Positions 1 to 64,000 of a stretch of 64,000 nt of DNA are shown here, piece by piece; position 1 is the first letter of the stretch; the number at the start of each line of letters is the position of its first letter. Location: the NCBI GenBank assembly GCA_003054655.1, contig QAYZ01000014.1, positions 186,001 to 250,000 of the forward strand, in the 5' to 3' direction. The translations under genes and the position numbers were made by a program. The notes under the pieces were generated by a model. That model had not been told where the DNA came from. It did no database searches and worked only from the letters and a program-made list of their open reading frames with translations. Source of the stretch: Spartobacteria bacterium LR76 (GTDB taxonomy: Bacteria > Verrucomicrobiota > Verrucomicrobiia > Chthoniobacterales > Terrimicrobiaceae).

Positions 1-389
1 AGGAGGCCTCCTACATCAATGCCGGCACGGGCACTCTCACCGAGGGCATGTCGAGTTCCGAGCAGATCGTGCTGTTTCCGATGTTTGAGAAGCCTGTCGT
101 GGTGGAGATACCCCCGAGCGAGGGCGGTCATGGCGGCGGCGACCCGATCATGCTCGAAGAGATTTTTGGCGGGAAGCCATTCCCGGACCCATTTCACCGG
201 GCGGCCAATCACATCGACGGAGCACGCTCGATCCTCACGGGGATCGCGGCGAACGAATCCTTCCGTACGGGCCTGCCGGTAAAGGTGGATTCCCTTCTCC
301 GTCTCGATGAGTGGACCTCTCCCGCAGTCGATCATCTCCCCGAGGTGGCGGCGGCACCGGCAGGCGATCCCGCTGTGCTGGCAGGGTAA
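1..389 (+). CDS. Gfo/Idh/MocA-family oxidoreductase, C-terminal end (5' truncated by window)
   Basis: The reading frame is open from base 3 and stops at TAA 387-389, so only about the last 128 residues are present. The sequence HGGGDPIMLEEIFGG followed by HRAANHIDGARSILTGIAAN is the C-terminal helix and active-site-lid region typical of NAD(P)-dependent Gfo/Idh/MocA oxidoreductases, which often act on sugars or inositols. The NAD-binding Rossmann half lies upstream of the window, so substrate and cofactor cannot be judged. It is followed on the same strand by secreted glycan-related genes, which fits a role in sugar metabolism. An ATG at 48 is internal and unlikely to be the true start. Confidence 0.8.
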   Translation, partial: EASYINAGTGTLTEGMSSSEQIVLFPMFEKPVVVEIPPSEGGHGGGDPIMLEEIFGGKPFPDPFHRAANHIDGARSILTGIAANESFRTGLPVKVDSLLRLDEWTSPAVDHLPEVAAAPAGDPAVLAG

Positions 390-430
390 TTCCCAGCCTC
401 GCCAGTCTGGTTGCAATTGCTGATTATTCT

Positions 431-1015
431 ATGAAAAGTACCCTTCCCCCTATGATTACGTCGCGTTCCCCCGGTCTCGTTCGCGTGGGTTTTGGCCTTG
501 TTGCTTTTGCCGTGCTCCTTGGTTCATCCCTGGCGGGTGAAACCGCGCTCGATGTCCTCAGCGGCAAGAAATGGGCGTTCTATCCCGGCTATGAGTTTCC
601 CGGCGCGAAAGGAACCTGCCGGCTGGAATCCGTCGATGGCCGCGATGCGCTCGTGATCGAGTATGATTTCACCGGCGGAGGCGCGTACGTGCTGGCCGGC
701 ACTCCGGTGGACATCGCGCAGGGGCCTGCGGAGCTGCGCTTTGACGTCAAGGCCGACCGTGAGATAAAAATGATCGTGCGGCTCGAGGATTCCGCGAAGC
801 AGACCCATCAGTACAATCTGCTCTCCAAGGCGGCAGGGGAATGGGAGACCCTCACGGTCGACCTGGCCAAGCCCGCCAACAAAAGCTTCGGCGGCCCGGC
901 TGACGGAGTGATCCATTACCCCATTACGAAATTCTCGGTCGCAGTCGGAAAAGGAAAAACAACCGCCGAGCAGCCGGGAACCGCCGCAATCTCCAATGTC
1001 CGCACAGTCGAGTAA
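431..1015 (+). CDS. Small secreted protein with CBM-like jelly-roll module
   Basis: About 194 residues. The first 35 or so form a signal peptide (basic N-terminus, hydrophobic core VGFGLVAFAVLLGSSLAG). The rest has alternating beta-strand character, with an acidic FDVKAD strand, VRLEDSAKQTHQYN and a terminal AAISNVRTVE, as in carbohydrate-binding jelly-roll modules. No catalytic motif is visible. The ATG at 431 was chosen because it gives a clean signal peptide; an upstream in-frame ATG at 311 would overlap the previous gene, and ATG 452 is an alternative. It ends only 7 bp before the next gene, whose N-terminal region carries a similar module, so the two are probably co-transcribed. The function as a glycan-binding accessory protein is inferred from fold appearance only. 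Confidence 0.6.
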   Translation: MKSTLPPMITSRSPGLVRVGFGLVAFAVLLGSSLAGETALDVLSGKKWAFYPGYEFPGAKGTCRLESVDGRDALVIEYDFTGGGAYVLAGTPVDIAQGPAELRFDVKADREIKMIVRLEDSAKQTHQYNLLSKAAGEWETLTVDLAKPANKSFGGPADGVIHYPITKFSVAVGKGKTTAEQPGTAAISNVRTVE

Positions 1016-1022
1016 ATCCGCT

Positions 1023-4000
1023 ATGAAATCCGTACCAGCCCTGATCCTTGTCGGCGCGTTCAGCCTGAGCGCATATGCCCAGACGCCGGCTCCCACGCCC
1101 TTTGCCGCCCAGCCGGTGGCGGTTCGCCCCATCAAGCCCGCCAAGACAACCGTGACTCCGGTGGACCTGTTCAGTCAGGAAAAATCGGCACTGTGGAGCA
1201 CGGAACCCGAGACCGTCGGTGACAAGATCCCGTTCTCCCTGCAGAGCGAAAACGGAACCGGGTTCCTGCGGATCAAAACGGACGCCATGGAACCTGGGAA
1301 AATGACGGTTCGAGCTACCCCCCCCGGCGACGCCCCGGCGAACGGGGAGGTCTGGGCCAAGGCCAGGGCGAACTACGTGACCTTCCTCTGTCGCAGCAAC
1401 AACCCGGCAGAGATGACTTTCCATCCGCTCCAGCGCGGCAAGTCGGCCGGGACCTACTGCGGTCCGTTTTCCGTGGCTCCGGGCGACTGGAAACGGGTGA
1501 TATTGCCGGTCGCCGAACTCCGTCTCAAGGATTTCTCAAAAATCGCCGGCCTGGGCTTCCGCCTCGTCAAGGCGCCCGCCGGGACCGTCGTCGATATCAA
1601 GGATCTCGCCGTCGGGAACGTCCCGTACTTTGATGACCTATGGAAGACGCAGAAGCTGACGATCAGCATCGATGGTGACTGGCGTTTTGCCACCGATCCC
1701 GGTGACAAAGGAATGACCGAGAGCTGGTTCGCGCCCGGTTTTGACGATTCCCAATGGAAAGTCCTGAAGTCCGGCCTGGAATGGCAGGCGCAGGGCATCC
1801 AGCACTATGGATACGGATGGTATCGCCAGCAGATCTTCGTGCCGAAGGAATTCGAGGGCGTGCCGCTCAAGATCACGTTTTGCGACATCAAGGCTGACGA
1901 CGATGCGTGGTTCAATGGCCAGCGCATCGGGGGATTCAATGGGGAGTACAAGTACAACAACTGGAGCACGCGGACCTACGTCGTGCCGCCGTCCGTCATT
2001 CGCTACGGCGAGAACAATCAGATCGCCATTCGGATCTGGGGGGGCAATCTCACCTTCATCAAGAACAAGAGCGGCCTTATCAAAGGTCCCCTCGTGGCGG
2101 AGCTCGATCCCTATACGGTGAAATTCCGCAAGCCCGGCGGCGAAGCCGTCGCGCCCGATTTGTTCGACCTCAGCGATGCCCAGCAGGGGCAGCCTTTTGA
2201 GATTGTCTTTTCCTTTCCCGGGGAACTCGCCCAGACGGCGGGGGCGCAGGTGCAGTTCAAGCTGGTGAACTCCATCGGGACCGCGCTCGCCTCCGGCCAG
2301 GCGCCTCTGGTCGCAGGAGACAAGGGCATCGCCACCGCCACGGTCCCGGTCGACCTAGAAACCTCGCGCAAGGTGTACCTGAGCGGACGGCTCTGGGCGC
2401 AGCTTATCATCAATGATGCCCAGGGCATGCCGCTTTACGCCGGAGGCCGCGAGATGGATCGTCTTTCCTTCCTGAAGCGCGATACGACGCCGCTGCCGGC
2501 CCTGCCGGAGACTCTGGAGGACACGCCGTACGGGAAGCTGAAGCTGGTCGATGAGATTGACGCCTCGAAGCCGATCTTTGAGGACGCGCATCCCTATCTG
2601 CAAAGCGGCTTCACCAAGGCGCAGGAGCGCATGCCGGCCGGCTCGGATGTCGATGTGAAGGTGTCCGAGATCCTCGGCAAAAAGGCCCGAGAGAGCGCCT
2701 ACGGCTGGTTTGCCTATCGTGTGGGGCGCGGGAAGCTCAACCCCCGCTCGACCTATCTGCTCCGCATCGAGTACCCCGAGGACAAGCCCCGCTTCTCCCC
2801 CATCGAGGTCCAGGTCGGGCAGAACTTCATGGACATCGGCTGGAAGAGCGGTGTCGGAGCCGATGACGTTTACGACAACTGGCCGCTCAACAAGAAGTGG
2901 AACTGGTACGACGTGATCGTGCCTCTCGACGACGAAACCACGGGCACGGGAGGCACCGGCACGGCCCCGGCGGAGAACGGCTTCTGGGTCTATTTCATGA
3001 ACAAGATCGGACCCCAGGGCTTTTACAGCATGTGGGAGGGCGGCCCGGCGGTGGCGAAGATCAAGCTCTACGAGATCAATCCGGAGAAGGACGCTCCCGT
3101 GATCCATCGTCCCGAGGGGCTGCCCAACCGCGTGCTCTCCCTGGACTGGGAGCGCCAGCCGGATGGAAACCCGGAGGATTTCGTTAAGTATGCCAAACTC
3201 ATGGGCTACTCGGCGATCTCGCCGATCATGATCAAGTGGCATTTCATGAATTTCAGCGAGCCGCTGAATGGCTACACCTCGATCGTCATCGACGAGCATA
3301 ACTACTGGGCCAGCAAGCCCTACGACCCTGCGACCGGCGAGCCGGCATCGTCACCCATTCCGGGCAGGAAGACCCAGCACGAGCTTTTCCTCGAGGCCAC
3401 GAAGAAGTGGGGTATTGACTACATCCCGCGCTTCGAGTGGGGCGGCTCGATGGATCTGCCCGAGGATGCCAAAGCCATCGGAGTGGACGCCAAGCTGGCA
3501 AAGCCCAACCGGTTCGCCCAGTGGTCGTCCAACCTGCTGAACCAGGCGACGTGGGACGATCTCCAGAAGCTGATGGATTATCTCATCAAGCCGTATGTGA
3601 AGGACAACCCGCAGCTCACTGGCGTCCTGTGGCGCATCCGCTGCGACCGCGTACAAATCTCCTACGGCGAGGCCGACCTGGAGCTTTTCTCCAAGGAAAC
3701 CGGCATCGCGCTTCCTCCCGGAGGGCCGGCGCAGCGCGCCGCCTGGGCGGCGGGCGAGATGCGGGCAAAGTATGATGAATGGTGGCACGGCAAGCGGGCG
3801 GACTTTCACAAGAAGCTCGCCGCCCTGTTGAAGAGCTACCGTCCGGACATGGAGTTGTATTATTACAACTGGGACCCCGATAAATTCGGCATCATCCTGC
3901 CCGACACCACGGCCTGGGCGTTCAAGGCCAAGGTCGCGAAGTCCGGCCCCACGGGCGGAAAAGCCGCCTACGAGGCCGAGCGTGCGGAGCGAAAGAAGCT

Positions 4001-4685
4001 GACTGCGTCTGATTACATCGAGACCGTGCGGACGGGCAATTTTGGCGATGCTTTCAAAGGCAGCAACCGTGCCGACTACGGCATACGACCGGAGCTCTAC
4101 CGTGACACGCCTGGCATTCAGATTTTCGCCCCGGCGAACTATCTCTGCTATGCCGACAAGCCGGAGTATCTGAACTACTTCCAGACGGCTGACGGCCTGG
4201 CGGTGAGCAACGTCGTTTCCTACGACGAGGTGAATGCCCGCAATATCAACCCGAAGTATGAGGGCAATATGATCACCCCGGGCGGTCCGGACTTCAGCAT
4301 GGCGCTGGAACTGCTTGCCTACTTCCATGGCGACGCTCGCACGCTGAACTACACGGTCTATACGTACGGTCGCGGCTTTGCCGATGCGCATCGGCGGTTT
4401 GCCCAGGCGTTCCTTGCCCTGCCTGCGGTCAAGGGGACGGTGATCGACCAGGGTGATGCAGACGTGAAGGCGCGGCTGTATCCGACTGACAAGGGAACCT
4501 ATCTCGGCGTGGCCTACAAGGGGTACGAAGGCAAAAAGCTGACGATCAAGGTTCCCGGCAAGGCCGGAGCGAAGCTGAAAGACCTTGTCACCGACAAGTA
4601 TGTCTCCACGACCAACTCGGGCGCTGACCTGCAATTCGTCATCGACTCGCAGCCGATGGAACTCAACGCCTATCGGATCGAGTAA
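1023..4685 (+). CDS. Large exported glycoside-hydrolase-like protein (jelly-roll + GH2-type sugar-binding domain + putative TIM barrel)
   Basis: 1,220 residues. A signal peptide ends near AYAQTPAP (residue about 20). Residues about 50-200 form a CBM-like module ending in VVDIKDLAVGN. Residues about 210-360 match the GH2 sugar-binding jelly roll: ISIDGDWRFATDP, SWFAPGFDDSQWKVL, YGYGWYRQQIFVP and AWFNGQRIGGF. From about residue 700 (LSLDWERQPDGNPEDFVKYAKLMGY) to about 1110 the pattern suggests an alpha/beta barrel, with YYYNWDPDKFG and a C-terminal beta region. No GH2, GH5 or GH42 catalytic signature (such as NEP) was recognised, so the catalytic family is unknown. Start 1023 was chosen because ATG 996 lies inside the previous gene and would bury the signal peptide. 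Confidence 0.65.
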   Translation: MKSVPALILVGAFSLSAYAQTPAPTPFAAQPVAVRPIKPAKTTVTPVDLFSQEKSALWSTEPETVGDKIPFSLQSENGTGFLRIKTDAMEPGKMTVRATPPGDAPANGEVWAKARANYVTFLCRSNNPAEMTFHPLQRGKSAGTYCGPFSVAPGDWKRVILPVAELRLKDFSKIAGLGFRLVKAPAGTVVDIKDLAVGNVPYFDDLWKTQKLTISIDGDWRFATDPGDKGMTESWFAPGFDDSQWKVLKSGLEWQAQGIQHYGYGWYRQQIFVPKEFEGVPLKITFCDIKADDDAWFNGQRIGGFNGEYKYNNWSTRTYVVPPSVIRYGENNQIAIRIWGGNLTFIKNKSGLIKGPLVAELDPYTVKFRKPGGEAVAPDLFDLSDAQQGQPFEIVFSFPGELAQTAGAQVQFKLVNSIGTALASGQAPLVAGDKGIATATVPVDLETSRKVYLSGRLWAQLIINDAQGMPLYAGGREMDRLSFLKRDTTPLPALPETLEDTPYGKLKLVDEIDASKPIFEDAHPYLQSGFTKAQERMPAGSDVDVKVSEILGKKARESAYGWFAYRVGRGKLNPRSTYLLRIEYPEDKPRFSPIEVQVGQNFMDIGWKSGVGADDVYDNWPLNKKWNWYDVIVPLDDETTGTGGTGTAPAENGFWVYFMNKIGPQGFYSMWEGGPAVAKIKLYEINPEKDAPVIHRPEGLPNRVLSLDWERQPDGNPEDFVKYAKLMGYSAISPIMIKWHFMNFSEPLNGYTSIVIDEHNYWASKPYDPATGEPASSPIPGRKTQHELFLEATKKWGIDYIPRFEWGGSMDLPEDAKAIGVDAKLAKPNRFAQWSSNLLNQATWDDLQKLMDYLIKPYVKDNPQLTGVLWRIRCDRVQISYGEADLELFSKETGIALPPGGPAQRAAWAAGEMRAKYDEWWHGKRADFHKKLAALLKSYRPDMELYYYNWDPDKFGIILPDTTAWAFKAKVAKSGPTGGKAAYEAERAERKKLTASDYIETVRTGNFGDAFKGSNRADYGIRPELYRDTPGIQIFAPANYLCYADKPEYLNYFQTADGLAVSNVVSYDEVNARNINPKYEGNMITPGGPDFSMALELLAYFHGDARTLNYTVYTYGRGFADAHRRFAQAFLALPAVKGTVIDQGDADVKARLYPTDKGTYLGVAYKGYEGKKLTIKVPGKAGAKLKDLVTDKYVSTTNSGADLQFVIDSQPMELNAYRIE

Positions 4686-4746
4686 GAAGACCTGCTCCCG
4701 GATGGCGGATGTGATGAAATCTCATCGAGCCGAAAGGGGCGAAAAT

Positions 4747-4794
4747 ATCAAAAACCGGGATGCTGATCGCATGGACGGCACTCCCGGTTTTGAT
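4747..4794. repeat. Inverted repeat between two glycan genes
   Basis: ATCAAAAACCGGGA at 4747-4760 pairs with TCCCGGTTTTGAT at 4782-4794 with one bulged A and a 21-nt loop. It sits in the 185-bp gap between the stop at 4685 and the esterase start at 4871. No T-run follows, so it is not a classical intrinsic terminator; it could be an RNA stabiliser, a Rho-independent-like stop or a regulatory hairpin. Confidence 0.5.
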
Positions 4795-4870
4795 GGATAG
4801 TCAGACGTGATGCGCCCTGAAGTCGCATGAACGCGAAGACAGGGTCGTTTCCCAGAGTTTCCAGTCCCCT

Positions 4871-6385
4871 ATGAGCCTCTCTTTTTCCCGCCGTCGCCCT
4901 CTGTTTCAAAAAGTGAAATCTTACCGCCTGCTGGCGGCGCTGCTTTGCGTCGTCGCTCCCTCGCTCGCTCTGGCCGATGTGCAACTGCCGCCAGTCTTCT
5001 CCGACCACATGGTGCTCCAGGCCGGGCGGCCTGTGCCGGTATGGGGCAAGGCTTCGCCGGGTGAAAAGGTCACGGTGCGAGCCGGTGCCCAGGTGAAGGA
5101 AGCCCAGGCGGCTGCAGATGGAAAATGGTCGGTCACGCTCGATCCGCTGAAGTCCGGTGAGGAATTGACTCTTACCATCCAGGGCGGATCGGGAGCGCCT
5201 GTCACCATCAGCGATGTGCTGGCAGGCGAGGTGTGGCTGTGTTCCGGGCAATCCAACATGGCCCTGCCGGTGGCGAAGGCGAAAGACGCGGCGACGGAGA
5301 TCGCGACGGCCAACTGGCCGAAGATCCGGATGTTTCAAAACAAAAAGTGGATCCTTTGCAGCCCGCAGACGGCGGGGACCTTCTCGGCGGTGGGGTACTA
5401 TTTTGGCCGGGACATTCATCAAAAGACCGGCGCTCCGGTGGGCTTGCTAAACATGTCCTCGGGCGGCACGCCGATCGAGCTTTGGACCAGCCCGGAGGCG
5501 CAGAAGGCCGTACCCGGTCTTCAGCCGCTGTTTGCCAAGGGAGCTGTCGCTGAGGCGGCGGGCGATGATGCCAAACAGGCGGAAAGCGATCGCCAGCAGG
5601 CGGTCGAGGTGGAGGGAAAGCAGGCTGTCGCTGCGCAGAAGAAAGCTCCGGGTTATTTGTTTGCTGATCGGATTTTGCCGCTTGTTCCCTATGCGATCCA
5701 GGGGGTGCTCTGGTATCAAGGCGAGGCAAATTCCTACACGGAACACGCCAACCTCTACGGCCTCCAGCTCGCCACGATGATCAAGGACTGGCGCTCGCGC
5801 TGGGGGTACGACTTTGCCTTCCTCACGGTGCAACTGCCCGAGCTCGGACCCGCGCAGACCGAGCCGATGCAGACCCACGGGCGCGTGCTCGTCCGGGAGG
5901 GGGAACTCAAATCCCTCGAGCTTCCCAATACCGGCCTGGCGGTGCTGCTCGGGACGGGCGAGGAGAAGTCCAACCACCCGCTCAACAAGCAGGAGGCCGG
6001 AAGGCGTCTCGCAAACTGGGCGCTGGCCTCGGTGTACGGCCAGAAGGATGTCGCGATGTCCGGACCGCTTCCCGCCGGCAGCACTGTGCAAGGCGACCGC
6101 GTCGTCATCAGCTTCACCCACACCGATGGCGGACTGGTGGCGCAGGGCGGGGGACCGCTCAAGGGCTTTGCGATTTCCGGGGCCGATGGCGAGTGGGTCT
6201 GGGGTGATGCGGTGATCGAGGGCGACAAGGTGGCGGTCTCCAGTGCGGAGGTGAAGCAGCCCGTCGCCGTGCGCTATGCCTGGGCGATCAACCCGGTCGG
6301 CGCCAACCTCGCCAATGGAGCGGGTTTGCCGGCCACGCCATTCCGGACCGACGATCAGCCGATTTCAAATCGGGCCGGGCAATAG
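4871..6385 (+). CDS. Sialate O-acetylesterase-like (SASA/SGNH) exported protein
   Basis: 504 residues with a signal peptide (KSYRLLAALLCVVAPSLALA, cleavage near residue 36). An N-terminal beta module starts with the family hallmark VFSDHMVLQ and VPVWGKA. The SASA domain has the nucleophile motif GQSNM (Ser128) and GVLWYQGEAN. The family removes O-acetyl groups from sialic acids or from acetylated plant polysaccharides; with mannan and pectin genes around, plant-glycan deacetylation is more likely here. Near the C-terminal His the usual D-I-H-P-x-N-K-Q motif reads S-N-H-P-L-N-K-Q (Ser367, His369), so the canonical Asp is not where expected. The gene lies 185 bp downstream of the large hydrolase, with the PL22 gene 9 bp after it. 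Confidence 0.85.
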   Translation: MSLSFSRRRPLFQKVKSYRLLAALLCVVAPSLALADVQLPPVFSDHMVLQAGRPVPVWGKASPGEKVTVRAGAQVKEAQAAADGKWSVTLDPLKSGEELTLTIQGGSGAPVTISDVLAGEVWLCSGQSNMALPVAKAKDAATEIATANWPKIRMFQNKKWILCSPQTAGTFSAVGYYFGRDIHQKTGAPVGLLNMSSGGTPIELWTSPEAQKAVPGLQPLFAKGAVAEAAGDDAKQAESDRQQAVEVEGKQAVAAQKKAPGYLFADRILPLVPYAIQGVLWYQGEANSYTEHANLYGLQLATMIKDWRSRWGYDFAFLTVQLPELGPAQTEPMQTHGRVLVREGELKSLELPNTGLAVLLGTGEEKSNHPLNKQEAGRRLANWALASVYGQKDVAMSGPLPAGSTVQGDRVVISFTHTDGGLVAQGGGPLKGFAISGADGEWVWGDAVIEGDKVAVSSAEVKQPVAVRYAWAINPVGANLANGAGLPATPFRTDDQPISNRAGQ

Positions 6386-6394
6386 GCGGTTCGT

Positions 6395-7609
6395 TTGCCA
6401 CCCGTGAAGATCTCCCATTCCTCCGAGCGGTTGAGTGTTTGCGATGCCTCGACTGGAGCCGAGGTGACTCGATGGACGCAGGGACCGGGGAAGAATCACC
6501 ATCTTTATTTCACCACCCATAGTGTCACGGCGGACGACCGGTGGCTGGTCTTTCTGTCCGAGCGGGACGGGCATCCGAATCTCTACGCGATCGATCGGCG
6601 CGATGGGGCGATCCGCAGGCTGAGCAATAACGCCGCCGGGACACTGCGGAGCTACGTATATCCGCTGGGCGGCCTTGTCGGATTGAGCAAGGTCTCGCCC
6701 TGCCTTGACCCCTTTCGCAATCGCCTGTTTTACATCCGCGACGACCGGATCTTTCAGGTGAATCTCGATGACCTGGAGCCGACGGAACGATCTCTCGCGT
6801 CGCTGCCCGCGGGCTGGTATGGCGGGTTTACCCATATCTCGGCGGACGGAAAGACGCTCTGCGTGCCGGTGGCGGACCCTCGTGCTTTCGCAGATGAGAA
6901 AACGCAATGGGACCAGCTCGATCACGTGCCCTCGCGCATGGCGGCGGGCGGGCTGTACACGCGGCTTTACTTCATCGACATGGAAACCGGCGCGCAGCGC
7001 ATCGCGGCGGAGGTGCCATTTTGGGTGACGCATGTGCAGTTTGACCCGGCAGGCTCGCTCCGGATGATCTTTAACCTGGAGGGCAGCGGAGATGGCGGGC
7101 CCTTGCCGGATCGCATCTGGTGCCTGGAGCGGGACGGCTCGTTTCGCCCGCTCGCCCCGGAGGTCAAGGGCGAATGGCGTTCGCATGAAAACTGGGCTTC
7201 CGATGGCCTGAGCATCGTCTACCACGGTTCGCGCGACGGAAGGGCCTTTGTGGCGGCGCGCACCTGGGAGGGGGAGTTGCTGCATGAATCGGCGATTGAT
7301 GGGGTGGAATTCTGGCATGCCACGGGACTGCCCGATGGGCGGCGGCTCGCGGTGGATCGACGGGATGGAATGATCTCCCTGATCGATCCGCAACCCGGAG
7401 GCGCGCCACCCCGGGTGATCGATCTTTGCCGGCACGACACCACCATCGAGGACCAGGATACGCACGCGCACCCGATCACCGCTCTGCATGGCCGCAGTCT
7501 CGTCTTCAGTTCCGATCGCAGCGGCGACTGCCAGGTCTATGAAGTCGCCATCCCGGGAGCCGATGCCGCCCTGGACCCAGAATCTCCACGCCAAACACCA
7601 ACCGTTTAG
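6395..7609 (+). CDS. Oligogalacturonate lyase-like beta-propeller (PL22)
   Basis: About 404 residues, WD-like propeller blades throughout, no signal peptide, so probably cytoplasmic. PL22 enzymes cleave unsaturated digalacturonate to 5-keto-4-deoxyuronate in pectin catabolism. The N-terminal KNHHLYFTTHS matches the family. The metal-binding pattern is preserved: His264 (SHENWASDG) and Gln354, His357 and His359 in EDQDTHAHP, with the same Q-x2-H-x-H spacing I recall from Yersinia PL22. His213 (VTHVQFDP) is in the position of the catalytic His. The start is a TTG at 6395 directly after the previous stop; GTG 6404 is an alternative, and no ATG is available near the N-terminus. Operon position with a deacetylase upstream and GH38 downstream. 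Confidence 0.8.
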   Translation: MPPVKISHSSERLSVCDASTGAEVTRWTQGPGKNHHLYFTTHSVTADDRWLVFLSERDGHPNLYAIDRRDGAIRRLSNNAAGTLRSYVYPLGGLVGLSKVSPCLDPFRNRLFYIRDDRIFQVNLDDLEPTERSLASLPAGWYGGFTHISADGKTLCVPVADPRAFADEKTQWDQLDHVPSRMAAGGLYTRLYFIDMETGAQRIAAEVPFWVTHVQFDPAGSLRMIFNLEGSGDGGPLPDRIWCLERDGSFRPLAPEVKGEWRSHENWASDGLSIVYHGSRDGRAFVAARTWEGELLHESAIDGVEFWHATGLPDGRRLAVDRRDGMISLIDPQPGGAPPRVIDLCRHDTTIEDQDTHAHPITALHGRSLVFSSDRSGDCQVYEVAIPGADAALDPESPRQTPTV

Positions 7610-7618
7610 GTACAGAAA

Positions 7619-10381
7619 ATGAAAAGCTCACAAATTCAGCAGATCAAGGTCGTCTCCAACACTCACTGGGACCGCGAGTTTCGGCGGACTTTTGAAAAGA
7701 CGCGGCGACGGCTGCTCACGATGATGGATGTCACGCTCGACATCCTGGAAAAGGACCCGGACTACGCCTCCTTCACGATGGATGGCCACTCCATCATGAT
7801 TGATGATTACCTGGAGATGCGCCCGGAGCGCCGTCCGCTGGTGGAGAAGCTGGTGAAGGAGCGCAGGCTCATCCTCGGCCCCTACTACACGCTGGCCGAG
7901 GAATTCAGCATCGGGCAGGAGTCGCTCGTTCGCAATCTGCTCTGGGGCCGCCGGACGGTGGAGAAATACGGTGGCAAGGTCGGCACGGTTGCCTACACCC
8001 CGTCGTCGTGGGGACAGACCGGTCAACTGCCGCAGATCCTTGCGGACTTTGGGCAGAAATACATGATGTTCTATCGCGGCATCTCGCATCATGAGGCCGA
8101 TGCCGAGTGGATCTGGGAGGCGCCCGATGGCACGCAGCTCACCGCGAGCCGCTTCGCCGTGTATGCGCGGTACAACTGGTATTACCAGGTCCACCGTGCG
8201 GTGACGGCGGATGCGGTCTTTGACAAGGCCTACGACTGGGACGCCCACGAGGAGGTGCCGGTCCGCATCGCCGACGGCCAGGCGGGGGAGGACCTCGCCT
8301 TTGATCTCCAGGAGCCGGAGCTGCGGTACGACCGGTCGCGCCTTGAGCAGGCCATCCGCGACATGATCGAGCGCGAGGGGGCGCACTTCACCACGCCGGT
8401 ATTTCTCGCCATGCACGGGCACGACATTTCGGTCGCCCATCCGCTGGAGTCGCAGATCATCAAGGACGCACAGGAGATTTTCCGGGGCGAGTACACGATC
8501 GAGCATACGGATCTCGAGGGATTCTGGGCGGCGGCGGAGGAGCATCTCGACCGCAGCAAGCTCGCGGTGCTGAAGGGCGAAAAGCGCTCGTATCTCAAGC
8601 AGGGCATGTGGACGTTCCTTTTCCCGGGAACAGTCAGCGCCCGCACGTATCTCAAGCAAAAGGACTTTGCCGCCACCGCCCGCCTCGTGCGCTATGCCGA
8701 GCCGCTGGCCGCGCTCGCAGCCGGTCTCGGAGCAGAATATCCCAAAAACTACCTCGACCGCGGCTGGAGCATCCTGCTCTCAAATCACACCCACGATGCC
8801 AACGGCGGTTGCGCGCCCGATGCCGTCTGTGAAGAGATCGCCGGGCGGTATGCCAAGGCCTCGGATATCGGCGACATCGTCTCTGAGGATGCGATATGCC
8901 ACATTGCGCGGAATATCTCGCCGGAGGGACGTCCCGCCAATGCTCTCCAGCTCATCGTTTTCAACCCGCTGCCCTTCACACGCGACGCCATCGTCCCGGT
9001 CGACCTGGAGATTCCTGCGACGCACAAGGCCAGGGCGGCACGACTGACCGCCGCTGCAGACCCCGAGGTGGCCCGGCAGCCGATCAGCAGCGAGAAATCC
9101 AGCGTCTTTGTCGACAGCATCTGGGAGGTGCCGCGCATCCTGAACTCCAACCGCATCAAATTTCACGCCAAGCTTACTGCGCTCCCCGCGCTCGGTTATC
9201 GCGTGTACGACATCATTCCCGAAACCGTCGATCTGCGGACGCGTGGCTCCATCGTGGTCAATGATACGACGCTGGAGAATAAACACCTCCGTGTCTCGGT
9301 GAATGCGAATGGAACGGTCGACCTGCTTTGCAAGCAGACCGGCAAGGTTTACGAGGGACTGAACTACCTCACCAGCCAGGGCGAGTGCGGCAATGCCTGG
9401 AAGCACGTCGCGCCGACCTTTGATCGCAAATACAGCAGCATTGGAGCCAATGCCGTCCTTTGCGTGAAGGAAGAGGGGCCGCTCGTGGGAACGATCGAGG
9501 CGGCCTACGACTTCGAGGTGCCGGTCGATTATGGCGATGGAACGGGCCGCAGCGAGACGCTGGTGAAAATCCCTGTTCGCGTCGAATATCGCCTGAACCA
9601 CGGATCACCCCGCCTCGATGTCGCGGTGCGGCTCGACAACGTGGCGAAGGACCACTGGCTGCGGGTGAATTTCCCGACGCATCTCGATGCCAAGGTCAGC
9701 ACGGCGGACACGCACTTCGACGTGATCTCGCGGCCCGTGGAGCTGCCGGATTCCACCGGCTGGGTCGAGGAGGCCTTTGGCACGCATCCGCTGCAGACCT
9801 TTGCCTGCCTGGAAAATGGCGGCGAGACCTTTGCGGTTCTTCCGCAGGGTCTTTTTGAGTTTGAGGCCCGCGAGGATGACGCATCGACCCTGTCGCTCAC
9901 CCTTCTCCGCGCCTGCCGTATCAAGCTGGCCGTCAGTGAGGAGAAGCTGACCGAGCTGCCCGACGAGGGCATCCAGTGCCCGGGCAGGCAGGTCTTCCGT
10001 TACGCGCTGGTCGCGGCCGGCGGTGACTGGAAGTCCAATGTCCTGCTGCAACAGGCCGACGATGCCGCGCATCCCGTGCGGGCGATCATGACCGGTCGCG
10101 GCAAGGGTGCGCTCCCATCCGAGCAGTCGCTGTTCTGTATTTCCAATTCCACTGTGCATGTGAGCGCGGTGAAGCAGGCCGAGAATGGCGAAGGGCTCAT
10201 TATTCGCCTCTTCAATCCCACCGACGAAACGCAGGAGATTTCCGTCGCGTTTGGAAAGCCGGTCGCGGGGGCGGAGCGCTGTGGGATGGACGAAAGCGTG
10301 CTGGAGCCGTTATCTGTGGATGGGGCGAATGTGGAAATCACCGTCGCACCCCGGAAAATCTACACCCTTCGCGTACGATGA
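7619..10381 (+). CDS. GH38-family alpha-mannosidase-like protein lacking the canonical nucleophile Asp
   Basis: 920 residues, no signal peptide, consistent with intracellular oligosaccharide processing. The N-terminus has the GH38 zinc motif NTHWDRE (His16, Asp18). The distal motif SNHTHDANGG (His390, His392, Asp393) carries the last zinc ligand. Between them the helix that normally reads P-D-[ST]-F-G-[HQ] reads TPSSWGQTGQLPQIL, so Ser129 replaces the Asp that is both nucleophile and zinc ligand in the family. The mid and C-terminal beta-sandwich regions look complete (LNHGSPRLDVAVRLDN, RLFNPTDETQEI). It starts 10 bp after the PL22 gene and overlaps the next gene by 4 bp (ATGA). It may use another residue, act on another bond, or be inactive; family membership is secure, activity is not. 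Confidence 0.85.
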   Translation: MKSSQIQQIKVVSNTHWDREFRRTFEKTRRRLLTMMDVTLDILEKDPDYASFTMDGHSIMIDDYLEMRPERRPLVEKLVKERRLILGPYYTLAEEFSIGQESLVRNLLWGRRTVEKYGGKVGTVAYTPSSWGQTGQLPQILADFGQKYMMFYRGISHHEADAEWIWEAPDGTQLTASRFAVYARYNWYYQVHRAVTADAVFDKAYDWDAHEEVPVRIADGQAGEDLAFDLQEPELRYDRSRLEQAIRDMIEREGAHFTTPVFLAMHGHDISVAHPLESQIIKDAQEIFRGEYTIEHTDLEGFWAAAEEHLDRSKLAVLKGEKRSYLKQGMWTFLFPGTVSARTYLKQKDFAATARLVRYAEPLAALAAGLGAEYPKNYLDRGWSILLSNHTHDANGGCAPDAVCEEIAGRYAKASDIGDIVSEDAICHIARNISPEGRPANALQLIVFNPLPFTRDAIVPVDLEIPATHKARAARLTAAADPEVARQPISSEKSSVFVDSIWEVPRILNSNRIKFHAKLTALPALGYRVYDIIPETVDLRTRGSIVVNDTTLENKHLRVSVNANGTVDLLCKQTGKVYEGLNYLTSQGECGNAWKHVAPTFDRKYSSIGANAVLCVKEEGPLVGTIEAAYDFEVPVDYGDGTGRSETLVKIPVRVEYRLNHGSPRLDVAVRLDNVAKDHWLRVNFPTHLDAKVSTADTHFDVISRPVELPDSTGWVEEAFGTHPLQTFACLENGGETFAVLPQGLFEFEAREDDASTLSLTLLRACRIKLAVSEEKLTELPDEGIQCPGRQVFRYALVAAGGDWKSNVLLQQADDAAHPVRAIMTGRGKGALPSEQSLFCISNSTVHVSAVKQAENGEGLIIRLFNPTDETQEISVAFGKPVAGAERCGMDESVLEPLSVDGANVEITVAPRKIYTLRVR

Positions 10382-11373
10382 CGATCGACCACATTCCCGG
10401 CATAGGTCCGATCACCGACGAGATCCAGCGGGAGTTCTTATCGCTGGAGGTCGGCGGCGATGGAATGTTCCGCGTGGGGAAGGAGGGCGTGAAGGCGATC
10501 TTCACCCCTCTCGACCGGGTTTCCGAGCTCATCGTCCATGCCGACAAGACGCTGGTGTATATCCGCTCCAAGATGGGTTATCCCGCCCTGTACCCGCTGC
10601 ACGAGGCAAGGTACGAGGGACCTGCCGAGGCCGTACTGATGGATCTCGACGGCACCAGCGTCCACAGCGAGCACTTTTGGATCTGGGTGATCGAGCAAAC
10701 GACTGCTCGTCTGCTCGGCAACGCGAGGTTTCAACTCGAGGCCGCCGACGAGCCGCACGTCTCGGGGCATTCCGTCAGCGAGCATCTCAGCTATTGCATC
10801 GCAAAATACTGTCCCGACAAAACCGTCGAGGAGGCCCGGCAGCATTACTTTGACATCGTTCATCACGAGATGAGCGAGATCATGGCCGGGCGCGGACGGC
10901 CGAATGCCTTTGAACCCGCCCCGGGCCTCGACGAATTCCTGCGCAAGCTGAAGGAAAACGGCGTGAAGATCGGCCTCGTCACGTCCGGGCTTTATGAAAA
11001 GGCCTGGCCGGAGGTGCTGTCGGCCTTTCGCACGCTCAAGATGGGCGATCCGCTGGAGTTCTACGACGCCATCATCAGCGCAGGTCACGCGATTCGCAAA
11101 GGCCAGTGCGGCACCATGGGCGAACTCGCGCCCAAACCCCACCCGTGGCTCTATGCCGAGACGGCGAGGGTTGGGCTGGGCATTGACCCTGCCCGCCGCC
11201 ATCGCGTCATTGGCATGGAGGATTCCGGGGCCGGGGTTGTCTCGATCCGGCTTGCAGGCTTTTCGGCCCTCGGTATCGAGGGCGGGAATATCGATCGCAG
11301 CGGATCGAATCCCTTCCTCGTTGGCAAGGTGTCCGGCCTGCTGGATGCACTGCCATTGATTCTGAATACCTAA
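10378..11373 (+). CDS. HAD-superfamily phosphatase/phosphomutase-like with N-terminal extension
   Basis: 331 residues. The HAD motifs are in order: DLDGT (about residue 88-92), LVTSG (motif II), KPHP (motif III Lys) and IGMEDSGAGV (motif IV). The helical cap between motifs I and II places it near beta-phosphoglucomutase-like subfamily IA proteins, which dephosphorylate or isomerise sugar phosphates. About 85 residues precede motif I, an unusual extension (FLSLEVGGDGMFRVGKEGVKAIF) that I do not recognise. Translationally coupled to the GH38 gene through an ATGA overlap, so it probably works on the product of that pathway. No signal peptide. Confidence 0.8.
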   Translation: MTIDHIPGIGPITDEIQREFLSLEVGGDGMFRVGKEGVKAIFTPLDRVSELIVHADKTLVYIRSKMGYPALYPLHEARYEGPAEAVLMDLDGTSVHSEHFWIWVIEQTTARLLGNARFQLEAADEPHVSGHSVSEHLSYCIAKYCPDKTVEEARQHYFDIVHHEMSEIMAGRGRPNAFEPAPGLDEFLRKLKENGVKIGLVTSGLYEKAWPEVLSAFRTLKMGDPLEFYDAIISAGHAIRKGQCGTMGELAPKPHPWLYAETARVGLGIDPARRHRVIGMEDSGAGVVSIRLAGFSALGIEGGNIDRSGSNPFLVGKVSGLLDALPLILNT

Positions 11374-11406
11374 AACGCATCCCGGCCAGTTGTCACCGTT
11401 CGTGGG

Positions 11407-11433
11407 GACATGCGAGCCGCCGTAGCGCATGTC
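11407..11433. terminator. Weak hairpin downstream of the first operon
   Basis: GACATGCG (11407-11414) pairs perfectly with CGCATGTC (11426-11433) across an 11-nt loop, 34 bp after the HAD stop codon. No T-run follows, so termination is only suggested by position. The rest of 11374-11646 shows no gene. Confidence 0.35.
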
Positions 11434-11646
11434 TCATGCCGTTTACAGCGGTTTTCTGATCTTCACCGGACGGTTCGCTGTCCCTCCGGTTTTTGATCCG
11501 GTCGGTCATGCTGCTAGACTCGTCCTGCAGAGTGACGGAACAGGTTCAGTTTGCTCAATGAAGGTCGATATTGTCAATAATAGGGGCGATTCCTCCATGG
11601 ACGGCAGCCGGTGTTTAGGGTTCCTTTTGGCAGGTTCATTCCTCCC

Positions 11647-14313
11647 ATGTTTTCCGGCTTTAAGATTCTCCCTCAATTCGCTGCGCTGGTCGCGTCCGCA
11701 GCCCTGCTCCAGGCTCAAAACTTCCCGAATGCTCCGTCGGTCTATGTGCATTATTCGGCGGACAATATTGCGAATGTCACGACTGCGCCGCTGAGTCAGA
11801 CATTTACTTCGGCGAATGTTGATCTCACCAACCAACTGCTGACCGGGCTGCCCGACCTGGGCTTCCCCTCGGTTTCGAAGAGTTATGCGACGCCGGTGTA
11901 CTTCTCGACCACCGGCACACTGCCTGCGCCGCTCCAGCCGAATACTCCTTATTATGTGGTGGGCACTGCGGCGGGAGGATACAAGGTCTACCCTTTCGCG
12001 ACCGACGCGGACGCACCCTATCAGCCCGGATCGCTGCTGGGTGAAAAAGTACACATTGCTCAAAATGCCTACATGGGTGTTCGAGGCATAGTTTTCACCA
12101 ATGGCGGCACGGGTACGCATACGCTTTCGACGAAGAAGCTCCTATTCCAGCTAAACGATCTCACAGCGAACGGCTTCAACTCCGCCGGGCCTAACTCAGC
12201 CAACAAACACGCCCTGCTGGAGCTGGATACGGATGCCAGCGGACATTGGTTTTTCAAGACCCTGGGGGCGATCTCGAGGGAAAATTGGGTGGGATCCTAC
12301 AATGGCTACGGTCCGACGTTCTTCCAGAACGGCGACCGCTATGCGGCCCGCCAGCGCATCGGCAACAAGCGGGTCATCTACCAGATTTTCGTCTGCAAGG
12401 TTCGTTCCTTCAAGGAGCGGCAGGTCTTCAAGGTGCTCGACAATCCCTCGCACATCAACACCTCGACGGACCAGATCAGCTATGGCTGGGACAACCGAAT
12501 GACAGGCAAGGTGGCCACGGGCGACCTGATCAACGTCAAGCCGACCAGCGGTTCGACGCTGCCGGCACCATTGGTCGAGGGAACGAACTACTTTGCCCGC
12601 AAGGTGGATACGAAGCTCATGACGCTACACCCCACCGCAGCCGATGCCACGAGTGGCGCCAATGCCATCGACCTGACCTCGACCGGCGAGGGATCATTCC
12701 TCTTCTACGCCCCGCAACGTGTGGGCGATGGGCGGCGCTGGAGCTTTTTCGCCGAGGTGCTCGAGCCGGGCAGCGGGGGAGGGAATACGCTTTCCGCCCG
12801 GCTCCAGGAGCCGATGCCATCCGGGGCAAGCGTCCTGAAGAACGCCACGGCTTTCCAGACGGGAGGCAACAACGGCAATATCACAGGCTTCGCCAGTGTG
12901 GCCGATCTGACGCCGGTGGTCTTCTGGGCTCCTCCGGGCGCAACCCTTCCAGCGCCCCTGGTGGCGGGCACGCGGTACTGGGTCTCCAAATCCTCTCCGA
13001 CCAGCTCCAGTGCGCGGCTGCACTCCAGCCTTGCGAGCGCTCAGGCCGGAGTGGGCAAGACCCTCGCTGCTTCGGGCTGCATCACCTACACGTCGGCGGG
13101 TACGGGCGAGAGTCTGGTCAGCTACGACGACGATGCGACCCTCATCGCCTACGGGACTTTGGCGCCCACCCTCGAGCCGCCTCCCTTGAGGGTGAGCTTT
13201 GGCGACCTGAAGATCCTTGTCTTCAAGGTCGACTTCAACAATCCCGACCCGGCTGTCACCAACGCAGTCGCCACCCTCGGGGTGAATGAACCAGTCAGCG
13301 CGACGCAAGTTCTCTCGCTTGCCAAGGGAAATACCCCGCCTGCGGTGCAGGATACCTCTAAAGCCTGGACACTCTTCAACTCTGCCCAGGGCCACGTGCC
13401 GATCGACCTGGATTGCTATGAGATTGTCTTTGGCAGCACGGAGTCCACCGACCCCTCCGCCGAAATCCAGGCGATCGTGGATTACCTGAAGGTGAAGTAT
13501 AATATCGGTGGCGGAGTGCAGGCTCCGGTCCCGCCGCTTGGGCTCAAGGCTTCGCCGGGTAATCGGCAGGTGTCGCTCTCCTGGGCGGCTGCCGCCAATG
13601 CCGCGAGCTATCGTGTGAAATCTTCCGCCTCGCCGACTGGACCGTTCCAGTTGCTGGGTGAGGTCGACGGCTCAACCCTGAACTACCTCGATGCCAATCT
13701 CGTAAATGGTTCGACTTACTACTACACGGTGTCTGCCGTTAACGCGGGGGGCGAAAGTGCGGACTCCGCGGCGGTACAGGCTGTGCCGGTCAATCCTCCA
13801 TCGCTGATCGGAGCTGTGTCGCGCAAGACGCATGGTTCGGTCGGGACTTTCGATGTTCCGATTTCCATCTCCCCGAGTGGCACCGTCCCCGTGGAGAGTC
13901 GCGCCAGCTTCGCGCTGACCTTGGTGGCGACTTTTGACAAGGATATCCTAACCTGCGACGCAGTTGTGGCTACGGGGAATGCCTCGCTCACCGACGGGTC
14001 TGCAGTCTCCGGCAAGGACGTAACGGTCACTCTCTCCGATGTGTCGGACATGCAGACTCTGCAAATCAACCTGGAGAACGTCACCGCCAGCGACGGCAGT
14101 GTGCTGGCCTCGAGCGTCATGAGAGTCAAGATGTTGACTGGTGACGTGAATGGAAGCTCCGCGGTGAATGGACTGGATGGCGCCCTGGTCGCGAGTTCAT
14201 CGGGCAAACCGGTTGCAGCGAACACATTCCGTTACGACGTCAATGCCAACGGTTACATTAATTCGTTGGACACCGCGCTGACCGTCCAGCGCTCCGGCCA
14301 CTCCCAGCCCTGA
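11647..14313 (+). CDS. Secreted dockerin-like / fibronectin type III protein with repeated TLPAPL modules
   Basis: 888 residues from ATG 11647 (an upstream ATG at 11611 would give a non-signal N-terminus). Signal peptide to about LLQAQ. The N-terminal two thirds contain a jelly-roll-like region into which three copies of a TLPAPL-x-x-[GN]T-x-Y module are set, near residues 85, 300 and 430. An FnIII domain follows (VPPLGLKASPGNRQVSLSW to YTVSAVNAGGES, about residues 635-720). The C-terminus has two EF-like calcium loops, DVNGSSAVNGLDG and DVNANGYINSLD, as in type I dockerins. The next gene, 13 bp away, encodes a cohesin-like surface protein. No catalytic motif found; a structural or glycan-binding scaffold component is likely. 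Confidence 0.65.
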   Translation: MFSGFKILPQFAALVASAALLQAQNFPNAPSVYVHYSADNIANVTTAPLSQTFTSANVDLTNQLLTGLPDLGFPSVSKSYATPVYFSTTGTLPAPLQPNTPYYVVGTAAGGYKVYPFATDADAPYQPGSLLGEKVHIAQNAYMGVRGIVFTNGGTGTHTLSTKKLLFQLNDLTANGFNSAGPNSANKHALLELDTDASGHWFFKTLGAISRENWVGSYNGYGPTFFQNGDRYAARQRIGNKRVIYQIFVCKVRSFKERQVFKVLDNPSHINTSTDQISYGWDNRMTGKVATGDLINVKPTSGSTLPAPLVEGTNYFARKVDTKLMTLHPTAADATSGANAIDLTSTGEGSFLFYAPQRVGDGRRWSFFAEVLEPGSGGGNTLSARLQEPMPSGASVLKNATAFQTGGNNGNITGFASVADLTPVVFWAPPGATLPAPLVAGTRYWVSKSSPTSSSARLHSSLASAQAGVGKTLAASGCITYTSAGTGESLVSYDDDATLIAYGTLAPTLEPPPLRVSFGDLKILVFKVDFNNPDPAVTNAVATLGVNEPVSATQVLSLAKGNTPPAVQDTSKAWTLFNSAQGHVPIDLDCYEIVFGSTESTDPSAEIQAIVDYLKVKYNIGGGVQAPVPPLGLKASPGNRQVSLSWAAAANAASYRVKSSASPTGPFQLLGEVDGSTLNYLDANLVNGSTYYYTVSAVNAGGESADSAAVQAVPVNPPSLIGAVSRKTHGSVGTFDVPISISPSGTVPVESRASFALTLVATFDKDILTCDAVVATGNASLTDGSAVSGKDVTVTLSDVSDMQTLQINLENVTASDGSVLASSVMRVKMLTGDVNGSSAVNGLDGALVASSSGKPVAANTFRYDVNANGYINSLDTALTVQRSGHSQP

Positions 14314-14326
14314 ATCTCACGGAATC

Positions 14327-14947
14327 ATGATAGCGAGAATTCTCACCGCCATCGTCGCTCTGGGCGCGATGCTGTCCATCACCGCTCACGCCCAGACTCT
14401 GATCCTTGAGCCAGACTCCACCGTGCTGGGAGCAGGCGATACATTCTCCCTTAAGGTCTCGCTCGATACCTCCGGGCTGCCGATCGCGGGATTTTCAGTT
14501 TATTTCAACATGGCTGGTACCGATGCCACCGGGGGTTTCGTCGTGCAGTCGGAAATCCTTTCGCCGGACTGGAACTTCATGGTCACCGCGCCGACCCTGC
14601 CCGCCGCCATCCCGGATATCGGCCCCAGCCAGGACTACGGAAGCGCCTCCACCCCCGGCTGGGTGAATCTCCCTGCCAGCAGCGATCTCTGGCTGTTTAC
14701 GCTTCAGATCACGGTCGCTTCCTCCATCGCTCCGGGCAGCTACACGCTCCAGGCCACGACCGACAGCATCTTCTTCTATGACGTACTGAGCGAAGAAGGG
14801 AAGGAGTTTCATTTGCCCTCCAGTTCCATCACGATTACCGTTGTTCCCGAACCCTCCACCTTCGTCCTGGCTCTGTCGTCAGTCGGGATCTTCGTTCTTC
14901 TTCGAAGGAAAACCGGCTCAAGGCGCAAAAATGGTCGAAAATGTTAA
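14327..14947 (+). CDS. Cohesin-like PEP-CTERM surface protein
   Basis: 206 residues. Signal peptide to AHAQ. The body (LILEPDSTVLGAGDTFSLKV, then SLDTSG-PIAGFSVYFNM, then WLFTLQITVASSIAPGSYTL) has the beta-sandwich pattern of cohesin domains, whose role is to bind dockerins. The C-terminus is a clear PEP-CTERM tripartite signal: VPEPST, a hydrophobic helix, then RRKTGSRRK, processed by exosortase and anchored at or released from the envelope. It follows the dockerin-bearing gene by 13 bp. The cohesin assignment is by pattern only and would need a structure comparison; the PEP-CTERM assignment is firm. Confidence 0.65.
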   Translation: MIARILTAIVALGAMLSITAHAQTLILEPDSTVLGAGDTFSLKVSLDTSGLPIAGFSVYFNMAGTDATGGFVVQSEILSPDWNFMVTAPTLPAAIPDIGPSQDYGSASTPGWVNLPASSDLWLFTLQITVASSIAPGSYTLQATTDSIFFYDVLSEEGKEFHLPSSSITITVVPEPSTFVLALSSVGIFVLLRRKTGSRRKNGRKC

Positions 14948-15038
14948 CTAATGGATTGGTTCTGCCATGGACTTATCTCCCTCTCATAGGTTCTATTTAA
15001 CAAGTACTCCACACAAACCCTCCCTCCCATCGTTTCCT

Positions 15039-17042
15039 ATGGATCGCAACACTCTCCCTCTCACGAAAATGCTCGCAATTGATAAACGGCTCCTTCGAAT
15101 CGCAATGGCATCCTTGGTAATGGCATCCGGAGCTGCGTCGGCGTTTGCGGCGGATGGAACATGGTCTCCATACACTACCTCAGGAACCCTGAACTGGAAT
15201 ACCTCGGGCAATTGGGTGGGTTCAACCTTGCCGACTTCGGGTTCCACAACCGTGGTCAATTTTACGCCCTCTGTGGGCGTTTCCCAGACCTTTACTTCCA
15301 ACAACGACGTGCCCGGCACTTTCGAACTCAATAAGCTGAATCTCTCTGGCTCTTCGAGTTCAACTTCGACTGCCAGGACCATCACCATCACCGGCAACCC
15401 GCTGATATTGTCCGGGCTCTCTGCCGCGATCAACAATACGACCACAACAAACGGAGCAAGCGGTTTCGTCCATTACGCCATTGCCAGCAATATTCAGCTG
15501 GATTCGAATTTGAGCGTTTCTCTCGGAGGCACCGGTCTGACTACCTTGGCATCGGCGGCTGGCAGTACCATTGGTGCCAACTCGGCGGGGCTCAAGACCA
15601 TCACTTTCACCGGCGCGGGAAATGCCAATCTCGGGGGCAATGCTACCGCGGTTGTTGGGGATGGTTCCGGCCAGGTGGGGGTGGTCATGGCGGGATCAGG
15701 ACTGCTGACCATGGGGGGAGTCAATACGTTTTCGGGCGGAATACTTATCAAGTCTGGCACCGTGGCACGCAGCACCGGTTCGGCTGGAACTGTTACTTCC
15801 TTCGGCACCGGAACGATTGTCATCGGTGACACCGTCGGAACGGCAAACGCCAAATTGCTGATTTCGAATGCTGGAACCTATGCCAATAATATAACGGTTC
15901 AGGCGGGCAGTAGCGGTGTCAAGACCATCGAAAATGCGGGTGGCTCCGCTAGTGTAAGCTTGGCCGGCCTGATCACGGTGAATGGTGATTTGGCGCTTAG
16001 CTATACCGGCGCAGGCGCAGGCGGCTTTACGATAGGTGCCGGAGGCATTACCGGTTCTGGGAACATCACCACCGATCATAATGGCACTGGTAATATCTCT
16101 CTTGGTGGCAATAATTCTGGATTTACCGGCGGGTTGATTGTCAACTCGGGAACCACCCGAGTCACAAGCACTACAGCTTTGAGTTCGTCCAATGCTGTCG
16201 CTGTTAATGCAGGTGCTACTTTCAATATCAACAACTATAATCAAACTGTGGCAGGTTTGAACAACGGAACAGGTGGAGGTGGCATCGTGACGAATGCGGC
16301 TGCCGGTGCGACGATGCTGACCCTCGGAGGCAGCGGCACCTATTCTTTCAGCGGGGAAATCACCGCCACGACCCCGGCAAATATGGCCCTTACAGTGAAT
16401 CTGACAGGCAATGGCGTGCAGGTTCTGACGGGGGCAAGCACCTACACCGGCGCGACGACCGTCAACGCGGGTACTCTCGTCGTCGGGGTGAGCGGGAACG
16501 GCTCTTTGACCAGCGCGATCACGGTTAATGCCGGCGTGCTTAAGGGCTCGGGCAGCACGACGGGGAATGTGACAATCGGCAATGGTTCCGGAATCGCCGG
16601 GGACGCCGTCATTGCTCCCGGCAACAGCGCGGGCACCTTTACCACCACAGGCAGCCTGAGCCTGCTCTCGGATGCGAAATTTGCTTTCGAACTGAATGGG
16701 GCCACGGCAACGGCTGATAAACTGGTGGCAAATGGAGTCGCGATCAACACCAGCGCTTTATTCGAGTTCACGTTGCTGGCTGGCACGAGTGGGTTGTCTG
16801 TTGGCCAAGCTTTTACGATTATCGATAACACCGGTGTCGGAAATATCAGTGGAACCTTTAACAATCTGACAGCTGGCGGTGTTTTCGATTCCGGTGGCGG
16901 GCTGACTTTCAGTGTCAGCGGCGCGGGCGGCACCTACGGAAACGACCTCGTCCTGACGGTGGCGACTGTTCCCGAGCCGGCGGTTTCCTTGCTTGCAGGT
17001 TGCGGCCTTGCCTTGATGCTCTTTCGCCGCCGCCAGCATTGA
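15039..17042 (+). CDS. Autotransporter-type beta-strand-repeat protein with PEP-CTERM
   Basis: About 667 residues from ATG 15039; ATG 14967 and ATG 15069 (MLAIDKRLL) are possible. Signal peptide ends ASAFA. The passenger is Gly/Ser/Thr/Asn-rich parallel beta-helix sequence with typical autotransporter-associated repeats, such as TGASTYTGATTVNAGTL and NVTIGNGSGIAGDAVIAPGN. The C-terminal block FELNGATATADKLVANGV through AFTIIDNTGV is shared with the protein at 37864-39549. There is no outer-membrane barrel; instead it ends VPEPAVSLLAGCGLALMLF then RRRQH, an exosortase signal. Likely a surface or matrix protein. A terminator-like hairpin follows at 17062. Confidence 0.8.
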   Translation: MDRNTLPLTKMLAIDKRLLRIAMASLVMASGAASAFAADGTWSPYTTSGTLNWNTSGNWVGSTLPTSGSTTVVNFTPSVGVSQTFTSNNDVPGTFELNKLNLSGSSSSTSTARTITITGNPLILSGLSAAINNTTTTNGASGFVHYAIASNIQLDSNLSVSLGGTGLTTLASAAGSTIGANSAGLKTITFTGAGNANLGGNATAVVGDGSGQVGVVMAGSGLLTMGGVNTFSGGILIKSGTVARSTGSAGTVTSFGTGTIVIGDTVGTANAKLLISNAGTYANNITVQAGSSGVKTIENAGGSASVSLAGLITVNGDLALSYTGAGAGGFTIGAGGITGSGNITTDHNGTGNISLGGNNSGFTGGLIVNSGTTRVTSTTALSSSNAVAVNAGATFNINNYNQTVAGLNNGTGGGGIVTNAAAGATMLTLGGSGTYSFSGEITATTPANMALTVNLTGNGVQVLTGASTYTGATTVNAGTLVVGVSGNGSLTSAITVNAGVLKGSGSTTGNVTIGNGSGIAGDAVIAPGNSAGTFTTTGSLSLLSDAKFAFELNGATATADKLVANGVAINTSALFEFTLLAGTSGLSVGQAFTIIDNTGVGNISGTFNNLTAGGVFDSGGGLTFSVSGAGGTYGNDLVLTVATVPEPAVSLLAGCGLALMLFRRRQH

Positions 17043-17061
17043 GCCGGCATTCGCGGATGTG

Positions 17062-17104
17062 ACAGCCGCTGTTTTTCGTGGGGGGGGAGCAGCGGCTGTT
17101 TCCC
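17062..17104 (+). terminator. Intrinsic terminator-like hairpin
   Basis: ACAGCCGCTG (17062-17071) pairs perfectly with CAGCGGCTGT (17090-17099), with an 18-nt loop containing a G-run, and is followed by a short TTTCCCT tail. It lies 20 bp after the stop of the beta-strand-repeat gene. Confidence 0.6.
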
Positions 17105-17279
17105 TGCCCCCTTTGTTCTTTTCGCGGCTTGTCAGCGGGGGAAGGATACCGTGCAGAGCCGCTGGGAAAAGGGATCGGCACCTCCGGGTTCTTCATCGCC
17201 CGTCCCGGGCCTGTCCTTCCGGTTCTTTTCTATTTCAGCCTCCGCGTTTCGAAATGATGATCATATACTCAAGGCTGCC

Positions 17280-18050
17280 ATGATTTTTCCTTTTCGCCCC
17301 GCCCATTTCCTCCTCTCCAATGGTTTGTTCGCCCTTTTTCTCTCCCTAGCCACAGGGTGGGCGGAGACGCCCAGGGCCGAAGCGGCATACACCGAAGTCG
17401 CGCCGAAGATCGACGGTGTTCTGGATGATGCGGCGTGGGCGAAGGTTGCTCCTATTGCCGCTCCGGCAGGAGAAACCCGCTTTCTTTGGAACGAGAAGGG
17501 CGCTTATGTTGCCTTCCGTGCTGTCGAGCGAACGCCTGTGATGGGGAGTGCCGCCCCGGGGGATTCCCTTCACGAAGAAGATGTTTTCGAGCTTTTTCTG
17601 GATCAACGCGGAGATCATCGCCAATATTACGAAGTCCAGATCGATCCAGCGGGCCGGGTATTTGTGAAGACGCACGTCCTGACTGCCGAGCCCCGCCTTA
17701 CCGAGGAAGGCAGGCTCACTCCGGAGTTTGGGGCCTCCGAGTTGTGGCGTTATGTGATTCCCGCGCCGGAGGGGTTTCTTTCCGCCAGTCGACTGAATCG
17801 AGAAACTGGCGAGTGGACGGCGGAGATGTTTCTTCCCGCCAGCTTCGTCAATCGTCGGGAAAGTGGTGCGCCCTTGACGCCACGCACCTGGCGGATTCAC
17901 CTCGTGCGCAACAACTGGGACCTCCCCAAGGGCGAGGCAAGCCGTCAGTTGGTCTCGACCTCCTGGGCGCCCGTGCTGGAAAAGCACGCGCATATCTCAC
18001 CGACCAGGATGGGATACCTTGAGTTGGAGAAAAAGGCTGGCAACGAATAA
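17280..18050 (+). CDS. Secreted CBM9-like carbohydrate-binding protein
   Basis: 256 residues. Start at ATG 17280, which gives a signal peptide (HFLLSNGLFALFLSLATGWA); the frame is open further upstream from ATG 17151 but that N-terminus is not signal-like. The mature protein is one CBM9-type domain: KIDGVLDDAAWAKVAP, TRFLWNEKGAYVAFR, EEDVFELFLDQRGDHRQYYEVQIDP, and W-x-A-E-M-F-L-P near the end. CBM9 modules bind sugar chain ends in xylan or cellulose; stand-alone versions are common beside Verrucomicrobiota and Bacteroidota glycosidases. Followed after 57 bp by a GH43-like gene. Confidence 0.8.
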   Translation: MIFPFRPAHFLLSNGLFALFLSLATGWAETPRAEAAYTEVAPKIDGVLDDAAWAKVAPIAAPAGETRFLWNEKGAYVAFRAVERTPVMGSAAPGDSLHEEDVFELFLDQRGDHRQYYEVQIDPAGRVFVKTHVLTAEPRLTEEGRLTPEFGASELWRYVIPAPEGFLSASRLNRETGEWTAEMFLPASFVNRRESGAPLTPRTWRIHLVRNNWDLPKGEASRQLVSTSWAPVLEKHAHISPTRMGYLELEKKAGNE

Positions 18051-18107
18051 GTCTTAGCCAAATGGACTCGGGCATTGGAGTGTTTTTAGCTCTGGAGAAA
18101 ATATACC

Positions 18108-19013
18108 ATGATTCATCTCGATAGTCTTACTTCTCCAATCCTCTTTCGAGGCAACGAAACACTTGCCTACCGGGATCCTGCGGTCATCTACGACTCTGGA
18201 ACATTCCATCTTTTCTTCACCTTGGTTCAAACCGAGGAAGATGGCCGGGTGTTTTTGTTCGTTGCCACGAGCAAAAGCGTCGATCTGGTCACGTGGACTG
18301 CGCCGAGAATCCTGACACCGAAAGACCGCGGACTTAACTACAGTTCTCCGGGAAATATCATCAGGTTCGCCGGGCGGTGGATCCTTTGTCTTCAAACCTA
18401 TCCGCGTCCCGATGGAGAAAAATACGGAAACGCGCAGGCGCGTCTTTTTACCATGAGCAGCACTGATCTCGAAACATGGAGCGCTCCCAGGCTGCTAAGG
18501 GTGAAAGGCCCGGAGGTGCCGGAGGCCGCGATGGGTCGGATGATCGACCCGTTCCTGGTTGAAGACAAGGACCAGCCCGGGAAATGGTGGTGCTTCTACA
18601 AACAGGATGGGGTGAGTATCTCGTCTTCGTTCGACCTGGAGGAATGGAGTTATTTCGGAAATGTGAAGGCGGGCGAGAACGCATGTGTCATCACCGACCG
18701 TGATGAATATGTGCTCTTCCATTCTCCAGATAACGGTATCGGGGTTAAGCGATCCCGGGATTTGAAGCACTGGCGGGACGAGGGGATTTTCTTCCTCGGG
18801 CAAAAAGATTGGCCATGGGCGGCAGGCCGCCTTACCGCCGGTTTTGTTCTTGATCTCAGGAGGGAGCCAGACATTGGCAAAGCGTTGCTGTTTTTCCACG
18901 GCTCCGGCCCGGAAGATGAACGGACGCTCTTCGACACGCACGCCAGCATTGGGGTGGCGTGGAGTGACTCGCTTGAAGGATGGTGCTGGCCGGGAAAGCT
19001 TCGCCTGGAGTAG
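18108..19013 (+). CDS. GH43-like five-bladed beta-propeller protein
   Basis: 301 residues without a signal peptide. Repeated blade motifs with [YF]-x-D-P (AYRDPAVIYDSGTFHLFFT, GRMIDPFLVEDKDQPGKWWCFYKQ) and SxDLExW (SSTDLETWSAP, SFDLEEWSYF, RSRDLKHWRDEG) match the GH32/43/68/130 propeller superfamily, most like GH43. Asp in the first motif is a candidate catalytic base. Substrate cannot be deduced; arabinosidase or galactosidase activity is typical of GH43. GGAG at 18094-18097 is a usable Shine-Dalgarno 10 nt before the ATG. Convergent with the next gene, 30 bp apart. Confidence 0.7.
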   Translation: MIHLDSLTSPILFRGNETLAYRDPAVIYDSGTFHLFFTLVQTEEDGRVFLFVATSKSVDLVTWTAPRILTPKDRGLNYSSPGNIIRFAGRWILCLQTYPRPDGEKYGNAQARLFTMSSTDLETWSAPRLLRVKGPEVPEAAMGRMIDPFLVEDKDQPGKWWCFYKQDGVSISSSFDLEEWSYFGNVKAGENACVITDRDEYVLFHSPDNGIGVKRSRDLKHWRDEGIFFLGQKDWPWAAGRLTAGFVLDLRREPDIGKALLFFHGSGPEDERTLFDTHASIGVAWSDSLEGWCWPGKLRLE

Positions 19014-19043
19014 ACTCGGCGGGATCTGGTCAGGAGCGGGGGC

Positions 19044-19748
19044 TTACGGAGCCTTCGGGGTCATCTTATCGAATAGCACTCGGAAGTTGTCCGGCGGAAC
19101 CTGCATCCCGACGGGAGCCGGCTTGTAGCGATATTCGCGTTCAGCCTTTCCGTCGTAGGAGAGCAAGGGCAGCCGTGTCTCGGGAGAAACTACGGCCCAC
19201 CGTGCCGCGCCCCATTTGCCTGTCGGGATTTCAAGGGGCTTTCCAGCAGGCGATGGAGCCGGGGAACCCTCTTCAAAGAAATAAACCGGCTGTCCTTTCC
19301 ACTTCGCCGTGCCTCGGTAGTTTTCCGGAGTGATCCAGTCGAGTCCTTCAAAGTCCATCCGCCGGTAATCGAATGATTCCGAGTCGGTGGAGAAGGGGAT
19401 CATCGCCAGCTTCTTTGTCCCGGGAATGATGCCCGCACGCAGGTTGTTCCAGATCCAGAGCTGCGTCTGCGCTCCCGAGCTCCAATCGGTCGTTTCGCTC
19501 AAAACCTTGCCGGTCCTGATGACGGAGACGCTCTGCTTGAGATCGGAAAACACGTAGGGATTCGGCTTTGGCGTGGGAGTCGGGGAGGCGTTGGACTTTG
19601 CCTCGTCGCGATACCGATACGTCACCGTCCAGGAAGAAAACTCGGGAAGCCTGGCCAGCACCGGAGACTTCGGAGGCGGCAGGATGTCCTGCGCCGGGGA
19701 AAAATGAGCGGAGAGGACGACCAGGGATAAGGCGAGGAGGCGATTCAT
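19044..19748 (-). CDS. Secreted protein of unknown function, last gene of pseudopilin cassette 1
   Basis: 234 residues with a signal peptide (MNRLLALSLVVLSAHFSPAQ). The mature part has an STPTPTPKPNP linker and a beta-rich remainder (LWIWNNLRAGIIPGTKKLAMIPF, YRGTAKWKGQPVYFF); I do not recognise the family. Its ATG overlaps the stop of the Verru_Chthon A gene in an ATGA arrangement, so it is translationally coupled and very likely belongs to that system, for example as a periplasmic or outer-surface partner of the pseudopilus. Nothing equivalent follows the second cassette. Confidence 0.6.
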   Translation of the reverse strand: MNRLLALSLVVLSAHFSPAQDILPPPKSPVLARLPEFSSWTVTYRYRDEAKSNASPTPTPKPNPYVFSDLKQSVSVIRTGKVLSETTDWSSGAQTQLWIWNNLRAGIIPGTKKLAMIPFSTDSESFDYRRMDFEGLDWITPENYRGTAKWKGQPVYFFEEGSPAPSPAGKPLEIPTGKWGAARWAVVSPETRLPLLSYDGKAEREYRYKPAPVGMQVPPDNFRVLFDKMTPKAP

Positions 19749-22700
19749 TCGGTAACGATTTCTGTTTGCATGTCGACGATCTTTCCGGTGAAGCGGTCGA
19801 TCGCCAGATGAACCCAGAAGCGAGTCTCGCCCTCGACCGTGAACTGGCTGAGGGAGGAGGCGCTCTCAGGATAGCGACCCACCTGCGCGACGAGATCGAT
19901 GAGGAGATTCCACGTGCGGGTGTTGCCGGAATCAACCAGCGCCCGCATCACGCTTTCCCGCCTTCGCTTGATTGCAGCATCAGCAGCCGTGGAAAAGACG
20001 CCGTCCGAGGCGGAGGTGAGCTTGCTGGAGTAGCCACTGTAGGCCTTGCTCCCATCGTAGTTTGTGACGTCGGCGCGATTGATGCCGCTCCCAGAGGGCA
20101 GGTCGGCGCCGGTGGTGGAGACAAACTTGCCGACGAGCTCCGCCCTGTTTCGCAGGGGGCCCTTGGTGAGGACTCCGCCCGAGGTGCTGGTGGTGTCGGC
20201 TGTCCACGCGGTCAAGGCCTCGGCAGCTTTCCGCGCTTCCGTCGAGTCAAGGATGCCTCCTTCCGCCTTGGAAGCCCCGCTGATGATGGCTTCCAGCACG
20301 GAGGTCTGGCGGCTGTTCAGGTTGACCCGCCCGGCTACGGTGACATCGTCGGGAGCGGCGTCGAGTTCGTTCAGGCAAAAGAAATCGAGCAGCGCGGAAT
20401 CACCACTTTCCGGGGTAAAGAAGTCGAGGTCCTTCCAGGCGACACCGCGAAAGGCGTACCCCATTTCCGCCACGGATCGGAAGGGGCGGTTCAGGATGAC
20501 GGGGCGGCTGTCATAGTTGCCGGTCGTCAGCGGCAGTCCGTTTGAGCTTCCGGAGGTGAAATACGCCCCGGAAGCGCGGCGGAGCACGCCGTCTGGATCG
20601 GTATAGTAGCTCTTGGCACCGGGAATGGCCGAGGTGGTGGAGCCGACTGGGAGATTGACCGCCAGGTCGGAATATCCCTGGGGAATGGCGCTGCCTCCCG
20701 GAATTCTCCAGCCCGAGGCCTTTGGAACGCCTCCATTATTATCACCGATCTGGCGGTAGAACACGTCGGTTTTCGAGGTGCCCGATGGGGCGATGGTATT
20801 TCCCTGCGGAAACGGATAGATGGGATAGGAGTCAAAGCTCGAGTTTTTGTCTCTTGGGTAGGGAGGATTGTCTGCCGGGGAGTTGAGCGTACCGGTATTC
20901 CAGTAGGGCGACGCACGGAAGGTTGGCAGTCCCCAGCGATTCGAGCGAGGATCCGCGCGAACACCTGTCTTCAACCCGCGGTTCGAACTGACGGAGTCGT
21001 CGTTGTCTACGATTGCAAGGTTCGCGACGGAGCCCAACGAGCCCCCTGCATAGATATAATCGATGACATCATAGGTCAGATACTCCGGGCTGCTTCCGTA
21101 GGGATTTTTATACTGCAGTTCCATGCGGAGAGAATTGCGGATCCCGCCCATGTTGAGGTAGGAATGCGCCGCATCATCCTTCGTGGTAGGCCCCGTCCAG
21201 CACCGGCCGGTGTAGAATCCGATGGCTGTCGCATTCAGCGTATCCGGCTGGGTCGGATCATTGAGCTCTTGGGAATCAATCGGAGTGATCGTGCCATCCG
21301 GATATCCCGCCGCATTGCTGTCCGGCGGGTAGTTGGGGGATTGAATGCGATAAGGTTCGCGGAATGCGGCCTTGCCGGTGAGTGTGGTGTTGAATGTGAT
21401 CCAATCCGACCCGGGATCAATTACGGCCTGGATATAAGGTTTCGGGCTGGCATATCCAGAAAAGGGGAATTCCGAAGGATTACCGCTTTGCGACGCGTCG
21501 AATCCATCCCACCATGCCCCGGGAGTTGCTGCAGTGGAGCGAATGGTGGGGTAATTGCTTATGGTAACGAGCTGGCCGGTCGAGGAGACGGTGCCAGCGA
21601 CGACGCGGAATTGTGTCGGAATGTCTGGCGGATTCGCATCTGTAAACGGCGCATGAGGATTCCACAGGATGGGCTGGAGGAGCGTCGCGGTTTCGAAGAA
21701 TTTCTTGCCGGCAAAACTCGGAGCAGTGGAAAGCACCTTGCTAGTCGGACTGCCCGAAGGTGGGCGATATTCCAGAGCGACATCGCTGTTGATATCCAGT
21801 TGCTGGGTGCGGTACCACGCGCTCATCCATCCGTAGAGATAGGGGATGTTCTCCACGCCGGAGATGTTTCGGGCGGGCCGGGTATCTCCATTGGAGCCCA
21901 CATCAGTATGAATCGTGGTGGGATAGCTGTCGGCGTCGTACTGGTCGATGAGATTTGCGCCGATCTGGAAGATCTGAAAATCGATGTAGCCGTCCACAGC
22001 GGGATCGCTGCTGGTAAAGCGTGACTCCGCGCCTTTGCTTTCGTTTCCGCCATTCTGCTTGCCGAGCGAGCCGCTCTCGATCGCTGCCTTGAGCGTTTCA
22101 AAAAAGTCCGGCTCGCGCCCGGCGGCGGCCACCTCGTCCAGGGTTTTGATCCGGTAGGTGGCATCGATGTTGTCGGGCGAGGTGTAGTCCCAGCGGAAGT
22201 TGTTGGAATCCCAGACTAAACCGAAGTATTTCCTGATGGAGTCTGACTGGGTCCCGACCTGGCTGGGGGATGCCAGCGCCAAGCGGCTGAGCGGGAAGCG
22301 ACATTTAATCACCGGTTTTCCTGCGGCATCGCGCACGTCCAGCACGGCAGGGTTGATCGTGTCCTGAAGATAGGGGGCCGAGTTGTCATACGCATCATTG
22401 CCGCCGAAGCCGGCCGCGGCGGATGCGCTGGCGGGATTCGTACTCGTTTTCAACTGGGCGCCGGTATTCTTCGGCCGGTCGGGATCGGGCCGGAACGACG
22501 GCTGCTCGAGGTCGCGAGAGAACGTGCCGAGGTAGCGCAGCGCGTTTTGCAGGGCGGCCTTTTCCGTGTCATCATTGCCCGCCACGCCCTGGGTGAGGAA
22601 CTGGATGAGCTGCTGGCGGCTGACAAACATGCGGTCCGTTTTTCCGCCGGACATTGTGGTGTTGGCCGTGCGCAGAAATCCCGTCGTGTTGGTGCGCATC

Positions 22701-23683
22701 ATTTCGAAGTAATTCGTCTGCGCCGAAGCGTCGAAAGTGTAGCTTGGGAAAGTGCCGGAGGCCCCGCCGGTGACAAAGTTGCGCCAGCCGACGAGCGCCG
22801 AGATGGCACCGGTGGCGAGGCTGTTCGTTCCGAAGATGACCGAGAGATCGGCGGTGGCGAGGCTGCCTTTGTTGGCGATGAGATTGGTGGGGGAGCCGGG
22901 AGGGAATCCGGCGGCGTTCATGTCGAGCAGTCCGCCCTCGTCGTAGATGACATAAGCATAACGCCCGACGACCGTGGCGGAGTTGGTTGCGCTCCAGCGC
23001 ATGCTGGCGTTCCAGGTCTTGGGGTTTGATCCATCTCGTGCGACGAGGATCCAGTCCGGAGCGGTGAAATTCGTCGCGGTCAGGTTCGTGGCGCTGTTGG
23101 TGTCGGCCTTGGCAAGCAGCAGGGCGGCATTCCAGCGGTCGACGCTCAGGTAGCGCCCGTTTTGCGACGCATTGGTGGTGGAGACAGGGGCTGCGCGTTT
23201 GGAGGGGGGATAGTTGGTGTAACCGGCGCCGGAGAAAAAGTTGCTGCCCGAGCGGCTGATCTTTACGAGATTTTCCAGGCCGGCATTCGTGGTGAATCCG
23301 GAGAGCGCAGGCACCATGGTGCCTGCATTCACGGGGTAGTAAACGGGATAGCTGGCGCCATTGGTGGAGATATTGGTCGAGCCGGCCAGGATTTCCTGGC
23401 GGAGGTCGCCGATGAGTGTATTCACTGCTCCCTTGGCAAAAACCTCGGCCGCCGCCTGATTCACGCTGGCCTGGGAGATCTGCCGCTGGAGTGAAGAGTA
23501 CGAAAAATAGGCCAGCACCAGGACGGTGAGCAGGACGATGAAGGCCAGGATAATCACCAGGGACGCGCCGCGCTCGGAGCGTGATGTCATGAGGCGGCTT
23601 CCGAGACCACGAGGCAATGACAGGCCGGCGCTACGAAAAGCGAACTTCATGGCTGGGCGCGGGGTGGAGGGAAACTTTTTCAC
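19745..23683 (-). CDS. Verru_Chthon cassette protein A (giant GspK/PilX-like pseudopilin), cassette 1
   Basis: 1,312 residues. A basic N-terminus (about 38 residues) is followed by ERGASLVIILAFIVLLTVLVL, a pilin-like hydrophobic helix lacking the Glu5 found in major pseudopilins, the situation known for GspK and PilX. The remainder is a very large Asn/Thr/Ser-rich exported domain, with many aromatic and Pro-rich stretches and conserved blocks shared with the second A protein (GGILD near the end, LDFFCLNELDAAPDDVTVAGRVNLNS). The match is to the Verrucomicrobiota Verru_Chthon A family. Coupled by ATGA overlaps to gene C upstream and to the unknown secreted protein downstream. It is roughly four times longer than ordinary GspK. 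Confidence 0.85.
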   Translation of the reverse strand: MKKFPSTPRPAMKFAFRSAGLSLPRGLGSRLMTSRSERGASLVIILAFIVLLTVLVLAYFSYSSLQRQISQASVNQAAAEVFAKGAVNTLIGDLRQEILAGSTNISTNGASYPVYYPVNAGTMVPALSGFTTNAGLENLVKISRSGSNFFSGAGYTNYPPSKRAAPVSTTNASQNGRYLSVDRWNAALLLAKADTNSATNLTATNFTAPDWILVARDGSNPKTWNASMRWSATNSATVVGRYAYVIYDEGGLLDMNAAGFPPGSPTNLIANKGSLATADLSVIFGTNSLATGAISALVGWRNFVTGGASGTFPSYTFDASAQTNYFEMMRTNTTGFLRTANTTMSGGKTDRMFVSRQQLIQFLTQGVAGNDDTEKAALQNALRYLGTFSRDLEQPSFRPDPDRPKNTGAQLKTSTNPASASAAAGFGGNDAYDNSAPYLQDTINPAVLDVRDAAGKPVIKCRFPLSRLALASPSQVGTQSDSIRKYFGLVWDSNNFRWDYTSPDNIDATYRIKTLDEVAAAGREPDFFETLKAAIESGSLGKQNGGNESKGAESRFTSSDPAVDGYIDFQIFQIGANLIDQYDADSYPTTIHTDVGSNGDTRPARNISGVENIPYLYGWMSAWYRTQQLDINSDVALEYRPPSGSPTSKVLSTAPSFAGKKFFETATLLQPILWNPHAPFTDANPPDIPTQFRVVAGTVSSTGQLVTISNYPTIRSTAATPGAWWDGFDASQSGNPSEFPFSGYASPKPYIQAVIDPGSDWITFNTTLTGKAAFREPYRIQSPNYPPDSNAAGYPDGTITPIDSQELNDPTQPDTLNATAIGFYTGRCWTGPTTKDDAAHSYLNMGGIRNSLRMELQYKNPYGSSPEYLTYDVIDYIYAGGSLGSVANLAIVDNDDSVSSNRGLKTGVRADPRSNRWGLPTFRASPYWNTGTLNSPADNPPYPRDKNSSFDSYPIYPFPQGNTIAPSGTSKTDVFYRQIGDNNGGVPKASGWRIPGGSAIPQGYSDLAVNLPVGSTTSAIPGAKSYYTDPDGVLRRASGAYFTSGSSNGLPLTTGNYDSRPVILNRPFRSVAEMGYAFRGVAWKDLDFFTPESGDSALLDFFCLNELDAAPDDVTVAGRVNLNSRQTSVLEAIISGASKAEGGILDSTEARKAAEALTAWTADTTSTSGGVLTKGPLRNRAELVGKFVSTTGADLPSGSGINRADVTNYDGSKAYSGYSSKLTSASDGVFSTAADAAIKRRRESVMRALVDSGNTRTWNLLIDLVAQVGRYPESASSLSQFTVEGETRFWVHLAIDRFTGKIVDMQTEIVTE

Positions 23684-24594
23684 GGTGAAGTCAGCGGGAA
23701 GCTCCTTTGGTAAATCCTTACGCGACTGGCTGCGGCGGCGGGGATGTCGGCGTCCTGGGCAAACTGGGAAACGTTGTCCACCGCAGACTGCCAGGTTTCG
23801 GCAGGCAGTTTTCCGCCGGAGGGATCGGGATCGGGAAGAGCCGAGGCCAGCTTGCTGGTATTGGTTGCAAGTTTGCGGGATTCCGAATCCAGGATGGCGA
23901 GGGTGAGGATGAGGGAGGAGGCATCACCCAGCGGACCGCTTATCGCGGAGGCAGCGGGTTTTGTCGTATAGGTGCCTTTGGTGGTCTGGAAGCAATAGAA
24001 GATGCGGAACACTCCCTCGGCAAAGAGGTGGTAGTTGTCGTCGACGCCATCGCTATAGGTGGGCGACGAACCCACGACGGGTTCCCAAGCCTTCGCGATG
24101 GTGCTGGCGGCCAGCGGTGTCGAGTTGGTGGTGATGGGCTGGTCCGCGAAGGTCAGGAACGGCTGATTTTCCCAGTTCAACCCCTTTCCCAGGCGCTCAA
24201 GCTGGGCCTTGTCGTTGACGCGATACCCCACGAGCGAGAGCTTGTTGAACTGGCGGGAGTCGGTGGTGGACTGAAAGCCCGGGGCCTCGCTGTAGAAGAA
24301 GATCGCGTTGTTGCTGGAGGACGTGAGCACATCGAGATCTGTGCGGCGGGGCATGCGCGAGAGATCCATGCCAAACTGCCCAAAGACCTCCCGCGCCTCG
24401 GAGTCGGCGCTGAGATGCTTGCGGCTGCTGGAGATCACGGTGTTGCCGCTTTGCACGATGCTCGCGACCATCGCGACGAGAATGATCAATACCGCCGTGG
24501 CCACGAGGATCTCGATCAGCGTGAAGCCTCCGGGGCGGCGTTGGATCGGCGGGGGACGCATGGATTTTAATGGGGATGAGGCCAGGAGTTGCAT
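23680..24594 (-). CDS. Verru_Chthon cassette protein C (GspJ-like pseudopilin), cassette 1
   Basis: 304 residues. Type IV prepilin-like leader RRPGGFTLIEILVATAVLII with Gly at -1, Phe at +1 and Glu at +5, so a prepilin peptidase substrate. The soluble domain contains VFGQFGMDLSRMPRRTDLDV and AEGVFRIFYCFQTTKGTY, shared in outline with the C protein of cassette 2. Size and position just before the A gene correspond to GspJ in type II secretion operons. ATG 24594 is 31 bp after the B gene; ATG 24561 is an alternative closer to the leader. The stop overlaps the A start by 4 bp. Confidence 0.85.
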   Translation of the reverse strand: MQLLASSPLKSMRPPPIQRRPGGFTLIEILVATAVLIILVAMVASIVQSGNTVISSSRKHLSADSEAREVFGQFGMDLSRMPRRTDLDVLTSSSNNAIFFYSEAPGFQSTTDSRQFNKLSLVGYRVNDKAQLERLGKGLNWENQPFLTFADQPITTNSTPLAASTIAKAWEPVVGSSPTYSDGVDDNYHLFAEGVFRIFYCFQTTKGTYTTKPAASAISGPLGDASSLILTLAILDSESRKLATNTSKLASALPDPDPSGGKLPAETWQSAVDNVSQFAQDADIPAAAASRVRIYQRSFPLTSP

Positions 24595-24625
24595 CCAGGC
24601 TGACAGGGAGAAAAATTGCGGAAAG

Positions 24626-25105
24626 CTAGTCGCGAAGCAAGGAGGTGATCACCTCCACCGATCCCGATGCCTTCGTCGGCCATGTGCCGGGCGAGGAGTC
24701 GGCATTTGCGGGCCAGGTGACAAGCAGCCGCGCAAGCGTCGGGTTGGCAAAGGCGGGCGAGGCACTCTGGAAGCCGACGCTCAAGCGATAGTACGCCTCT
24801 TGCGAGGGTGCGTTGCCGATGGGCTTTCCCTCCTTGGTAAAGTAGAGCGTCTGGGGAGAGGAGCCTGTGAGGGAGATATTGTAGGCCTTCGATATCGTCT
24901 GGCCTGAAGGGATGGAATTCAGGTCGGAGAATACCGTCGAGAGGATGCCCCAGGCGGCGGTCTTGCCGACCGTGGTCTGTTCGCTGGTGATGCCGGTCTG
25001 CAGGAGACCGAGGATCGCCAGGAGGCAAAATGCGGCGACTCCGAGTGCGATGGAGATTTCCACCAGGGAGAAACCCGCAGGAGGGCGCTGGTCGGGGGAG
25101 CGCAT
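24626..25105 (-). CDS. Verru_Chthon cassette protein B (GspI-like pseudopilin), cassette 1
   Basis: 159 residues. Prepilin leader RPPAGFSLVEISIALGVAAFC with the canonical Gly-Phe cleavage site and Glu5. The body contains YFTKEGKPIG and YYRLSVGFQSASPAF; the corresponding segment in the second B protein reads CFDQEGNKV. Small size matches GspI. The start is ATG at 25105, overlapping the stop of gene D by one base (TGATG); a GTG at 25108 is also in frame. Part of one tightly packed transcript D-B-C-A. Confidence 0.85.
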   Translation of the reverse strand: MRSPDQRPPAGFSLVEISIALGVAAFCLLAILGLLQTGITSEQTTVGKTAAWGILSTVFSDLNSIPSGQTISKAYNISLTGSSPQTLYFTKEGKPIGNAPSQEAYYRLSVGFQSASPAFANPTLARLLVTWPANADSSPGTWPTKASGSVEVITSLLRD

Positions 25106-25767
25106 CACGGACGATAGACTTTGGCAACGCCGGTCACACCGTCAAGCACCACGACCGCGTTGTTCGGTGACGACCCTTGCGCTCCGGCCAGCCCGATCTC
25201 CATCCACTGCGATACCGATGCGGCGCGAGCCTGGATGCTGGCCATCCCCCGGGGGTCAAACTGTACGATCTTGGAAAACGTGACCCCGGCGACCTCAAAG
25301 GTATCCTGCGCGGCGAAGGCATCGTTCGCCACCTGATAGGCGCTCTGCACCACAGGGCGCGAGAGGCTTCCGGAGTTAGGGATGTTATCCTCGAGGCGGA
25401 CATTGGGCATCTTGCGCATCCGGGTGAGGGAGACGAGATTCTTGCTATCAAAATTGCGCGAGCCGCTCTTGGAGCCCATCGCGCTCATGAGGATCTGGCC
25501 CTCGCCCGGCTTCGTGGCGTCCATCTGGGCGCGTTCGGCGAAGCCGACGTAGACGAAGGTGTTATTAGCCATCGCATAGGCGCGGGCCTGCTCCAGCGTG
25601 CTTGCGATATCGTAGGCTGCCGTGGAGATGTCGCCTGTACTTTTCAGAACATTGAAGGCAGGGACCGACAAGGCCATCATCACACTGACAATCGCCATCA
25701 CTGTCAACAGCTCGATTAAGCTGAAGGCGCTGCCATTCATCGGTTTGAGGTTTTGATGGGAGCTCAT
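25105..25767 (-). CDS. Verru_Chthon cassette protein D (GspH-like pseudopilin), cassette 1
   Basis: 220 residues. Leader NGSAFSLIELLTVMAIVSVMM has Glu5 but Ala rather than Gly at -1 of the cleavage site. The following helix and EQARAYAMANNTFVYVGF match the GspH/FimT pattern (ARAxAxxNNxxV). The C-terminal GVTGVAKVYRP resembles the end of the second D protein (SLTGRTRTFQP). First of the four coupled genes in this cassette; 104 bp separate it from the secreted gene upstream, a gap in which I see no clear promoter. Confidence 0.85.
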   Translation of the reverse strand: MSSHQNLKPMNGSAFSLIELLTVMAIVSVMMALSVPAFNVLKSTGDISTAAYDIASTLEQARAYAMANNTFVYVGFAERAQMDATKPGEGQILMSAMGSKSGSRNFDSKNLVSLTRMRKMPNVRLEDNIPNSGSLSRPVVQSAYQVANDAFAAQDTFEVAGVTFSKIVQFDPRGMASIQARAASVSQWMEIGLAGAQGSSPNNAVVVLDGVTGVAKVYRP

Positions 25768-25871
25768 TGGGGGAGCGGATTCTTTACAATGAATATACTT
25801 CGAGTCCGTTCTCCCGCTATAGAGGAAACGCCCAAAAACTTTGCATTTTCGTCCAATGGTGGCTTGTGAGC

Positions 25872-26819
25872 CTAGGGCTTCGGAGGTTCGAAACCTGGGA
25901 GGATTTCCGGGACTTGCTTGAAGATGCGAAACGCGGCGATGTCGAGGGTTTGCTGGCTGGTTTCATCGCGGCCCAGGGTGAGAGTGACCTTGTCGGTTTC
26001 CTTGCTGCTGGCATCCTCCATCAGCTCAAAGCCGTCAATGACCGTTGCGACCGTGGTCTGGGGATCGAACTGGCCCGCTCCAGAGGTGAGACAGAGGGCC
26101 ACCGAGAGCGATCCATCCTCCATGGTTTTGAAGACGAGCGCTCCATGATAAATAGAGTCATTTTCGAGGCGGATATCGGAGCGCTTTTCGATCATGGCGC
26201 GCTTTCCGGTTTTGTCGCTGTTCACAGCGAGAGACCTCGCGGAGGTGAATATCCTGAGGCCGAGTCCGCCGTCGCCGGGATTGGTCGTCACGGAGATGCC
26301 CAGGTTGGCCACCTTGGTGTTCATCTGGAATTTCGGAGCGCCGCTGCTTGAGCTGGCGCGGATGAGGAAGTCCAGGCAGCCGGAGATTTTCACGAGGCCG
26401 TTTTCCCGTGTGGCGAGGGACTGGAGCGAGGCCTCCTTGTCGGGAAGGATGCCCAGGCCGACCTGCTTGACCTGCGAGGCGCCATTGAGAGTCGCGCGGA
26501 AGAACCGGCTCGGTCCCATGGCCGGCTCGGAAAGGATCTGTACCCTGGCATCGGGCGACTCGGCAGAGGGTGCGCCGGAGAATTGAGGCACGGCTCGCCC
26601 TCCCACGCCGGAGGCAATCGTGGCCTTGCTGGAGGCGAAGGCCGGGGTCAGCTTGGAAAGCCCCTCGGGTTGCGACCTCAGCAGCGAGGAGGGATCATCC
26701 ATGACCAGATCCAGCCCGGCACCGGCCATGGCTGATCCGAGAAGCATGGTGGCGGAGCATGCAAAAACGAAAGCCTGCCGGGAAAAAAACGAACGCTTCT
26801 GGGGGAGGAGTGGAGCCAT
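25872..26819 (-). CDS. Secreted protein of unknown function upstream of cassette 1
   Basis: About 315 residues from ATG 26819; an in-frame ATG at 26867 would add 16 residues without improving the signal peptide. The hydrophobic stretch QAFVFACSATMLLGSAMAGA is a signal peptide. The mature protein is beta-rich (RFFRATLNGASQVKQVGLG, RIFTSARSLAVNSDKTGK, YHGALVFKTMEDGSLSVALCL) and suggests a LamG/jelly-roll-like fold, though I cannot name a family. Same strand as the pseudopilin cassette and 104 bp ahead of it, so it could be co-transcribed and supply an exported partner. Confidence 0.6.
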   Translation of the reverse strand: MAPLLPQKRSFFSRQAFVFACSATMLLGSAMAGAGLDLVMDDPSSLLRSQPEGLSKLTPAFASSKATIASGVGGRAVPQFSGAPSAESPDARVQILSEPAMGPSRFFRATLNGASQVKQVGLGILPDKEASLQSLATRENGLVKISGCLDFLIRASSSSGAPKFQMNTKVANLGISVTTNPGDGGLGLRIFTSARSLAVNSDKTGKRAMIEKRSDIRLENDSIYHGALVFKTMEDGSLSVALCLTSGAGQFDPQTTVATVIDGFELMEDASSKETDKVTLTLGRDETSQQTLDIAAFRIFKQVPEILPGFEPPKP

Positions 26820-26963
26820 GGTAAGGGGATGGCCTCCAGCATGGGAAATCACACCGGGATGCGCCATAGGAAATTCGCCCCCAGTCTCGACAAATTCAAC
26901 CGGAAAGGCGCTGGGCCTGCCTGCCTATGGAAAGCGGGCTGGGTATCACCTCAAAAATGGGGC

Positions 26964-27197
26964 CAACATACGCCTGTTTTGGGGAAAAATCTCGGCTACC
27001 GCGTGCCGGACGAAATCGGAATCGGCTTCCTCAGTCTCCACCCGGAAGAATTCAATTTTTCCGGTGCAATCCAGAACTGCGAAGTCATCGGAGCGACCGC
27101 GGTGGACGTAATGACCGAAGAGATGAACCACAACCACCTCGGCGTGCAAAATTTCCCGAAGCTCGTTTATATCGAGAGCTCATGGCCGTCCGGGAGC
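26964..27197 (+). pseudogene. lacI-family regulator remnant (C-terminal end only)
   Basis: One frame here encodes LGYRVPDEIGIGFLSLHP, then IQNCEVIGATAVDVMTEEMN and FPKLVYIESSWPSGSV. This matches the C-terminal effector-domain end of LacI regulators and aligns with LGYRVPEELGYASLHR in the intact LacI gene of this window. There is no DNA-binding domain, no usable start and no upstream half, so it is a decayed 3' fragment. It occupies most of the 548-bp gap 26820-27367; I see nothing else there. Confidence 0.75.
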
Positions 27198-27367
27198 GTA
27201 ACCCACCCGAGCTGGTCTGGCTGAGCTTAACCCTGCGCCAGACCGCCAGCCGCAGCGCCATCAGCGGGATGCAGGCCGCCACCTGCCAGGCGTATTGACT
27301 TGATCGCTATTGCCCGGCCTTGGGAGCCTCGCAGCGTTGCAGCATCGCCATTCCTTTCACGAATAGT

Positions 27368-27994
27368 TTATGGTTGGAAGGTTCGTGTTCGTCCTGTTAA
27401 GGAGTCGATCTGGATGGTGATAAAGTTGCCGCCCTGGCCCGGAGACGTGTTGTCCGGCGTCAGCGTCACAAACGCGTTGGTGGTGAGGCTGGTGGAACCG
27501 TCGGGTTTGATGAAGAATGCCCGATAGGCGTAGTTCCGGCCATAGCCCGGCACCGAGTAGGAGGTCGCGGGGGTATTGGTCGATACCGATGCGGTGAAGA
27601 GGCTGGAGTAGCTCGCATCGTCCGAGAAAACTATGGGGGCAGGAAAGAAGACCGGCTTGGTGAGCGGAACGGAGTTTGTATCATCCAGCAGGAAACTTTG
27701 CATGGCGCGGTAGGTCTGCGGCGCGGCAGTCGAGGGATCGGCGTGGGCGGGGAGCTTGTAAAAACGGACCTCCACCGGGAGATTCCTGCTCAGGGCGGTT
27801 TGCCGGGCGAGACTCAGATTGTCGACGATGCTGCGGCCGGCGGCGGAGAGCTTGGTGGATTGCAGGACCTGGTTGATGGCTGGCATGGTCACTGAGGCCA
27901 GGATCGCAATGATCGCGATCACCACCAGCAGCTCCACCAGGCTGAAGGCGCAGAAACTCTTGCCTGCTATTGCAGAGTGGGCGGGCGCTTTCAT
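27368..27994 (-). CDS. Verru_Chthon cassette protein D (GspH-like pseudopilin), cassette 2
   Basis: 208 residues. Leader KSFCAFSLVELLVVIAIIAIL with Glu5 and Ala at -1. The segment LARQTALSRNLPVEVRFYKLP is the FimT/GspH-type helix and first strand; the C-terminal QGGNFITIQIDSLTGRT is typical of the family. It overlaps the A gene by 4 bp (ATGA) but is the last gene of this cassette, whereas D is first in cassette 1. No terminator hairpin was identified after it. Confidence 0.85.
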   Translation of the reverse strand: MKAPAHSAIAGKSFCAFSLVELLVVIAIIAILASVTMPAINQVLQSTKLSAAGRSIVDNLSLARQTALSRNLPVEVRFYKLPAHADPSTAAPQTYRAMQSFLLDDTNSVPLTKPVFFPAPIVFSDDASYSSLFTASVSTNTPATSYSVPGYGRNYAYRAFFIKPDGSTSLTTNAFVTLTPDNTSPGQGGNFITIQIDSLTGRTRTFQP

Positions 27995-30900
27995 GGTGCG
28001 AACTGTTTGGCAAGGAGGACGCGATAGCGATAGAAATTACTTATCGGGGTCGTGGTGGCGCTATCCGCATAGTCTGGGATCAAGGTATCGTTGGGATCGA
28101 TGTACCGCTCGATCGTCTGCGCTCCCCGGTATTCTCCGGTCACTTTGTCCCGGGTTTCCGACCAGGTTCCCGGCGCGCTTCCCGGCGCTTTCTTCAGCGA
28201 TTGCACGCGGAAATGGATGGTGAAGGTATTCGACTTGGTCGTGATCCGGGGATAGATCGTTGCGTAGGGCCTTTCCCTCAGGTTGTCGCCGGTGAGGCGC
28301 CGGGTGTTCCAGTAGGTGCTCATCGACGAAAGCGTCGCGCCGCTGGGCACCAGCGGCAACTCGCAGATCTCGGTCGCCGACCGGAAAATATCCTTCGCGT
28401 CGAAGCGCTGCTGAAAACCCTTCAGGGTCTCGTCGATATTGAGATCCTGGCGGAAGGCGGTGCTGGTGATGCCCGCTGCGCCCTTGTACACAGTGGCGTC
28501 GGCATCGCGGACAGAGATCAGCTTTTCCGCTTTCAGCACGGCGCGGATGCCGGTGTCGCGCCGGATATAGTCGAAGGGAAGGATCTGAAAGTTCATATTG
28601 ACCTTTCCCGCCGTGGAAAGCGGCTCGCTGATGGCGTAGGGCTCCACCACCGGCATCTGAAAAAGATCGAGGAGGAGATGGTCTGCCGGCATCCCGGTGA
28701 CGCTGCTGCCGTCGCCTTTTCGGTTTTTCGAACCCGGATGCGTCCCGGCAGGGTCGGGGCGGAAGAGGAGCGTCTGCCAGGGACGATTTGCCAGCACGCC
28801 GGTTGGCAGGGAGCCGAACATGACGGCGGAAGGGATTTGTCGGTTGGGCGAGAATGTGCCGGGATCATTTCGCAAATACCGCAGGTCGTCGTAATATGCC
28901 ACTTTGGTCCCGCTGGAGGTGTCGCCTTCATCAGGTTTATTGATGTAGGGGCCGTCGCGCTGGTTTCCGAAGCCCGTATCCCAGTCGCCCGGGATGTCTC
29001 CGCTGGCAAAGGGGGTTGCTTTTCCCAGAGCCACCCCGGATGAGGAGGGATTGCCCAGGTCCCAGACCTGCCCCTGCATGGCATAGCCGGGGGAGGTTCC
29101 CGAGCTGCCGTACTCGGTTCCTGATACGCCGTAGTAGGATACGTTGACCAGCTTGCCGACCGTCGCTCCGCGATACGGATTTCCCTGTCCCGTCCGGAGA
29201 CTGTGGGCCATGGGTTTACCGGACAGGAGGTAATTCGCATGAGGCGCGAAGAGATTGTCCGCTGCGGTGACCGTGGGCCGTGCAGCGATGAGGCGTATGT
29301 CACCGGGACTCGCCTCCACGCTCCGCACGATGTCTCCATCGACGATCCAGCAGGCTCCCGCAAAGCTGCTCGTGCCGCTCGCGATGCTGGAGTTGATCCG
29401 GTTGTAGAAGGAACGGAAATCCGGCTGGGTGCTATCTGGTACATTATTGGGAGCCAGCCTGGGTGTGGGGAAGCGATTGGCGGCCTGCGTCGCAGCCGGA
29501 AAGTCCAAAGTCAGGGTTTGAACGACCGCACTGGACGCGGCTTCCAGAATCTCGACTGTCACCGAACCTCCCGAAAAGTTGAAGAACTTGTCGGTCGCGG
29601 CCGTGGTCGCATTCGCCGGATCAGGCAGGTCGATGGTCTGGCTGACAAAGGGATACCGATTAGCCCCCGACCACCCTTTCCCATACGCAAGCATGCTATA
29701 TCCCATCGGGCCGCCCACGAAGTTTTCCAGGTTGAAGGCATTTGTCTGCGGCGGGTTAAGCGTCGCGGAAGCTGGGAACCCCATCGGCGACATGGCATCG
29801 TATGGCGTTCCCGCCCATTGAAACCCATCCAGTCCAGTGACCCGGATCTTGAAATACGGGTAGACGCCGACAAATCCGAAGGACGGATCAAACATCTCCA
29901 GAAAGAACGCAGCTTGGACCCGCAGTTTTCCCGCGGGAACGCTGCTGTCAGTGGAATTTGTCGCCGTACCGATGAACTGGAAAAAGGCCTTCGACACGGT
30001 CGGGAAACGTCCAAATCCCCGGGTGTTTGTTGCGGTGTCCACGATGGGAATCACCTGGCCGCCTCCGGATTTCGTACCGGAAAGGGGGCCTGCAAAGGGA
30101 ACGAATGACGAGTCCGTCTTGGTCACCGGATCTCTCAGGTTGATGCACCGGATGTAATCAAAGATCTCGGTAAAGATCTGATCAAAATCACTCCCGTATT
30201 TGCTCTGGAAGTCTCCCCCGAAGCCCGGGATGGGGTGTGACGCGTTGTCCTTGAGATAATCCAGCAGCATGCGATTGCGTCCCAGACCGGAGACCGAGGC
30301 CGTGGGGGGAAGATCGGCTGTGGCGCTGGTCGGATCACTCCTTTGGAAGTAAAACCGAAACGGAGTGTTAAGATCAGTCCGCATTGAGGAGCAGAAGGCA
30401 AAGAGCTGGTCGCGAGCCGTCCTATGGTCGGAGTTTTCATTTGCGCTGACGGGCCAGATGTCCACACGCGGACGATTGAAGAGATTCACCTCGGGCGAAC
30501 GGCTCGTCGTCGTGGCAAAGAACCTGGCCTGTTCGATGACTTGATCGAGTGCATCGGGGGTTGCGGAGCCGGCCACCAGCATGTTCGTGAGCCGCTCTTC
30601 CAGCGACATGCCGGTCGAGAAGAGGAGTTCGTCGACCGTGGCGTAAAGCCTGTTGGGCTCGATCGTGATCGGGGTCGTCGTGGCAACCGTTCCTCCCTTC
30701 GAGCCTCCTCCGGCGACCCGCGGGGTGAACTTATAGATGCTCTCCGCGGCAAGGGTGGAGAAGATCGTGCTGAGCGAGGTCATGGCCGGGTGGCCGGGAT
30801 AGCGCTGAAACTCGTTTTGCACCGCCTGGCACTTTGCCAGCGCATCTCTATCGTACGTCGAGTAAAACCTTGGCATGTCCATGTAGCTGCCCTCCGAGGC

Positions 30901-31677
30901 TGTATTGACGTTTACCTTGCAGCTTTCGTCATCCGTCCAGAAGGCGATGCGCCCGACGATCTGGTTGGTCGCCGAGGCTCCCGCGACGGTTGCTTCGCTG
31001 GAGGTCGATGACGTGGGGGCCGAGATTTTTCCGTTTTCCAGCACATAGAGCCATTTGACAGGCATGGGGACGGGGTTGGCCCCGCTTCCCGCTGCCGTCG
31101 GCGCGGATGTGCTGATCGAGAACCCGCTGATATCGGCCGCCCCGTTGCTGTCGGCGTCGTAAGTCTTGCTCCCGGAGATCGTGGCCAGGTGATTCCCATC
31201 CAGGATCGGGTAGACGACATTGGTGGCGGCTGCTCCAGGGAGCCTGATGGGCTGGTTGAGATCGGTAAAGATCGCCGGCTGCGTGCTCCAGGTGGCGGGT
31301 ATCTTGCTGTCGGTCGCGGAGTAGTCAAAAGCCCCAGGGGTGGTCATCTGGGTCCACGAATACAGCTTGTATGCCAGGACCGGGTTTCCCGCCGTGTCAT
31401 AGGTGCGGATCATGCCCGGTTGCGAGGCCCAGGCGAGGGTATTACCGGATGAGTCGACGCCCTTCGTTGCCTCCGAGATCTGAGCGATGGCGAGGTTTAC
31501 GGCGGTCTGCGAGAGCAGCCTGGCATTTGCCCCCTGCGAGTAGACCTTGGAGGATTGCAGCTCCGTATTGACGCTGGCGAGAAAGGCCAGCGCCAGGGCG
31601 GCGAGCAAGACCAGGCTTGCCAGGACGATGACCAGCGCCATGCCCTGGATCGATGAAGTCCTCCGTCGCATTTTCAT
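27991..31677 (-). CDS. Verru_Chthon cassette protein A (giant GspK/PilX-like pseudopilin), cassette 2
   Basis: 1,228 residues starting at ATG 31677, which overlaps the C stop by 4 bp; an in-frame ATG at 31686 would overlap more. RRRTSSIQGMALVIVLASLV is a GspK/PilX-like leader without Glu5. VNTELQSSKVYSQGANARLLSQTAVNLA follows, comparable with the helix in cassette 1 A. The large exported region contains INLRDP, VEPYAISEPLSTAGKVNMN and a C-terminal YRYRVLLAKQ. In cassette 1 A the corresponding block is LDAAPDDVTVAGRVNLN. Divergent overall, so the two cassettes are old paralogues rather than a recent duplication. Confidence 0.85.
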   Translation of the reverse strand: MKMRRRTSSIQGMALVIVLASLVLLAALALAFLASVNTELQSSKVYSQGANARLLSQTAVNLAIAQISEATKGVDSSGNTLAWASQPGMIRTYDTAGNPVLAYKLYSWTQMTTPGAFDYSATDSKIPATWSTQPAIFTDLNQPIRLPGAAATNVVYPILDGNHLATISGSKTYDADSNGAADISGFSISTSAPTAAGSGANPVPMPVKWLYVLENGKISAPTSSTSSEATVAGASATNQIVGRIAFWTDDESCKVNVNTASEGSYMDMPRFYSTYDRDALAKCQAVQNEFQRYPGHPAMTSLSTIFSTLAAESIYKFTPRVAGGGSKGGTVATTTPITIEPNRLYATVDELLFSTGMSLEERLTNMLVAGSATPDALDQVIEQARFFATTTSRSPEVNLFNRPRVDIWPVSANENSDHRTARDQLFAFCSSMRTDLNTPFRFYFQRSDPTSATADLPPTASVSGLGRNRMLLDYLKDNASHPIPGFGGDFQSKYGSDFDQIFTEIFDYIRCINLRDPVTKTDSSFVPFAGPLSGTKSGGGQVIPIVDTATNTRGFGRFPTVSKAFFQFIGTATNSTDSSVPAGKLRVQAAFFLEMFDPSFGFVGVYPYFKIRVTGLDGFQWAGTPYDAMSPMGFPASATLNPPQTNAFNLENFVGGPMGYSMLAYGKGWSGANRYPFVSQTIDLPDPANATTAATDKFFNFSGGSVTVEILEAASSAVVQTLTLDFPAATQAANRFPTPRLAPNNVPDSTQPDFRSFYNRINSSIASGTSSFAGACWIVDGDIVRSVEASPGDIRLIAARPTVTAADNLFAPHANYLLSGKPMAHSLRTGQGNPYRGATVGKLVNVSYYGVSGTEYGSSGTSPGYAMQGQVWDLGNPSSSGVALGKATPFASGDIPGDWDTGFGNQRDGPYINKPDEGDTSSGTKVAYYDDLRYLRNDPGTFSPNRQIPSAVMFGSLPTGVLANRPWQTLLFRPDPAGTHPGSKNRKGDGSSVTGMPADHLLLDLFQMPVVEPYAISEPLSTAGKVNMNFQILPFDYIRRDTGIRAVLKAEKLISVRDADATVYKGAAGITSTAFRQDLNIDETLKGFQQRFDAKDIFRSATEICELPLVPSGATLSSMSTYWNTRRLTGDNLRERPYATIYPRITTKSNTFTIHFRVQSLKKAPGSAPGTWSETRDKVTGEYRGAQTIERYIDPNDTLIPDYADSATTTPISNFYRYRVLLAKQFAP

Positions 31678-32663
31678 GAGCTCCATTTTGCGTTGCGCAG
31701 GGCGACTGTGGTGCGGAAGATCCGGTACGTGATATGCTTTTCCGCGAGGGAGCCGGCCAGGGTGTCCAGGTCGATCTGGAGGGAGGATGGATTACCGAAG
31801 AGTGAACCCGCAACCAGCGCCGGGGCCGATGAGCCGGTACACCACCGCGCGGCGGATGACTCGTCGATCGCCACCATCACGACCTCTACGAGCGGGGGCA
31901 GTTGATTGCTTGTGGCGGGTTGCGTCCCGCCGGAAGTCGGTGTCCATGATCGGGAGTCGTACTCGTAGTCGGTCGTCAGCTCCCCTCCCTGCGAGGTCCG
32001 GGGGATGATGACCAGGGCGATGACATTGTCGGCGATCTGCCGCACGGGCGGGGCGGGGGAGGCGATCGCGCTGGTAAACCAGCCCGTCCCGGAGCTGCTC
32101 GCATACACCGCGAGATTCTGGCTGGGCTGGAGGAACTCCATGAGGCGAAAGCGATATCTGGCCTTTGGCTGGCTGGGCAGCGAGGCGAGAAAGTCCGGGC
32201 GGGAATCGTCAATGCTATAGGTTACGAAAAAACCGCAGGCGTTCAGGAGCGATTCCAGATTCTGATAAGACTGCGAGCTGGAGTATCCGGCCGGTGTCTG
32301 AAAAAACACCGCCTGCGTCAGTTGTGCGCTGACCAGGGATTTCCCGGAAATGAAATGCAGGTCGGACTTTCGATAATAGCGTTTCGGGTTCTGGTTGCTG
32401 TCGTACTCGTAATCGTAATAGTTGAAAAGCGTCGCTTCGCCGAGAGTCTGGGTGATGGCCTCAAATGCCGCCCGCGCCCGCTGAAAGGTCTCGATCTTTG
32501 AACTGGCGCTCTTCCAGGCGGCGCTGGTCTGCTGCGTGATGCTGAAGATGACTCCAAGAATGATCACGAGGACGGCCGACGCCACGAGCAACTCCACAAT
32601 AGTGAACGCACGGAGATGCGCGTTACCGCCTCTTTCGAGGCGATGGGAGATGGCCTGTTTCAC
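31674..32663 (-). CDS. Verru_Chthon cassette protein C (GspJ-like pseudopilin), cassette 2
   Basis: About 329 residues. The frame is open upstream to 32870, but that part overlaps gene B and encodes low-complexity Arg-rich sequence; the GTG at 32663, 5 nt after the B stop, gives KQAISHRLERGGNAHLRAFTIVELL, a proper prepilin leader (Ala -1, Glu5). The body includes FQRARAAFEAITQTLGEATL and FRLMEFLQPSQNLAVY, and the end HITYRIFRTTVALRNAKW resembles C-terminal strands of family C. Stop overlaps the A start by 4 bp. Confidence 0.85.
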   Translation of the reverse strand: MKQAISHRLERGGNAHLRAFTIVELLVASAVLVIILGVIFSITQQTSAAWKSASSKIETFQRARAAFEAITQTLGEATLFNYYDYEYDSNQNPKRYYRKSDLHFISGKSLVSAQLTQAVFFQTPAGYSSSQSYQNLESLLNACGFFVTYSIDDSRPDFLASLPSQPKARYRFRLMEFLQPSQNLAVYASSSGTGWFTSAIASPAPPVRQIADNVIALVIIPRTSQGGELTTDYEYDSRSWTPTSGGTQPATSNQLPPLVEVVMVAIDESSAARWCTGSSAPALVAGSLFGNPSSLQIDLDTLAGSLAEKHITYRIFRTTVALRNAKWSS

Positions 32664-32668
32664 TGGGG

Positions 32669-33130
32669 TCAGCGGCTCCGGGGAACGATTACGAAATAAG
32701 AGTTGGTCGTTTCCGGATGGGTGGATGAACTGATCTGAATGGGAACCTTCCTCGCGGCCTCCGAGTTTACGAGGTCGCCGGCGTCCAGCGCCTCGGGTGC
32801 AAGGACCCGGGCGGTGTAGAGGCGTTGCTTGTCGGATTCGGCCACCTTGTTGCCTTCCTGATCGAAGCAAATGTTGGTGGACGCGAGATTCGTATAGTCC
32901 GACCGCATGAGCTCACCGCTCACCGCCTGGACGATGGTGGTCTCCACCGTCAGGCTCATCGCTTGTCGGAAAGTGCCGAGACCAACTGGTATCAACCCCA
33001 GGATGCTTAGCATGGCAAACGAAACAATCCCGATGGCGACGACGCTCTCGACGAGTGTGAATGCGGCGGAGCATCGGCGGCTGGACGATCTATCGTGCCG
33101 GGCAGAGATATTCGTGGGGGGGCGAAACAT
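32669..33130 (-). CDS. Verru_Chthon cassette protein B (GspI-like pseudopilin), cassette 2
   Basis: 153 residues. Leader RRCSAAFTLVESVVAIGIVSF with Glu5 and Ala at -1. The body ICFDQEGNKVAESDKQRLYTARVLAP aligns with the LYFTKEGKPIG segment of the first B protein. First gene of cassette 2. Its ATG lies only 24 bp downstream of the GH130 stop at 33155, so it probably shares that gene's transcript rather than having its own promoter. Confidence 0.85.
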   Translation of the reverse strand: MFRPPTNISARHDRSSSRRCSAAFTLVESVVAIGIVSFAMLSILGLIPVGLGTFRQAMSLTVETTIVQAVSGELMRSDYTNLASTNICFDQEGNKVAESDKQRLYTARVLAPEALDAGDLVNSEAARKVPIQISSSTHPETTNSYFVIVPRSR

Positions 33131-33154
33131 CTTTAGGGTAAACGGTGAAACTAA

Positions 33155-34141
33155 TTAGGCGGAAGTCAAGGAATTGCGCTTGATGAAGTCGACGATGTCC
33201 TGAGCCTGGCAGAAGGCCAGTCCCGACACGGTATCTGCCGATCCGTAATAGATCGCGACACGCCCGGTGTCGCCGTCGCAGAGGGCGGCGACAGGGAAGA
33301 CGACGCCCGGCACATAGCCGGTCAGCTCATAAGGAGTCTCCGGCAGGAGAAGGCATTGATTTAGGCGGTAGCGGACCACCCAGGGCTCGTCACGGTCGAG
33401 AATCATCGCGCCCATCGCATAGATGTAGCCGTTGCAGGTGCCTGCGACGCCATGGTAAAACGCGAGCCAGCCTTCATCGGTTTCGATGGGAGCAGGCCCG
33501 GGTCCGATCTTCTTGTCCTCCCACCATTTCCCGGATTTTCCCATGACGTGCCGGTGTCTGCCCCAGTGCACCAGATCGTCGCTTTCGCTGAAGAAGATGT
33601 CTCCAAACGGAGTGTGCCCAGTATCGCTCGGGCGGTTGAGCATGGCGTATTTGCCTCCGATCTTTCGCGGGAAGAAAACCCCGTTGCGGTTGTACGGCAG
33701 CAGCAGGTTATCGAGCTGCTCGTAGCTGCGGAAGTCCTTCGTGCGGGCGAGGCCGATGGTCGGGCCATGGTATCCCATGCACCAGATAACATAGTACCAA
33801 TCCTCCAGCTTAACGACGCGGGGATCGTAGGCGTAGTGAAAGTCGCCTTTCTCAGGATCGCCATTGTGCAGGCGGATTTCTTCCGGCTCGATCGTCCAGT
33901 GGATGCCGTCCTCGCTCCACCCGGTATGCAGGTGCGGCATGCGATCCTTGTAGTCGACCCGAAAGACCCCGGCGAACTTTCCCTCAAAAGGAACCACCGC
34001 ACTATTGTAGCAGCCAGTGGCCTTGGCCAGCGCCCGCCGCCCGATGACCGGGTTGCCAGAGTAGCGCCACACGAGATCAGGGCAGTCGCTGGGGCGGTTT
34101 TCCCAAGGGAGATTCGGAATCGAGGGGCAGAGGAACTTCAT
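33155..34141 (-). CDS. GH130 beta-mannoside phosphorylase (mannooligosaccharide-type)
   Basis: 328 residues from ATG 34141 (a longer in-frame start at 34216 overlaps the putative operator). No signal peptide, cytoplasmic. The GH130 propeller signature WRYSGNPVI and the catalytic Asp in FHYAYDPRVVKLEDWYYV (Asp106) are present, with later KKIGPGPAPIETDEGWLAFYHGV. GH130 enzymes of this length phosphorolyse beta-1,4-mannooligosaccharides or mannosyl-GlcNAc to mannose-1-phosphate. A GAGAG stretch lies about 2-7 nt before the ATG. Flanked by LacI upstream and by pseudopilin cassette 2 downstream on the same strand. Confidence 0.85.
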   Translation of the reverse strand: MKFLCPSIPNLPWENRPSDCPDLVWRYSGNPVIGRRALAKATGCYNSAVVPFEGKFAGVFRVDYKDRMPHLHTGWSEDGIHWTIEPEEIRLHNGDPEKGDFHYAYDPRVVKLEDWYYVIWCMGYHGPTIGLARTKDFRSYEQLDNLLLPYNRNGVFFPRKIGGKYAMLNRPSDTGHTPFGDIFFSESDDLVHWGRHRHVMGKSGKWWEDKKIGPGPAPIETDEGWLAFYHGVAGTCNGYIYAMGAMILDRDEPWVVRYRLNQCLLLPETPYELTGYVPGVVFPVAALCDGDTGRVAIYYGSADTVSGLAFCQAQDIVDFIKRNSLTSA

Positions 34142-34191
34142 ATCTCTCGTAACCTTTGATGCGCCCGACCGCTTTATCCAGTGGCGCGTAG

Positions 34192-34204
34192 GTGGACAGT
34201 CAAC
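34192..34204. promoter_or_regulatory. Putative LacI operator (GTGGAC-A-GTCAAC)
   Basis: A 13-bp near-palindrome with the same half-site as 39626-39638 lies between the lacI stop (34253) and the GH130 start (34141), 51 bp upstream of that start. One base departs from the palindrome. It would place GH130, and possibly cassette 2, under the adjacent regulator. Confidence 0.5.
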
Positions 34205-34252
34205 TGGGGACACCACCGGCTGCGGAGAAGCCTTTAGCCCGACGACGGTCGA

Positions 34253-35362
34253 TCAGGTGGCCGACGCTTTCACCTTCCGGGAAGGCTTGCGAGGACGAGA
34301 ACCCGGGACGATTGCCTTCTTTTCCAGCTTGTTGCAAACGGTCGGGCCTTCCCTCCAGATGCTCTTGATCGAGACCGTCTTTGGATAAGCGGGAAGGCCG
34401 AACTCGTTGTTCTGTAATTGCGAGATGACGAGATCCATCCCGGCCGCTCCGATTTGCTTTGGCTGACGGTCGACACCAGCCCACGGAGCGTCTGCATAAA
34501 GGCGGTGGAGCGAGGCATAGCCGAGTTCTTCCGGGACGCGATAGCCCAGTTCCCTTGCCAGATACAGAGGTTGCTCGGTGTTGCTGAGGATGGCATCCGG
34601 CTTCCATTTCTCCAGCCATCGGGCAAAGAGCTCCTTGTCCCATGGCGTATCCCTCGCGATTCCCGGAACGAGGTAGGGAGGGATGTTGAAATGGGACGGG
34701 GTATGATACTGCCAGGTCAGGAAACCTGAGATCCAGCCGTGGTTGGTTCGTTTCTCGTATATCGCCATGTTTGCGAATGCGATCCGACGATGGCCGAGCT
34801 TTTTCAGGGAATGAAGGGCAAGCTGCATTCCTTCGATATAGTTATGCGTGGCCCGGTGGAGCTCGGGTTTCAGGACGGTCAGGCCCAGCGTGGCGCAGGC
34901 AAAAAGCGGCCAGTTCAGCGTGACGTGACCGACCCCGCGCGGCAAAGGCGCCATGAGCACGCCGCGAATGCCGCGGGCGTAAAGGATCTTGCTGAGACGT
35001 GCTCCGCTTAGTCCCGGCTGCTTGGCCCAGAAGGTCTCGACCTCATAGCCAAAATGGCTGGCGCGCTCGCAGGCGCCGTTGAAGTAGTCCGATTCGTTGA
35101 GATTCTTTTTCCATTCGTCCGGGGTGTTCCAGAAGGTGAGATAGGCGATCTTTTCCACGCCGCGCGCTTTCCGCACGGTGCGCAGTTGGTTCATCAGCGC
35201 GGAAACCACGGGGTCGCGCTGATAGCCGGATTCCTGCGCCAGCCCGATGATCCTGTCCCGGACTGCTGCCGAGATGCGCGGGTGGTTTCGCAGGGCCAGC
35301 GAGACGGTGGTGCGCGACACGCCTGCGATCTTGGCGAGTTCTCGGATCGTGGGGGAGGACAT
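34253..35362 (-). CDS. LacI-family transcriptional regulator
   Basis: 369 residues from ATG 35362; the frame extends upstream to 35434 but the HTH begins right after this ATG (SSPTIRELAKIAGVSRTTVSLALR, then NHPRISAAVRDRI), as usual for the family. The effector domain includes GIRGVLMAPLPRG, KLGHRRIAFANMAIYEKRTNHGW and a C-terminal LGYRVPEELGYASLHRLY, ending in a basic tail (RKPSRKVKAS). Presumably it senses a sugar released by neighbouring GH and GH130 enzymes. Candidate operators are the GTTGAC-N-GTCAAC sites at 34192, 37746, 37787 and 39626. It lies downstream of the GH-A hydrolase gene on the same strand. Confidence 0.9.
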   Translation of the reverse strand: MSSPTIRELAKIAGVSRTTVSLALRNHPRISAAVRDRIIGLAQESGYQRDPVVSALMNQLRTVRKARGVEKIAYLTFWNTPDEWKKNLNESDYFNGACERASHFGYEVETFWAKQPGLSGARLSKILYARGIRGVLMAPLPRGVGHVTLNWPLFACATLGLTVLKPELHRATHNYIEGMQLALHSLKKLGHRRIAFANMAIYEKRTNHGWISGFLTWQYHTPSHFNIPPYLVPGIARDTPWDKELFARWLEKWKPDAILSNTEQPLYLARELGYRVPEELGYASLHRLYADAPWAGVDRQPKQIGAAGMDLVISQLQNNEFGLPAYPKTVSIKSIWREGPTVCNKLEKKAIVPGSRPRKPSRKVKASAT

Positions 35363-35483
35363 GCAGGCTGGGGGATGCGCGACGTTCGCGCTTTCAAAAG
35401 CAAATGTCAGAAGGCGTCGGCAAATCAATCCCAAACTCTGCGAGCGGACCGCCTTCCTTCATTCTCTGCAAACAAGAGTGCGG

Positions 35484-37697
35484 CTAATTCAGCTTCGCCC
35501 GGCCCCAGCCGCCGCGATCACTGGAGTTGCGGGACGAGCCGTTCCACATGAGCTGGCGCCTCCGGGCGAGGCCGTCTTCGCTGTCGTCGACCGCGATATC
35601 AAACAGGATCTCCGCGCCTTTCGACGGTACGATATCGAGCGCTTTCCAGGGAATCGCCGCCTCGATGGTATACCCCTTGGTGGTTACATTATCGGTTACG
35701 GCGATCCTGGTGCCGGCCGGCTGCATGGTTAGCTTCGCAAAGTGAATCGAGGGCTGGACCCCTGCGCCGAGCAAAATCTGCCGGTCGCTGAAGCGAAGCT
35801 CGCCCGCTTCCTCCGGGTCCTCATAGCCGATGAAAAGTTCGACGCCGTCGCCCATCCACAGGCTGCCTGCCGCGCGACCGTTCTGGCGTGGAGTGCGGTC
35901 GTTGACGTCCACCAGGAGATAAAGATAGGTCTCATCCCAGCAAAAGCGGCAGGTGGCGGAGAATGTTTCTTCCACGGGTCCCAATGAGACGTTCTTTGAG
36001 GTAAGGGTTTCCGGTGGGATGCCGGGCCAGCCGCCCGATGCCCCGTCGATCTGGAGTCCTTCGGTTGCCTTGGCCACGGCCATGACCTTCCTGCCGGAAC
36101 CTCCCCGCCCGGTGAACCGGGGATCATCGAACTGAAAGGGGGCGCGCTTGGCGAAGATGATGTCGTAGATCTCGTCATTCGTGATCTTTGCCTCATTCAC
36201 AAACGGCAGGTACGGGCGGTCCGTCACATCAACGAGGCCGATGTTTCCGCCTTCTCCCCGGAACCCTTCGAACCAGCGCCCGGTAATCGCTTGATCGACA
36301 TAGGAAAACCACTGGCTGCCTATGACGAAGGGCAATGCCCCGACAGTCTCGACATAGTTGCGATAAGCGAGGCCCCGCTCCCGCTGGCTGGACACCTCCT
36401 TGCCTCCGGCGAGACCCTGATCCGTACAGGTATAGTGCCACTCGCTCAGCAGCATCGGACGCTCCGAACTCCAGTCATGAATGCGCTGCAAAAAAGAGGT
36501 TTCGATGGCATAGGTGTAGTAGTTGACGCTGATGACATCGACATACTTGGCCGCCGTGCTAACGAGGATCTCGTTGTTGGCCGTCCCGGGCTGCCATCGG
36601 CTGCCGAGCAGGAGATGGTTCTGGTCGTATTTCTTGAACAGCCCGGATACCAGCGCGTAATAGGTATCCGCGAAGAGCGCGTAGAACTCCTTCATGTCGC
36701 CCGCTGCCTCGCGGGTGGAGACCTCCAGCGGAGTGTCGATCATTGCGTCAAAGGAAGGGAGCGGCGTCTTCGTCTGCCATGCGGTGTTGAATCTGGCGAT
36801 ATCCTCCCCGTACTTGGCACGCAGCAACTCAACGAGCCGCCGTTTCGATGCGCTTTTGCCATCGAGCGAAGGGATGACCTTGGGCAGGTTTTCAAACAAC
36901 TGCTCGTTCCCTAAGAAATACCCGATGATCAGAGGATCACTGGCCCGTTCCGGGAGGCGCTTGGCGAAGGCCGCCTCCAGCACTTTCGCCGAGGCGGGAT
37001 CGAAGGGGTCAAACAATCGGTCGATCCCCTTGACGGGCGGCAGCCCCGGGAGGTGGTCCGTGGGCAGCATCAACGTATAGGGAAAGGAGAGTTTTCTCAT
37101 CGCCGCTGTCGGCGTGGTCCACGCTCCGCCGCTGTTGAATCCCCAGGAACGCAGTCTTTTGACGACCTGGGCCGACCACTCCTCCTGGTCAAAGGGTTTG
37201 CCAAACTTGCGGATCCAGTTGACCAGATAATACGACAAAGCTCCCGGGCTGCCTGGCCGCCAGGCGGAGGCAAATTCATCGCCGGGTCTCGGCACGAACT
37301 CAAAGACCTGCTCGCGCCCCTTGACGAGGGTATAGTCATCCAGCGGAGTAAGAGTGCAGACGCCGAGTTGGAAAAAGGCATTGCCCTCGGGGGTCACAAA
37401 TACCCAGCGCCCTGCCGCCTGCTCGACATGGAAATATCCCGTCTTGCGCAGGTTGAGCGACTGCTGGCTTCCCGCCAGACCTCCGTACTGGTCCAGGGAG
37501 GTATTTCCCGGATGCTCCGGCTCTCCGGATTCTTTCACCCCATCAGCGCGCAGCTCTTCCTCCGAGTGAATTTTCCCGGGATACTCCACGCGGTTGCTCT
37601 GTCCGAACCGGTCCACCAGCGGCGTGGCGTCCGGATCGGCCAGGGCTGCGGTGAGGCAGAGGAGGGGGAGGAGTGCCGTCAGGCCGGGGCGAGTCAT
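35484..37697 (-). CDS. Exported clan GH-A glycoside hydrolase with C-terminal CBM9-like domain
   Basis: About 737 residues. ATG 37697 gives the best signal peptide (PGLTALLPLLCLTAALADPD); ATG 37724 and 37757 are upstream alternatives that run toward the operator region. The catalytic part begins GRWVFVTPEGNAFFQLGV, contains GYFLGNEQ (Glu265, candidate acid/base) and MLLSEWHY (Glu419, candidate nucleophile), typical of clan GH-A barrels and resembling GH50/GH42-like enzymes. Residues about 560-737 form a CBM9-like domain (FCWDETYLYLLVDVNDRT, GDGVELFIGYEDPEEAG, YTIEAAIPWKAL). Substrate unknown; agarose-like or beta-galactan is possible by family resemblance. Divergent from the PEP-CTERM gene at 37864, with two operator-like sites between. 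Confidence 0.75.
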   Translation of the reverse strand: MTRPGLTALLPLLCLTAALADPDATPLVDRFGQSNRVEYPGKIHSEEELRADGVKESGEPEHPGNTSLDQYGGLAGSQQSLNLRKTGYFHVEQAAGRWVFVTPEGNAFFQLGVCTLTPLDDYTLVKGREQVFEFVPRPGDEFASAWRPGSPGALSYYLVNWIRKFGKPFDQEEWSAQVVKRLRSWGFNSGGAWTTPTAAMRKLSFPYTLMLPTDHLPGLPPVKGIDRLFDPFDPASAKVLEAAFAKRLPERASDPLIIGYFLGNEQLFENLPKVIPSLDGKSASKRRLVELLRAKYGEDIARFNTAWQTKTPLPSFDAMIDTPLEVSTREAAGDMKEFYALFADTYYALVSGLFKKYDQNHLLLGSRWQPGTANNEILVSTAAKYVDVISVNYYTYAIETSFLQRIHDWSSERPMLLSEWHYTCTDQGLAGGKEVSSQRERGLAYRNYVETVGALPFVIGSQWFSYVDQAITGRWFEGFRGEGGNIGLVDVTDRPYLPFVNEAKITNDEIYDIIFAKRAPFQFDDPRFTGRGGSGRKVMAVAKATEGLQIDGASGGWPGIPPETLTSKNVSLGPVEETFSATCRFCWDETYLYLLVDVNDRTPRQNGRAAGSLWMGDGVELFIGYEDPEEAGELRFSDRQILLGAGVQPSIHFAKLTMQPAGTRIAVTDNVTTKGYTIEAAIPWKALDIVPSKGAEILFDIAVDDSEDGLARRRQLMWNGSSRNSSDRGGWGRAKLN

Positions 37698-37745
37698 AGT
37701 CGCGGTATTATGAATCGTCGGCATCCTAACCCAACGGGCGCAAAG

Positions 37746-37758
37746 ATTGACAGTCAAA
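37746..37758. promoter_or_regulatory. Putative LacI operator (ATTGAC-A-GTCAAA)
   Basis: TTGAC-A-GTCAA is an 11-bp perfect palindrome with odd centre, in the 166-bp divergent gap between the GH-A gene and the beta-strand-repeat gene, 49 bp upstream of the former. Same core as the sites at 34192 and 39626. Confidence 0.55.
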
Positions 37759-37786
37759 CCGGGTGCAATGATCCCCCATTTCTATG

Positions 37787-37799
37787 CGTGACTGTCAAA
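37787..37799. promoter_or_regulatory. Putative LacI operator (CGTGAC-T-GTCAAA)
   Basis: A second copy of the palindrome core (one mismatch, GTGAC-T-GTCAA), centred 41 bp (about four helical turns) from the 37746 site and 65 bp before the + strand gene at 37864. Two spaced sites in one divergent promoter fit LacI-family looping, which is inference. Confidence 0.5.
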
Positions 37800-37863
37800 C
37801 AGCGGGTGCGTTGCGAACTGGCAGTCTCAGCGCATTCTCGATGGAAACCTGCACACGTCGTCC

Positions 37864-39549
37864 ATGAATACCTCACATTCCCCCACTCATTCTTCTCGCC
37901 GGAGCGTCTCCCTCAGGACCTTGTCGGCTCTGTCTGCCTTGGCCGTCAGCTCAGCTTCTGCCGCGACAGTTTACTGGGATCCCAGCGGCACAGGCACCTA
38001 CACCGGGGACGGAACCTGGGACACCACCACGGCGGAATGGCAGGCTGCTGCGACAGGCGGGGGAACGCCGTCGACCTGGAGTAGCGCGAATGTCGCCGGT
38101 TTCGTGCGCGGAACGAGCGGCACAGTGACCGTGGACGGAGCGGGCGTCACGGCGGCAGGAATCACCGTCGGGCCCACGAGTGCGGGTACCTCCGGCGCAG
38201 CAAGCTACACATTCCAAACGGGGGCGCTCACTCTTTCCACAGGCTCCTCAAGCACGGCCATCAGCGTCAGTAATGGATCGTCCGCGACCTTCAACAATGC
38301 GCTCAACTTTTCCGGCGGCAACCAAAAGGTCGTGATTCAATCCGGAGCGAGTTCGCTCACGATAGCTGGGGGCATTCAGAATACGAACGCCAGCGCCGAC
38401 ACTCTGACCCTCAGCAGCTACTCGGCTGCGGGAGTCATCGATATCAGCGGGGCGCTGACGAAAAGCAGCACGTCCAATGTCTTCAACCTCGTAATCGGAG
38501 AGGGTGCTGGCGGCTCTTCTGCCGCGTCGACATTCAAGCTCGGAGGCAATAACACCGGCATTACCTCCTCCAGCACGCTGCGGATCGAGCGCGGTGTCCT
38601 GGTGCTGAACAACTCCGGGGCGCTCGGCACGGCAGCCTCGCTGAGCCTAGGCGGCAACAGCGGTGCGACGGCGGATTCGCAGCAGGTGCTCATCGGCACG
38701 AGCGGAGTCACCATTGCCACTGCCATGACATTGAATAGCGCGGATACCTCGGACACCCGCACCATCGGAAGCAGCATCACCAGCGGCACGGCGACCTTCT
38801 CGGGTATGCTTACGATGGCTGGCACCGGGGTATCTTTGACCTCGGCCTCTGGAGGCACCACTGTCTTCAGCAGCCTCGTCACGGATGGATCGGAGTCTCG
38901 CGCCGTGACCAAGATCGGCGCGGGCATCGTCAGCCTGACCCGGGCGGCGGGCAACACCTACGATGGCGGCACCACGGTGAGCGCCGGCACCCTGCTGGTC
39001 AGCAACACCTCGGGAAGCGGTACGGGCACGGGTGCCGTGAGCGTGACGGCTGGCACCTTTGGCGGTACGGGACAGGTCTCCGGAGCTGTGACCATTGGAA
39101 ACGGCACGGGCGGCAGCGATTCCTTCATCGTCGCCGGAAACGGTTCCATCGGGACATTTACCACGTCGAGTTCGCTGAGCCTCAACTCGGATGCCACATT
39201 CACCTTCGAGCTCAACAGCTCGGCGGCGACCGCGGACAAGCTGGTGGCCAATGGCGTCGTGCTGAATGCCTCCAGCGTATTCGCTTTCTCCGATCTCGGG
39301 GCGTCTGTTCTCACCCTCGGAACAGCGTTCACCATCATTGATAACACATCGGCCTCGGCGATCTCGGGAACTTTCTCGAACCTCACGGAAGGCGAGACCC
39401 TGACCATCGGCTCCAATCAATTCGAAGCCACCTACCTCGGCGGTACGGGTAATGACCTGGTGCTGACCGTTGTCCCTGAGCCTTCCGCCACGCTCCTGCT
39501 TTCCTTCGGGCTTTGCGCGGTGATCTTCCTGCGTCGCCGCGTCAGCTAG
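37864..39549 (+). CDS. Autotransporter-type beta-strand-repeat protein with PEP-CTERM
   Basis: 561 residues. Signal peptide RTLSALSALAVSSASAATVYW. The passenger is Ser/Thr/Gly-rich parallel beta-helix sequence with GNTYDGGTTVSAGTLLVSNTS repeats. The C-terminal block ATADKLVANGVVLNASSVFAF and AFTIIDNTSASAI is nearly the same as in the 15039-17042 protein. It ends VPEPSATLLLSFGLCAVIF, RRRVS, an exosortase-processed anchor. Transcribed divergently from a GH-A hydrolase with two operator-like palindromes in the gap, and followed by a clear terminator. A surface role in adhesion or matrix formation is likely. Confidence 0.8.
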   Translation: MNTSHSPTHSSRRSVSLRTLSALSALAVSSASAATVYWDPSGTGTYTGDGTWDTTTAEWQAAATGGGTPSTWSSANVAGFVRGTSGTVTVDGAGVTAAGITVGPTSAGTSGAASYTFQTGALTLSTGSSSTAISVSNGSSATFNNALNFSGGNQKVVIQSGASSLTIAGGIQNTNASADTLTLSSYSAAGVIDISGALTKSSTSNVFNLVIGEGAGGSSAASTFKLGGNNTGITSSSTLRIERGVLVLNNSGALGTAASLSLGGNSGATADSQQVLIGTSGVTIATAMTLNSADTSDTRTIGSSITSGTATFSGMLTMAGTGVSLTSASGGTTVFSSLVTDGSESRAVTKIGAGIVSLTRAAGNTYDGGTTVSAGTLLVSNTSGSGTGTGAVSVTAGTFGGTGQVSGAVTIGNGTGGSDSFIVAGNGSIGTFTTSSSLSLNSDATFTFELNSSAATADKLVANGVVLNASSVFAFSDLGASVLTLGTAFTIIDNTSASAISGTFSNLTEGETLTIGSNQFEATYLGGTGNDLVLTVVPEPSATLLLSFGLCAVIFLRRRVS

Positions 39550-39570
39550 CATATTCGGATTTCATCCCTA

Positions 39571-39610
39571 AAGCGGTTCTCTCGAACAGGGAGAACCGCT
39601 TTTCCTTTTT
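39571..39610 (+). terminator. Intrinsic terminator
   Basis: AAGCGGTTCTC (39571-39581) pairs perfectly with GAGAACCGCTT (39591-39601) over a 9-nt loop and is followed by TTCCTTTTTT. It lies 22 bp after the stop codon of the beta-strand-repeat gene and is the strongest terminator in the window. Confidence 0.85.
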
Positions 39611-39625
39611 TCAGAACGGCCCCAT

Positions 39626-39638
39626 GTTGACTGTCAAC
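39626..39638. promoter_or_regulatory. Putative LacI operator (GTTGAC-T-GTCAAC)
   Basis: A perfect 6+1+6 palindrome located 16 bp beyond the terminator and 84 bp before the ATG at 39722. It is the best-matching copy of the motif seen at 34192, 37746 and 37787, and probably controls the + strand genes 39722-42344. Confidence 0.6.
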
Positions 39639-39721
39639 TTATCGTTCCCTTGTTTCATGGATCGGGCGGAGGCACCGTGCTCCTGTGCGAACGCGAAATG
39701 CGCAGCACGTTCCCTCACCTC

Positions 39722-40363
39722 ATGAATCGTCTCGTCACCCAACTCTTCGCCCTTGTGGGCGTCATCTCACTCGCGCACGCCCAGGCCCCCGATCCGGAAG
39801 TGTCAGCCACGGAAAAGGGAATAGCCATCAAGGGCGAAGCCGGTTCGTTTCTTCTCGTGCCAGCCGCGCTCCGTCTGACCGAAACGAATTACGAAGGAGA
39901 GAAGCCGGTCCTCGAACTCGCGGGCGACAATACGCTGGTCGCGAAGTTCCCGAGCGGCGCGGAGATTCGGCTGCAGGCCTCCCCGGAGGACAAGGCGATC
40001 GAGGCTTCATTCTCCGGCGTGCCTGCCGGGGCGTGGGCCTTTGTCTTCCAGATGCAGATCCCGATCGACTTTTCGCGCGGAGGCAGGTTCTCCCTGGGGA
40101 CAGCGCCGCTGCAGGACTTCCCTGCCGACTATTCCAAGCAGCTCCTGGAGCAGAAGACAGCGAAGCAGTTCACCCTCGTGAATCCGGCCGGTATCGGACT
40201 GACCCTCGCCGCCACCCAGAACTTCATGCAGGTGCAGGATAACCGCGCCTTCCAATGGCCTGTATTCATGTACATCTATACCTACGTCTTTTCCTCAAAC
40301 CCGGGCGGATCTTCCTTCCGGATTCATGTGGAGTCCCTGGATTCCGCGGCAACCACCCATTAG
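39722..40363 (+). CDS. Small secreted protein of unknown function
   Basis: 213 residues from ATG 39722, chosen because it starts a signal peptide (NRLVTQLFALVGVISLAHAQ); an in-frame ATG at 39650 precedes it. The mature protein is beta-rich (GIAIKGEAGSFLLVPAALRL, GAWAFVFQMQIPIDFSRGGRF, FMYIYTYVFSSNPGGSSFRI) and resembles ligand-binding or polysaccharide-lyase accessory domains without catalytic signature. A perfect copy of the local operator lies upstream, and a GH26-like lipoprotein starts 30 bp downstream, so it is part of the putative LacI regulon. Confidence 0.55.
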   Translation: MNRLVTQLFALVGVISLAHAQAPDPEVSATEKGIAIKGEAGSFLLVPAALRLTETNYEGEKPVLELAGDNTLVAKFPSGAEIRLQASPEDKAIEASFSGVPAGAWAFVFQMQIPIDFSRGGRFSLGTAPLQDFPADYSKQLLEQKTAKQFTLVNPAGIGLTLAATQNFMQVQDNRAFQWPVFMYIYTYVFSSNPGGSSFRIHVESLDSAATTH

Positions 40364-40393
40364 GCCGACTGGCTATCGCTTCCTCTTTTGCAT

Positions 40394-41701
40394 ATGCGTT
40401 TATTGACTAAACTCCTGGTTCTTTCCTGCACCCTGGTACTGGCCTCATGCGAGGTGAAAGTTAAGAACGTCCCTCCTCCAGCGCCTTCGCCGTCTCCCGC
40501 TGCGGAGACTCAGCCGACCCCGAGCGCGAAACCTGCACCTTCAGTAATCCCTGCCGCCACCGCGGTGCCTGCTTCCCCGACTCCGGCGGTAACGACCGTC
40601 CAGCCTTTGCAGAATGTGCCGAACGATAATGCCAAAGCGCCGCACATCGCCGTTTTCAAGGGAAGCGTGGATGGCGTGAAAAAGCCTTATGGCGCGCAGA
40701 ACAACGCCGCCTACGCCGCATGGCTGAACCGTAATGTCGTCTGGGCTGAGGATACGCAGCCTGGCGCTACCTGGGACAATATGACCGGCCAGACCTGGCA
40801 GCTCGCTCCCTGGTCCAACTGGAAGAAGGTGGTGCCCGGGCGCAGGCTCATCCTGAATATCTGCATCATTCCTGGCCCGTGGGACGGAAGCGGACCCCAA
40901 ACCGGGAAGAATGCTGGCATACCAGTCAGCCTGGAGGACGGCGCTGCGGGCAAGTACAACGAGTTTTACAAGAAACTCGCGGAGAACCTCGTGAAATACG
41001 GTCTGGAGGATTCCATCCTCCGCCTGGGCTGCGAGTTCAACGGCGGCTGGTTCGCCTGGAGAGCCCAGTCCGATGCGAAGGCAAAGGCTTTCGCAGGCTA
41101 CTTCCGCGAAATTGTCAAAACCATGCGCTCTGTCCCGGGCGCCGAGGGATTGAAATTCGATTGGAATGTCGGTTTGGGATGGTGTTCCTTTGACCCTGAG
41201 AACGCCTGGCCGGGCGATGAATACGTCGACTTTGTCGGTATTGACACTTACGACGATTGCTATGCTCCCAACACGTATCCTTTTGCGAAAAACGCTTCAG
41301 AGGCGGAGAAGGACCGCATCCGGAAAAAGGTCTGGCACGACCACATCCTGAGCGGCAAGTTTGGCCTGAACTACTGGAGGGACTTTGCCCGGAAACATGG
41401 CAAGCCCATGTCGTTTCCCGAGTGGGGCGTCAACAACAAGCCGGACGGCCACGGCGGAGGAGATAACCCCTATTTCATCGAGCAGATGTATGAGTTCATC
41501 AATAACCCGGAGAATAACGTCGCCTATCATAGCTACTTCGACTATCAGGCGGGAGACGGACATCATCAGCTTTCGCCAACGCGGGATGGCAAGATCGTGA
41601 CGGAGTTCCCCCGGGCCGCCGAGAAGTTCCGGGAACTCTTTAGCCTGCCTCCTGCTTCCGGTCAGGCGGGAGCACCGCCGCAGCCGCTTCCGGTGGACTG
41701 A
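40394..41701 (+). CDS. GH26-like lipoprotein (possible beta-mannanase)
   Basis: 435 residues from ATG 40394. Signal sequence with lipobox LVLASC (lipidated Cys19), then a Pro/Ala-rich linker (about residues 24-70). The catalytic domain has LRLGCEFNGGWFAWRA, which corresponds to the GH26 R-x3-E-M-N-G-x-W-F acid/base motif (Glu214), and SFPEWGVNN (Glu343) as the likely nucleophile. GH26 enzymes are mostly endo-beta-1,4-mannanases, which would feed the GH130 phosphorylases. The motif is diverged (Cys before Glu, Phe instead of Met), so substrate is uncertain. Followed after 139 bp by a CBM-like protein; a weak hairpin (GGCGAGAT/ATCTCGCC, 41758-41786) lies between. Confidence 0.75.
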   Translation: MRLLTKLLVLSCTLVLASCEVKVKNVPPPAPSPSPAAETQPTPSAKPAPSVIPAATAVPASPTPAVTTVQPLQNVPNDNAKAPHIAVFKGSVDGVKKPYGAQNNAAYAAWLNRNVVWAEDTQPGATWDNMTGQTWQLAPWSNWKKVVPGRRLILNICIIPGPWDGSGPQTGKNAGIPVSLEDGAAGKYNEFYKKLAENLVKYGLEDSILRLGCEFNGGWFAWRAQSDAKAKAFAGYFREIVKTMRSVPGAEGLKFDWNVGLGWCSFDPENAWPGDEYVDFVGIDTYDDCYAPNTYPFAKNASEAEKDRIRKKVWHDHILSGKFGLNYWRDFARKHGKPMSFPEWGVNNKPDGHGGGDNPYFIEQMYEFINNPENNVAYHSYFDYQAGDGHHQLSPTRDGKIVTEFPRAAEKFRELFSLPPASGQAGAPPQPLPVD

Positions 41702-41840
41702 GCGCCATGTTGCCGCTTCCGGTGCCAGGCATTTACGATGCAAGGAACGTTTCTTGCGGCGAGATTGGGAAAGGGGCGATCTCGCCGGCCTGCGCGATCT
41801 TTTCAAAAATACTGAAAGCACATAGATTGGTTGTCCCGTT

Positions 41841-42344
41841 ATGAAAAAGTTCCGCTTCGCCTTGCTGTTTCTATTTTTAACTGGTGCTTTATTAAGTGCA
41901 GGGCTGTTGAAAAACGCCGACTTCTCCCAGGGTACGGAAGGGTGGAAGCTCGAAACTTCTGAGGGCGTCAGTGGACAGGCCAAGGTGCTGCCGGGAGAAT
42001 ACGAGGGGAAAAATGCCCTGGTGCTCACCTTCGGGCCGGGTGATCCGAAGCCGTGGGGTGCGTGGATTTCCTCGGAGAACATCGTAGTGGAACCGGGGAA
42101 AAACTACGTGCTTCGGTTTGTCGCCCGTCTCGAGGGCGGCCGTAAGGCCAGGAAGGTTTGCTTCGTGGAGGGCGTGAAGGAGAATCGGTCTATTGATCGG
42201 CAGTCTTTTGCTCCCGACATGGAGTGGCAGGAATATGTCTTCTCCTTTATCCCGACCCAGAAAGAGCTGCATATCACTATTGGTGACATCGGATGGCCCG
42301 ATTCGACCCTGTATATATCGGGACTGACATTCGAGCAGGAATAG
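41841..42344 (+). CDS. Secreted CBM4/9-type carbohydrate-binding module
   Basis: 167 residues. Signal peptide FRFALLFLFLTGALLSAG. The mature domain starts LLKNADFSQGTEGWKL, the classical opening of CBM4/9/22-like jelly rolls, with NYVLRFVARLEGGR and EYVFSFIPTQKELHITIGD-type strands. No enzyme domain is attached, so it probably aids binding of the substrate of the preceding GH26-like lipoprotein. An IS5-like transposase remnant begins 34 bp after its stop. Confidence 0.7.
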   Translation: MKKFRFALLFLFLTGALLSAGLLKNADFSQGTEGWKLETSEGVSGQAKVLPGEYEGKNALVLTFGPGDPKPWGAWISSENIVVEPGKNYVLRFVARLEGGRKARKVCFVEGVKENRSIDRQSFAPDMEWQEYVFSFIPTQKELHITIGDIGWPDSTLYISGLTFEQE

Positions 42345-42378
42345 ATCGTTTCCGTTTGGATTGATGTAATCTGGCCCG

Positions 42379-42550
42379 GAGTACCGTCGCCGCTCCGCAA
42401 TCGAGCGGGGCATCAGCCATCTCAAGCACCAATACCGCTTCCTGCGCCGCTTCCTCAAAGGCTTCGCGGGCGGCCAGATCGACCTCCTGCTGGCAGCATT
42501 CGGCAAAGCTTTTCGCAGCTCTGCTATTTCTCCTGGGTGGCGGCTTTGAA
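42379..42550 (+). pseudogene. IS5-family transposase remnant (C-terminal end)
   Basis: The frame GAG at 42379 onward reads YRRRSAIERGISHLKHQYRF then LRRFLKGFAGGQIDLLLAAF, which is the end of a DDE IS5-group transposase (R-R-x-x-I-E-x-x-I-x-H-L-K motif). No upstream catalytic part or start exists, and the frame runs to TGA 42548-42550, overlapping the end of the hydrolase gene on the other strand. No terminal inverted repeats were found. A decayed insertion between two convergent glycan operons. Confidence 0.8.
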
Positions 42551-45064
42551 GATCAGATAGGGCGCGGAGTCGATGGATTTGTTGGCCGCGATACCGGGCG
42601 CGATCTGGAGCACGTGGGCGCGTCCGGCCCCGTCGTTGTCGTTGACGGCAAGGTTGAAGCGAATTCCCTCGCGTGCGGTCGTGTCATCGAGGCCGAGAGG
42701 TTTTCTTGGGAGCCGGATGGTATAGACGCGTCCTTCGCCCTGCTTTTCGACAGCCAGCCGGATGCCCTGCACGATATCTGGGGCGTCGGGAGGCGCCGCC
42801 CAGACGTTGACGAGGGGTTCTTCCGCATCGGACTGGGCGAACCCGAGCTCCCAGGAACCCTTCTGCCCAGGCACGGCGATGAGGCATTGCACGCTATCGC
42901 CCATCCACATGTCGGCAGCCGGGCCGGGCTGCCGGTGTTTGTTATCAGTCACGGCGACGCGCATGACGAGATCGTCCTTATCGAGTTCGAAGGTCGCCGT
43001 GGCGCTCAAATCGTCCGGCCCCTTCCAGCGATATGGCTTCAGGTGGGGATCGGCCTCGATGAAGGAGGTGAGCTGTTCGCGCCGATCGAGGATGACATCG
43101 GGAGTCCGCTCGGAACCCAGGCCGGGAGGCACGGCGATGGTTCCGTAGTGGACAGGCACGAGCAGGCTGCCGTGATAAGGCTGGCCGACGAATTCATAGG
43201 AGATCTTCACCTTGCCATTGCGGCCGAAGACATAATTCGCATCCCCGGGCAATCGCACGGTGATGGTCGAGGTTGCGCGCCCGGACGCGGGAACCTCCAC
43301 GCTCGCCGGGGCTGCTTTCACCAGGCGCATCGTACCTGGGAGTGTCCACGTCGTGTTGATTCTTACCGGCGTGGCGACGGGATTGGTGAATTCGCACGAG
43401 ATCGCGATTTCTTCGCCGGGGCCGCCGAAGAAGGCGCGGGAGGGTCCGGCAAGCAGTCCCGCCGGAGCGATGGCGGAGGCGTTTTCTGCGAGGATCAACC
43501 GAGGCTCCTTGCTGGAGGTGACAACGCCGAGGCCGTTGAAGGGCGGAAGCGGCGAGGTATTGCCATTGATGTCGATCTGGGTGGCTTTGGCTGCCCCGGG
43601 CATGCGCAGGAGGATCTGCTCATTCTGTGTGCTGAGGTCGTCGTTCCAAAAGACGAGCAACTTTTCGCGTTCGCCACCGAAGAGGAAGAACCAGCGGCTC
43701 GGTCCGGCGTCCAACTGTTGGAGAAACCGTTGTGGGGCGACATATCTGGCGAGGGTGTTGAAGGCCGCGTAGGCCGGCTTGGGTTCCAGCGCATGCGTGA
43801 GCAGCCCGAAGTTGTGCTCCGGGTCGGCGGGATCGTTGCCGTCGTTACGAAGATCGTACCAGAGATACCCGATCGCGCCGCGAGCCTGGGCAAACGTCGC
43901 TTTCTTTACCAAGGTGGCCGCCTGTTCCTTTTCCGAGCCGGGCATGGAGTAATCGGCGGTCTCGTTGAAAAAAATCGGCGGTACGGGTTTGGGCAGCGAG
44001 GCGCGCAACGCCGCGTACCGTTCATCGACGACCTGGGCAAAGCGGTCGAATGGTCCGTGCTCGTGGATCGCATGGACATCCAGGGTGGGGCCGAGGGCTG
44101 TCATCGTTCGCTGCTGGAGGTCGGGATTTTTTTTGCGGGAGGGATGGTCCTGGAGGGTGGCGAAGCCTCCGCTCATCACCACGTTGGCCGGATCGGCTTG
44201 GCGAAGCTCGTCCCGTGCGATGGTGAGCAGCGTGAGGTAATCCTCGGTCGATCCGCGCCAGAAACCCTCGAGGTCGGGTTCATTCCAGGTTTCCCAGAGA
44301 TGGATGCGACCGCGATAGCGTGTGGCGTAGGTCGAGACAAAGTCGCGCCAGGCGGTGGCATCGGGCATGGCGCGATTCCAGTCGAGCCAGTCGGGCGAGG
44401 CCTGGGCGGATGCCGGGGCCGCCCACTTCGGGGTGAAGGCGAGGAGAGCCTCGATTTCCATCCCGAGGCTGGCCGCCTTCTCCACGATATGATCCATTAC
44501 CTCCCACTGCCACTGGCCCGGCTGAGGCTGGATGGCGGTCCAGTCGGAGCCGGTGCGCATCACCTTGCAGCCAATAAAAGCCGCTGCCTCAAGCTCGCGA
44601 TCGATCTCAGGCCGGGAGAGCCGCTCGGTATGGGAGACGATGCCAAGGCGGAACTCGGGCTTCGTCGCGTTCGGGCCGACCGGGGCGAGATAGGCAAAGG
44701 AAATCTTCCCTCGCGTCTGTGTATCGGTAGGTGCGCGCGGGCTGGCGGCGTACTCGACCGACCATACGCCGAACTCGCGCTCCGTCATCGGCCAGGAAAC
44801 GATCTGTGTTTCGCCGGCGGCGAGATACAGGTCCCGTGAGACATCCTCCGCCTCTCCGGAAGGCGAAATCAATCGTGCGGCAAACCGGACGTCGCACGGA
44901 GCCGCCTCGCTGTTTTTCACGCGAAACCCGAAGTCCGCCGCTCCCGCCGGAGTCACCACCGGCCAACCGCGCTCCCACGGGATCTCCACTCCGATCTGCG
45001 CGGCGGCGAGCGGATGGAAAAACGCGCTGAAGAGCGCGACGGGCGCAAGGGCGGTCAATCGCAT
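42524..45064 (-). CDS. Exported clan GH-A hydrolase (GH39-like) with CBM9-like C-terminus
   Basis: 846 residues with a signal peptide (LALAPVALFSAFFHPLAAAQ-like, cleavage near residue 22). Residues 25-130 form a beta domain. The barrel contains HLWETWNEPDLEGFW (acid/base Glu262) and PIFFNETADYS (nucleophile Glu368), with HAIHEHGPFD between, as in GH39 and related GH-A families. Residues about 500-620 form an Ig-like sandwich, and the last 200 residues a CBM9-like domain (RMAVTDNKHRQPGP-type strand, WMGDSVQCLIAVPG). GH39 members are xylosidases or iduronidases, but substrate is not deducible here. Last gene of a - strand operon starting at 50065. Confidence 0.75.
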   Translation of the reverse strand: MRLTALAPVALFSAFFHPLAAAQIGVEIPWERGWPVVTPAGAADFGFRVKNSEAAPCDVRFAARLISPSGEAEDVSRDLYLAAGETQIVSWPMTEREFGVWSVEYAASPRAPTDTQTRGKISFAYLAPVGPNATKPEFRLGIVSHTERLSRPEIDRELEAAAFIGCKVMRTGSDWTAIQPQPGQWQWEVMDHIVEKAASLGMEIEALLAFTPKWAAPASAQASPDWLDWNRAMPDATAWRDFVSTYATRYRGRIHLWETWNEPDLEGFWRGSTEDYLTLLTIARDELRQADPANVVMSGGFATLQDHPSRKKNPDLQQRTMTALGPTLDVHAIHEHGPFDRFAQVVDERYAALRASLPKPVPPIFFNETADYSMPGSEKEQAATLVKKATFAQARGAIGYLWYDLRNDGNDPADPEHNFGLLTHALEPKPAYAAFNTLARYVAPQRFLQQLDAGPSRWFFLFGGEREKLLVFWNDDLSTQNEQILLRMPGAAKATQIDINGNTSPLPPFNGLGVVTSSKEPRLILAENASAIAPAGLLAGPSRAFFGGPGEEIAISCEFTNPVATPVRINTTWTLPGTMRLVKAAPASVEVPASGRATSTITVRLPGDANYVFGRNGKVKISYEFVGQPYHGSLLVPVHYGTIAVPPGLGSERTPDVILDRREQLTSFIEADPHLKPYRWKGPDDLSATATFELDKDDLVMRVAVTDNKHRQPGPAADMWMGDSVQCLIAVPGQKGSWELGFAQSDAEEPLVNVWAAPPDAPDIVQGIRLAVEKQGEGRVYTIRLPRKPLGLDDTTAREGIRFNLAVNDNDGAGRAHVLQIAPGIAANKSIDSAPYLIFKAATQEK

Positions 45065-45069
45065 GCAGG

Positions 45070-45699
45070 CTAGTCCGATACCTTGGTCACGGAGAGGTCG
45101 TCGAAGAGCAGGGCACCGCCCTCCGTCTTGCCGCCATGGAAGGGCACGGCAAATCCCAGGAACTTGATGGGAAAATCGACGGTTTCATTGGCGTTCTCGC
45201 CCCAGGATTTGACGGTCTCGGAGACGGGCTTGTTTGTGTCAAAACTCCATTTGATCTCGGTCCAGCCGGGTTCGCCGCTTTTGCCTTCGACATTGGCGAG
45301 GTATTGAAAGGTCTCGTTGTTGGCATCGACCAGCCGAATGGCCATCGGCCCGATCTCGGATCCGCACTGCTCAAAGTTCACCCTGGCCGCGATCTCATAC
45401 ACGCCCGGAGCATCGGCAATGGTCACACCGGGCGAAGCCAGATTCCCTCCGACATGGCTGCCCTGGTGCTTATCCCAGGAGAGCTTCAAGGCATGATTGC
45501 CGTTTGCGGCTCGGTCCTCGGCGATGAGACATTGGGCGGTCTCGTTGCAGCCGGGTTCGGTCATCGTCTGGAGGCTGCTTTCAAAATCCTCCACGACTTG
45601 GCCGCAAAGCGTGGCCGCACCGGCGAGGAGGGCGAAGAAGAGTGTTGGCAAAAGGATGCCGCCGATCATTTTCCGCAGATGATTTCTTCCTGGAATCAT
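45070..45699 (-). CDS. Secreted CBM-like jelly-roll protein
   Basis: 209 residues from ATG 45699; ATG 45669 starts closer to the hydrophobic core (IGGILLPTLFFALLAGAATL). The mature protein opens VVEDFESSLQTMTEPGC and shows GNHALKLSWDKHQGSHVGG, VYEIAARVNFEQCG and GALLFDDLSVTK, typical of carbohydrate-binding jelly rolls that end in a DDLxV strand. Only 5 bp separate it from the GH39-like hydrolase downstream, so it probably assists that enzyme. No catalytic motif. Confidence 0.65.
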   Translation of the reverse strand: MIPGRNHLRKMIGGILLPTLFFALLAGAATLCGQVVEDFESSLQTMTEPGCNETAQCLIAEDRAANGNHALKLSWDKHQGSHVGGNLASPGVTIADAPGVYEIAARVNFEQCGSEIGPMAIRLVDANNETFQYLANVEGKSGEPGWTEIKWSFDTNKPVSETVKSWGENANETVDFPIKFLGFAVPFHGGKTEGGALLFDDLSVTKVSD

Positions 45700-45736
45700 A
45701 ACTCTGTTTTTGGAGATTCCTGATTATCGGATGCCT

Positions 45737-46315
45737 TTAGATCGTGCGTTCAGGCAGCAGTCTGCGCCTTCCATACCGGTAGTGCACGAAAAGACCGCCC
45801 AGGCCGACCAGGAGAGCCGCGGTGAGGGATGGTTCCGGCACGGTGGTCGTCTTCAACTCCTTGAGCGTGAAGTTCAGGCTTGAGCCGGTGCCAGCGGTGA
45901 AGAGGGCGATACGCACGACATTGCCATTGAAGGCTGGCACGGGTTCATAGCGATTCAGCACCACGCTCGTTTCCACGCCTGGGGAATAGGAACTCCAGGA
46001 CCCATCGAAGTAGACGGCATTGTCGACCGTGTCGAGGAGCGCGATCTGGAATGCCGAGCCGGGATTCGCGCCAGAAAGCGTACCGGTGAGGGTTAGCTGA
46101 ATCGCGGAAGCCGGGATCACCACAGTCGAAACGATGCCGGACAGCTCGGAGCCAAAGTCCGTACCCGAGATATGGAGAGAGGACTGGGTCTGTGTATCGG
46201 TGAAGTCGCTATAGGTAATGGTAAACTGATCCGAGCCAAAGTTGGTCAGGATCTGAGCCGCGACGGGGTGGAGAGCAAGCGCGAGCGCGGCGGTGAGGAT
46301 GGACAGGTGTTTCAT
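45737..46315 (-). CDS. PEP-CTERM surface protein
   Basis: 192 residues. Signal peptide KHLSILTAALALALHPVAAQ. The body is a beta-rich region of about 130 residues (FTITYSDFTDTQTQSSLHIS, IQLTLTGTLSGANPGSAFQI) with no enzymatic motif. The C-terminus VPEPSLTAALLVGLGGLFVH followed by YRYGRRR is a PEP-CTERM signal. Located 15 bp after the SGNH protein gene and 37 bp before the CBM-like gene, within one operon; a substrate-binding or matrix role is inferred. Confidence 0.75.
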   Translation of the reverse strand: MKHLSILTAALALALHPVAAQILTNFGSDQFTITYSDFTDTQTQSSLHISGTDFGSELSGIVSTVVIPASAIQLTLTGTLSGANPGSAFQIALLDTVDNAVYFDGSWSSYSPGVETSVVLNRYEPVPAFNGNVVRIALFTAGTGSSLNFTLKELKTTTVPEPSLTAALLVGLGGLFVHYRYGRRRLLPERTI

Positions 46316-46330
46316 GGGGAGAGAACGAGG

Positions 46331-49300
46331 TCAGCGGAAGTTCTGGATGAGCGAGGTCGAGCCCGACCCGGAGCCAGCGCGGGAAATCAGCAAGCCTCCG
46401 CCGACAGGGATCGTCACGGAGTCTGCAATGGTGTTGAGGCCGACGGCGCGCCAGTGCGAGCCGTCGTAGTAGTATTTCTTCCAGGTGTTCGCGCTCCAGA
46501 GCATGACGGTATCCGCCGTGGCGGGGCTGGTGCCGGATATCCAGCCGGGCAGGGTTTCGATGCCGGTCGACGCGAGCGTCTGTCCGGTCAGCGACGTGGA
46601 CGACAGCACGGTGATCCCGGCATTGGCAATATCCGCGACCCGGCGGGTCCGCGATGCTCCTCCCTGCAGGGAGAGAGTGATGGGGGAAGCCGCCAGCCGG
46701 GAATAAAGCACTGCGGTGGAGGGCGGGACAGGAGTGTTTCCCGCCGCAGTCTCCAGGCTGGCTTGCTTCCAGGAGCTGCTCGTTGTGTTGAAGTAGTATT
46801 TCTTCCAGGTACTCCCGGAGAGAATCTGCACCTGATCAGCCGCATTGGCCGAGGTGCCGCCCAGGATTCCGGTGGTCGAGGGCGTGCCAAATGCCGATGC
46901 GAGAGTCGGGCAGGGGATGATCTCATACGCATCGCCGACAGCCACTCCGAGAGTCAGCAGGCTCGCGGTCTGGCTCGGGTCGATGGAGGCAGTGGTCGCG
47001 GTATTGGCTGTTGCGGTGGACAAAAGCAGCGCTCGTCCCAGCGCAGCTCCGCTGGTGAATTGCACGAGGTATGGCGAGGCGGGGTTGGAGAGCTGCCCTG
47101 CTGTCCACCCGGCATTGGCATTGGTGAAGGTCGTGGCGGTAAACCCGGTTACCACACCGCTCATCTGCCCGGACGCTGTCGGCGTGCCGAGCAGCGGCAG
47201 CGAGAGAAAGGTGTTGATGCGGGCCGTCCCGGTGCCGGCGGCGATCGTTGTCGTCAGGGTCTGTGGCGAGCCGGGGCCATTCTTTTCAGATATTGCGAGG
47301 ATAAAGGACTGATTGGTGCTGCCTGCGGAGTTTGTCGCTGTAAGGGTAAAGGCGACTGACCCGGCGGCGGCAGGCGTTCCCGAGATCAGCCCAGTGGCCG
47401 GGTCGAGGCTCAGCCACGACGGCAGACCGGAGGCCGCATAGGTCGGGGTGGGGTGTCCCGAGGCGGCCGCCTGAAAGTGGAAGGCGTCGCCTCGCACGGC
47501 GGAGGCGCTGGACGCGCTGGCGAAAACGGGAAGGGCCGTCGCCAGATATGGGCGCAGGATCGGGAGAAGGTAATTCGTGATCTCGGCGTGCCCGGCAGGG
47601 CTGGGGTGAATGCCGTCCGAGAGGATTTCCACGGTCCAGCCAGTCGTGTCGATGAAGTGCACCTTGTTGTCGCCGCCCGAGATCACCGCCTGGGCGGCGG
47701 CGGAGATGGCCGTGTTGACATCAGCGTAGGGAATGCTCACGGGCCGCATCACGAAGATGTGCGCGTCGGGATGATACGAGCGCAGCTTTTTGATGAAGTT
47801 GACGTATGCGGTCTGGAAGTTCGTGACGAGGCCGGGGTTTCCCGTGATTTGCGCGGCGTCATTCGTGCCGAGATTGATGACGATGATGCCCGGCTTGTAG
47901 GGCGATTGACTGAAATTCCACAAGCCCGCCGTACTGGAGCCATAGGTCGCCATGGCGATGTTGAAATACGCATCCTGCATCCCGATATTGGCGGGAGTCG
48001 TTGTGACATAACCGTAGCCGGTCTGAAGGGCGATGCCAGGCCAGCAGATCCGGCTGCTCTCCACCCCGAGAGAGCGGGGAACCAGCCAGGAATACCCATC
48101 GTTCCATGCCGTGATCGAGTCGCCGATGAATTCGATCTCGTTGGGATCGGTCACTGCGGGGACCAGGGTTCCGTCCGCATCCAGATAGAGCGCATCGTAG
48201 CGGATGATATCGGGATAGGTCGACGCCGCGACCGTGGCGGTATGGACTCCTGCGGGAGCGAGATCCCGGGCGATCTCGGTGTATCCTTTGACGCCGCTGT
48301 AGTGGGTGGTGATGCCGTCAACCGTCACGTCCAGATTGGTCGCAGTCGCAAGGCGGATGGCGGCATAGGAACCGGTGAAGCTGAACTTGAAGTACGGCCG
48401 CACATAATCGCTCACCATCCCCGAGGCACCTCCGCTCCATCGGCCAACATACTTGATCTTGGAGTTGGACGGAGAGATCGTCTGCACCTGGCGGAGCAGG
48501 GTCGTACAGGCAGCCAGGATGGTGCTGCGATCGCTGCCGTAGAGGGTGAGGTCAGCGCTGAGCGAGGCGGGCGAGAGGCCATCGAGAGGAGCATTGAGAT
48601 CGGCGGAGGCAAAGCTCAGCCCGGAAACACCCATGGCAGGAATGTTCACCGGCTTGGTCACCGTGCTTTTCAGGACGCCCTGCTGCCAGAGATTCATGAC
48701 CGCGTATCCGCTGAGCGCGGACCCGGACTGCGAGTTTTGAATGACGGCCTCCACCGACAACGTGGTATCCGATTCCTTGAGCATGGTGGTCACGTTGCCA
48801 GCCGGGTCGAGGAGGGAGGTGCTCGGGGAGAAAAATATGCCGGTCGGGATTTTTCCCACTGCGATGTTATCGATGTAAAACGGAGCGGAGTATGCCGCCG
48901 TGGACGGCGCAGTCAGGATGATGGCCACGCGGTTGGCCTTGGGCTGGACCGTGTTTTTGGCCGAGGAAACGGGGAGGATCGGGATTTGATTCCATGCACC
49001 TTTGATGAGATTGGCTGCGGGAAAAGTGTTGGAGTCCGAAATGATGATGTCACCCGCCATGGGATCGTAGGAGGAGAACGAGATCGTGGGGATTCCTTTG
49101 GTGACGTCTGCGGTGGCCGGCACGTACAGCCAGTAGTATCCGCCGACCTTGTCGCCAATACGCGGCAGGTTGTCGCTGGCCGAGGAAGAAAGCGATGCGG
49201 GATTCCAGCCGAAGCCCGACGCACCCACTGCGGCCATGTTGTACCCGCTCTGGGTGGTTCCGGGTGTCGTGCTGGAGGGGGTGGTGATGAGTTGCAGCGT

Positions 49301-50065
49301 GGCCGGGGTACTGGAGCCCCAGTATTGATTTCCCACGGAGGCGTTCCCGACTTCAAAGTCGCCATTGAACGTTGAACCTGAGTAAGGCTGGAACACCGGA
49401 ATATTTCCTGCGCTGACCTGACTTGCCACGACGCCTCCCGCCGACTGGGTCTGGCGGCCAAAAGTCACGGCATTGATGTAACAGTTCACTCCACCGCTGG
49501 AGAGAATGTTGAAGCCGGGCGTCAGTCCCGCCGTCCAGGTCAAGGAGGAGGGCGCGAGCGAAACCTCCACCCACGTATTTAGTGGCAGTGTGGAAAGATC
49601 GATGGCGGATGTGTGACAATAGACCGTTTCGGTGTTGCTGGAGTCATAGCCTGTCATGCGGACATCCACGGAAGCGCCCGGCGTCGGTGTCGACAGGAGA
49701 TAGATCCAGAAAGATCCTCCCACGGAATCCCCTGCGGCGGGCAGAGCTGAACCTCCATAACTCCCACCCCATACTGAGACAAGGGATGTACCATCCATGT
49801 GCAGCACATTTGGCCCGCCTCCCTCATGGCCGCCGGTGGGGTCGGAGGGAAATGAAACCGCCGTGCCATTGGCGGAAAAAGAGCTGATATTCACGGGACC
49901 CGGCAGGAAGCTGAGATTTCCCCAGCAGTCGTAGGGAGTGATCTCGGATGCCGCATCGGCGCGAAGGACGCCTGCGAGCATCACGCAGAGAATCACGAGG
50001 AGACAACGACAGACGAGCAGCGCCAAGATGCAGGCTGCATGGCGGGAAGGGGGGCGGACACGCAT
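46331..50065 (-). CDS. Multidomain exported SGNH hydrolase (tandem jelly rolls, SGNH, Ig-like, TIGR02597-like repeats)
   Basis: About 1,244 residues from ATG 50065 (an ATG at 50098 is also in frame but gives a worse signal peptide). Signal region RHAACILALLVCRCLLVILC. Residues about 40-400 hold two jelly-roll-like modules. The SGNH domain carries EFIGDSITAW (Ser near residue 650), NLGTNDAAQ and DGIHPSPAGH, the blocks I, III and V of GDSL/SGNH esterases. After it comes a putative-Ig repeat (GLPSWLSLDPATGLISGTPA). The C-terminal 300 residues contain two copies of a WKKYY-x-x-W block, as in Verrucomicrobiota TIGR02597-type proteins. Likely an extracellular polysaccharide deacetylase or esterase. 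First gene of a four-gene operon; a perfect 9+2+9 palindrome lies 67 bp upstream. Confidence 0.75.
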   Translation of the reverse strand: MRVRPPSRHAACILALLVCRCLLVILCVMLAGVLRADAASEITPYDCWGNLSFLPGPVNISSFSANGTAVSFPSDPTGGHEGGGPNVLHMDGTSLVSVWGGSYGGSALPAAGDSVGGSFWIYLLSTPTPGASVDVRMTGYDSSNTETVYCHTSAIDLSTLPLNTWVEVSLAPSSLTWTAGLTPGFNILSSGGVNCYINAVTFGRQTQSAGGVVASQVSAGNIPVFQPYSGSTFNGDFEVGNASVGNQYWGSSTPATLQLITTPSSTTPGTTQSGYNMAAVGASGFGWNPASLSSSASDNLPRIGDKVGGYYWLYVPATADVTKGIPTISFSSYDPMAGDIIISDSNTFPAANLIKGAWNQIPILPVSSAKNTVQPKANRVAIILTAPSTAAYSAPFYIDNIAVGKIPTGIFFSPSTSLLDPAGNVTTMLKESDTTLSVEAVIQNSQSGSALSGYAVMNLWQQGVLKSTVTKPVNIPAMGVSGLSFASADLNAPLDGLSPASLSADLTLYGSDRSTILAACTTLLRQVQTISPSNSKIKYVGRWSGGASGMVSDYVRPYFKFSFTGSYAAIRLATATNLDVTVDGITTHYSGVKGYTEIARDLAPAGVHTATVAASTYPDIIRYDALYLDADGTLVPAVTDPNEIEFIGDSITAWNDGYSWLVPRSLGVESSRICWPGIALQTGYGYVTTTPANIGMQDAYFNIAMATYGSSTAGLWNFSQSPYKPGIIVINLGTNDAAQITGNPGLVTNFQTAYVNFIKKLRSYHPDAHIFVMRPVSIPYADVNTAISAAAQAVISGGDNKVHFIDTTGWTVEILSDGIHPSPAGHAEITNYLLPILRPYLATALPVFASASSASAVRGDAFHFQAAASGHPTPTYAASGLPSWLSLDPATGLISGTPAAAGSVAFTLTATNSAGSTNQSFILAISEKNGPGSPQTLTTTIAAGTGTARINTFLSLPLLGTPTASGQMSGVVTGFTATTFTNANAGWTAGQLSNPASPYLVQFTSGAALGRALLLSTATANTATTASIDPSQTASLLTLGVAVGDAYEIIPCPTLASAFGTPSTTGILGGTSANAADQVQILSGSTWKKYYFNTTSSSWKQASLETAAGNTPVPPSTAVLYSRLAASPITLSLQGGASRTRRVADIANAGITVLSSTSLTGQTLASTGIETLPGWISGTSPATADTVMLWSANTWKKYYYDGSHWRAVGLNTIADSVTIPVGGGLLISRAGSGSGSTSLIQNFR

Positions 50066-50131
50066 GGGAAACACTTTCCATTTCAAAGCCTTTCGCACTG
50101 CGGGTCAAAGGAAAGCCAATGTGAACGATAC

Positions 50132-50151
50132 AAACCGTATCTATACGGTTT
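50132..50151. promoter_or_regulatory. Perfect palindrome AAACCGTAT-CT-ATACGGTTT, putative operator
   Basis: A 9+2+9 inverted repeat without mismatches, 67 bp upstream of the SGNH gene start. It is AT-ended and of operator size. Its sequence differs from the GTTGAC-N-GTCAAC motif, so another regulator would bind it. The rest of 50066-50629 holds only the IS3 remnant described separately. Confidence 0.6.
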
Positions 50152-50321
50152 TCTTAAGAAAGGACGCGATTTCCCGCAGTTTAGTCCCGATGACCTTCCG
50201 CCAGATCGCCAGTTGCCAGAATGATCAGCGTGTGCGGACCCTTTGCTTGCAAAATCGCATTGGTACGGCGCTGCAACTCAGCAACGCGTGAGATGCGATC
50301 GCATTTTTGGACCAATGGTGC

Positions 50322-50444
50322 TTAGTTGTTGGAATGCACGGAGGACTCGAACTGGGAGGGAGTGAGGTATCCGAGACTGGAGTGCTTTCGATGGGTATTG
50401 TAGCAACCATCGATGTGCTGGAAGATTTCAAGCCGGGCATCGGA
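50322..50444 (-). pseudogene. IS3-family transposase remnant (orfB 3' end)
   Basis: Read on the - strand the frame gives DARLEIFQHIDGCYN then THRKHSSLGYLTPSQFESS and a stop at 50322-50324. This is the C-terminal end of IS3-group integrase-type transposases (Y-N-x-x-R-x-H-S-x-L-G-Y motif). Further upstream (toward 50515) related-looking sequence continues in another frame, so a frameshift and loss of the rest are evident. No intact orfA, orfB or terminal repeats. Confidence 0.8.
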
Positions 50445-50629
50445 AGGATTTTGAGAACAGCCTCCTCTACAGGAACAGCTAGATAATAGGAGGCTCCAGG
50501 TCTTTCGTCATCCACTTGGTGGCCGGAATCATCCTGTGGGACAGCACCCTTAGCTGGAATGTTGCTGCTCTTCGGACGTGTGGGTAGTCCACCCGTGAAG
50601 ACACTTATCAGGAGGAAGACCCGGAGCTT

Positions 50630-53023
50630 ATGCAGTATGGATATTTTGACGAACGTGGCCGGGAATATGTCATCACACGACCGGACACCCCGCGTGTCTG
50701 GTCAAATTACCTGGGGTCTCGTCGCTATGGCGGGATAATCACTCCGGGGGCAGGCGGGTATTCCTTCACAAGATCGCCTGCCGAGGGGAGAATCCTGCGG
50801 CATCGTTACAACAGCGTACCGGCTGAGCTTCCGGGGCGGCAGTTCTATCTGCGCGACCGGGACTCGGGCGAGTTTTGGTCGGCGGCCTGGCAGGCCACGG
50901 CGAAGCCTCTCAGAGAGTATGAAACGGAGACCCGGTTCGGCACCGGGTACGCCGTGATCTCCAGCAACTATCGAGGGATTCGCACGGAGTCGCTCTATTA
51001 CATTCCACTCGGAGCAGAGCACGAGGTGTGGCGGCTCGTGGTGGAAAATTGCGGCGATTGCACCCGGTCTCTCGATGTTTTCTCGTTCTGCGAGTTCACC
51101 ACCGAGTGGAACCTCGTCAATGACATGCTCAATCTGCAATACACCCAGTATATTGCCGAGGCCCGCTGGGTGGATGGATTCATTGCCGCGTCGTCCTGCG
51201 CGAGACTGCCTGTGGACTCCGGGAATTTTGCCAATCGCGATCAGTCGCGGCACTGGTGGATGACGCAGCTCGGCGGCGGTGTTGCCGGGTACGACTGCGA
51301 CCGGGAGAGCTTTCTGGGCAGCTATGGAGGCTTTCACAATCCCGCTGCGGTCGTGGCCGGGCAATGTTCAAACAGCATCGGGGTTTCCGACAATACATGC
51401 GGAGCCATCCAGAGCCGCCTCGACCTGGAGCCGGGGCAGAGAGCGACCATTCTCGTGCTGCTCGGGATAGGGCGGGCCGGGGACTCGGGACAGCGTATTG
51501 CCTCCGCCTATGCCGAGAGCGATCGGGTTGACGATGAGATGGCTGTATTGAAGGCTCATTGGGGGGAGTTGCTTGATTGCTTCCAGGTCGAGACGCCGGA
51601 GCCCGCGTTTGACCACATGGTCAATACCTGGGGGGCCTACAATGCCCTCATGACCTTTGAGTGGTCGCGCTCGTGCTCGCTTGTCTATACCGGCGACCAT
51701 CGCGACGGACTGGGTTATCGCGACTCGGTGCAGGATTGTCTCGGGGTGACCCTGATGCAGCCGGAGGCGGTTCGCGAGCGATTGCTTCTCATGCTTTCGG
51801 CACAGGACGTGACGGGCGGCGCGCAGCCCGAGGTGAGGCCATGGTCGCATGTTCCCGGAAAAATGCTGCCGACGCCTCCCGGGCACTACCGGTCGGACGA
51901 TTGTTTGTGGTTGTTCAATGCCATCCCTGCCTATGTGGCGGAGAGCGGAGATGATGCGTTCTATGACGAAATTGTGCCCTTTGCGGATGCGGGTTCGGCG
52001 AGCGTCCTGGGGCATTTGCGCCGGGCCATCGAGTTCAATCTGGAACGCTCCGGCGCCCACGGACTGCCCTGCGGTCTCCTGGCGGATTGGAATGACTGCC
52101 TCAAGCTGGGTTATCACGGTGAGTCTGTCTTTGTCGCCTTCCAGTTGCGTCTCGCCCTGAAGGTCTACTCGGAAATCGCAGCGAGTAGGGGGCGCACGGA
52201 GGATGCCGCCTGGGCCTGGGAAAAACTCGGCGAACTCGATGGGAAGATCGCGCGGGTTTGCTGGGATGGTGAGTGGTTCATCTGGGCGATCGCGGAAGAC
52301 GGAACGACCTTTGGCACCCGGGCGCAACCCGAGGGGCAGGTTTACCTTAACACCCAGGCATGGGCGATTCTTTCGGGAGCGGCTTCCGAGGCGCAGGCGG
52401 AGAGTTCCCTTCATGCCGTGCGGTCCCGGCTGGCGTCGCCCTGGGGCGTGGCGATGTGTGCGCCTCCTTTCCAGCGTACGCCGGTGGAGGTGATGCGGGC
52501 GGTCCTTTTCAATCCCGGCAACAAGGAGAATGGCGGCATCTTTTCCCATACGCAAAGCTGGGCGGTGCTGGCCGAACTGGCGGCCGGAAGCGTGGAGGTC
52601 GCGTGGGAGTACTATCGGTCCTTCCTCCCGGCGGCGCAAAATGACAAGGCGGAGATCCGGGAGATCGAACCCTATGTGCATTGCCAGAGTACCCACTCGC
52701 AATTTTCCGAGCGGTACGGGCGCTCCCGGGTGCCCTGGCTTTCCGGGACGGCGTCGTGGGCTCACTATGTCGCCACGAATCATCTTCTCGGCATCCGCCC
52801 GCGTGAGGACGGGCTTTGCATCGATCCGGCGATTCCGGCCAACTGGCCGGGCTTCAAGGTCGTGCGACGTTTTCGCGGGATGAGGCTGCATATCGCCGTG
52901 ACCAACCCGGATGGCAGAAATCGCGGAGTCCGCCGACTAGTCGTCGATGGGGCCGAGATCGACGGAGCATTCATCCCGCTGGCCGCGCTGCGCGACGGTG
53001 CCGAGATCATGGCCGCTCTTTAG
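50630..53023 (+). CDS. GH94 phosphorylase (cellobiose/chitobiose-type)
   Basis: 797 residues, no signal peptide, cytoplasmic. The N-terminus MQYGYFDERGREYVITRPDT and the order of blocks (YGGFHNPAAVVAGQCSNSIG, GYRDSVQDCLG, ADWNDC, VPWLSGTASWAHYVATNHLLG) match GH94. The catalytic Asp is Asp489 in WND, close to the position known in Vibrio chitobiose phosphorylase, and the length is close to that enzyme (about 800). The reaction would be disaccharide + phosphate to sugar-1-phosphate + monosaccharide; cellobiose versus diacetylchitobiose cannot be settled by eye. AGGAGG lies at 50610-50615, 14 nt upstream, and GGAG at 50623-50626. Followed by GH130 after 18 bp. Confidence 0.9.
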   Translation: MQYGYFDERGREYVITRPDTPRVWSNYLGSRRYGGIITPGAGGYSFTRSPAEGRILRHRYNSVPAELPGRQFYLRDRDSGEFWSAAWQATAKPLREYETETRFGTGYAVISSNYRGIRTESLYYIPLGAEHEVWRLVVENCGDCTRSLDVFSFCEFTTEWNLVNDMLNLQYTQYIAEARWVDGFIAASSCARLPVDSGNFANRDQSRHWWMTQLGGGVAGYDCDRESFLGSYGGFHNPAAVVAGQCSNSIGVSDNTCGAIQSRLDLEPGQRATILVLLGIGRAGDSGQRIASAYAESDRVDDEMAVLKAHWGELLDCFQVETPEPAFDHMVNTWGAYNALMTFEWSRSCSLVYTGDHRDGLGYRDSVQDCLGVTLMQPEAVRERLLLMLSAQDVTGGAQPEVRPWSHVPGKMLPTPPGHYRSDDCLWLFNAIPAYVAESGDDAFYDEIVPFADAGSASVLGHLRRAIEFNLERSGAHGLPCGLLADWNDCLKLGYHGESVFVAFQLRLALKVYSEIAASRGRTEDAAWAWEKLGELDGKIARVCWDGEWFIWAIAEDGTTFGTRAQPEGQVYLNTQAWAILSGAASEAQAESSLHAVRSRLASPWGVAMCAPPFQRTPVEVMRAVLFNPGNKENGGIFSHTQSWAVLAELAAGSVEVAWEYYRSFLPAAQNDKAEIREIEPYVHCQSTHSQFSERYGRSRVPWLSGTASWAHYVATNHLLGIRPREDGLCIDPAIPANWPGFKVVRRFRGMRLHIAVTNPDGRNRGVRRLVVDGAEIDGAFIPLAALRDGAEIMAAL

Positions 53024-53041
53024 TTCTCTCCCTTCTTCCCA

Positions 53042-54283
53042 ATGAAAAAATCCCAATTCGCCATCAAGCTTTCCGGCTTGAGAAAAGCCCACGAGACCCT
53101 GCTCTCCCGACGCAATGTGCCGGACCGCACGTGGTACAATGGCGTGTACGACCGGTATGTGCATCCGGTGGTCACTCCCGGCCACGTTCCTCTGGAGTGG
53201 CGGTATGATCTCAACCCGGAGACCAATCCTTTCCTTCAGGAACGTCTGGGGGTCAATGCCGCCTTCAATGCCGGAGCAATGCTCTGGAAGGGAAAAGTCG
53301 TTACCTGCGTGAGAGTGGAGGGCTGGGACCGGAAGAGCTTCTTTGCCATGGCGGAATCTCCCAACGGCATCGACAACTTTCGCTTCTGGGAGGAGCCGTG
53401 CGTCATCCCGGAGACAAATGAACCGGATACCAATGTCTATGACATGAGGCTCGTTCCTCATGAAGATGGCTGGATTTACGGGCTGTTTTGCACGGAGCGC
53501 CGCGATCCGAAGGCACCGCCAGCGGATCAATCCAGCGCGGTCGCCCAATGCGGCCTTGTCCGGACCAAGGACTTGATCGACTGGGAGCGCCTTCCCGACA
53601 TCAAGACCCCATCGGCCCAGCAGAGGAATGTGGTGCTGCACCCGGAGTTTGTCCGCGGGAGATATGCGCTCTATACACGCCCGCAGGACGGATTCATCGA
53701 TGCCGGATCGGGCGGAGGGATAGGGTGGACGCTCTGCCGGAGCATGGAAAAGGCTGTCACCGGACGCGAGAGCATCATCGACCGGCGCGTTTATCATACC
53801 ATCAACGAACTAAAGAATGGACAGGGTCCTGCGCCTTTGAAAACCGAGGCAGGCTGGTTGCATCTGGCTCACGGTGTGAGGAATACGGCGGCGGGGTTGC
53901 GCTATGTTCTCTATTTGTTCCTGACGTCACTGAGTGATCCCTCGAAAGTCGTCGCCAAACCGCAGGGCTATTTCCTGGCTCCCGTCGGCGCGGAGCGTGT
54001 CGGGGATGTTTCCAACGTGGTTTTCTCCAATGGATGGGTCGTGCGAGGTGATGGGACCGTGCTGATCTATTATGCGTCGAGCGATACCCGTCTCCATGTG
54101 GCGACCAGCACGATTCCCCGGTTGCTGGATTATGTGATGAAGACCCCATCGGACGGGCTCCGGTCGGCCGCCTCCGTGCAGCAGCGGCTTGAGCTGATCC
54201 GGGCCAACCGGGAGCTGGCTTCCGGATTGAGTAAAAAGAGCCGCGCAAATCAGCAACAACGCAGACGCAAACGCGTATCGTAA
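53042..54283 (+). CDS. GH130 4-O-beta-mannosyl-glucose phosphorylase-like
   Basis: 413 residues, no signal peptide. The sequence ([40 protein letters not shown]) and length place it in the longer GH130 branch, whose members convert mannosyl-glucose to mannose-1-phosphate and glucose. The catalytic Asp is Asp134 in [18 protein letters not shown]. The HGVRN and YYASSDTR blocks are also typical. It ends in a basic tail ([16 protein letters not shown]). Adjacent to GH94, so both probably use phosphate to process imported disaccharides. Confidence 0.85.
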
Positions 54284-54339
54284 ATCGGGCCGGGATGGGG
54301 GATGATTGACCGGTGAAGGTTCTTGATATCCCCCGGGAA

Positions 54340-55740
54340 ATGTCGCGAAACTCCGTCGCAGGAGAGCGATGCTGGGTGTCCCGGACGTGGCTCCGGATTT
54401 CCGCATGGGCCGGGATTGCCGGCCTGGTGACGGCGCGGAGCCTGGCTGGCCCGACCGCGGACAGCGTTCATCGCAATGTGCTATGGATTGTCGCCGATGA
54501 CATGGGGTATGGCGACCTATCCTCCACCGGCAGTGTGAACTATGACACTCCGAACATCGATCGCATCGGCCGGGAGGGAGTCACTCTGGATCATGCTTAT
54601 GTATATCCCGTTTGTTCACCGTCCCGTGCGGCGCTCTTGACGGGACGGACTCCGCAGCGCTGCGGCGTTGAGTCTGTTCTTCTTCCTGGTTATGAGGCAG
54701 GACTGTCTGCGGAGATCCCCAATGCGGCGAGGGAATTTTCCGCTGCTGGCTATCGCACGGCATTGATCGGAAAGTGGCATCTGGGCGATAAGCCGCGATC
54801 GCGCCCCAATGCGCTGGGGTTCGATGAGTTCTATGGCTTTCTCTGGGGTGAAACGGGGTATTTTTCCCATGCCAAGAAGGTCGGAGGCGTCGAGCAACTG
54901 GACTTCTACCAGAACACTACGAAAGCCGATCAGCCGGGATACACCACGGACCTTTATACCGACCGGGCCATACATTTTTTGCAGGAGAACCGCGACAGGC
55001 CGTTCTTCCTCTATCTGGCCTACAACGCGCCTCACTACTACCTGGACGCTCCAGCCAGTTATCAGGCGCGCTTCAGCGGTCAGCCTCAGGCGATGTATTC
55101 CGCGGTGATGAAGTCCCTCGACGATAATATCGGCCGGTTGCTTGATGAGCTAGCCCAACTCGGCCTCGACAAGTCCACGCTCGTCGTTTTTCTCAGCGAC
55201 AATGGTGCGCCGGCAAGTGGCGGCGGGCGAAATGCCCCCTTGCGCGGTCACAAGAATGAGCTTCTCGAAGGAGGCATTCGCACGCCGATGTTTGCGCGTC
55301 TTCCCGGCGTGATCCCTGCTGGCGGGCGGAGCGCGGGAACATTTGCCGCCTGGGATCTGCTTCCAACATCACTGGGACTGGCGGGGCTGCCGGTCTCGGC
55401 GGGATTTGAAGGGAAGGATCTCCAGAAGCTGCTGACAGATCCCTCCTCGGGTAATCCCGAGGCAAGGTGTTTTCAGTACACCGGACCGGGGGGAGTCCTG
55501 TCTCGTGCGGTGATCAAGCAGGGATGGAAACTCTATGCAGCCGACAAGCCGAAGGGTGGCAGCGTCGTCGCCCTCTATAACATCGATCGTGATCCCGGGG
55601 AATCCCGCGATATGGCAGCGATCGAGCCAGCGAAGGTCGAGGAACTCCTGGCTGAGTGGAATGATTGGGCAAAGAGTTTCTCCCCCGCGCTGTCTGAGTG
55701 GAAGCTCATGGAGCCAACTGACGGTCGCTTGAACAAATGA
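54340..55740 (+). CDS. Exported sulfatase (formylglycine type)
   Basis: About 466 residues from ATG 54340; a GTG at 54313 is in frame. Signal or anchor region TWLRISAWAGIAGLVTARSLA. Metal site residues in VLWIVADDMGYGD, and the formylglycine motif CSPSRAALLTG with Cys92 (numbered from this ATG). The region IGKWHLGD carries the family Lys and His, and LSDNGAPASGG the Asp-Asn. The Cys must be oxidised by FGE or an anaerobic maturase, neither of which is seen active here. Substrate is a sulfated glycan. Followed by a tandem SUMF1-fold gene. Confidence 0.85.
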   Translation: MSRNSVAGERCWVSRTWLRISAWAGIAGLVTARSLAGPTADSVHRNVLWIVADDMGYGDLSSTGSVNYDTPNIDRIGREGVTLDHAYVYPVCSPSRAALLTGRTPQRCGVESVLLPGYEAGLSAEIPNAAREFSAAGYRTALIGKWHLGDKPRSRPNALGFDEFYGFLWGETGYFSHAKKVGGVEQLDFYQNTTKADQPGYTTDLYTDRAIHFLQENRDRPFFLYLAYNAPHYYLDAPASYQARFSGQPQAMYSAVMKSLDDNIGRLLDELAQLGLDKSTLVVFLSDNGAPASGGGRNAPLRGHKNELLEGGIRTPMFARLPGVIPAGGRSAGTFAAWDLLPTSLGLAGLPVSAGFEGKDLQKLLTDPSSGNPEARCFQYTGPGGVLSRAVIKQGWKLYAADKPKGGSVVALYNIDRDPGESRDMAAIEPAKVEELLAEWNDWAKSFSPALSEWKLMEPTDGRLNK

Positions 55741-55764
55741 CGCAAAACAGCAAGAATCCGGACG

Positions 55765-55791
55765 CTTCGCCGCGTCGACGGGACGGCGAAG
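55765..55791. terminator. Hairpin between sulfatase 1 and the SUMF1-like gene
   Basis: CTTCGCCG (55765-55772) pairs perfectly with CGGCGAAG (55784-55791) with an 11-nt loop, in the 70-bp gap. No T-run, so partial termination or mRNA protection is possible. Confidence 0.35.
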
Positions 55792-55810
55792 ATACGCTTG
55801 GCTAAGAGTC

Positions 55811-58528
55811 ATGAAGTTTCTCCCCTGGATATGTGCTGCGAGTTTGACGGCATCCGCTTTGGCCGGAACGGAATCCCGGAATGTGCGAATCGTCGACTTT
55901 GGGTCCGATCTCGGCAGCGGGGAGATTCCCTATCGAGGCAAACCGCCCGCGAAGAAAATCCCCTACGAGAAGACCATGGGAGGCGATTCGCGCCATGAAG
56001 CGGGGCGCACTTTTGTTTCGGCCTGGCCGTTGAGTTTCGACGAGCCGCTGAACCCTCCCGGGATTCGTTATGACACGACGCAAAAGAACGCAGTCTTTTA
56101 CGGCGGGCTGATTACCCTGACCATTAACAATCCGGAACGCGGCCTGAGCGAAGGTCATCTCAATGCAAACCACGCCTTCCGCGATGACGTGAACTTCATG
56201 GCGCTCCAGGGCGGCGCCTTCAAGCCCGGCGAGGAGATCGAGGCCTATGCGCTGTGGTTCTGGAAAAAGAAGGATTTCCTGAACGGCGGAGACAGCCAGC
56301 CCGTATCTTTCAATGACAAGAGCCTCATGGCCGTGCATGTATCCCGCTACTGGGGCGGGGTGCATGCCGGGCGGTGGGTGGTGCGCGATGGAGAGGCCTT
56401 CTATGTGTCGGAGAAGACCTTTGGAGATCAGTATAAGCAGTTCACCTTTCAGGATAAGGACAACCCGATCGTTCATCATACGCATATCCTGAGTCCCAAC
56501 GCCACCCGGTGGGCAAAATGGGAGCCCAAGCCGCCCTATGCATTTTCCTTCGACCATCGGACTGCCGATTTCCAGACGCACCGGTTCACGGATGTCGCCG
56601 CTGTGGGGTTCCTGGTCACCAGGGAACTCACTCCGGCGGTGAAGGCGGTCCCGGGCGGATTGAGCCCCAATCAGCCGATCGCGGTGAAGTGGTACGCGTT
56701 TCGCTGTGACGCGGTGGTCGGGAATGGCGACATGCCATCCACTCACGTCCCGATGGTCGACGTGGCCTCTGCCGGCTTGTCCGCCGGGCGTTCGGAAATC
56801 TCGTTTTTCCAGTGGGAGCAAATCCGGCGGATCGCGGTGACCAATCAATATGGACGGGATCTCGGCGACCTGGGCTATTGCTTCCAGGGAGACGGCTCGA
56901 TGGGGTCGATGCGAGTGGGAGACAAGCCGCATTCCCCGGGCGAGCCGGTCACCGACGTGACCTGGCTGGATGCCCTGGCGTGGTGCAACGCCCTGTCCGA
57001 AGTCGAGGGAAGGGAACCCGCCTATTACACGGACCCGGAGAAAAAGGCTGTTCTGCGCCGGACATTTGATCGCGACAAGGTGGAGAGCAAACCGATGCAG
57101 GTCTTCTGGAAGCAGGATGCCACGGGGTACCGGCTTCCGACCGATGCGGAGTGGAGGGCTCTTGCCCTGGCCGGAGGGAAGGGGTTTGAAGATAACCCCG
57201 CGTGGACTGCCGCCAACTCTGGCGGGACAACCCAGTCCACGCTGGCGCAAAAGCCCGGCCCGCAGGGCCTGTGCGGCATGAATGGCAATGTGTGGGAATA
57301 CGTCTGGCCCTCGCAGGAGGCGAAGGTCGATCCGGCGACCTTGCCGGCTGCTCTGGCGCTGGGCGGGGATTTTACCACCGTGGCGGGCCAGCAGCCGCAG
57401 AATCTCGGATTTGGAAAAGAGGTGCCCTTTGAGCAAGGCTCCTATGGCATCGGGTTTCGCGTGGTCAGCGGACCATGGAAGGCGACATCCGGCTCTCCGG
57501 GTGAGGTGCCCATGTGGCGGATCGAACGCGGAATGGTCATGGAGCCGGGGGCGGCCGGGGATGTGGCGGCTATCAGGGAATACGTGAACAAGCATCTCGC
57601 GATGATCCGGGTGCCCGGCGCAGGACTCGCGGATGAACGCGACTTCGTCGATCCGCTCAATATTCAGGAGCGTAACACCACCCGTGCAAAGGCTCTCGAC
57701 GACAAATTCCTGGAGCGCCCCGGAGCGGGTGACGCCGCACCGGAACAGACGGGGGACAAACCTCGCTCCCCGCGGGAGCTTTATCTGGAGAGAACGGAGG
57801 TTCCCTACGGCCTCTGGAACCGGGTGCGGGCGTGGTCGGCCTCCAGGGGATATCATTTCAACTATCCCGGAGATATCGGCAGCATGCGGATGGAGCGGCA
57901 GGCCGACATGGAGTTCGGTCCCGATCAGCCTGTGACCTACATCTCCTGGTATGATGCTGTGGCGTGGAGCAATGCGCTTTCGGAGTTGATGGACGCCTCT
58001 CCAGTATACTTTACCGACCATGAGAAAAAGGAAGTCTTTCGTCTGGTCTCGCCGTTTCGCCTCGAGACCTATTCCGGCCCGGGCTATCCCAATCCCGCGT
58101 GGAAGAAGAACCGCCGGGCGGGAGAGGAGACCGATACGGCGCTCTCGACGCTGATCTTCTTCGATCCGTCCCGCGACGGATATCGTCTGCCCCTCTATGA
58201 CGAGCTTCGCGCGGCAGCGGGAGCGGGCGTGCCGGGAAAGAGCGGTCTTGAGTGGACGGGTGCGAACTCGGACGGTCGCACCCACGCGGTTGGCACCGCT
58301 GGCGCAAATCCGGCCGGTCTGTTTGACGTGGGCGGAAATGTGCTCGAGTGGGGATGGGACCCGTCGGCATCCCATCTCAACTCCATGGTCGATTATCGGG
58401 TGAATGGCGATGGCTATTTCTTTGAACTTCCGACTCCGCCAAAGGGTAACAAGGCTTATTTTCGAGAGTACACCGGGGCAGCCCGCTCGTTCATCGGCTT
58501 GCGCGTGGCTCGGGATAAAGGGAATTGA
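55811..58528 (+). CDS. Exported tandem SUMF1-fold protein without FGE cysteines
   Basis: 905 residues with a signal peptide (MKFLPWICAASLTASALAG). Residues about 20-330 are a jelly-roll-like region. Two SUMF1/FGE-like domains follow: the first around VTDVTWLDALAWCNALSEVEG, YRLPTDAEWRALA, GLCGMNGNVWEYVW and SYGIGFRVV; the second around VTYISWYDAVAWSNALSELM, YRLPLYDELRAA, GLFDVGGNVLEWGWD and SFIGLRVAR. Both C-lectin-like cores are clear, but neither has the two-Cys active-site pair that aerobic FGE needs before the GFR motif. It sits between two sulfatase genes, 70 bp and 17 bp away. It may bind sulfated glycan or act as a structural partner rather than generate formylglycine. Confidence 0.8.
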   Translation: MKFLPWICAASLTASALAGTESRNVRIVDFGSDLGSGEIPYRGKPPAKKIPYEKTMGGDSRHEAGRTFVSAWPLSFDEPLNPPGIRYDTTQKNAVFYGGLITLTINNPERGLSEGHLNANHAFRDDVNFMALQGGAFKPGEEIEAYALWFWKKKDFLNGGDSQPVSFNDKSLMAVHVSRYWGGVHAGRWVVRDGEAFYVSEKTFGDQYKQFTFQDKDNPIVHHTHILSPNATRWAKWEPKPPYAFSFDHRTADFQTHRFTDVAAVGFLVTRELTPAVKAVPGGLSPNQPIAVKWYAFRCDAVVGNGDMPSTHVPMVDVASAGLSAGRSEISFFQWEQIRRIAVTNQYGRDLGDLGYCFQGDGSMGSMRVGDKPHSPGEPVTDVTWLDALAWCNALSEVEGREPAYYTDPEKKAVLRRTFDRDKVESKPMQVFWKQDATGYRLPTDAEWRALALAGGKGFEDNPAWTAANSGGTTQSTLAQKPGPQGLCGMNGNVWEYVWPSQEAKVDPATLPAALALGGDFTTVAGQQPQNLGFGKEVPFEQGSYGIGFRVVSGPWKATSGSPGEVPMWRIERGMVMEPGAAGDVAAIREYVNKHLAMIRVPGAGLADERDFVDPLNIQERNTTRAKALDDKFLERPGAGDAAPEQTGDKPRSPRELYLERTEVPYGLWNRVRAWSASRGYHFNYPGDIGSMRMERQADMEFGPDQPVTYISWYDAVAWSNALSELMDASPVYFTDHEKKEVFRLVSPFRLETYSGPGYPNPAWKKNRRAGEETDTALSTLIFFDPSRDGYRLPLYDELRAAAGAGVPGKSGLEWTGANSDGRTHAVGTAGANPAGLFDVGGNVLEWGWDPSASHLNSMVDYRVNGDGYFFELPTPPKGNKAYFREYTGAARSFIGLRVARDKGN

Positions 58529-58545
58529 ATTCCTTAGCCAACGCC

Positions 58546-59952
58546 ATGAACTGCGATCCGGATATCACTGCCTCAGGCCCGCAGGATGAACTGCTGAGGG
58601 AGCGGTCCGCCAGGCTGCGGGAGGCTGATCCCCGGCCCAATATCCTGCTCGTTTTCACCGATCAGCAGACTGCCTCCGCCATGAGCTGCGCGGGAAACCG
58701 CTGGGTCGAGACGCCTGCCATGGATGCGCTGGCGCGTAGAGGTGTCCGGTTTGTCAATTCCTACTGCGCCGCCCCGGTGTGCGGACCCTCCCGGGCGGCC
58801 ATGATCACCGGCCTCCCTCCGCATCAGAACGGAGTCGTCTATAATGGCGATCCGCTGCGCCCGGATCTGCCGACCATCGGCTCGGTGCTGCGCTCGGCGG
58901 GCTACTACACGGCATGGACCGGCAAATGGCATCTCCCGGAGAGCTTTCTGCGGGAGGAGATCGATTCCCATGGATTCCACCATCGTCCTCTGACTCCCGG
59001 TGTGTCGTGGTGCGCCCTGGGCGACCAGACAGACTTTCTCACGGCGATGGACGCGGAGTTTTTCCTGAGATGGCAGGCCGCCAAGCAGCCCAAGCCCTGG
59101 TTCCTCGGCGTGTCGCTCCACAATCCCCACGACATTTGCTATCATGTGGTCGAGGAAGTATTGACAAGTCCCAATATCGAACACTTTCCGCCCCTGCCAG
59201 AAAACTTTGCCACTGATCCCGGTGAGCCCGAGGCGCTGCGGCTGCGCCGGCAAAATACGCGATACGGGCATGAGCTGGCGAGTTGCGCTGGTTGGGACGA
59301 GGCGCGCTGGCGGACCTATCTCCACACCTATGCGCACCTCGTAACCCAGGTCGATCGCGCCGTCGGCTCCGTCCTGCGCGCCCTGGAGGCGGGGGGATGG
59401 AGCCAGAATACGATCGTGATTTTTACCTCCGACCATGGCGAGGGAGTCGCGGCTCACCAATGGGCGACCAAGCAGTCTCTTTACGAGGAGGTTGCGGGGG
59501 TTCCGCTTATCCTGTCGGGTCCCGGCATCGCCTCCGGGATCACTGCCAGCGAGCTGGCATCCGGGTTGGACCTCCTGCCGACCATGTGTGACTTCGCCGG
59601 AGCCGATGCCCCGGCTGGCCTCCCGGGCAGAAGTCTTCGCCAGGCTCTCTCCGGTGTGCGGGGACGCGAAGAGGAGCGTGTGATTTGTGAGCTCGCGGCT
59701 GATCAGGAGCGGCCCGAGATCCAGGGCCGCATGGTGCGTACGCCGAGATTCAAATACATGGCATATTCTCCAGGCGCACCAGCCGAGCAGCTCTTTGATC
59801 TGGCGGCTGACCCTGGTGAGATGAACAATCTGGCAGGCGACGCCCGGTATCATTCCGACCTGCTCAGGCATCGCCAGGTGCTTTTGGCTTGGTGCCTGGA
59901 ATCGGAAGACCCGTTCCTGGAAGTGCTGCCGTTTCCTCGGGAAGGCGGCTAG
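58546..59952 (+). CDS. Sulfatase without signal peptide
   Basis: 468 residues from ATG 58546. A TTG in frame at 58525 overlaps the previous stop and is less likely. Metal site VFTDQQ near residue 37, formylglycine motif CGPSRAAMITG (Cys79), GKWHLPESF and TSDHGEGVAAHQWATKQSLYEEVAGVP are family-typical. The C-terminal FKYMAYSPGAPAEQLFDLAADPGEMNN is usual. Unlike the other sulfatase it has no signal peptide, so it may act on imported oligosaccharides. Its stop overlaps the - strand regulator by 4 bp. Confidence 0.85.
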   Translation: MNCDPDITASGPQDELLRERSARLREADPRPNILLVFTDQQTASAMSCAGNRWVETPAMDALARRGVRFVNSYCAAPVCGPSRAAMITGLPPHQNGVVYNGDPLRPDLPTIGSVLRSAGYYTAWTGKWHLPESFLREEIDSHGFHHRPLTPGVSWCALGDQTDFLTAMDAEFFLRWQAAKQPKPWFLGVSLHNPHDICYHVVEEVLTSPNIEHFPPLPENFATDPGEPEALRLRRQNTRYGHELASCAGWDEARWRTYLHTYAHLVTQVDRAVGSVLRALEAGGWSQNTIVIFTSDHGEGVAAHQWATKQSLYEEVAGVPLILSGPGIASGITASELASGLDLLPTMCDFAGADAPAGLPGRSLRQALSGVRGREEERVICELAADQERPEIQGRMVRTPRFKYMAYSPGAPAEQLFDLAADPGEMNNLAGDARYHSDLLRHRQVLLAWCLESEDPFLEVLPFPREGG

Positions 59953-61112
59953 CGTCGCGGCTGGAAGCTGTTTCGATAAGCTCCGGGAGAGTGTCCAAAG
60001 CGTTTTTTAAACTCCGCGCTCAGGCGGGAGCTGGAGCCAAGTCCGCTTTCGCTCGCGATGGCCTCGAGGGTGGCATCGGTGTGCAGCAACATCTGAACGA
60101 CCTTTTCCAGGCGCACGCGCTGTATCTCTTCATGGGGAGATCGCCCAAGGAGCGAGCGAAACCGCCGCTCGACGACGCGCCGTCCCAGGGTGGTTTGATT
60201 CAGAACGTCCCCCACGCCGATTCCCTCGCATGCGTGTGTCCGGATATAGCGCAGCAAGCCCGCGATTACCCGGTCGCCGACCGCATAGGTATCGCTCGAT
60301 CTCCGAACGGCGATGCCCGTCGGGCGGAATCGCACCGGCGCGGACGGCGCGTCGCCGCCACCCATCATGCGGTCCAGTTGCACCGCGGCTTCGTGTCCGA
60401 TTTGCTCCCAGGGAATGATGACGCTCGAGATCAGGATCGACTGATCGAGGCAAAACTCCGGGATGTCCCCGACCCCGAGGATCGCGATTTCTTCCGGCAC
60501 ACGGATGCCGAGATGAAGGGCGGCGCGCAGGACCCGGGCGGCCATCATGTCGCCTGAGGCAAAGATGGCGCAGGGTTTCGGCAGGAAACCAACCCAGCGG
60601 TGCAGAGCCTCGTCGTCCGGCTCGATCAATGCGCCCCGGCGCTTTTTGTATCCCGGATAGACAGCGTTCACGTCGAAGACGTCGACCTGCCTGCCGGGCA
60701 GCGCCCGGAGAAATCCACACAGCCTCTGGTCGTCATTGGGATCTTCTCCGGGAAAGCCAATACAGGCAAAGTACGGGAAGCCCAGCGTGGCGAGGTGGTC
60801 TGCCGCCATGGCCCCGATGGCCTCATGTTCACAGCCGACCTGGGCGCCATGGTGCAGCATGCGCCCGCCGTGGATGTTGACGATGGGGCAGCGCAGGCGG
60901 CGGGCGTGCTTCACGAGATCGGCGCGCCCCAGCATCCCGATGCAGCCATGCGGATGCCACCTGCGCGCATTGAGAAAGGCCTGCGGGCTTCGCTCATAGT
61001 TGATCGTGTCCCAGAGCATGGGCGGAGCCGAGTAACGGGCGATCCCGGCCCGGATCGTCCAGGCAAAACTCGGCATGAACAGCGCGATTCGCCTTTCCGC
61101 GGTCTCAGTCAT
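59949..61112 (-). CDS. XylR-type regulator (LacI-like sensor + AraC HTH)
   Basis: 387 residues. The N-terminal two thirds form a periplasmic-binding-like sugar sensor (HHGAQVGCEHEAIGAMAADHLATLG, IFASGDMMAARVLRAALHLGI, GVGDIPEFCLDQSILISSV). The C-terminal AraC HTH has LEAIASESGLGSSSRLSAEF and FKKRFGHSPGAYR. XylR-type regulators normally sense a pentose or related sugar and activate an adjacent uptake or degradation operon. It converges with the sulfatase and lies upstream of neither; its likely targets are the sulfatase region or the GH28/rhamnosidase genes to the right. Confidence 0.9.
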   Translation of the reverse strand: MTETAERRIALFMPSFAWTIRAGIARYSAPPMLWDTINYERSPQAFLNARRWHPHGCIGMLGRADLVKHARRLRCPIVNIHGGRMLHHGAQVGCEHEAIGAMAADHLATLGFPYFACIGFPGEDPNDDQRLCGFLRALPGRQVDVFDVNAVYPGYKKRRGALIEPDDEALHRWVGFLPKPCAIFASGDMMAARVLRAALHLGIRVPEEIAILGVGDIPEFCLDQSILISSVIIPWEQIGHEAAVQLDRMMGGGDAPSAPVRFRPTGIAVRRSSDTYAVGDRVIAGLLRYIRTHACEGIGVGDVLNQTTLGRRVVERRFRSLLGRSPHEEIQRVRLEKVVQMLLHTDATLEAIASESGLGSSSRLSAEFKKRFGHSPGAYRNSFQPRR

Positions 61113-61160
61113 GACGCCATGCAGGTGATGAAAGCGGTTTGATGCAGGCTGTCCGCGCTT

Positions 61161-61514
61161 TTACTTCTTCGGCGTGGGTGAGGCCGCAGCCTGGCCGTCG
61201 ATCTCGATGATGTCCGTGATGACGAGCACCTTTCCCGCCTGTCCGCCTTGATTGACTTTGCCGTGGGCCTTGATGGTCGCAGGGGTGTTGTTCAGCTCCT
61301 TGACGCCATTAAATTCGTTGGATGACCCCTTGAATACGATCGCATCGAATTCTCCTCGGTTGAATTTCCCATAGGGAGCAAGGAGGTTCTTCTCCTTCCA
61401 ATACATCCAGTTTCCGGTGAGGATGTAGACACCATCGGCCTCGATGGTGACATCGGCCCGGCACCATGCCGCGGAAAGAAAAAGCCAGGCACACAGCACT
61501 TGCAGATATCTCAT
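61161..61514 (-). CDS. Small secreted protein of unknown function
   Basis: About 117 residues from ATG 61514; the longer in-frame start at 61604 lies inside the divergent promoter region. Signal peptide RYLQVLCAWLFLSAAWCRA. The mature part (VTIEADGVYILTGNWMYWKE, FDAIVFKGSSNEFNGV, VLVITDIIEIDGQ) is beta-rich and looks like an OB-fold or periplasmic binding module; no family recognised. It ends in ASPTPKK. Divergent from the GH28-like gene and 48 bp upstream of the XylR-type regulator on the same strand. Confidence 0.55.
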   Translation of the reverse strand: MRYLQVLCAWLFLSAAWCRADVTIEADGVYILTGNWMYWKEKNLLAPYGKFNRGEFDAIVFKGSSNEFNGVKELNNTPATIKAHGKVNQGGQAGKVLVITDIIEIDGQAAASPTPKK

Positions 61515-61642
61515 GACGATCGGGGGTTTATGCGATGATGGCATGGCCTCCTGAAAATGCGAGCGCCCCGATTGTGGGACATGACCCTCGGCGACGGGAT
61601 TCATCAGGCGATGCGCGTCTGGAGAAATGTGGTCTTTCCAAG

Positions 61643-62953
61643 ATGCAAAATACCTCCACCCAGACAGAGGGCTCCTGCCAGACGCTTCTCGTACCTTCGC
61701 AAACCTACTCGGTGACCGTGGCCGGGAAAGCAGTCGCCTGTCTCGATGCCGGGAAGGCAGATTTTGCCAGTTGGGAAATGATCCAGCCCGGGGAGGTGAT
61801 GATTCATGTCGATGGCGACGCCAGTGGAACGACCATCTCTCCGCTCCGCCGCAATATCCGGCCTGTGGTGAACGGCGGGACGATTGCGTTTACGATCACG
61901 GAGCCGGGGAATCTCTGTGTCATTCTGCCGGACCGCAAACCGCTCTTTCTCTACATTGATGCTCCCGGCGCGGAGGTTCCACAGCCTGGCGAGCGCCAGG
62001 TGCGATACTATGGCGGAGGCAGGGTTTATGACGTCGGCGAGATCGAACTGCACTCAGGCGATACGCTATGCATCGAGCGCGGATCGGTTTTGCGCGGCAA
62101 CATCATGTGCCGCGACGCAGAGGGAGTACGCATCTGCGGAGGAGGCATTCTGGATGGCTCGTACTATGACAGCGTGTCTGGGGAATTCGTCAGGTCGATT
62201 GTCTTTGAGAACTGCCGGGATGTCGTCGTGGAAGGAATCATCATGGTCCATCCGACGACGTGGATGCTGGTCCTGGCACGATGCGAGCATGTGGTGGTGC
62301 GAGGGGTGAAGCAGATCGGCTCCTGCATGTCGTCGGATGGGATCGACATCTGCGGCTCCCGGGACGTTCTGGTTGAGAAATGCTGCCTGCGCAATGATGA
62401 CGACAACATCGCGGTCAAATCGCTGTTCACCTCGGACGGCCGTGACTGGCGGGGCAATATCGCTGATGTGATCGTGCGGGACTGTACGTTTCTCAACGGC
62501 CAGCCCGGCAATGTCATGGAGATCGGCTACGAGCTCAGCGCGGATCGCGTGGGTGAAGTCCTCTTTGAGAATATCGACGTGATCCAGGCCAATGGGGACG
62601 GGGCGGTGTTTTCCATCCACAACGGAGACCGGGCGGTGGTGGAGAATATCACGTGGCGCGACATCCGGGTCGAACACTACTGGGACAAGCTCGTGGACCT
62701 CCGCATTGTTCATTCCCGCTACAATCGCGATGAATCGAGAGGACACATCCGGAACATCCGATTCGAGAAAATCGGGGTGACCGGATCCATTTACAATGAG
62801 GGTTGCTCGATCTCGCTGATCGGGGGATTTTCAGCGGAACATGAGGTCTCGGGGGTGCAGTTCGAGGATTTTTCTCTCAACGGGACAAAAGTGACCGATG
62901 GCGATGCCATCGATCTCCATGTCCGGCACGCGACAGGTCTTGCCTTTTCCTAG
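61643..62953 (+). CDS. GH28-like parallel beta-helix protein (polygalacturonase-type)
   Basis: 436 residues from ATG 61643; an earlier in-frame ATG at 61535 gives a non-signal N-terminus, and no signal peptide is seen at either. The beta-helix carries SSDGIDICGSRDVLVEKC followed by LRNDDDNIAVKS, corresponding to the GH28 motifs N-T-D-G-x-D and G-D-D (Asp232, Asp235, Asp253-254). GH28 enzymes hydrolyse galacturonan or rhamnogalacturonan linkages. Like PL22 it lacks a signal peptide, so it may act on imported oligogalacturonides. Followed immediately by an alpha-L-rhamnosidase-like frame. Confidence 0.8.
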   Translation: MQNTSTQTEGSCQTLLVPSQTYSVTVAGKAVACLDAGKADFASWEMIQPGEVMIHVDGDASGTTISPLRRNIRPVVNGGTIAFTITEPGNLCVILPDRKPLFLYIDAPGAEVPQPGERQVRYYGGGRVYDVGEIELHSGDTLCIERGSVLRGNIMCRDAEGVRICGGGILDGSYYDSVSGEFVRSIVFENCRDVVVEGIIMVHPTTWMLVLARCEHVVVRGVKQIGSCMSSDGIDICGSRDVLVEKCCLRNDDDNIAVKSLFTSDGRDWRGNIADVIVRDCTFLNGQPGNVMEIGYELSADRVGEVLFENIDVIQANGDGAVFSIHNGDRAVVENITWRDIRVEHYWDKLVDLRIVHSRYNRDESRGHIRNIRFEKIGVTGSIYNEGCSISLIGGFSAEHEVSGVQFEDFSLNGTKVTDGDAIDLHVRHATGLAFS

Positions 62954-62970
62954 GTGATCCCGTGTGGGAC

Positions 62971-64000
62971 ATGGCCCGGATGGGGGATTTTGTTTCCCTC
63001 GCGGGTGATGCGCATCTTCCGGAGATCATGCAGCAAGTCAGCGATTCCGTCTCGTGGCCCATCTTCTGGTATGCCCCGGAAGGAGGCGGTCGCAACGAGT
63101 TTTGTATCTTCGAGAGGGATCTCGATCTCGAAGCAACCCCGGAGGCTGGATGGATCGAAATCTTTGCCGACACCCGGTATCGGTTGATCGTCAATGGCGA
63201 GATCATTGGCTACGGACCTCCGCGTTTCCTGCCCCGGCATCCGGTTTATGTACGTCACGATCTCGGCGGTTTGCTGCGAAAGGGCCGGAATCTCCTGAGG
63301 ATCGAGGTGAACTCCCGGGGAGCGCCCTCCTACCAGGCCGTCGTCAGCATGGGAGGCCTCGCTGTGCGAGGCCGCATAGGGTCGCTTGTGCTGGACCTGC
63401 CGACCGACTGGAGAGTGGCCGTCTCCCGGGGGTGGGATGGTGATGCGGAGCCCTACAGTTTTGCCCAGGGTCCGATCGAGATACGCGATCTGCGCATTTC
63501 CGAGACGGGCTGGAGCACTCCCGTCGAACGCGCGGAGCGCGGACATTGGGGCGTCCCTTCGGCGGCGCAAATTTCCGGACCCAGCTTGGAGGAGCTGCTT
63601 CCCTGCCGCGTGGTGCGCTGCGCCGCTCTTTCATCCCGCCACATCCGCCGCGGATTCCGCGGGCCTGACCGAGCAGGCGGCCGACAGCCGGTTTGTTTTC
63701 ACATCTTCTCGCCCGCTGCCCTGTCGGTCCCGGCTTTCATGGGCTGGGGGCCGCTCGCTCTTAACGGCGTCTGGCTGGAATCGTCGGCCTCCGGCCCGAC
63801 GCCGAACCGTGAGATCACGGAGCTTCATCTCCAACCGGGGTGGAATTTTTGCTTTGGACTGCCGGAACTGTTGGGGGCCTGCTGGACCTGGCAGATCGAG
63901 ATTCCGGCGGGCTGCGGATTGCGGCTTCACGCGCTGCCGGACTCGGAGGGGCCGTTTCTCCTGGGCCGCCCTTTGGCCGATGCGACCATACCGGAGGATA
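62971..64000 (+). CDS. Alpha-L-rhamnosidase-like protein, N-terminal part (3' truncated by window)
   Basis: The + frame starting at ATG 62971 (GTG 62962 is an alternative, with AGGTGA at 62952-62957 as possible Shine-Dalgarno) is open without stop to the window end, 343 codons. It encodes WPIFWYAPEGGGRNEFCIFE, EIFADTRYRLIVNGEIIGYG, then PRFLPRHPVYVRHDLGGLLR and RIEVNSRGAPSYQ. This is the sugar-binding beta domain that precedes the catalytic (alpha/alpha)6 barrel in GH78-type alpha-L-rhamnosidases and relatives. No signal peptide. The catalytic part is beyond the window, so the family is provisional. With PL22 and GH28 it supports rhamnogalacturonan use. Confidence 0.7.
   Translation, partial: MARMGDFVSLAGDAHLPEIMQQVSDSVSWPIFWYAPEGGGRNEFCIFERDLDLEATPEAGWIEIFADTRYRLIVNGEIIGYGPPRFLPRHPVYVRHDLGGLLRKGRNLLRIEVNSRGAPSYQAVVSMGGLAVRGRIGSLVLDLPTDWRVAVSRGWDGDAEPYSFAQGPIEIRDLRISETGWSTPVERAERGHWGVPSAAQISGPSLEELLPCRVVRCAALSSRHIRRGFRGPDRAGGRQPVCFHIFSPAALSVPAFMGWGPLALNGVWLESSASGPTPNREITELHLQPGWNFCFGLPELLGACWTWQIEIPAGCGLRLHALPDSEGPFLLGRPLADATIPED

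Follow-up and report, generated by a model that had tools for sequence, protein, structure and literature searches.

We read positions 27368-41701 of the window (the whole stretch of 64,000 nucleotides that was analysed), with moderate confidence and from sequence and structural models, as a LacI-controlled locus, probably for beta-mannan, carrying its own secretion tip, in which GH130, B, C, A and D would form one unit. In the proposed mechanism, the LacI-family regulator would bind GTTGACTGTCAAC-type sites ahead of GH130, between the GH50 and PATR genes, and ahead of the GH26 unit, and would repress them as long as it carries no sugar, the inducing sugar probably being a beta-mannooligosaccharide. 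The polymer would be cut outside the cell by secreted enzymes, and the imported oligosaccharide would be phosphorolysed inside by GH130. Meanwhile, B, C, A and D would build a GspI-J-K-H-like pseudopilus tip on a machine whose motor and channel genes would lie elsewhere and be shared; with the tip genes under LacI control and the machine in common, a tip suited to the locus would be made when the sugar is present. We infer this scheme, including co-transcription, LacI binding, the inducer, the use of a shared machine and the cargo, from genes, gap, motif and conservation found in the sequence and from the GspJ fold of C and, more weakly, the GspK fold of A in models.

Gene content and the GH130-B junction

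The source genome (G000; 4.75 Mb in 16 contigs) was compared with two relatives of the same genus, G001 and G002, the latter being Terrimicrobium sacchariphilum. The minus-strand order is GH50-CBM9, LacI, GH130, B, C, A and D, with B and C spaced by 5 bp and A and D overlapping by 4 bp, while on the plus strand, divergent from GH50, a PATR/PEP-CTERM protein gene is followed by a terminator, a secreted 221-aa protein and a GH26-like protein (Table 1). The terminator region (39545-39615) folds at -25.2 kcal/mol (z -4.76), and none of 200 shuffles was as good. In G001 the ten block genes are kept at 79-96% protein identity, and the DNA alignment covers 27366-41701 of the window at 83% identity. 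The best relatives of the LacI protein are 89% identical in G001 and 37% identical in G002, which seems to lack this LacI.

Table 1. Features of the locus, with positions in the window.
Feature	Position	Strand	Evidence or remark
D, Verru_Chthon cassette protein D, GspH-like minor pseudopilin	27368..27994	-	TIGR02596 126.8 bits, cut-off 70
A, Verru_Chthon cassette protein A, enlarged GspK-like tip protein	27991..31641	-	TIGR02600 1012 bits, cut-off 332
C, Verru_Chthon cassette protein C, GspJ-like minor pseudopilin	31674..32663	-	TIGR02599 287 bits, cut-off 256.5
B, Verru_Chthon cassette protein B	32669..33130	-	TIGR02598 73.2 bits, cut-off 51.4
GH130-B gap	33131..33154	-	24 bp
GH130 phosphorylase	33155..34141	-	PF04041 226 bits, cut-off 26; no obvious signal peptide
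O1, operator-like site GTTGACTGTCCAC ahead of GH130	34192..34204	-	identical in G001
LacI-family regulator	34253..35362	-	PF00356 44.3 bits, PF13377 38.9 bits, both above cut-off
Secreted GH50-like enzyme with CBM9	35484..37724	-	beta-agarases (4bq2 etc.) E 8.5e-53; PF06452
O2, GTTTGACTGTCAATC, divergent GH50/PATR promoter region	37745..37759	-	
O3, GCGTGACTGTCAAAC, divergent GH50/PATR promoter region	37786..37800	+	
PATR-repeat protein with PEP-CTERM end	37864..39549	+	PF12951, PF07589
Strong intrinsic terminator after PATR gene	39570..39611	+	fold
O4, perfect palindrome GTTGACTGTCAAC ahead of GH26 unit	39626..39638	+	
Secreted 221-aa protein	39698..40363	+	no Pfam match
GH26-like protein, lipoprotein-like leader	40388..41701	+	PF02156 42.3 bits, cut-off 20.2 (scanned from 40607)

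The GH130 gene likely starts at ATG 34141 rather than at GTG 34216. The nearest solved relatives of its product are TM1225, UHGB_MP and a beta-1,4-mannooligosaccharide phosphorylase, and the GH26-like protein matches the mannan endo-1,4-beta-mannosidase 4yn5 (E 1.3e-6). With GH130 and GH26 together in the block, the substrate is probably beta-mannan; the agarase likeness of the GH50-like enzyme has no obvious fit with mannan. Against the beta-1,2-mannobiose phosphorylase models, the GH130 protein falls below the equivalog cut-offs of NF050092 (178.3 against 550 bits) and NF052550 (148.5 against 450 bits). Elsewhere in the window, a GH94 gene adjoins a second, distant GH130 gene as a phosphorylase-type pair (50630-54283, plus strand), and an 81-aa open frame with a partial LacI profile match (26979-27224, plus strand; 72.7 bits), just past D at the edge of the G001-shared block, is likely a LacI remnant.

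The preliminary description had given a distance of 24 bp, on one strand and free of hairpins, between the GH130 stop (33155) and the start of B (33130). These coordinates are correct, both genes being on the minus strand and B beginning with ATG, and the RNA of 33120-33170 is predicted to stay unfolded (-0.2 kcal/mol; an equal or better fold in 196 of 200 shuffles). A consensus scan found neither a terminator-like nor a sigma70-like site in the gap, although it has little power here because a sigma70-like site is also missing ahead of GH130; over 12.5 kb it returned one promoter-like site against 3.3 expected from shuffles. Conservation of gene order, proposed earlier as a check, was found in the same-genus relative G001, where LacI-GH130-B-C-A-D is intact and the GH130-B gap likewise measures 24 bp. 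In loci of the genus, counting neighbours of 100 aa or more and excluding within-cassette pairs, gaps of 0-50 bp separate 112 same-strand, 35 convergent and 3 divergent pairs. From the sequence, GH130-B-C-A-D is likely a single transcript.

Candidate operator motif

The operator-like palindrome reported earlier ahead of GH130 had no coordinates, and the likeliest site is O1, which lies one mismatch from TTGACTGTCAA. Taken alone it is unremarkable, since when the LacI-GH130 gap was shuffled 500 times, 96% of the shuffles held a palindrome equal to or better than its best; what gives it weight is that it is one copy of the GTTGACTGTCAAC motif, present at four intergenic sites around LacI, all of them conserved in G001. 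The core TTGAC[TA]GTC recurs at O2, O3 and O4, and O1 is the least perfect of the four sites except for O3. Moreover, the LacI-GH130 gap is poorly conserved between G000 and G001 save for the short blocks GTTGACTGTCCACCT, CACTGGATAAA and GGGCGCATCAAAGGT.

Within the window, TTGACTGTC occurs three times against 0.27 expected, a count that none of 100 shuffles reached; the 15-mer GTTTGACTGTCAAAC, allowing up to three mismatches, gave four rows (two places) against 0.89 expected, with 3 of 100 shuffles reaching four. Throughout G000 there are only two exact copies of TTGACTGTCAA, at C9:223747 and 225627, both within the LacI cluster; G001 has two in the same two places, and G002 has none. With at most one mismatch, 18 distinct places were found in G000 and 25 in G001, all four sites being included in both, and the 24 places in G002 are about the level of the reversed pattern (rows for pattern versus reversed pattern: 21 vs 9 in G000, 28 vs 20 in G001 and 25 vs 23 in G002). 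The confinement of exact copies to this cluster, in the two genomes that have a close version of this LacI, is the strongest support for the proposed operator. No copy was found ahead of the LacI gene itself, nor in L059, a diverged LacI-GH26-GH130-cassette cluster elsewhere in G000 (LacI 49% and GH130 56% identical).

The cassette proteins and their genomic repertoire

B, C, A and D are adjacent, and each scores above the curated cut-off of its NCBIfam Verru_Chthon cassette family. D has additional, weaker matches to GspH/XpsH models, A has an alternative start at 31686, and B may be considered GspI-like by position. The N-termini are prepilin-like, with Glu at +5 in B (FTLVE), C (FTIVE) and D (FSLVE), and no such Glu in A; GspK is not known to carry a +5 Glu, unlike H, I and J. 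In its model (pLDDT 89.9), C has the GspJ fold, with EpsJ, GspJ and XcpW matched at Z 10.6-12.3 and unrelated rows at about 4, and with a GspJ-type match in Foldseek (E 4.3e-6). For A (pLDDT 81.4), the top VIA match was GspK (3ci0_K; Z 8.7, rmsd 3.7, next row 4.5), with 240 of 280 residues aligned, spread across A 29-1182; Foldseek alone gave nothing under E 0.001, GspK standing at rank 11 (E 0.58). Reading A as an enlarged GspK is therefore a weaker proposal than reading C as GspJ. Sequence profiles against solved structures returned nothing for A, weak type IV pilin matches for C and unrelated matches for B. From the models, B-C-A-D is predicted to be a pseudopilus tip, and many cassettes of the genus are ordered D-B-C-A, which corresponds to H-I-J-K if these assignments hold. 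Furthermore, A contains a variable, strand-rich insert (about residues 541-885), where mean pairwise identity across 47 proteins is 25%, compared with 42% in the part preceding it and 48% in the part following it. Structural matches of this insert are weak (Z 3.8 or less).

G000 encodes 11 A proteins that score above the cut-off of TIGR02600 (12 rows, of which two share a frame) and nine weaker ones, and a further cassette was located by its B gene (L119), giving 21 cassettes, 11 typical and 10 divergent; counts for the relatives may be low, as the first-look candidates scored were 14 of 38 in G001 and 14 of 33 in G002. At 19044-25767 (minus strand) the window contains a divergent cassette in the order D-B-C-A, after which comes a secreted 234-aa protein. 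Secretion genes of G000 comprise eight PF00437 matches, of which five span most of the model and three a part of it, and five secretins, and all PF00437 and PF00263 (secretin) places are elsewhere than this cluster. At C11:583577-586439, two tandem GspE-family ATPase genes lie 3 kb from a cassette; the others lie apart.

A LacI gene lies within 5 kb of 7 of the 11 typical G000 cassettes against 1.55 expected (p = 0.00015, circular shifts), and other radii agree (four at 3 kb, p = 0.021; eight at 10 kb, p = 0.00065). G002 behaves likewise (8/13 within 5 kb against 1.69 expected, p = 0.00025). Divergent G000 cassettes have no such link (2/10 against 1.73 expected, with cassette ends partly estimated by hand). 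When the neighbourhood is defined as three genes upstream and two downstream, the LacI profile, which also catches AraC-type regulators sharing the sensor domain, is matched at 7/11 cassettes in G000, 6/13 in G001, 10/13 in G002 and 11/72 outside the genus. All 11 typical G000 cassettes have a carbohydrate-related gene among their five neighbours, namely GH130 and GH28; GH3 and GH26; an SASA esterase; lyxose isomerase and a sugar-type MFS; a rhamnosidase; GH106 and alginate lyase; GH16, GH1 and GH130; a heparinase; a polysaccharide lyase; an acetyl xylan esterase; and, at this locus, GH130. This is no test, because the genome is sugar-rich, and the 99 genes of 20 random G000 loci also include GH97, LacI and AraC genes. 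Counting the 25 commonest families (of 116 and 173, respectively), the 97 cassette neighbours and the 99 random genes of G000 contain LacI 7 vs 3, Peripla_BP_3 9 vs 6, AraC 4 vs 4 and PEP-CTERM 5 vs 3. At L064:17986-19770 (minus strand), a glycoside hydrolase family 1 domain is fused to an AraC-type DNA-binding domain, joining an enzyme-like sensor with a regulator domain.

GH130 lies within 5 kb of 3/11 typical cassettes in G000 (p = 0.002); as a general cassette partner it was rejected, only 1/13 having it in G002 (p = 0.32). Its presence in the five-gene neighbourhood is 3/11 in G000, 2/13 in G001, 1/13 in G002 and 2/72 outside the genus. The UBA695 locus L151 has LacI-GH130-D-B-C-A on a distant branch of the A tree, on which the GH130 label requires five changes, at least three of them on well-supported branches, so that the pairing has arisen more than once or been patchily kept.

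As for the earlier interpretation that the tip genes are wired to a sugar regulator, the part that sequence can address gained from the tight conserved gap, the absent terminator and the conserved motif tied to the LacI cluster, as well as from the order kept in a second species and the proximity of typical cassettes to LacI in two genomes. It lost in that the palindrome by itself is insignificant, typical cassettes are not generally attached to a catabolic gene, and GH130 is no general partner. The interpretation is thus partly supported, and well so as far as sequence and models reach.

Known systems and alternative readings

The locus shares with the Verru_Chthon cassette (TIGR02596, TIGR02598, TIGR02599, TIGR02600) all four proteins, above curated cut-offs. 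Those families were named by co-occurrence and carry no assigned function, and this locus adds the LacI-linked motif, the attached GH130 and the GspJ/GspK-like folds; the name "Verru_Chthon cassette" was not found in the literature searched. Compared with the GspHIJK tip of type II secretion, the C fold (GspJ), the prepilin-like motifs, the frequent D-B-C-A order and, more tentatively, the A fold (GspK) are alike, whereas the cassette carries neither a GspE-family ATPase nor a secretin, A is far larger than GspK, and there are 21 sets in this one genome. As in a Sus-type polysaccharide utilisation locus, regulator, surface protein and enzymes are clustered, but here a pseudopilin tip set stands instead of SusC/SusD, for which no Pfam match was found among the block genes (the GH26 gene being scanned from 40607).

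The nearest published case, according to the accessible part of the report, is that of Verruconatronum alginivorum, likewise a member of the Verrucomicrobiota with a sugar-linked pseudopilin (PMC13274419). Over-expression on alginate was seen there for 17 genes, of which 14 belong to two alginate clusters and the other three include a pseudopilin; one of the clusters contains a pulG-like pseudopilin with 67 homologues in the genome (PMC13274419). It differs in being a single pulG-like pseudopilin rather than a four-gene tip set, and the word LacI is absent from the accessible text (PMC13274419). Consequently, a sugar-linked pseudopilin in the phylum was already known; this locus contributes the motif, the set of four tip genes and the folds resembling GspJ and GspK. 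In Vibrio parahaemolyticus, growth on chitin needs type II secretion, and gspH and gspJ were not required, according to the part of the paper available, so that minor pseudopilins need not matter (PMC11906056). A need for type II secretion in growth on a polymer would be common to both cases, but that species has one ordinary gsp operon (PMC11906056).

In a broader and more tentative proposal, a few secretion machines of Terrimicrobium would be served by a library of interchangeable tips, many of them wired to glycan sensors, with the insert of A picking cargo or glycan. Such a tip-swapping type II secretion system would act as a polysaccharide-utilisation module, sugar sensing swapping the tip. 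A secretion system usually has a single set of minor pseudopilins, and the choice of cargo by the tip is unsettled; 21 natural tip sets, a fair share of them beside sugar regulators, would make that choice testable. It would also assign a function to four families known from co-occurrence, and would suggest how Verrucomicrobiota, which degrade plant polymers in soil, organise polymer use with no SusC/SusD in the locus. The arrangement hints that, in these bacteria, every sugar used as food may have a secretion tip made to match it.

Regarding regulation, the cassette could have its own promoter in the end of GH130 or in the gap, with the closeness of GH130 reflecting packing and the cassette standing outside the LacI unit. 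We hold this to be unlikely, although most typical G000 cassettes (6/11) have a wider gap or a divergent neighbour upstream, are not behind a close same-strand gene and so are probably transcribed on their own, and GH130 is near a single G002 cassette. In about 5/11 a same-strand gene ends within roughly 150 bp upstream, with gaps of 24 (GH130-B), 80, 95 and 106 bp and that of L059 (303 as called; 143 in the G001 copy); the gene caller often starts B too late (195 for the GH130-B gap, 303 for L059), so that some upstream gaps are overstated. Against a separate promoter here, the 24-bp gap and the gene order are conserved, and no motif copy lies in the GH130-B gap. Still less probable is that TTGACTGTC serves several promoters as a -35 element or is bound by a different regulator. 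TTGACT is near the sigma70 -35 consensus, the sites stand tens of bp ahead of likely start codons, and LacI has no copy ahead of it; but the right half, GTCAA, is also conserved, and exact copies, unlike a -35 box, are confined to this cluster in G000 and G001 and absent in G002, which has no close LacI relative. Control of the GH130-B-C-A-D unit by this LacI thus stays our preferred reading.

Regarding function, the tips might belong to a glycan-binding pilus for adhesion or uptake instead of enzyme secretion, a possibility to which we give some, clearly minor, weight. In its favour, the tip is where the variable insert of A would be placed, and a Thermus type-IV-like pilin is among the solved GspJ-like structures matching C (Z 11.9). 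Against it, the fold of C and, more weakly, that of A suggest the type II secretion proteins GspJ and GspK, which normally remain in the periplasm. We regard as doubtful that the cargo is the neighbouring PATR/PEP-CTERM surface protein and not enzymes. One such gene is present in this block, several Verrucomicrobiales A-B-C-D cassettes lie directly behind giant PATR or PEP-CTERM genes, and a PEP-CTERM-like gene is among the five neighbours of 24/75 cassettes outside the genus, whereas within the genus there is no enrichment (3/11 typical cassettes in G000 and 3/13 in G002, against 4/20 random G000 loci). PEP-CTERM was first seen in Verrucomicrobium spinosum, in a paper whose available text does not contain the word "cassette" (PMC1569441). 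At six loci (L177, L179, L192, L200, L204 and L215), A-B-C-D lies directly downstream of large proteins with PEP-CTERM-like ends; four of these six proteins were scanned with Pfam, one being without PATR repeats and three having them.
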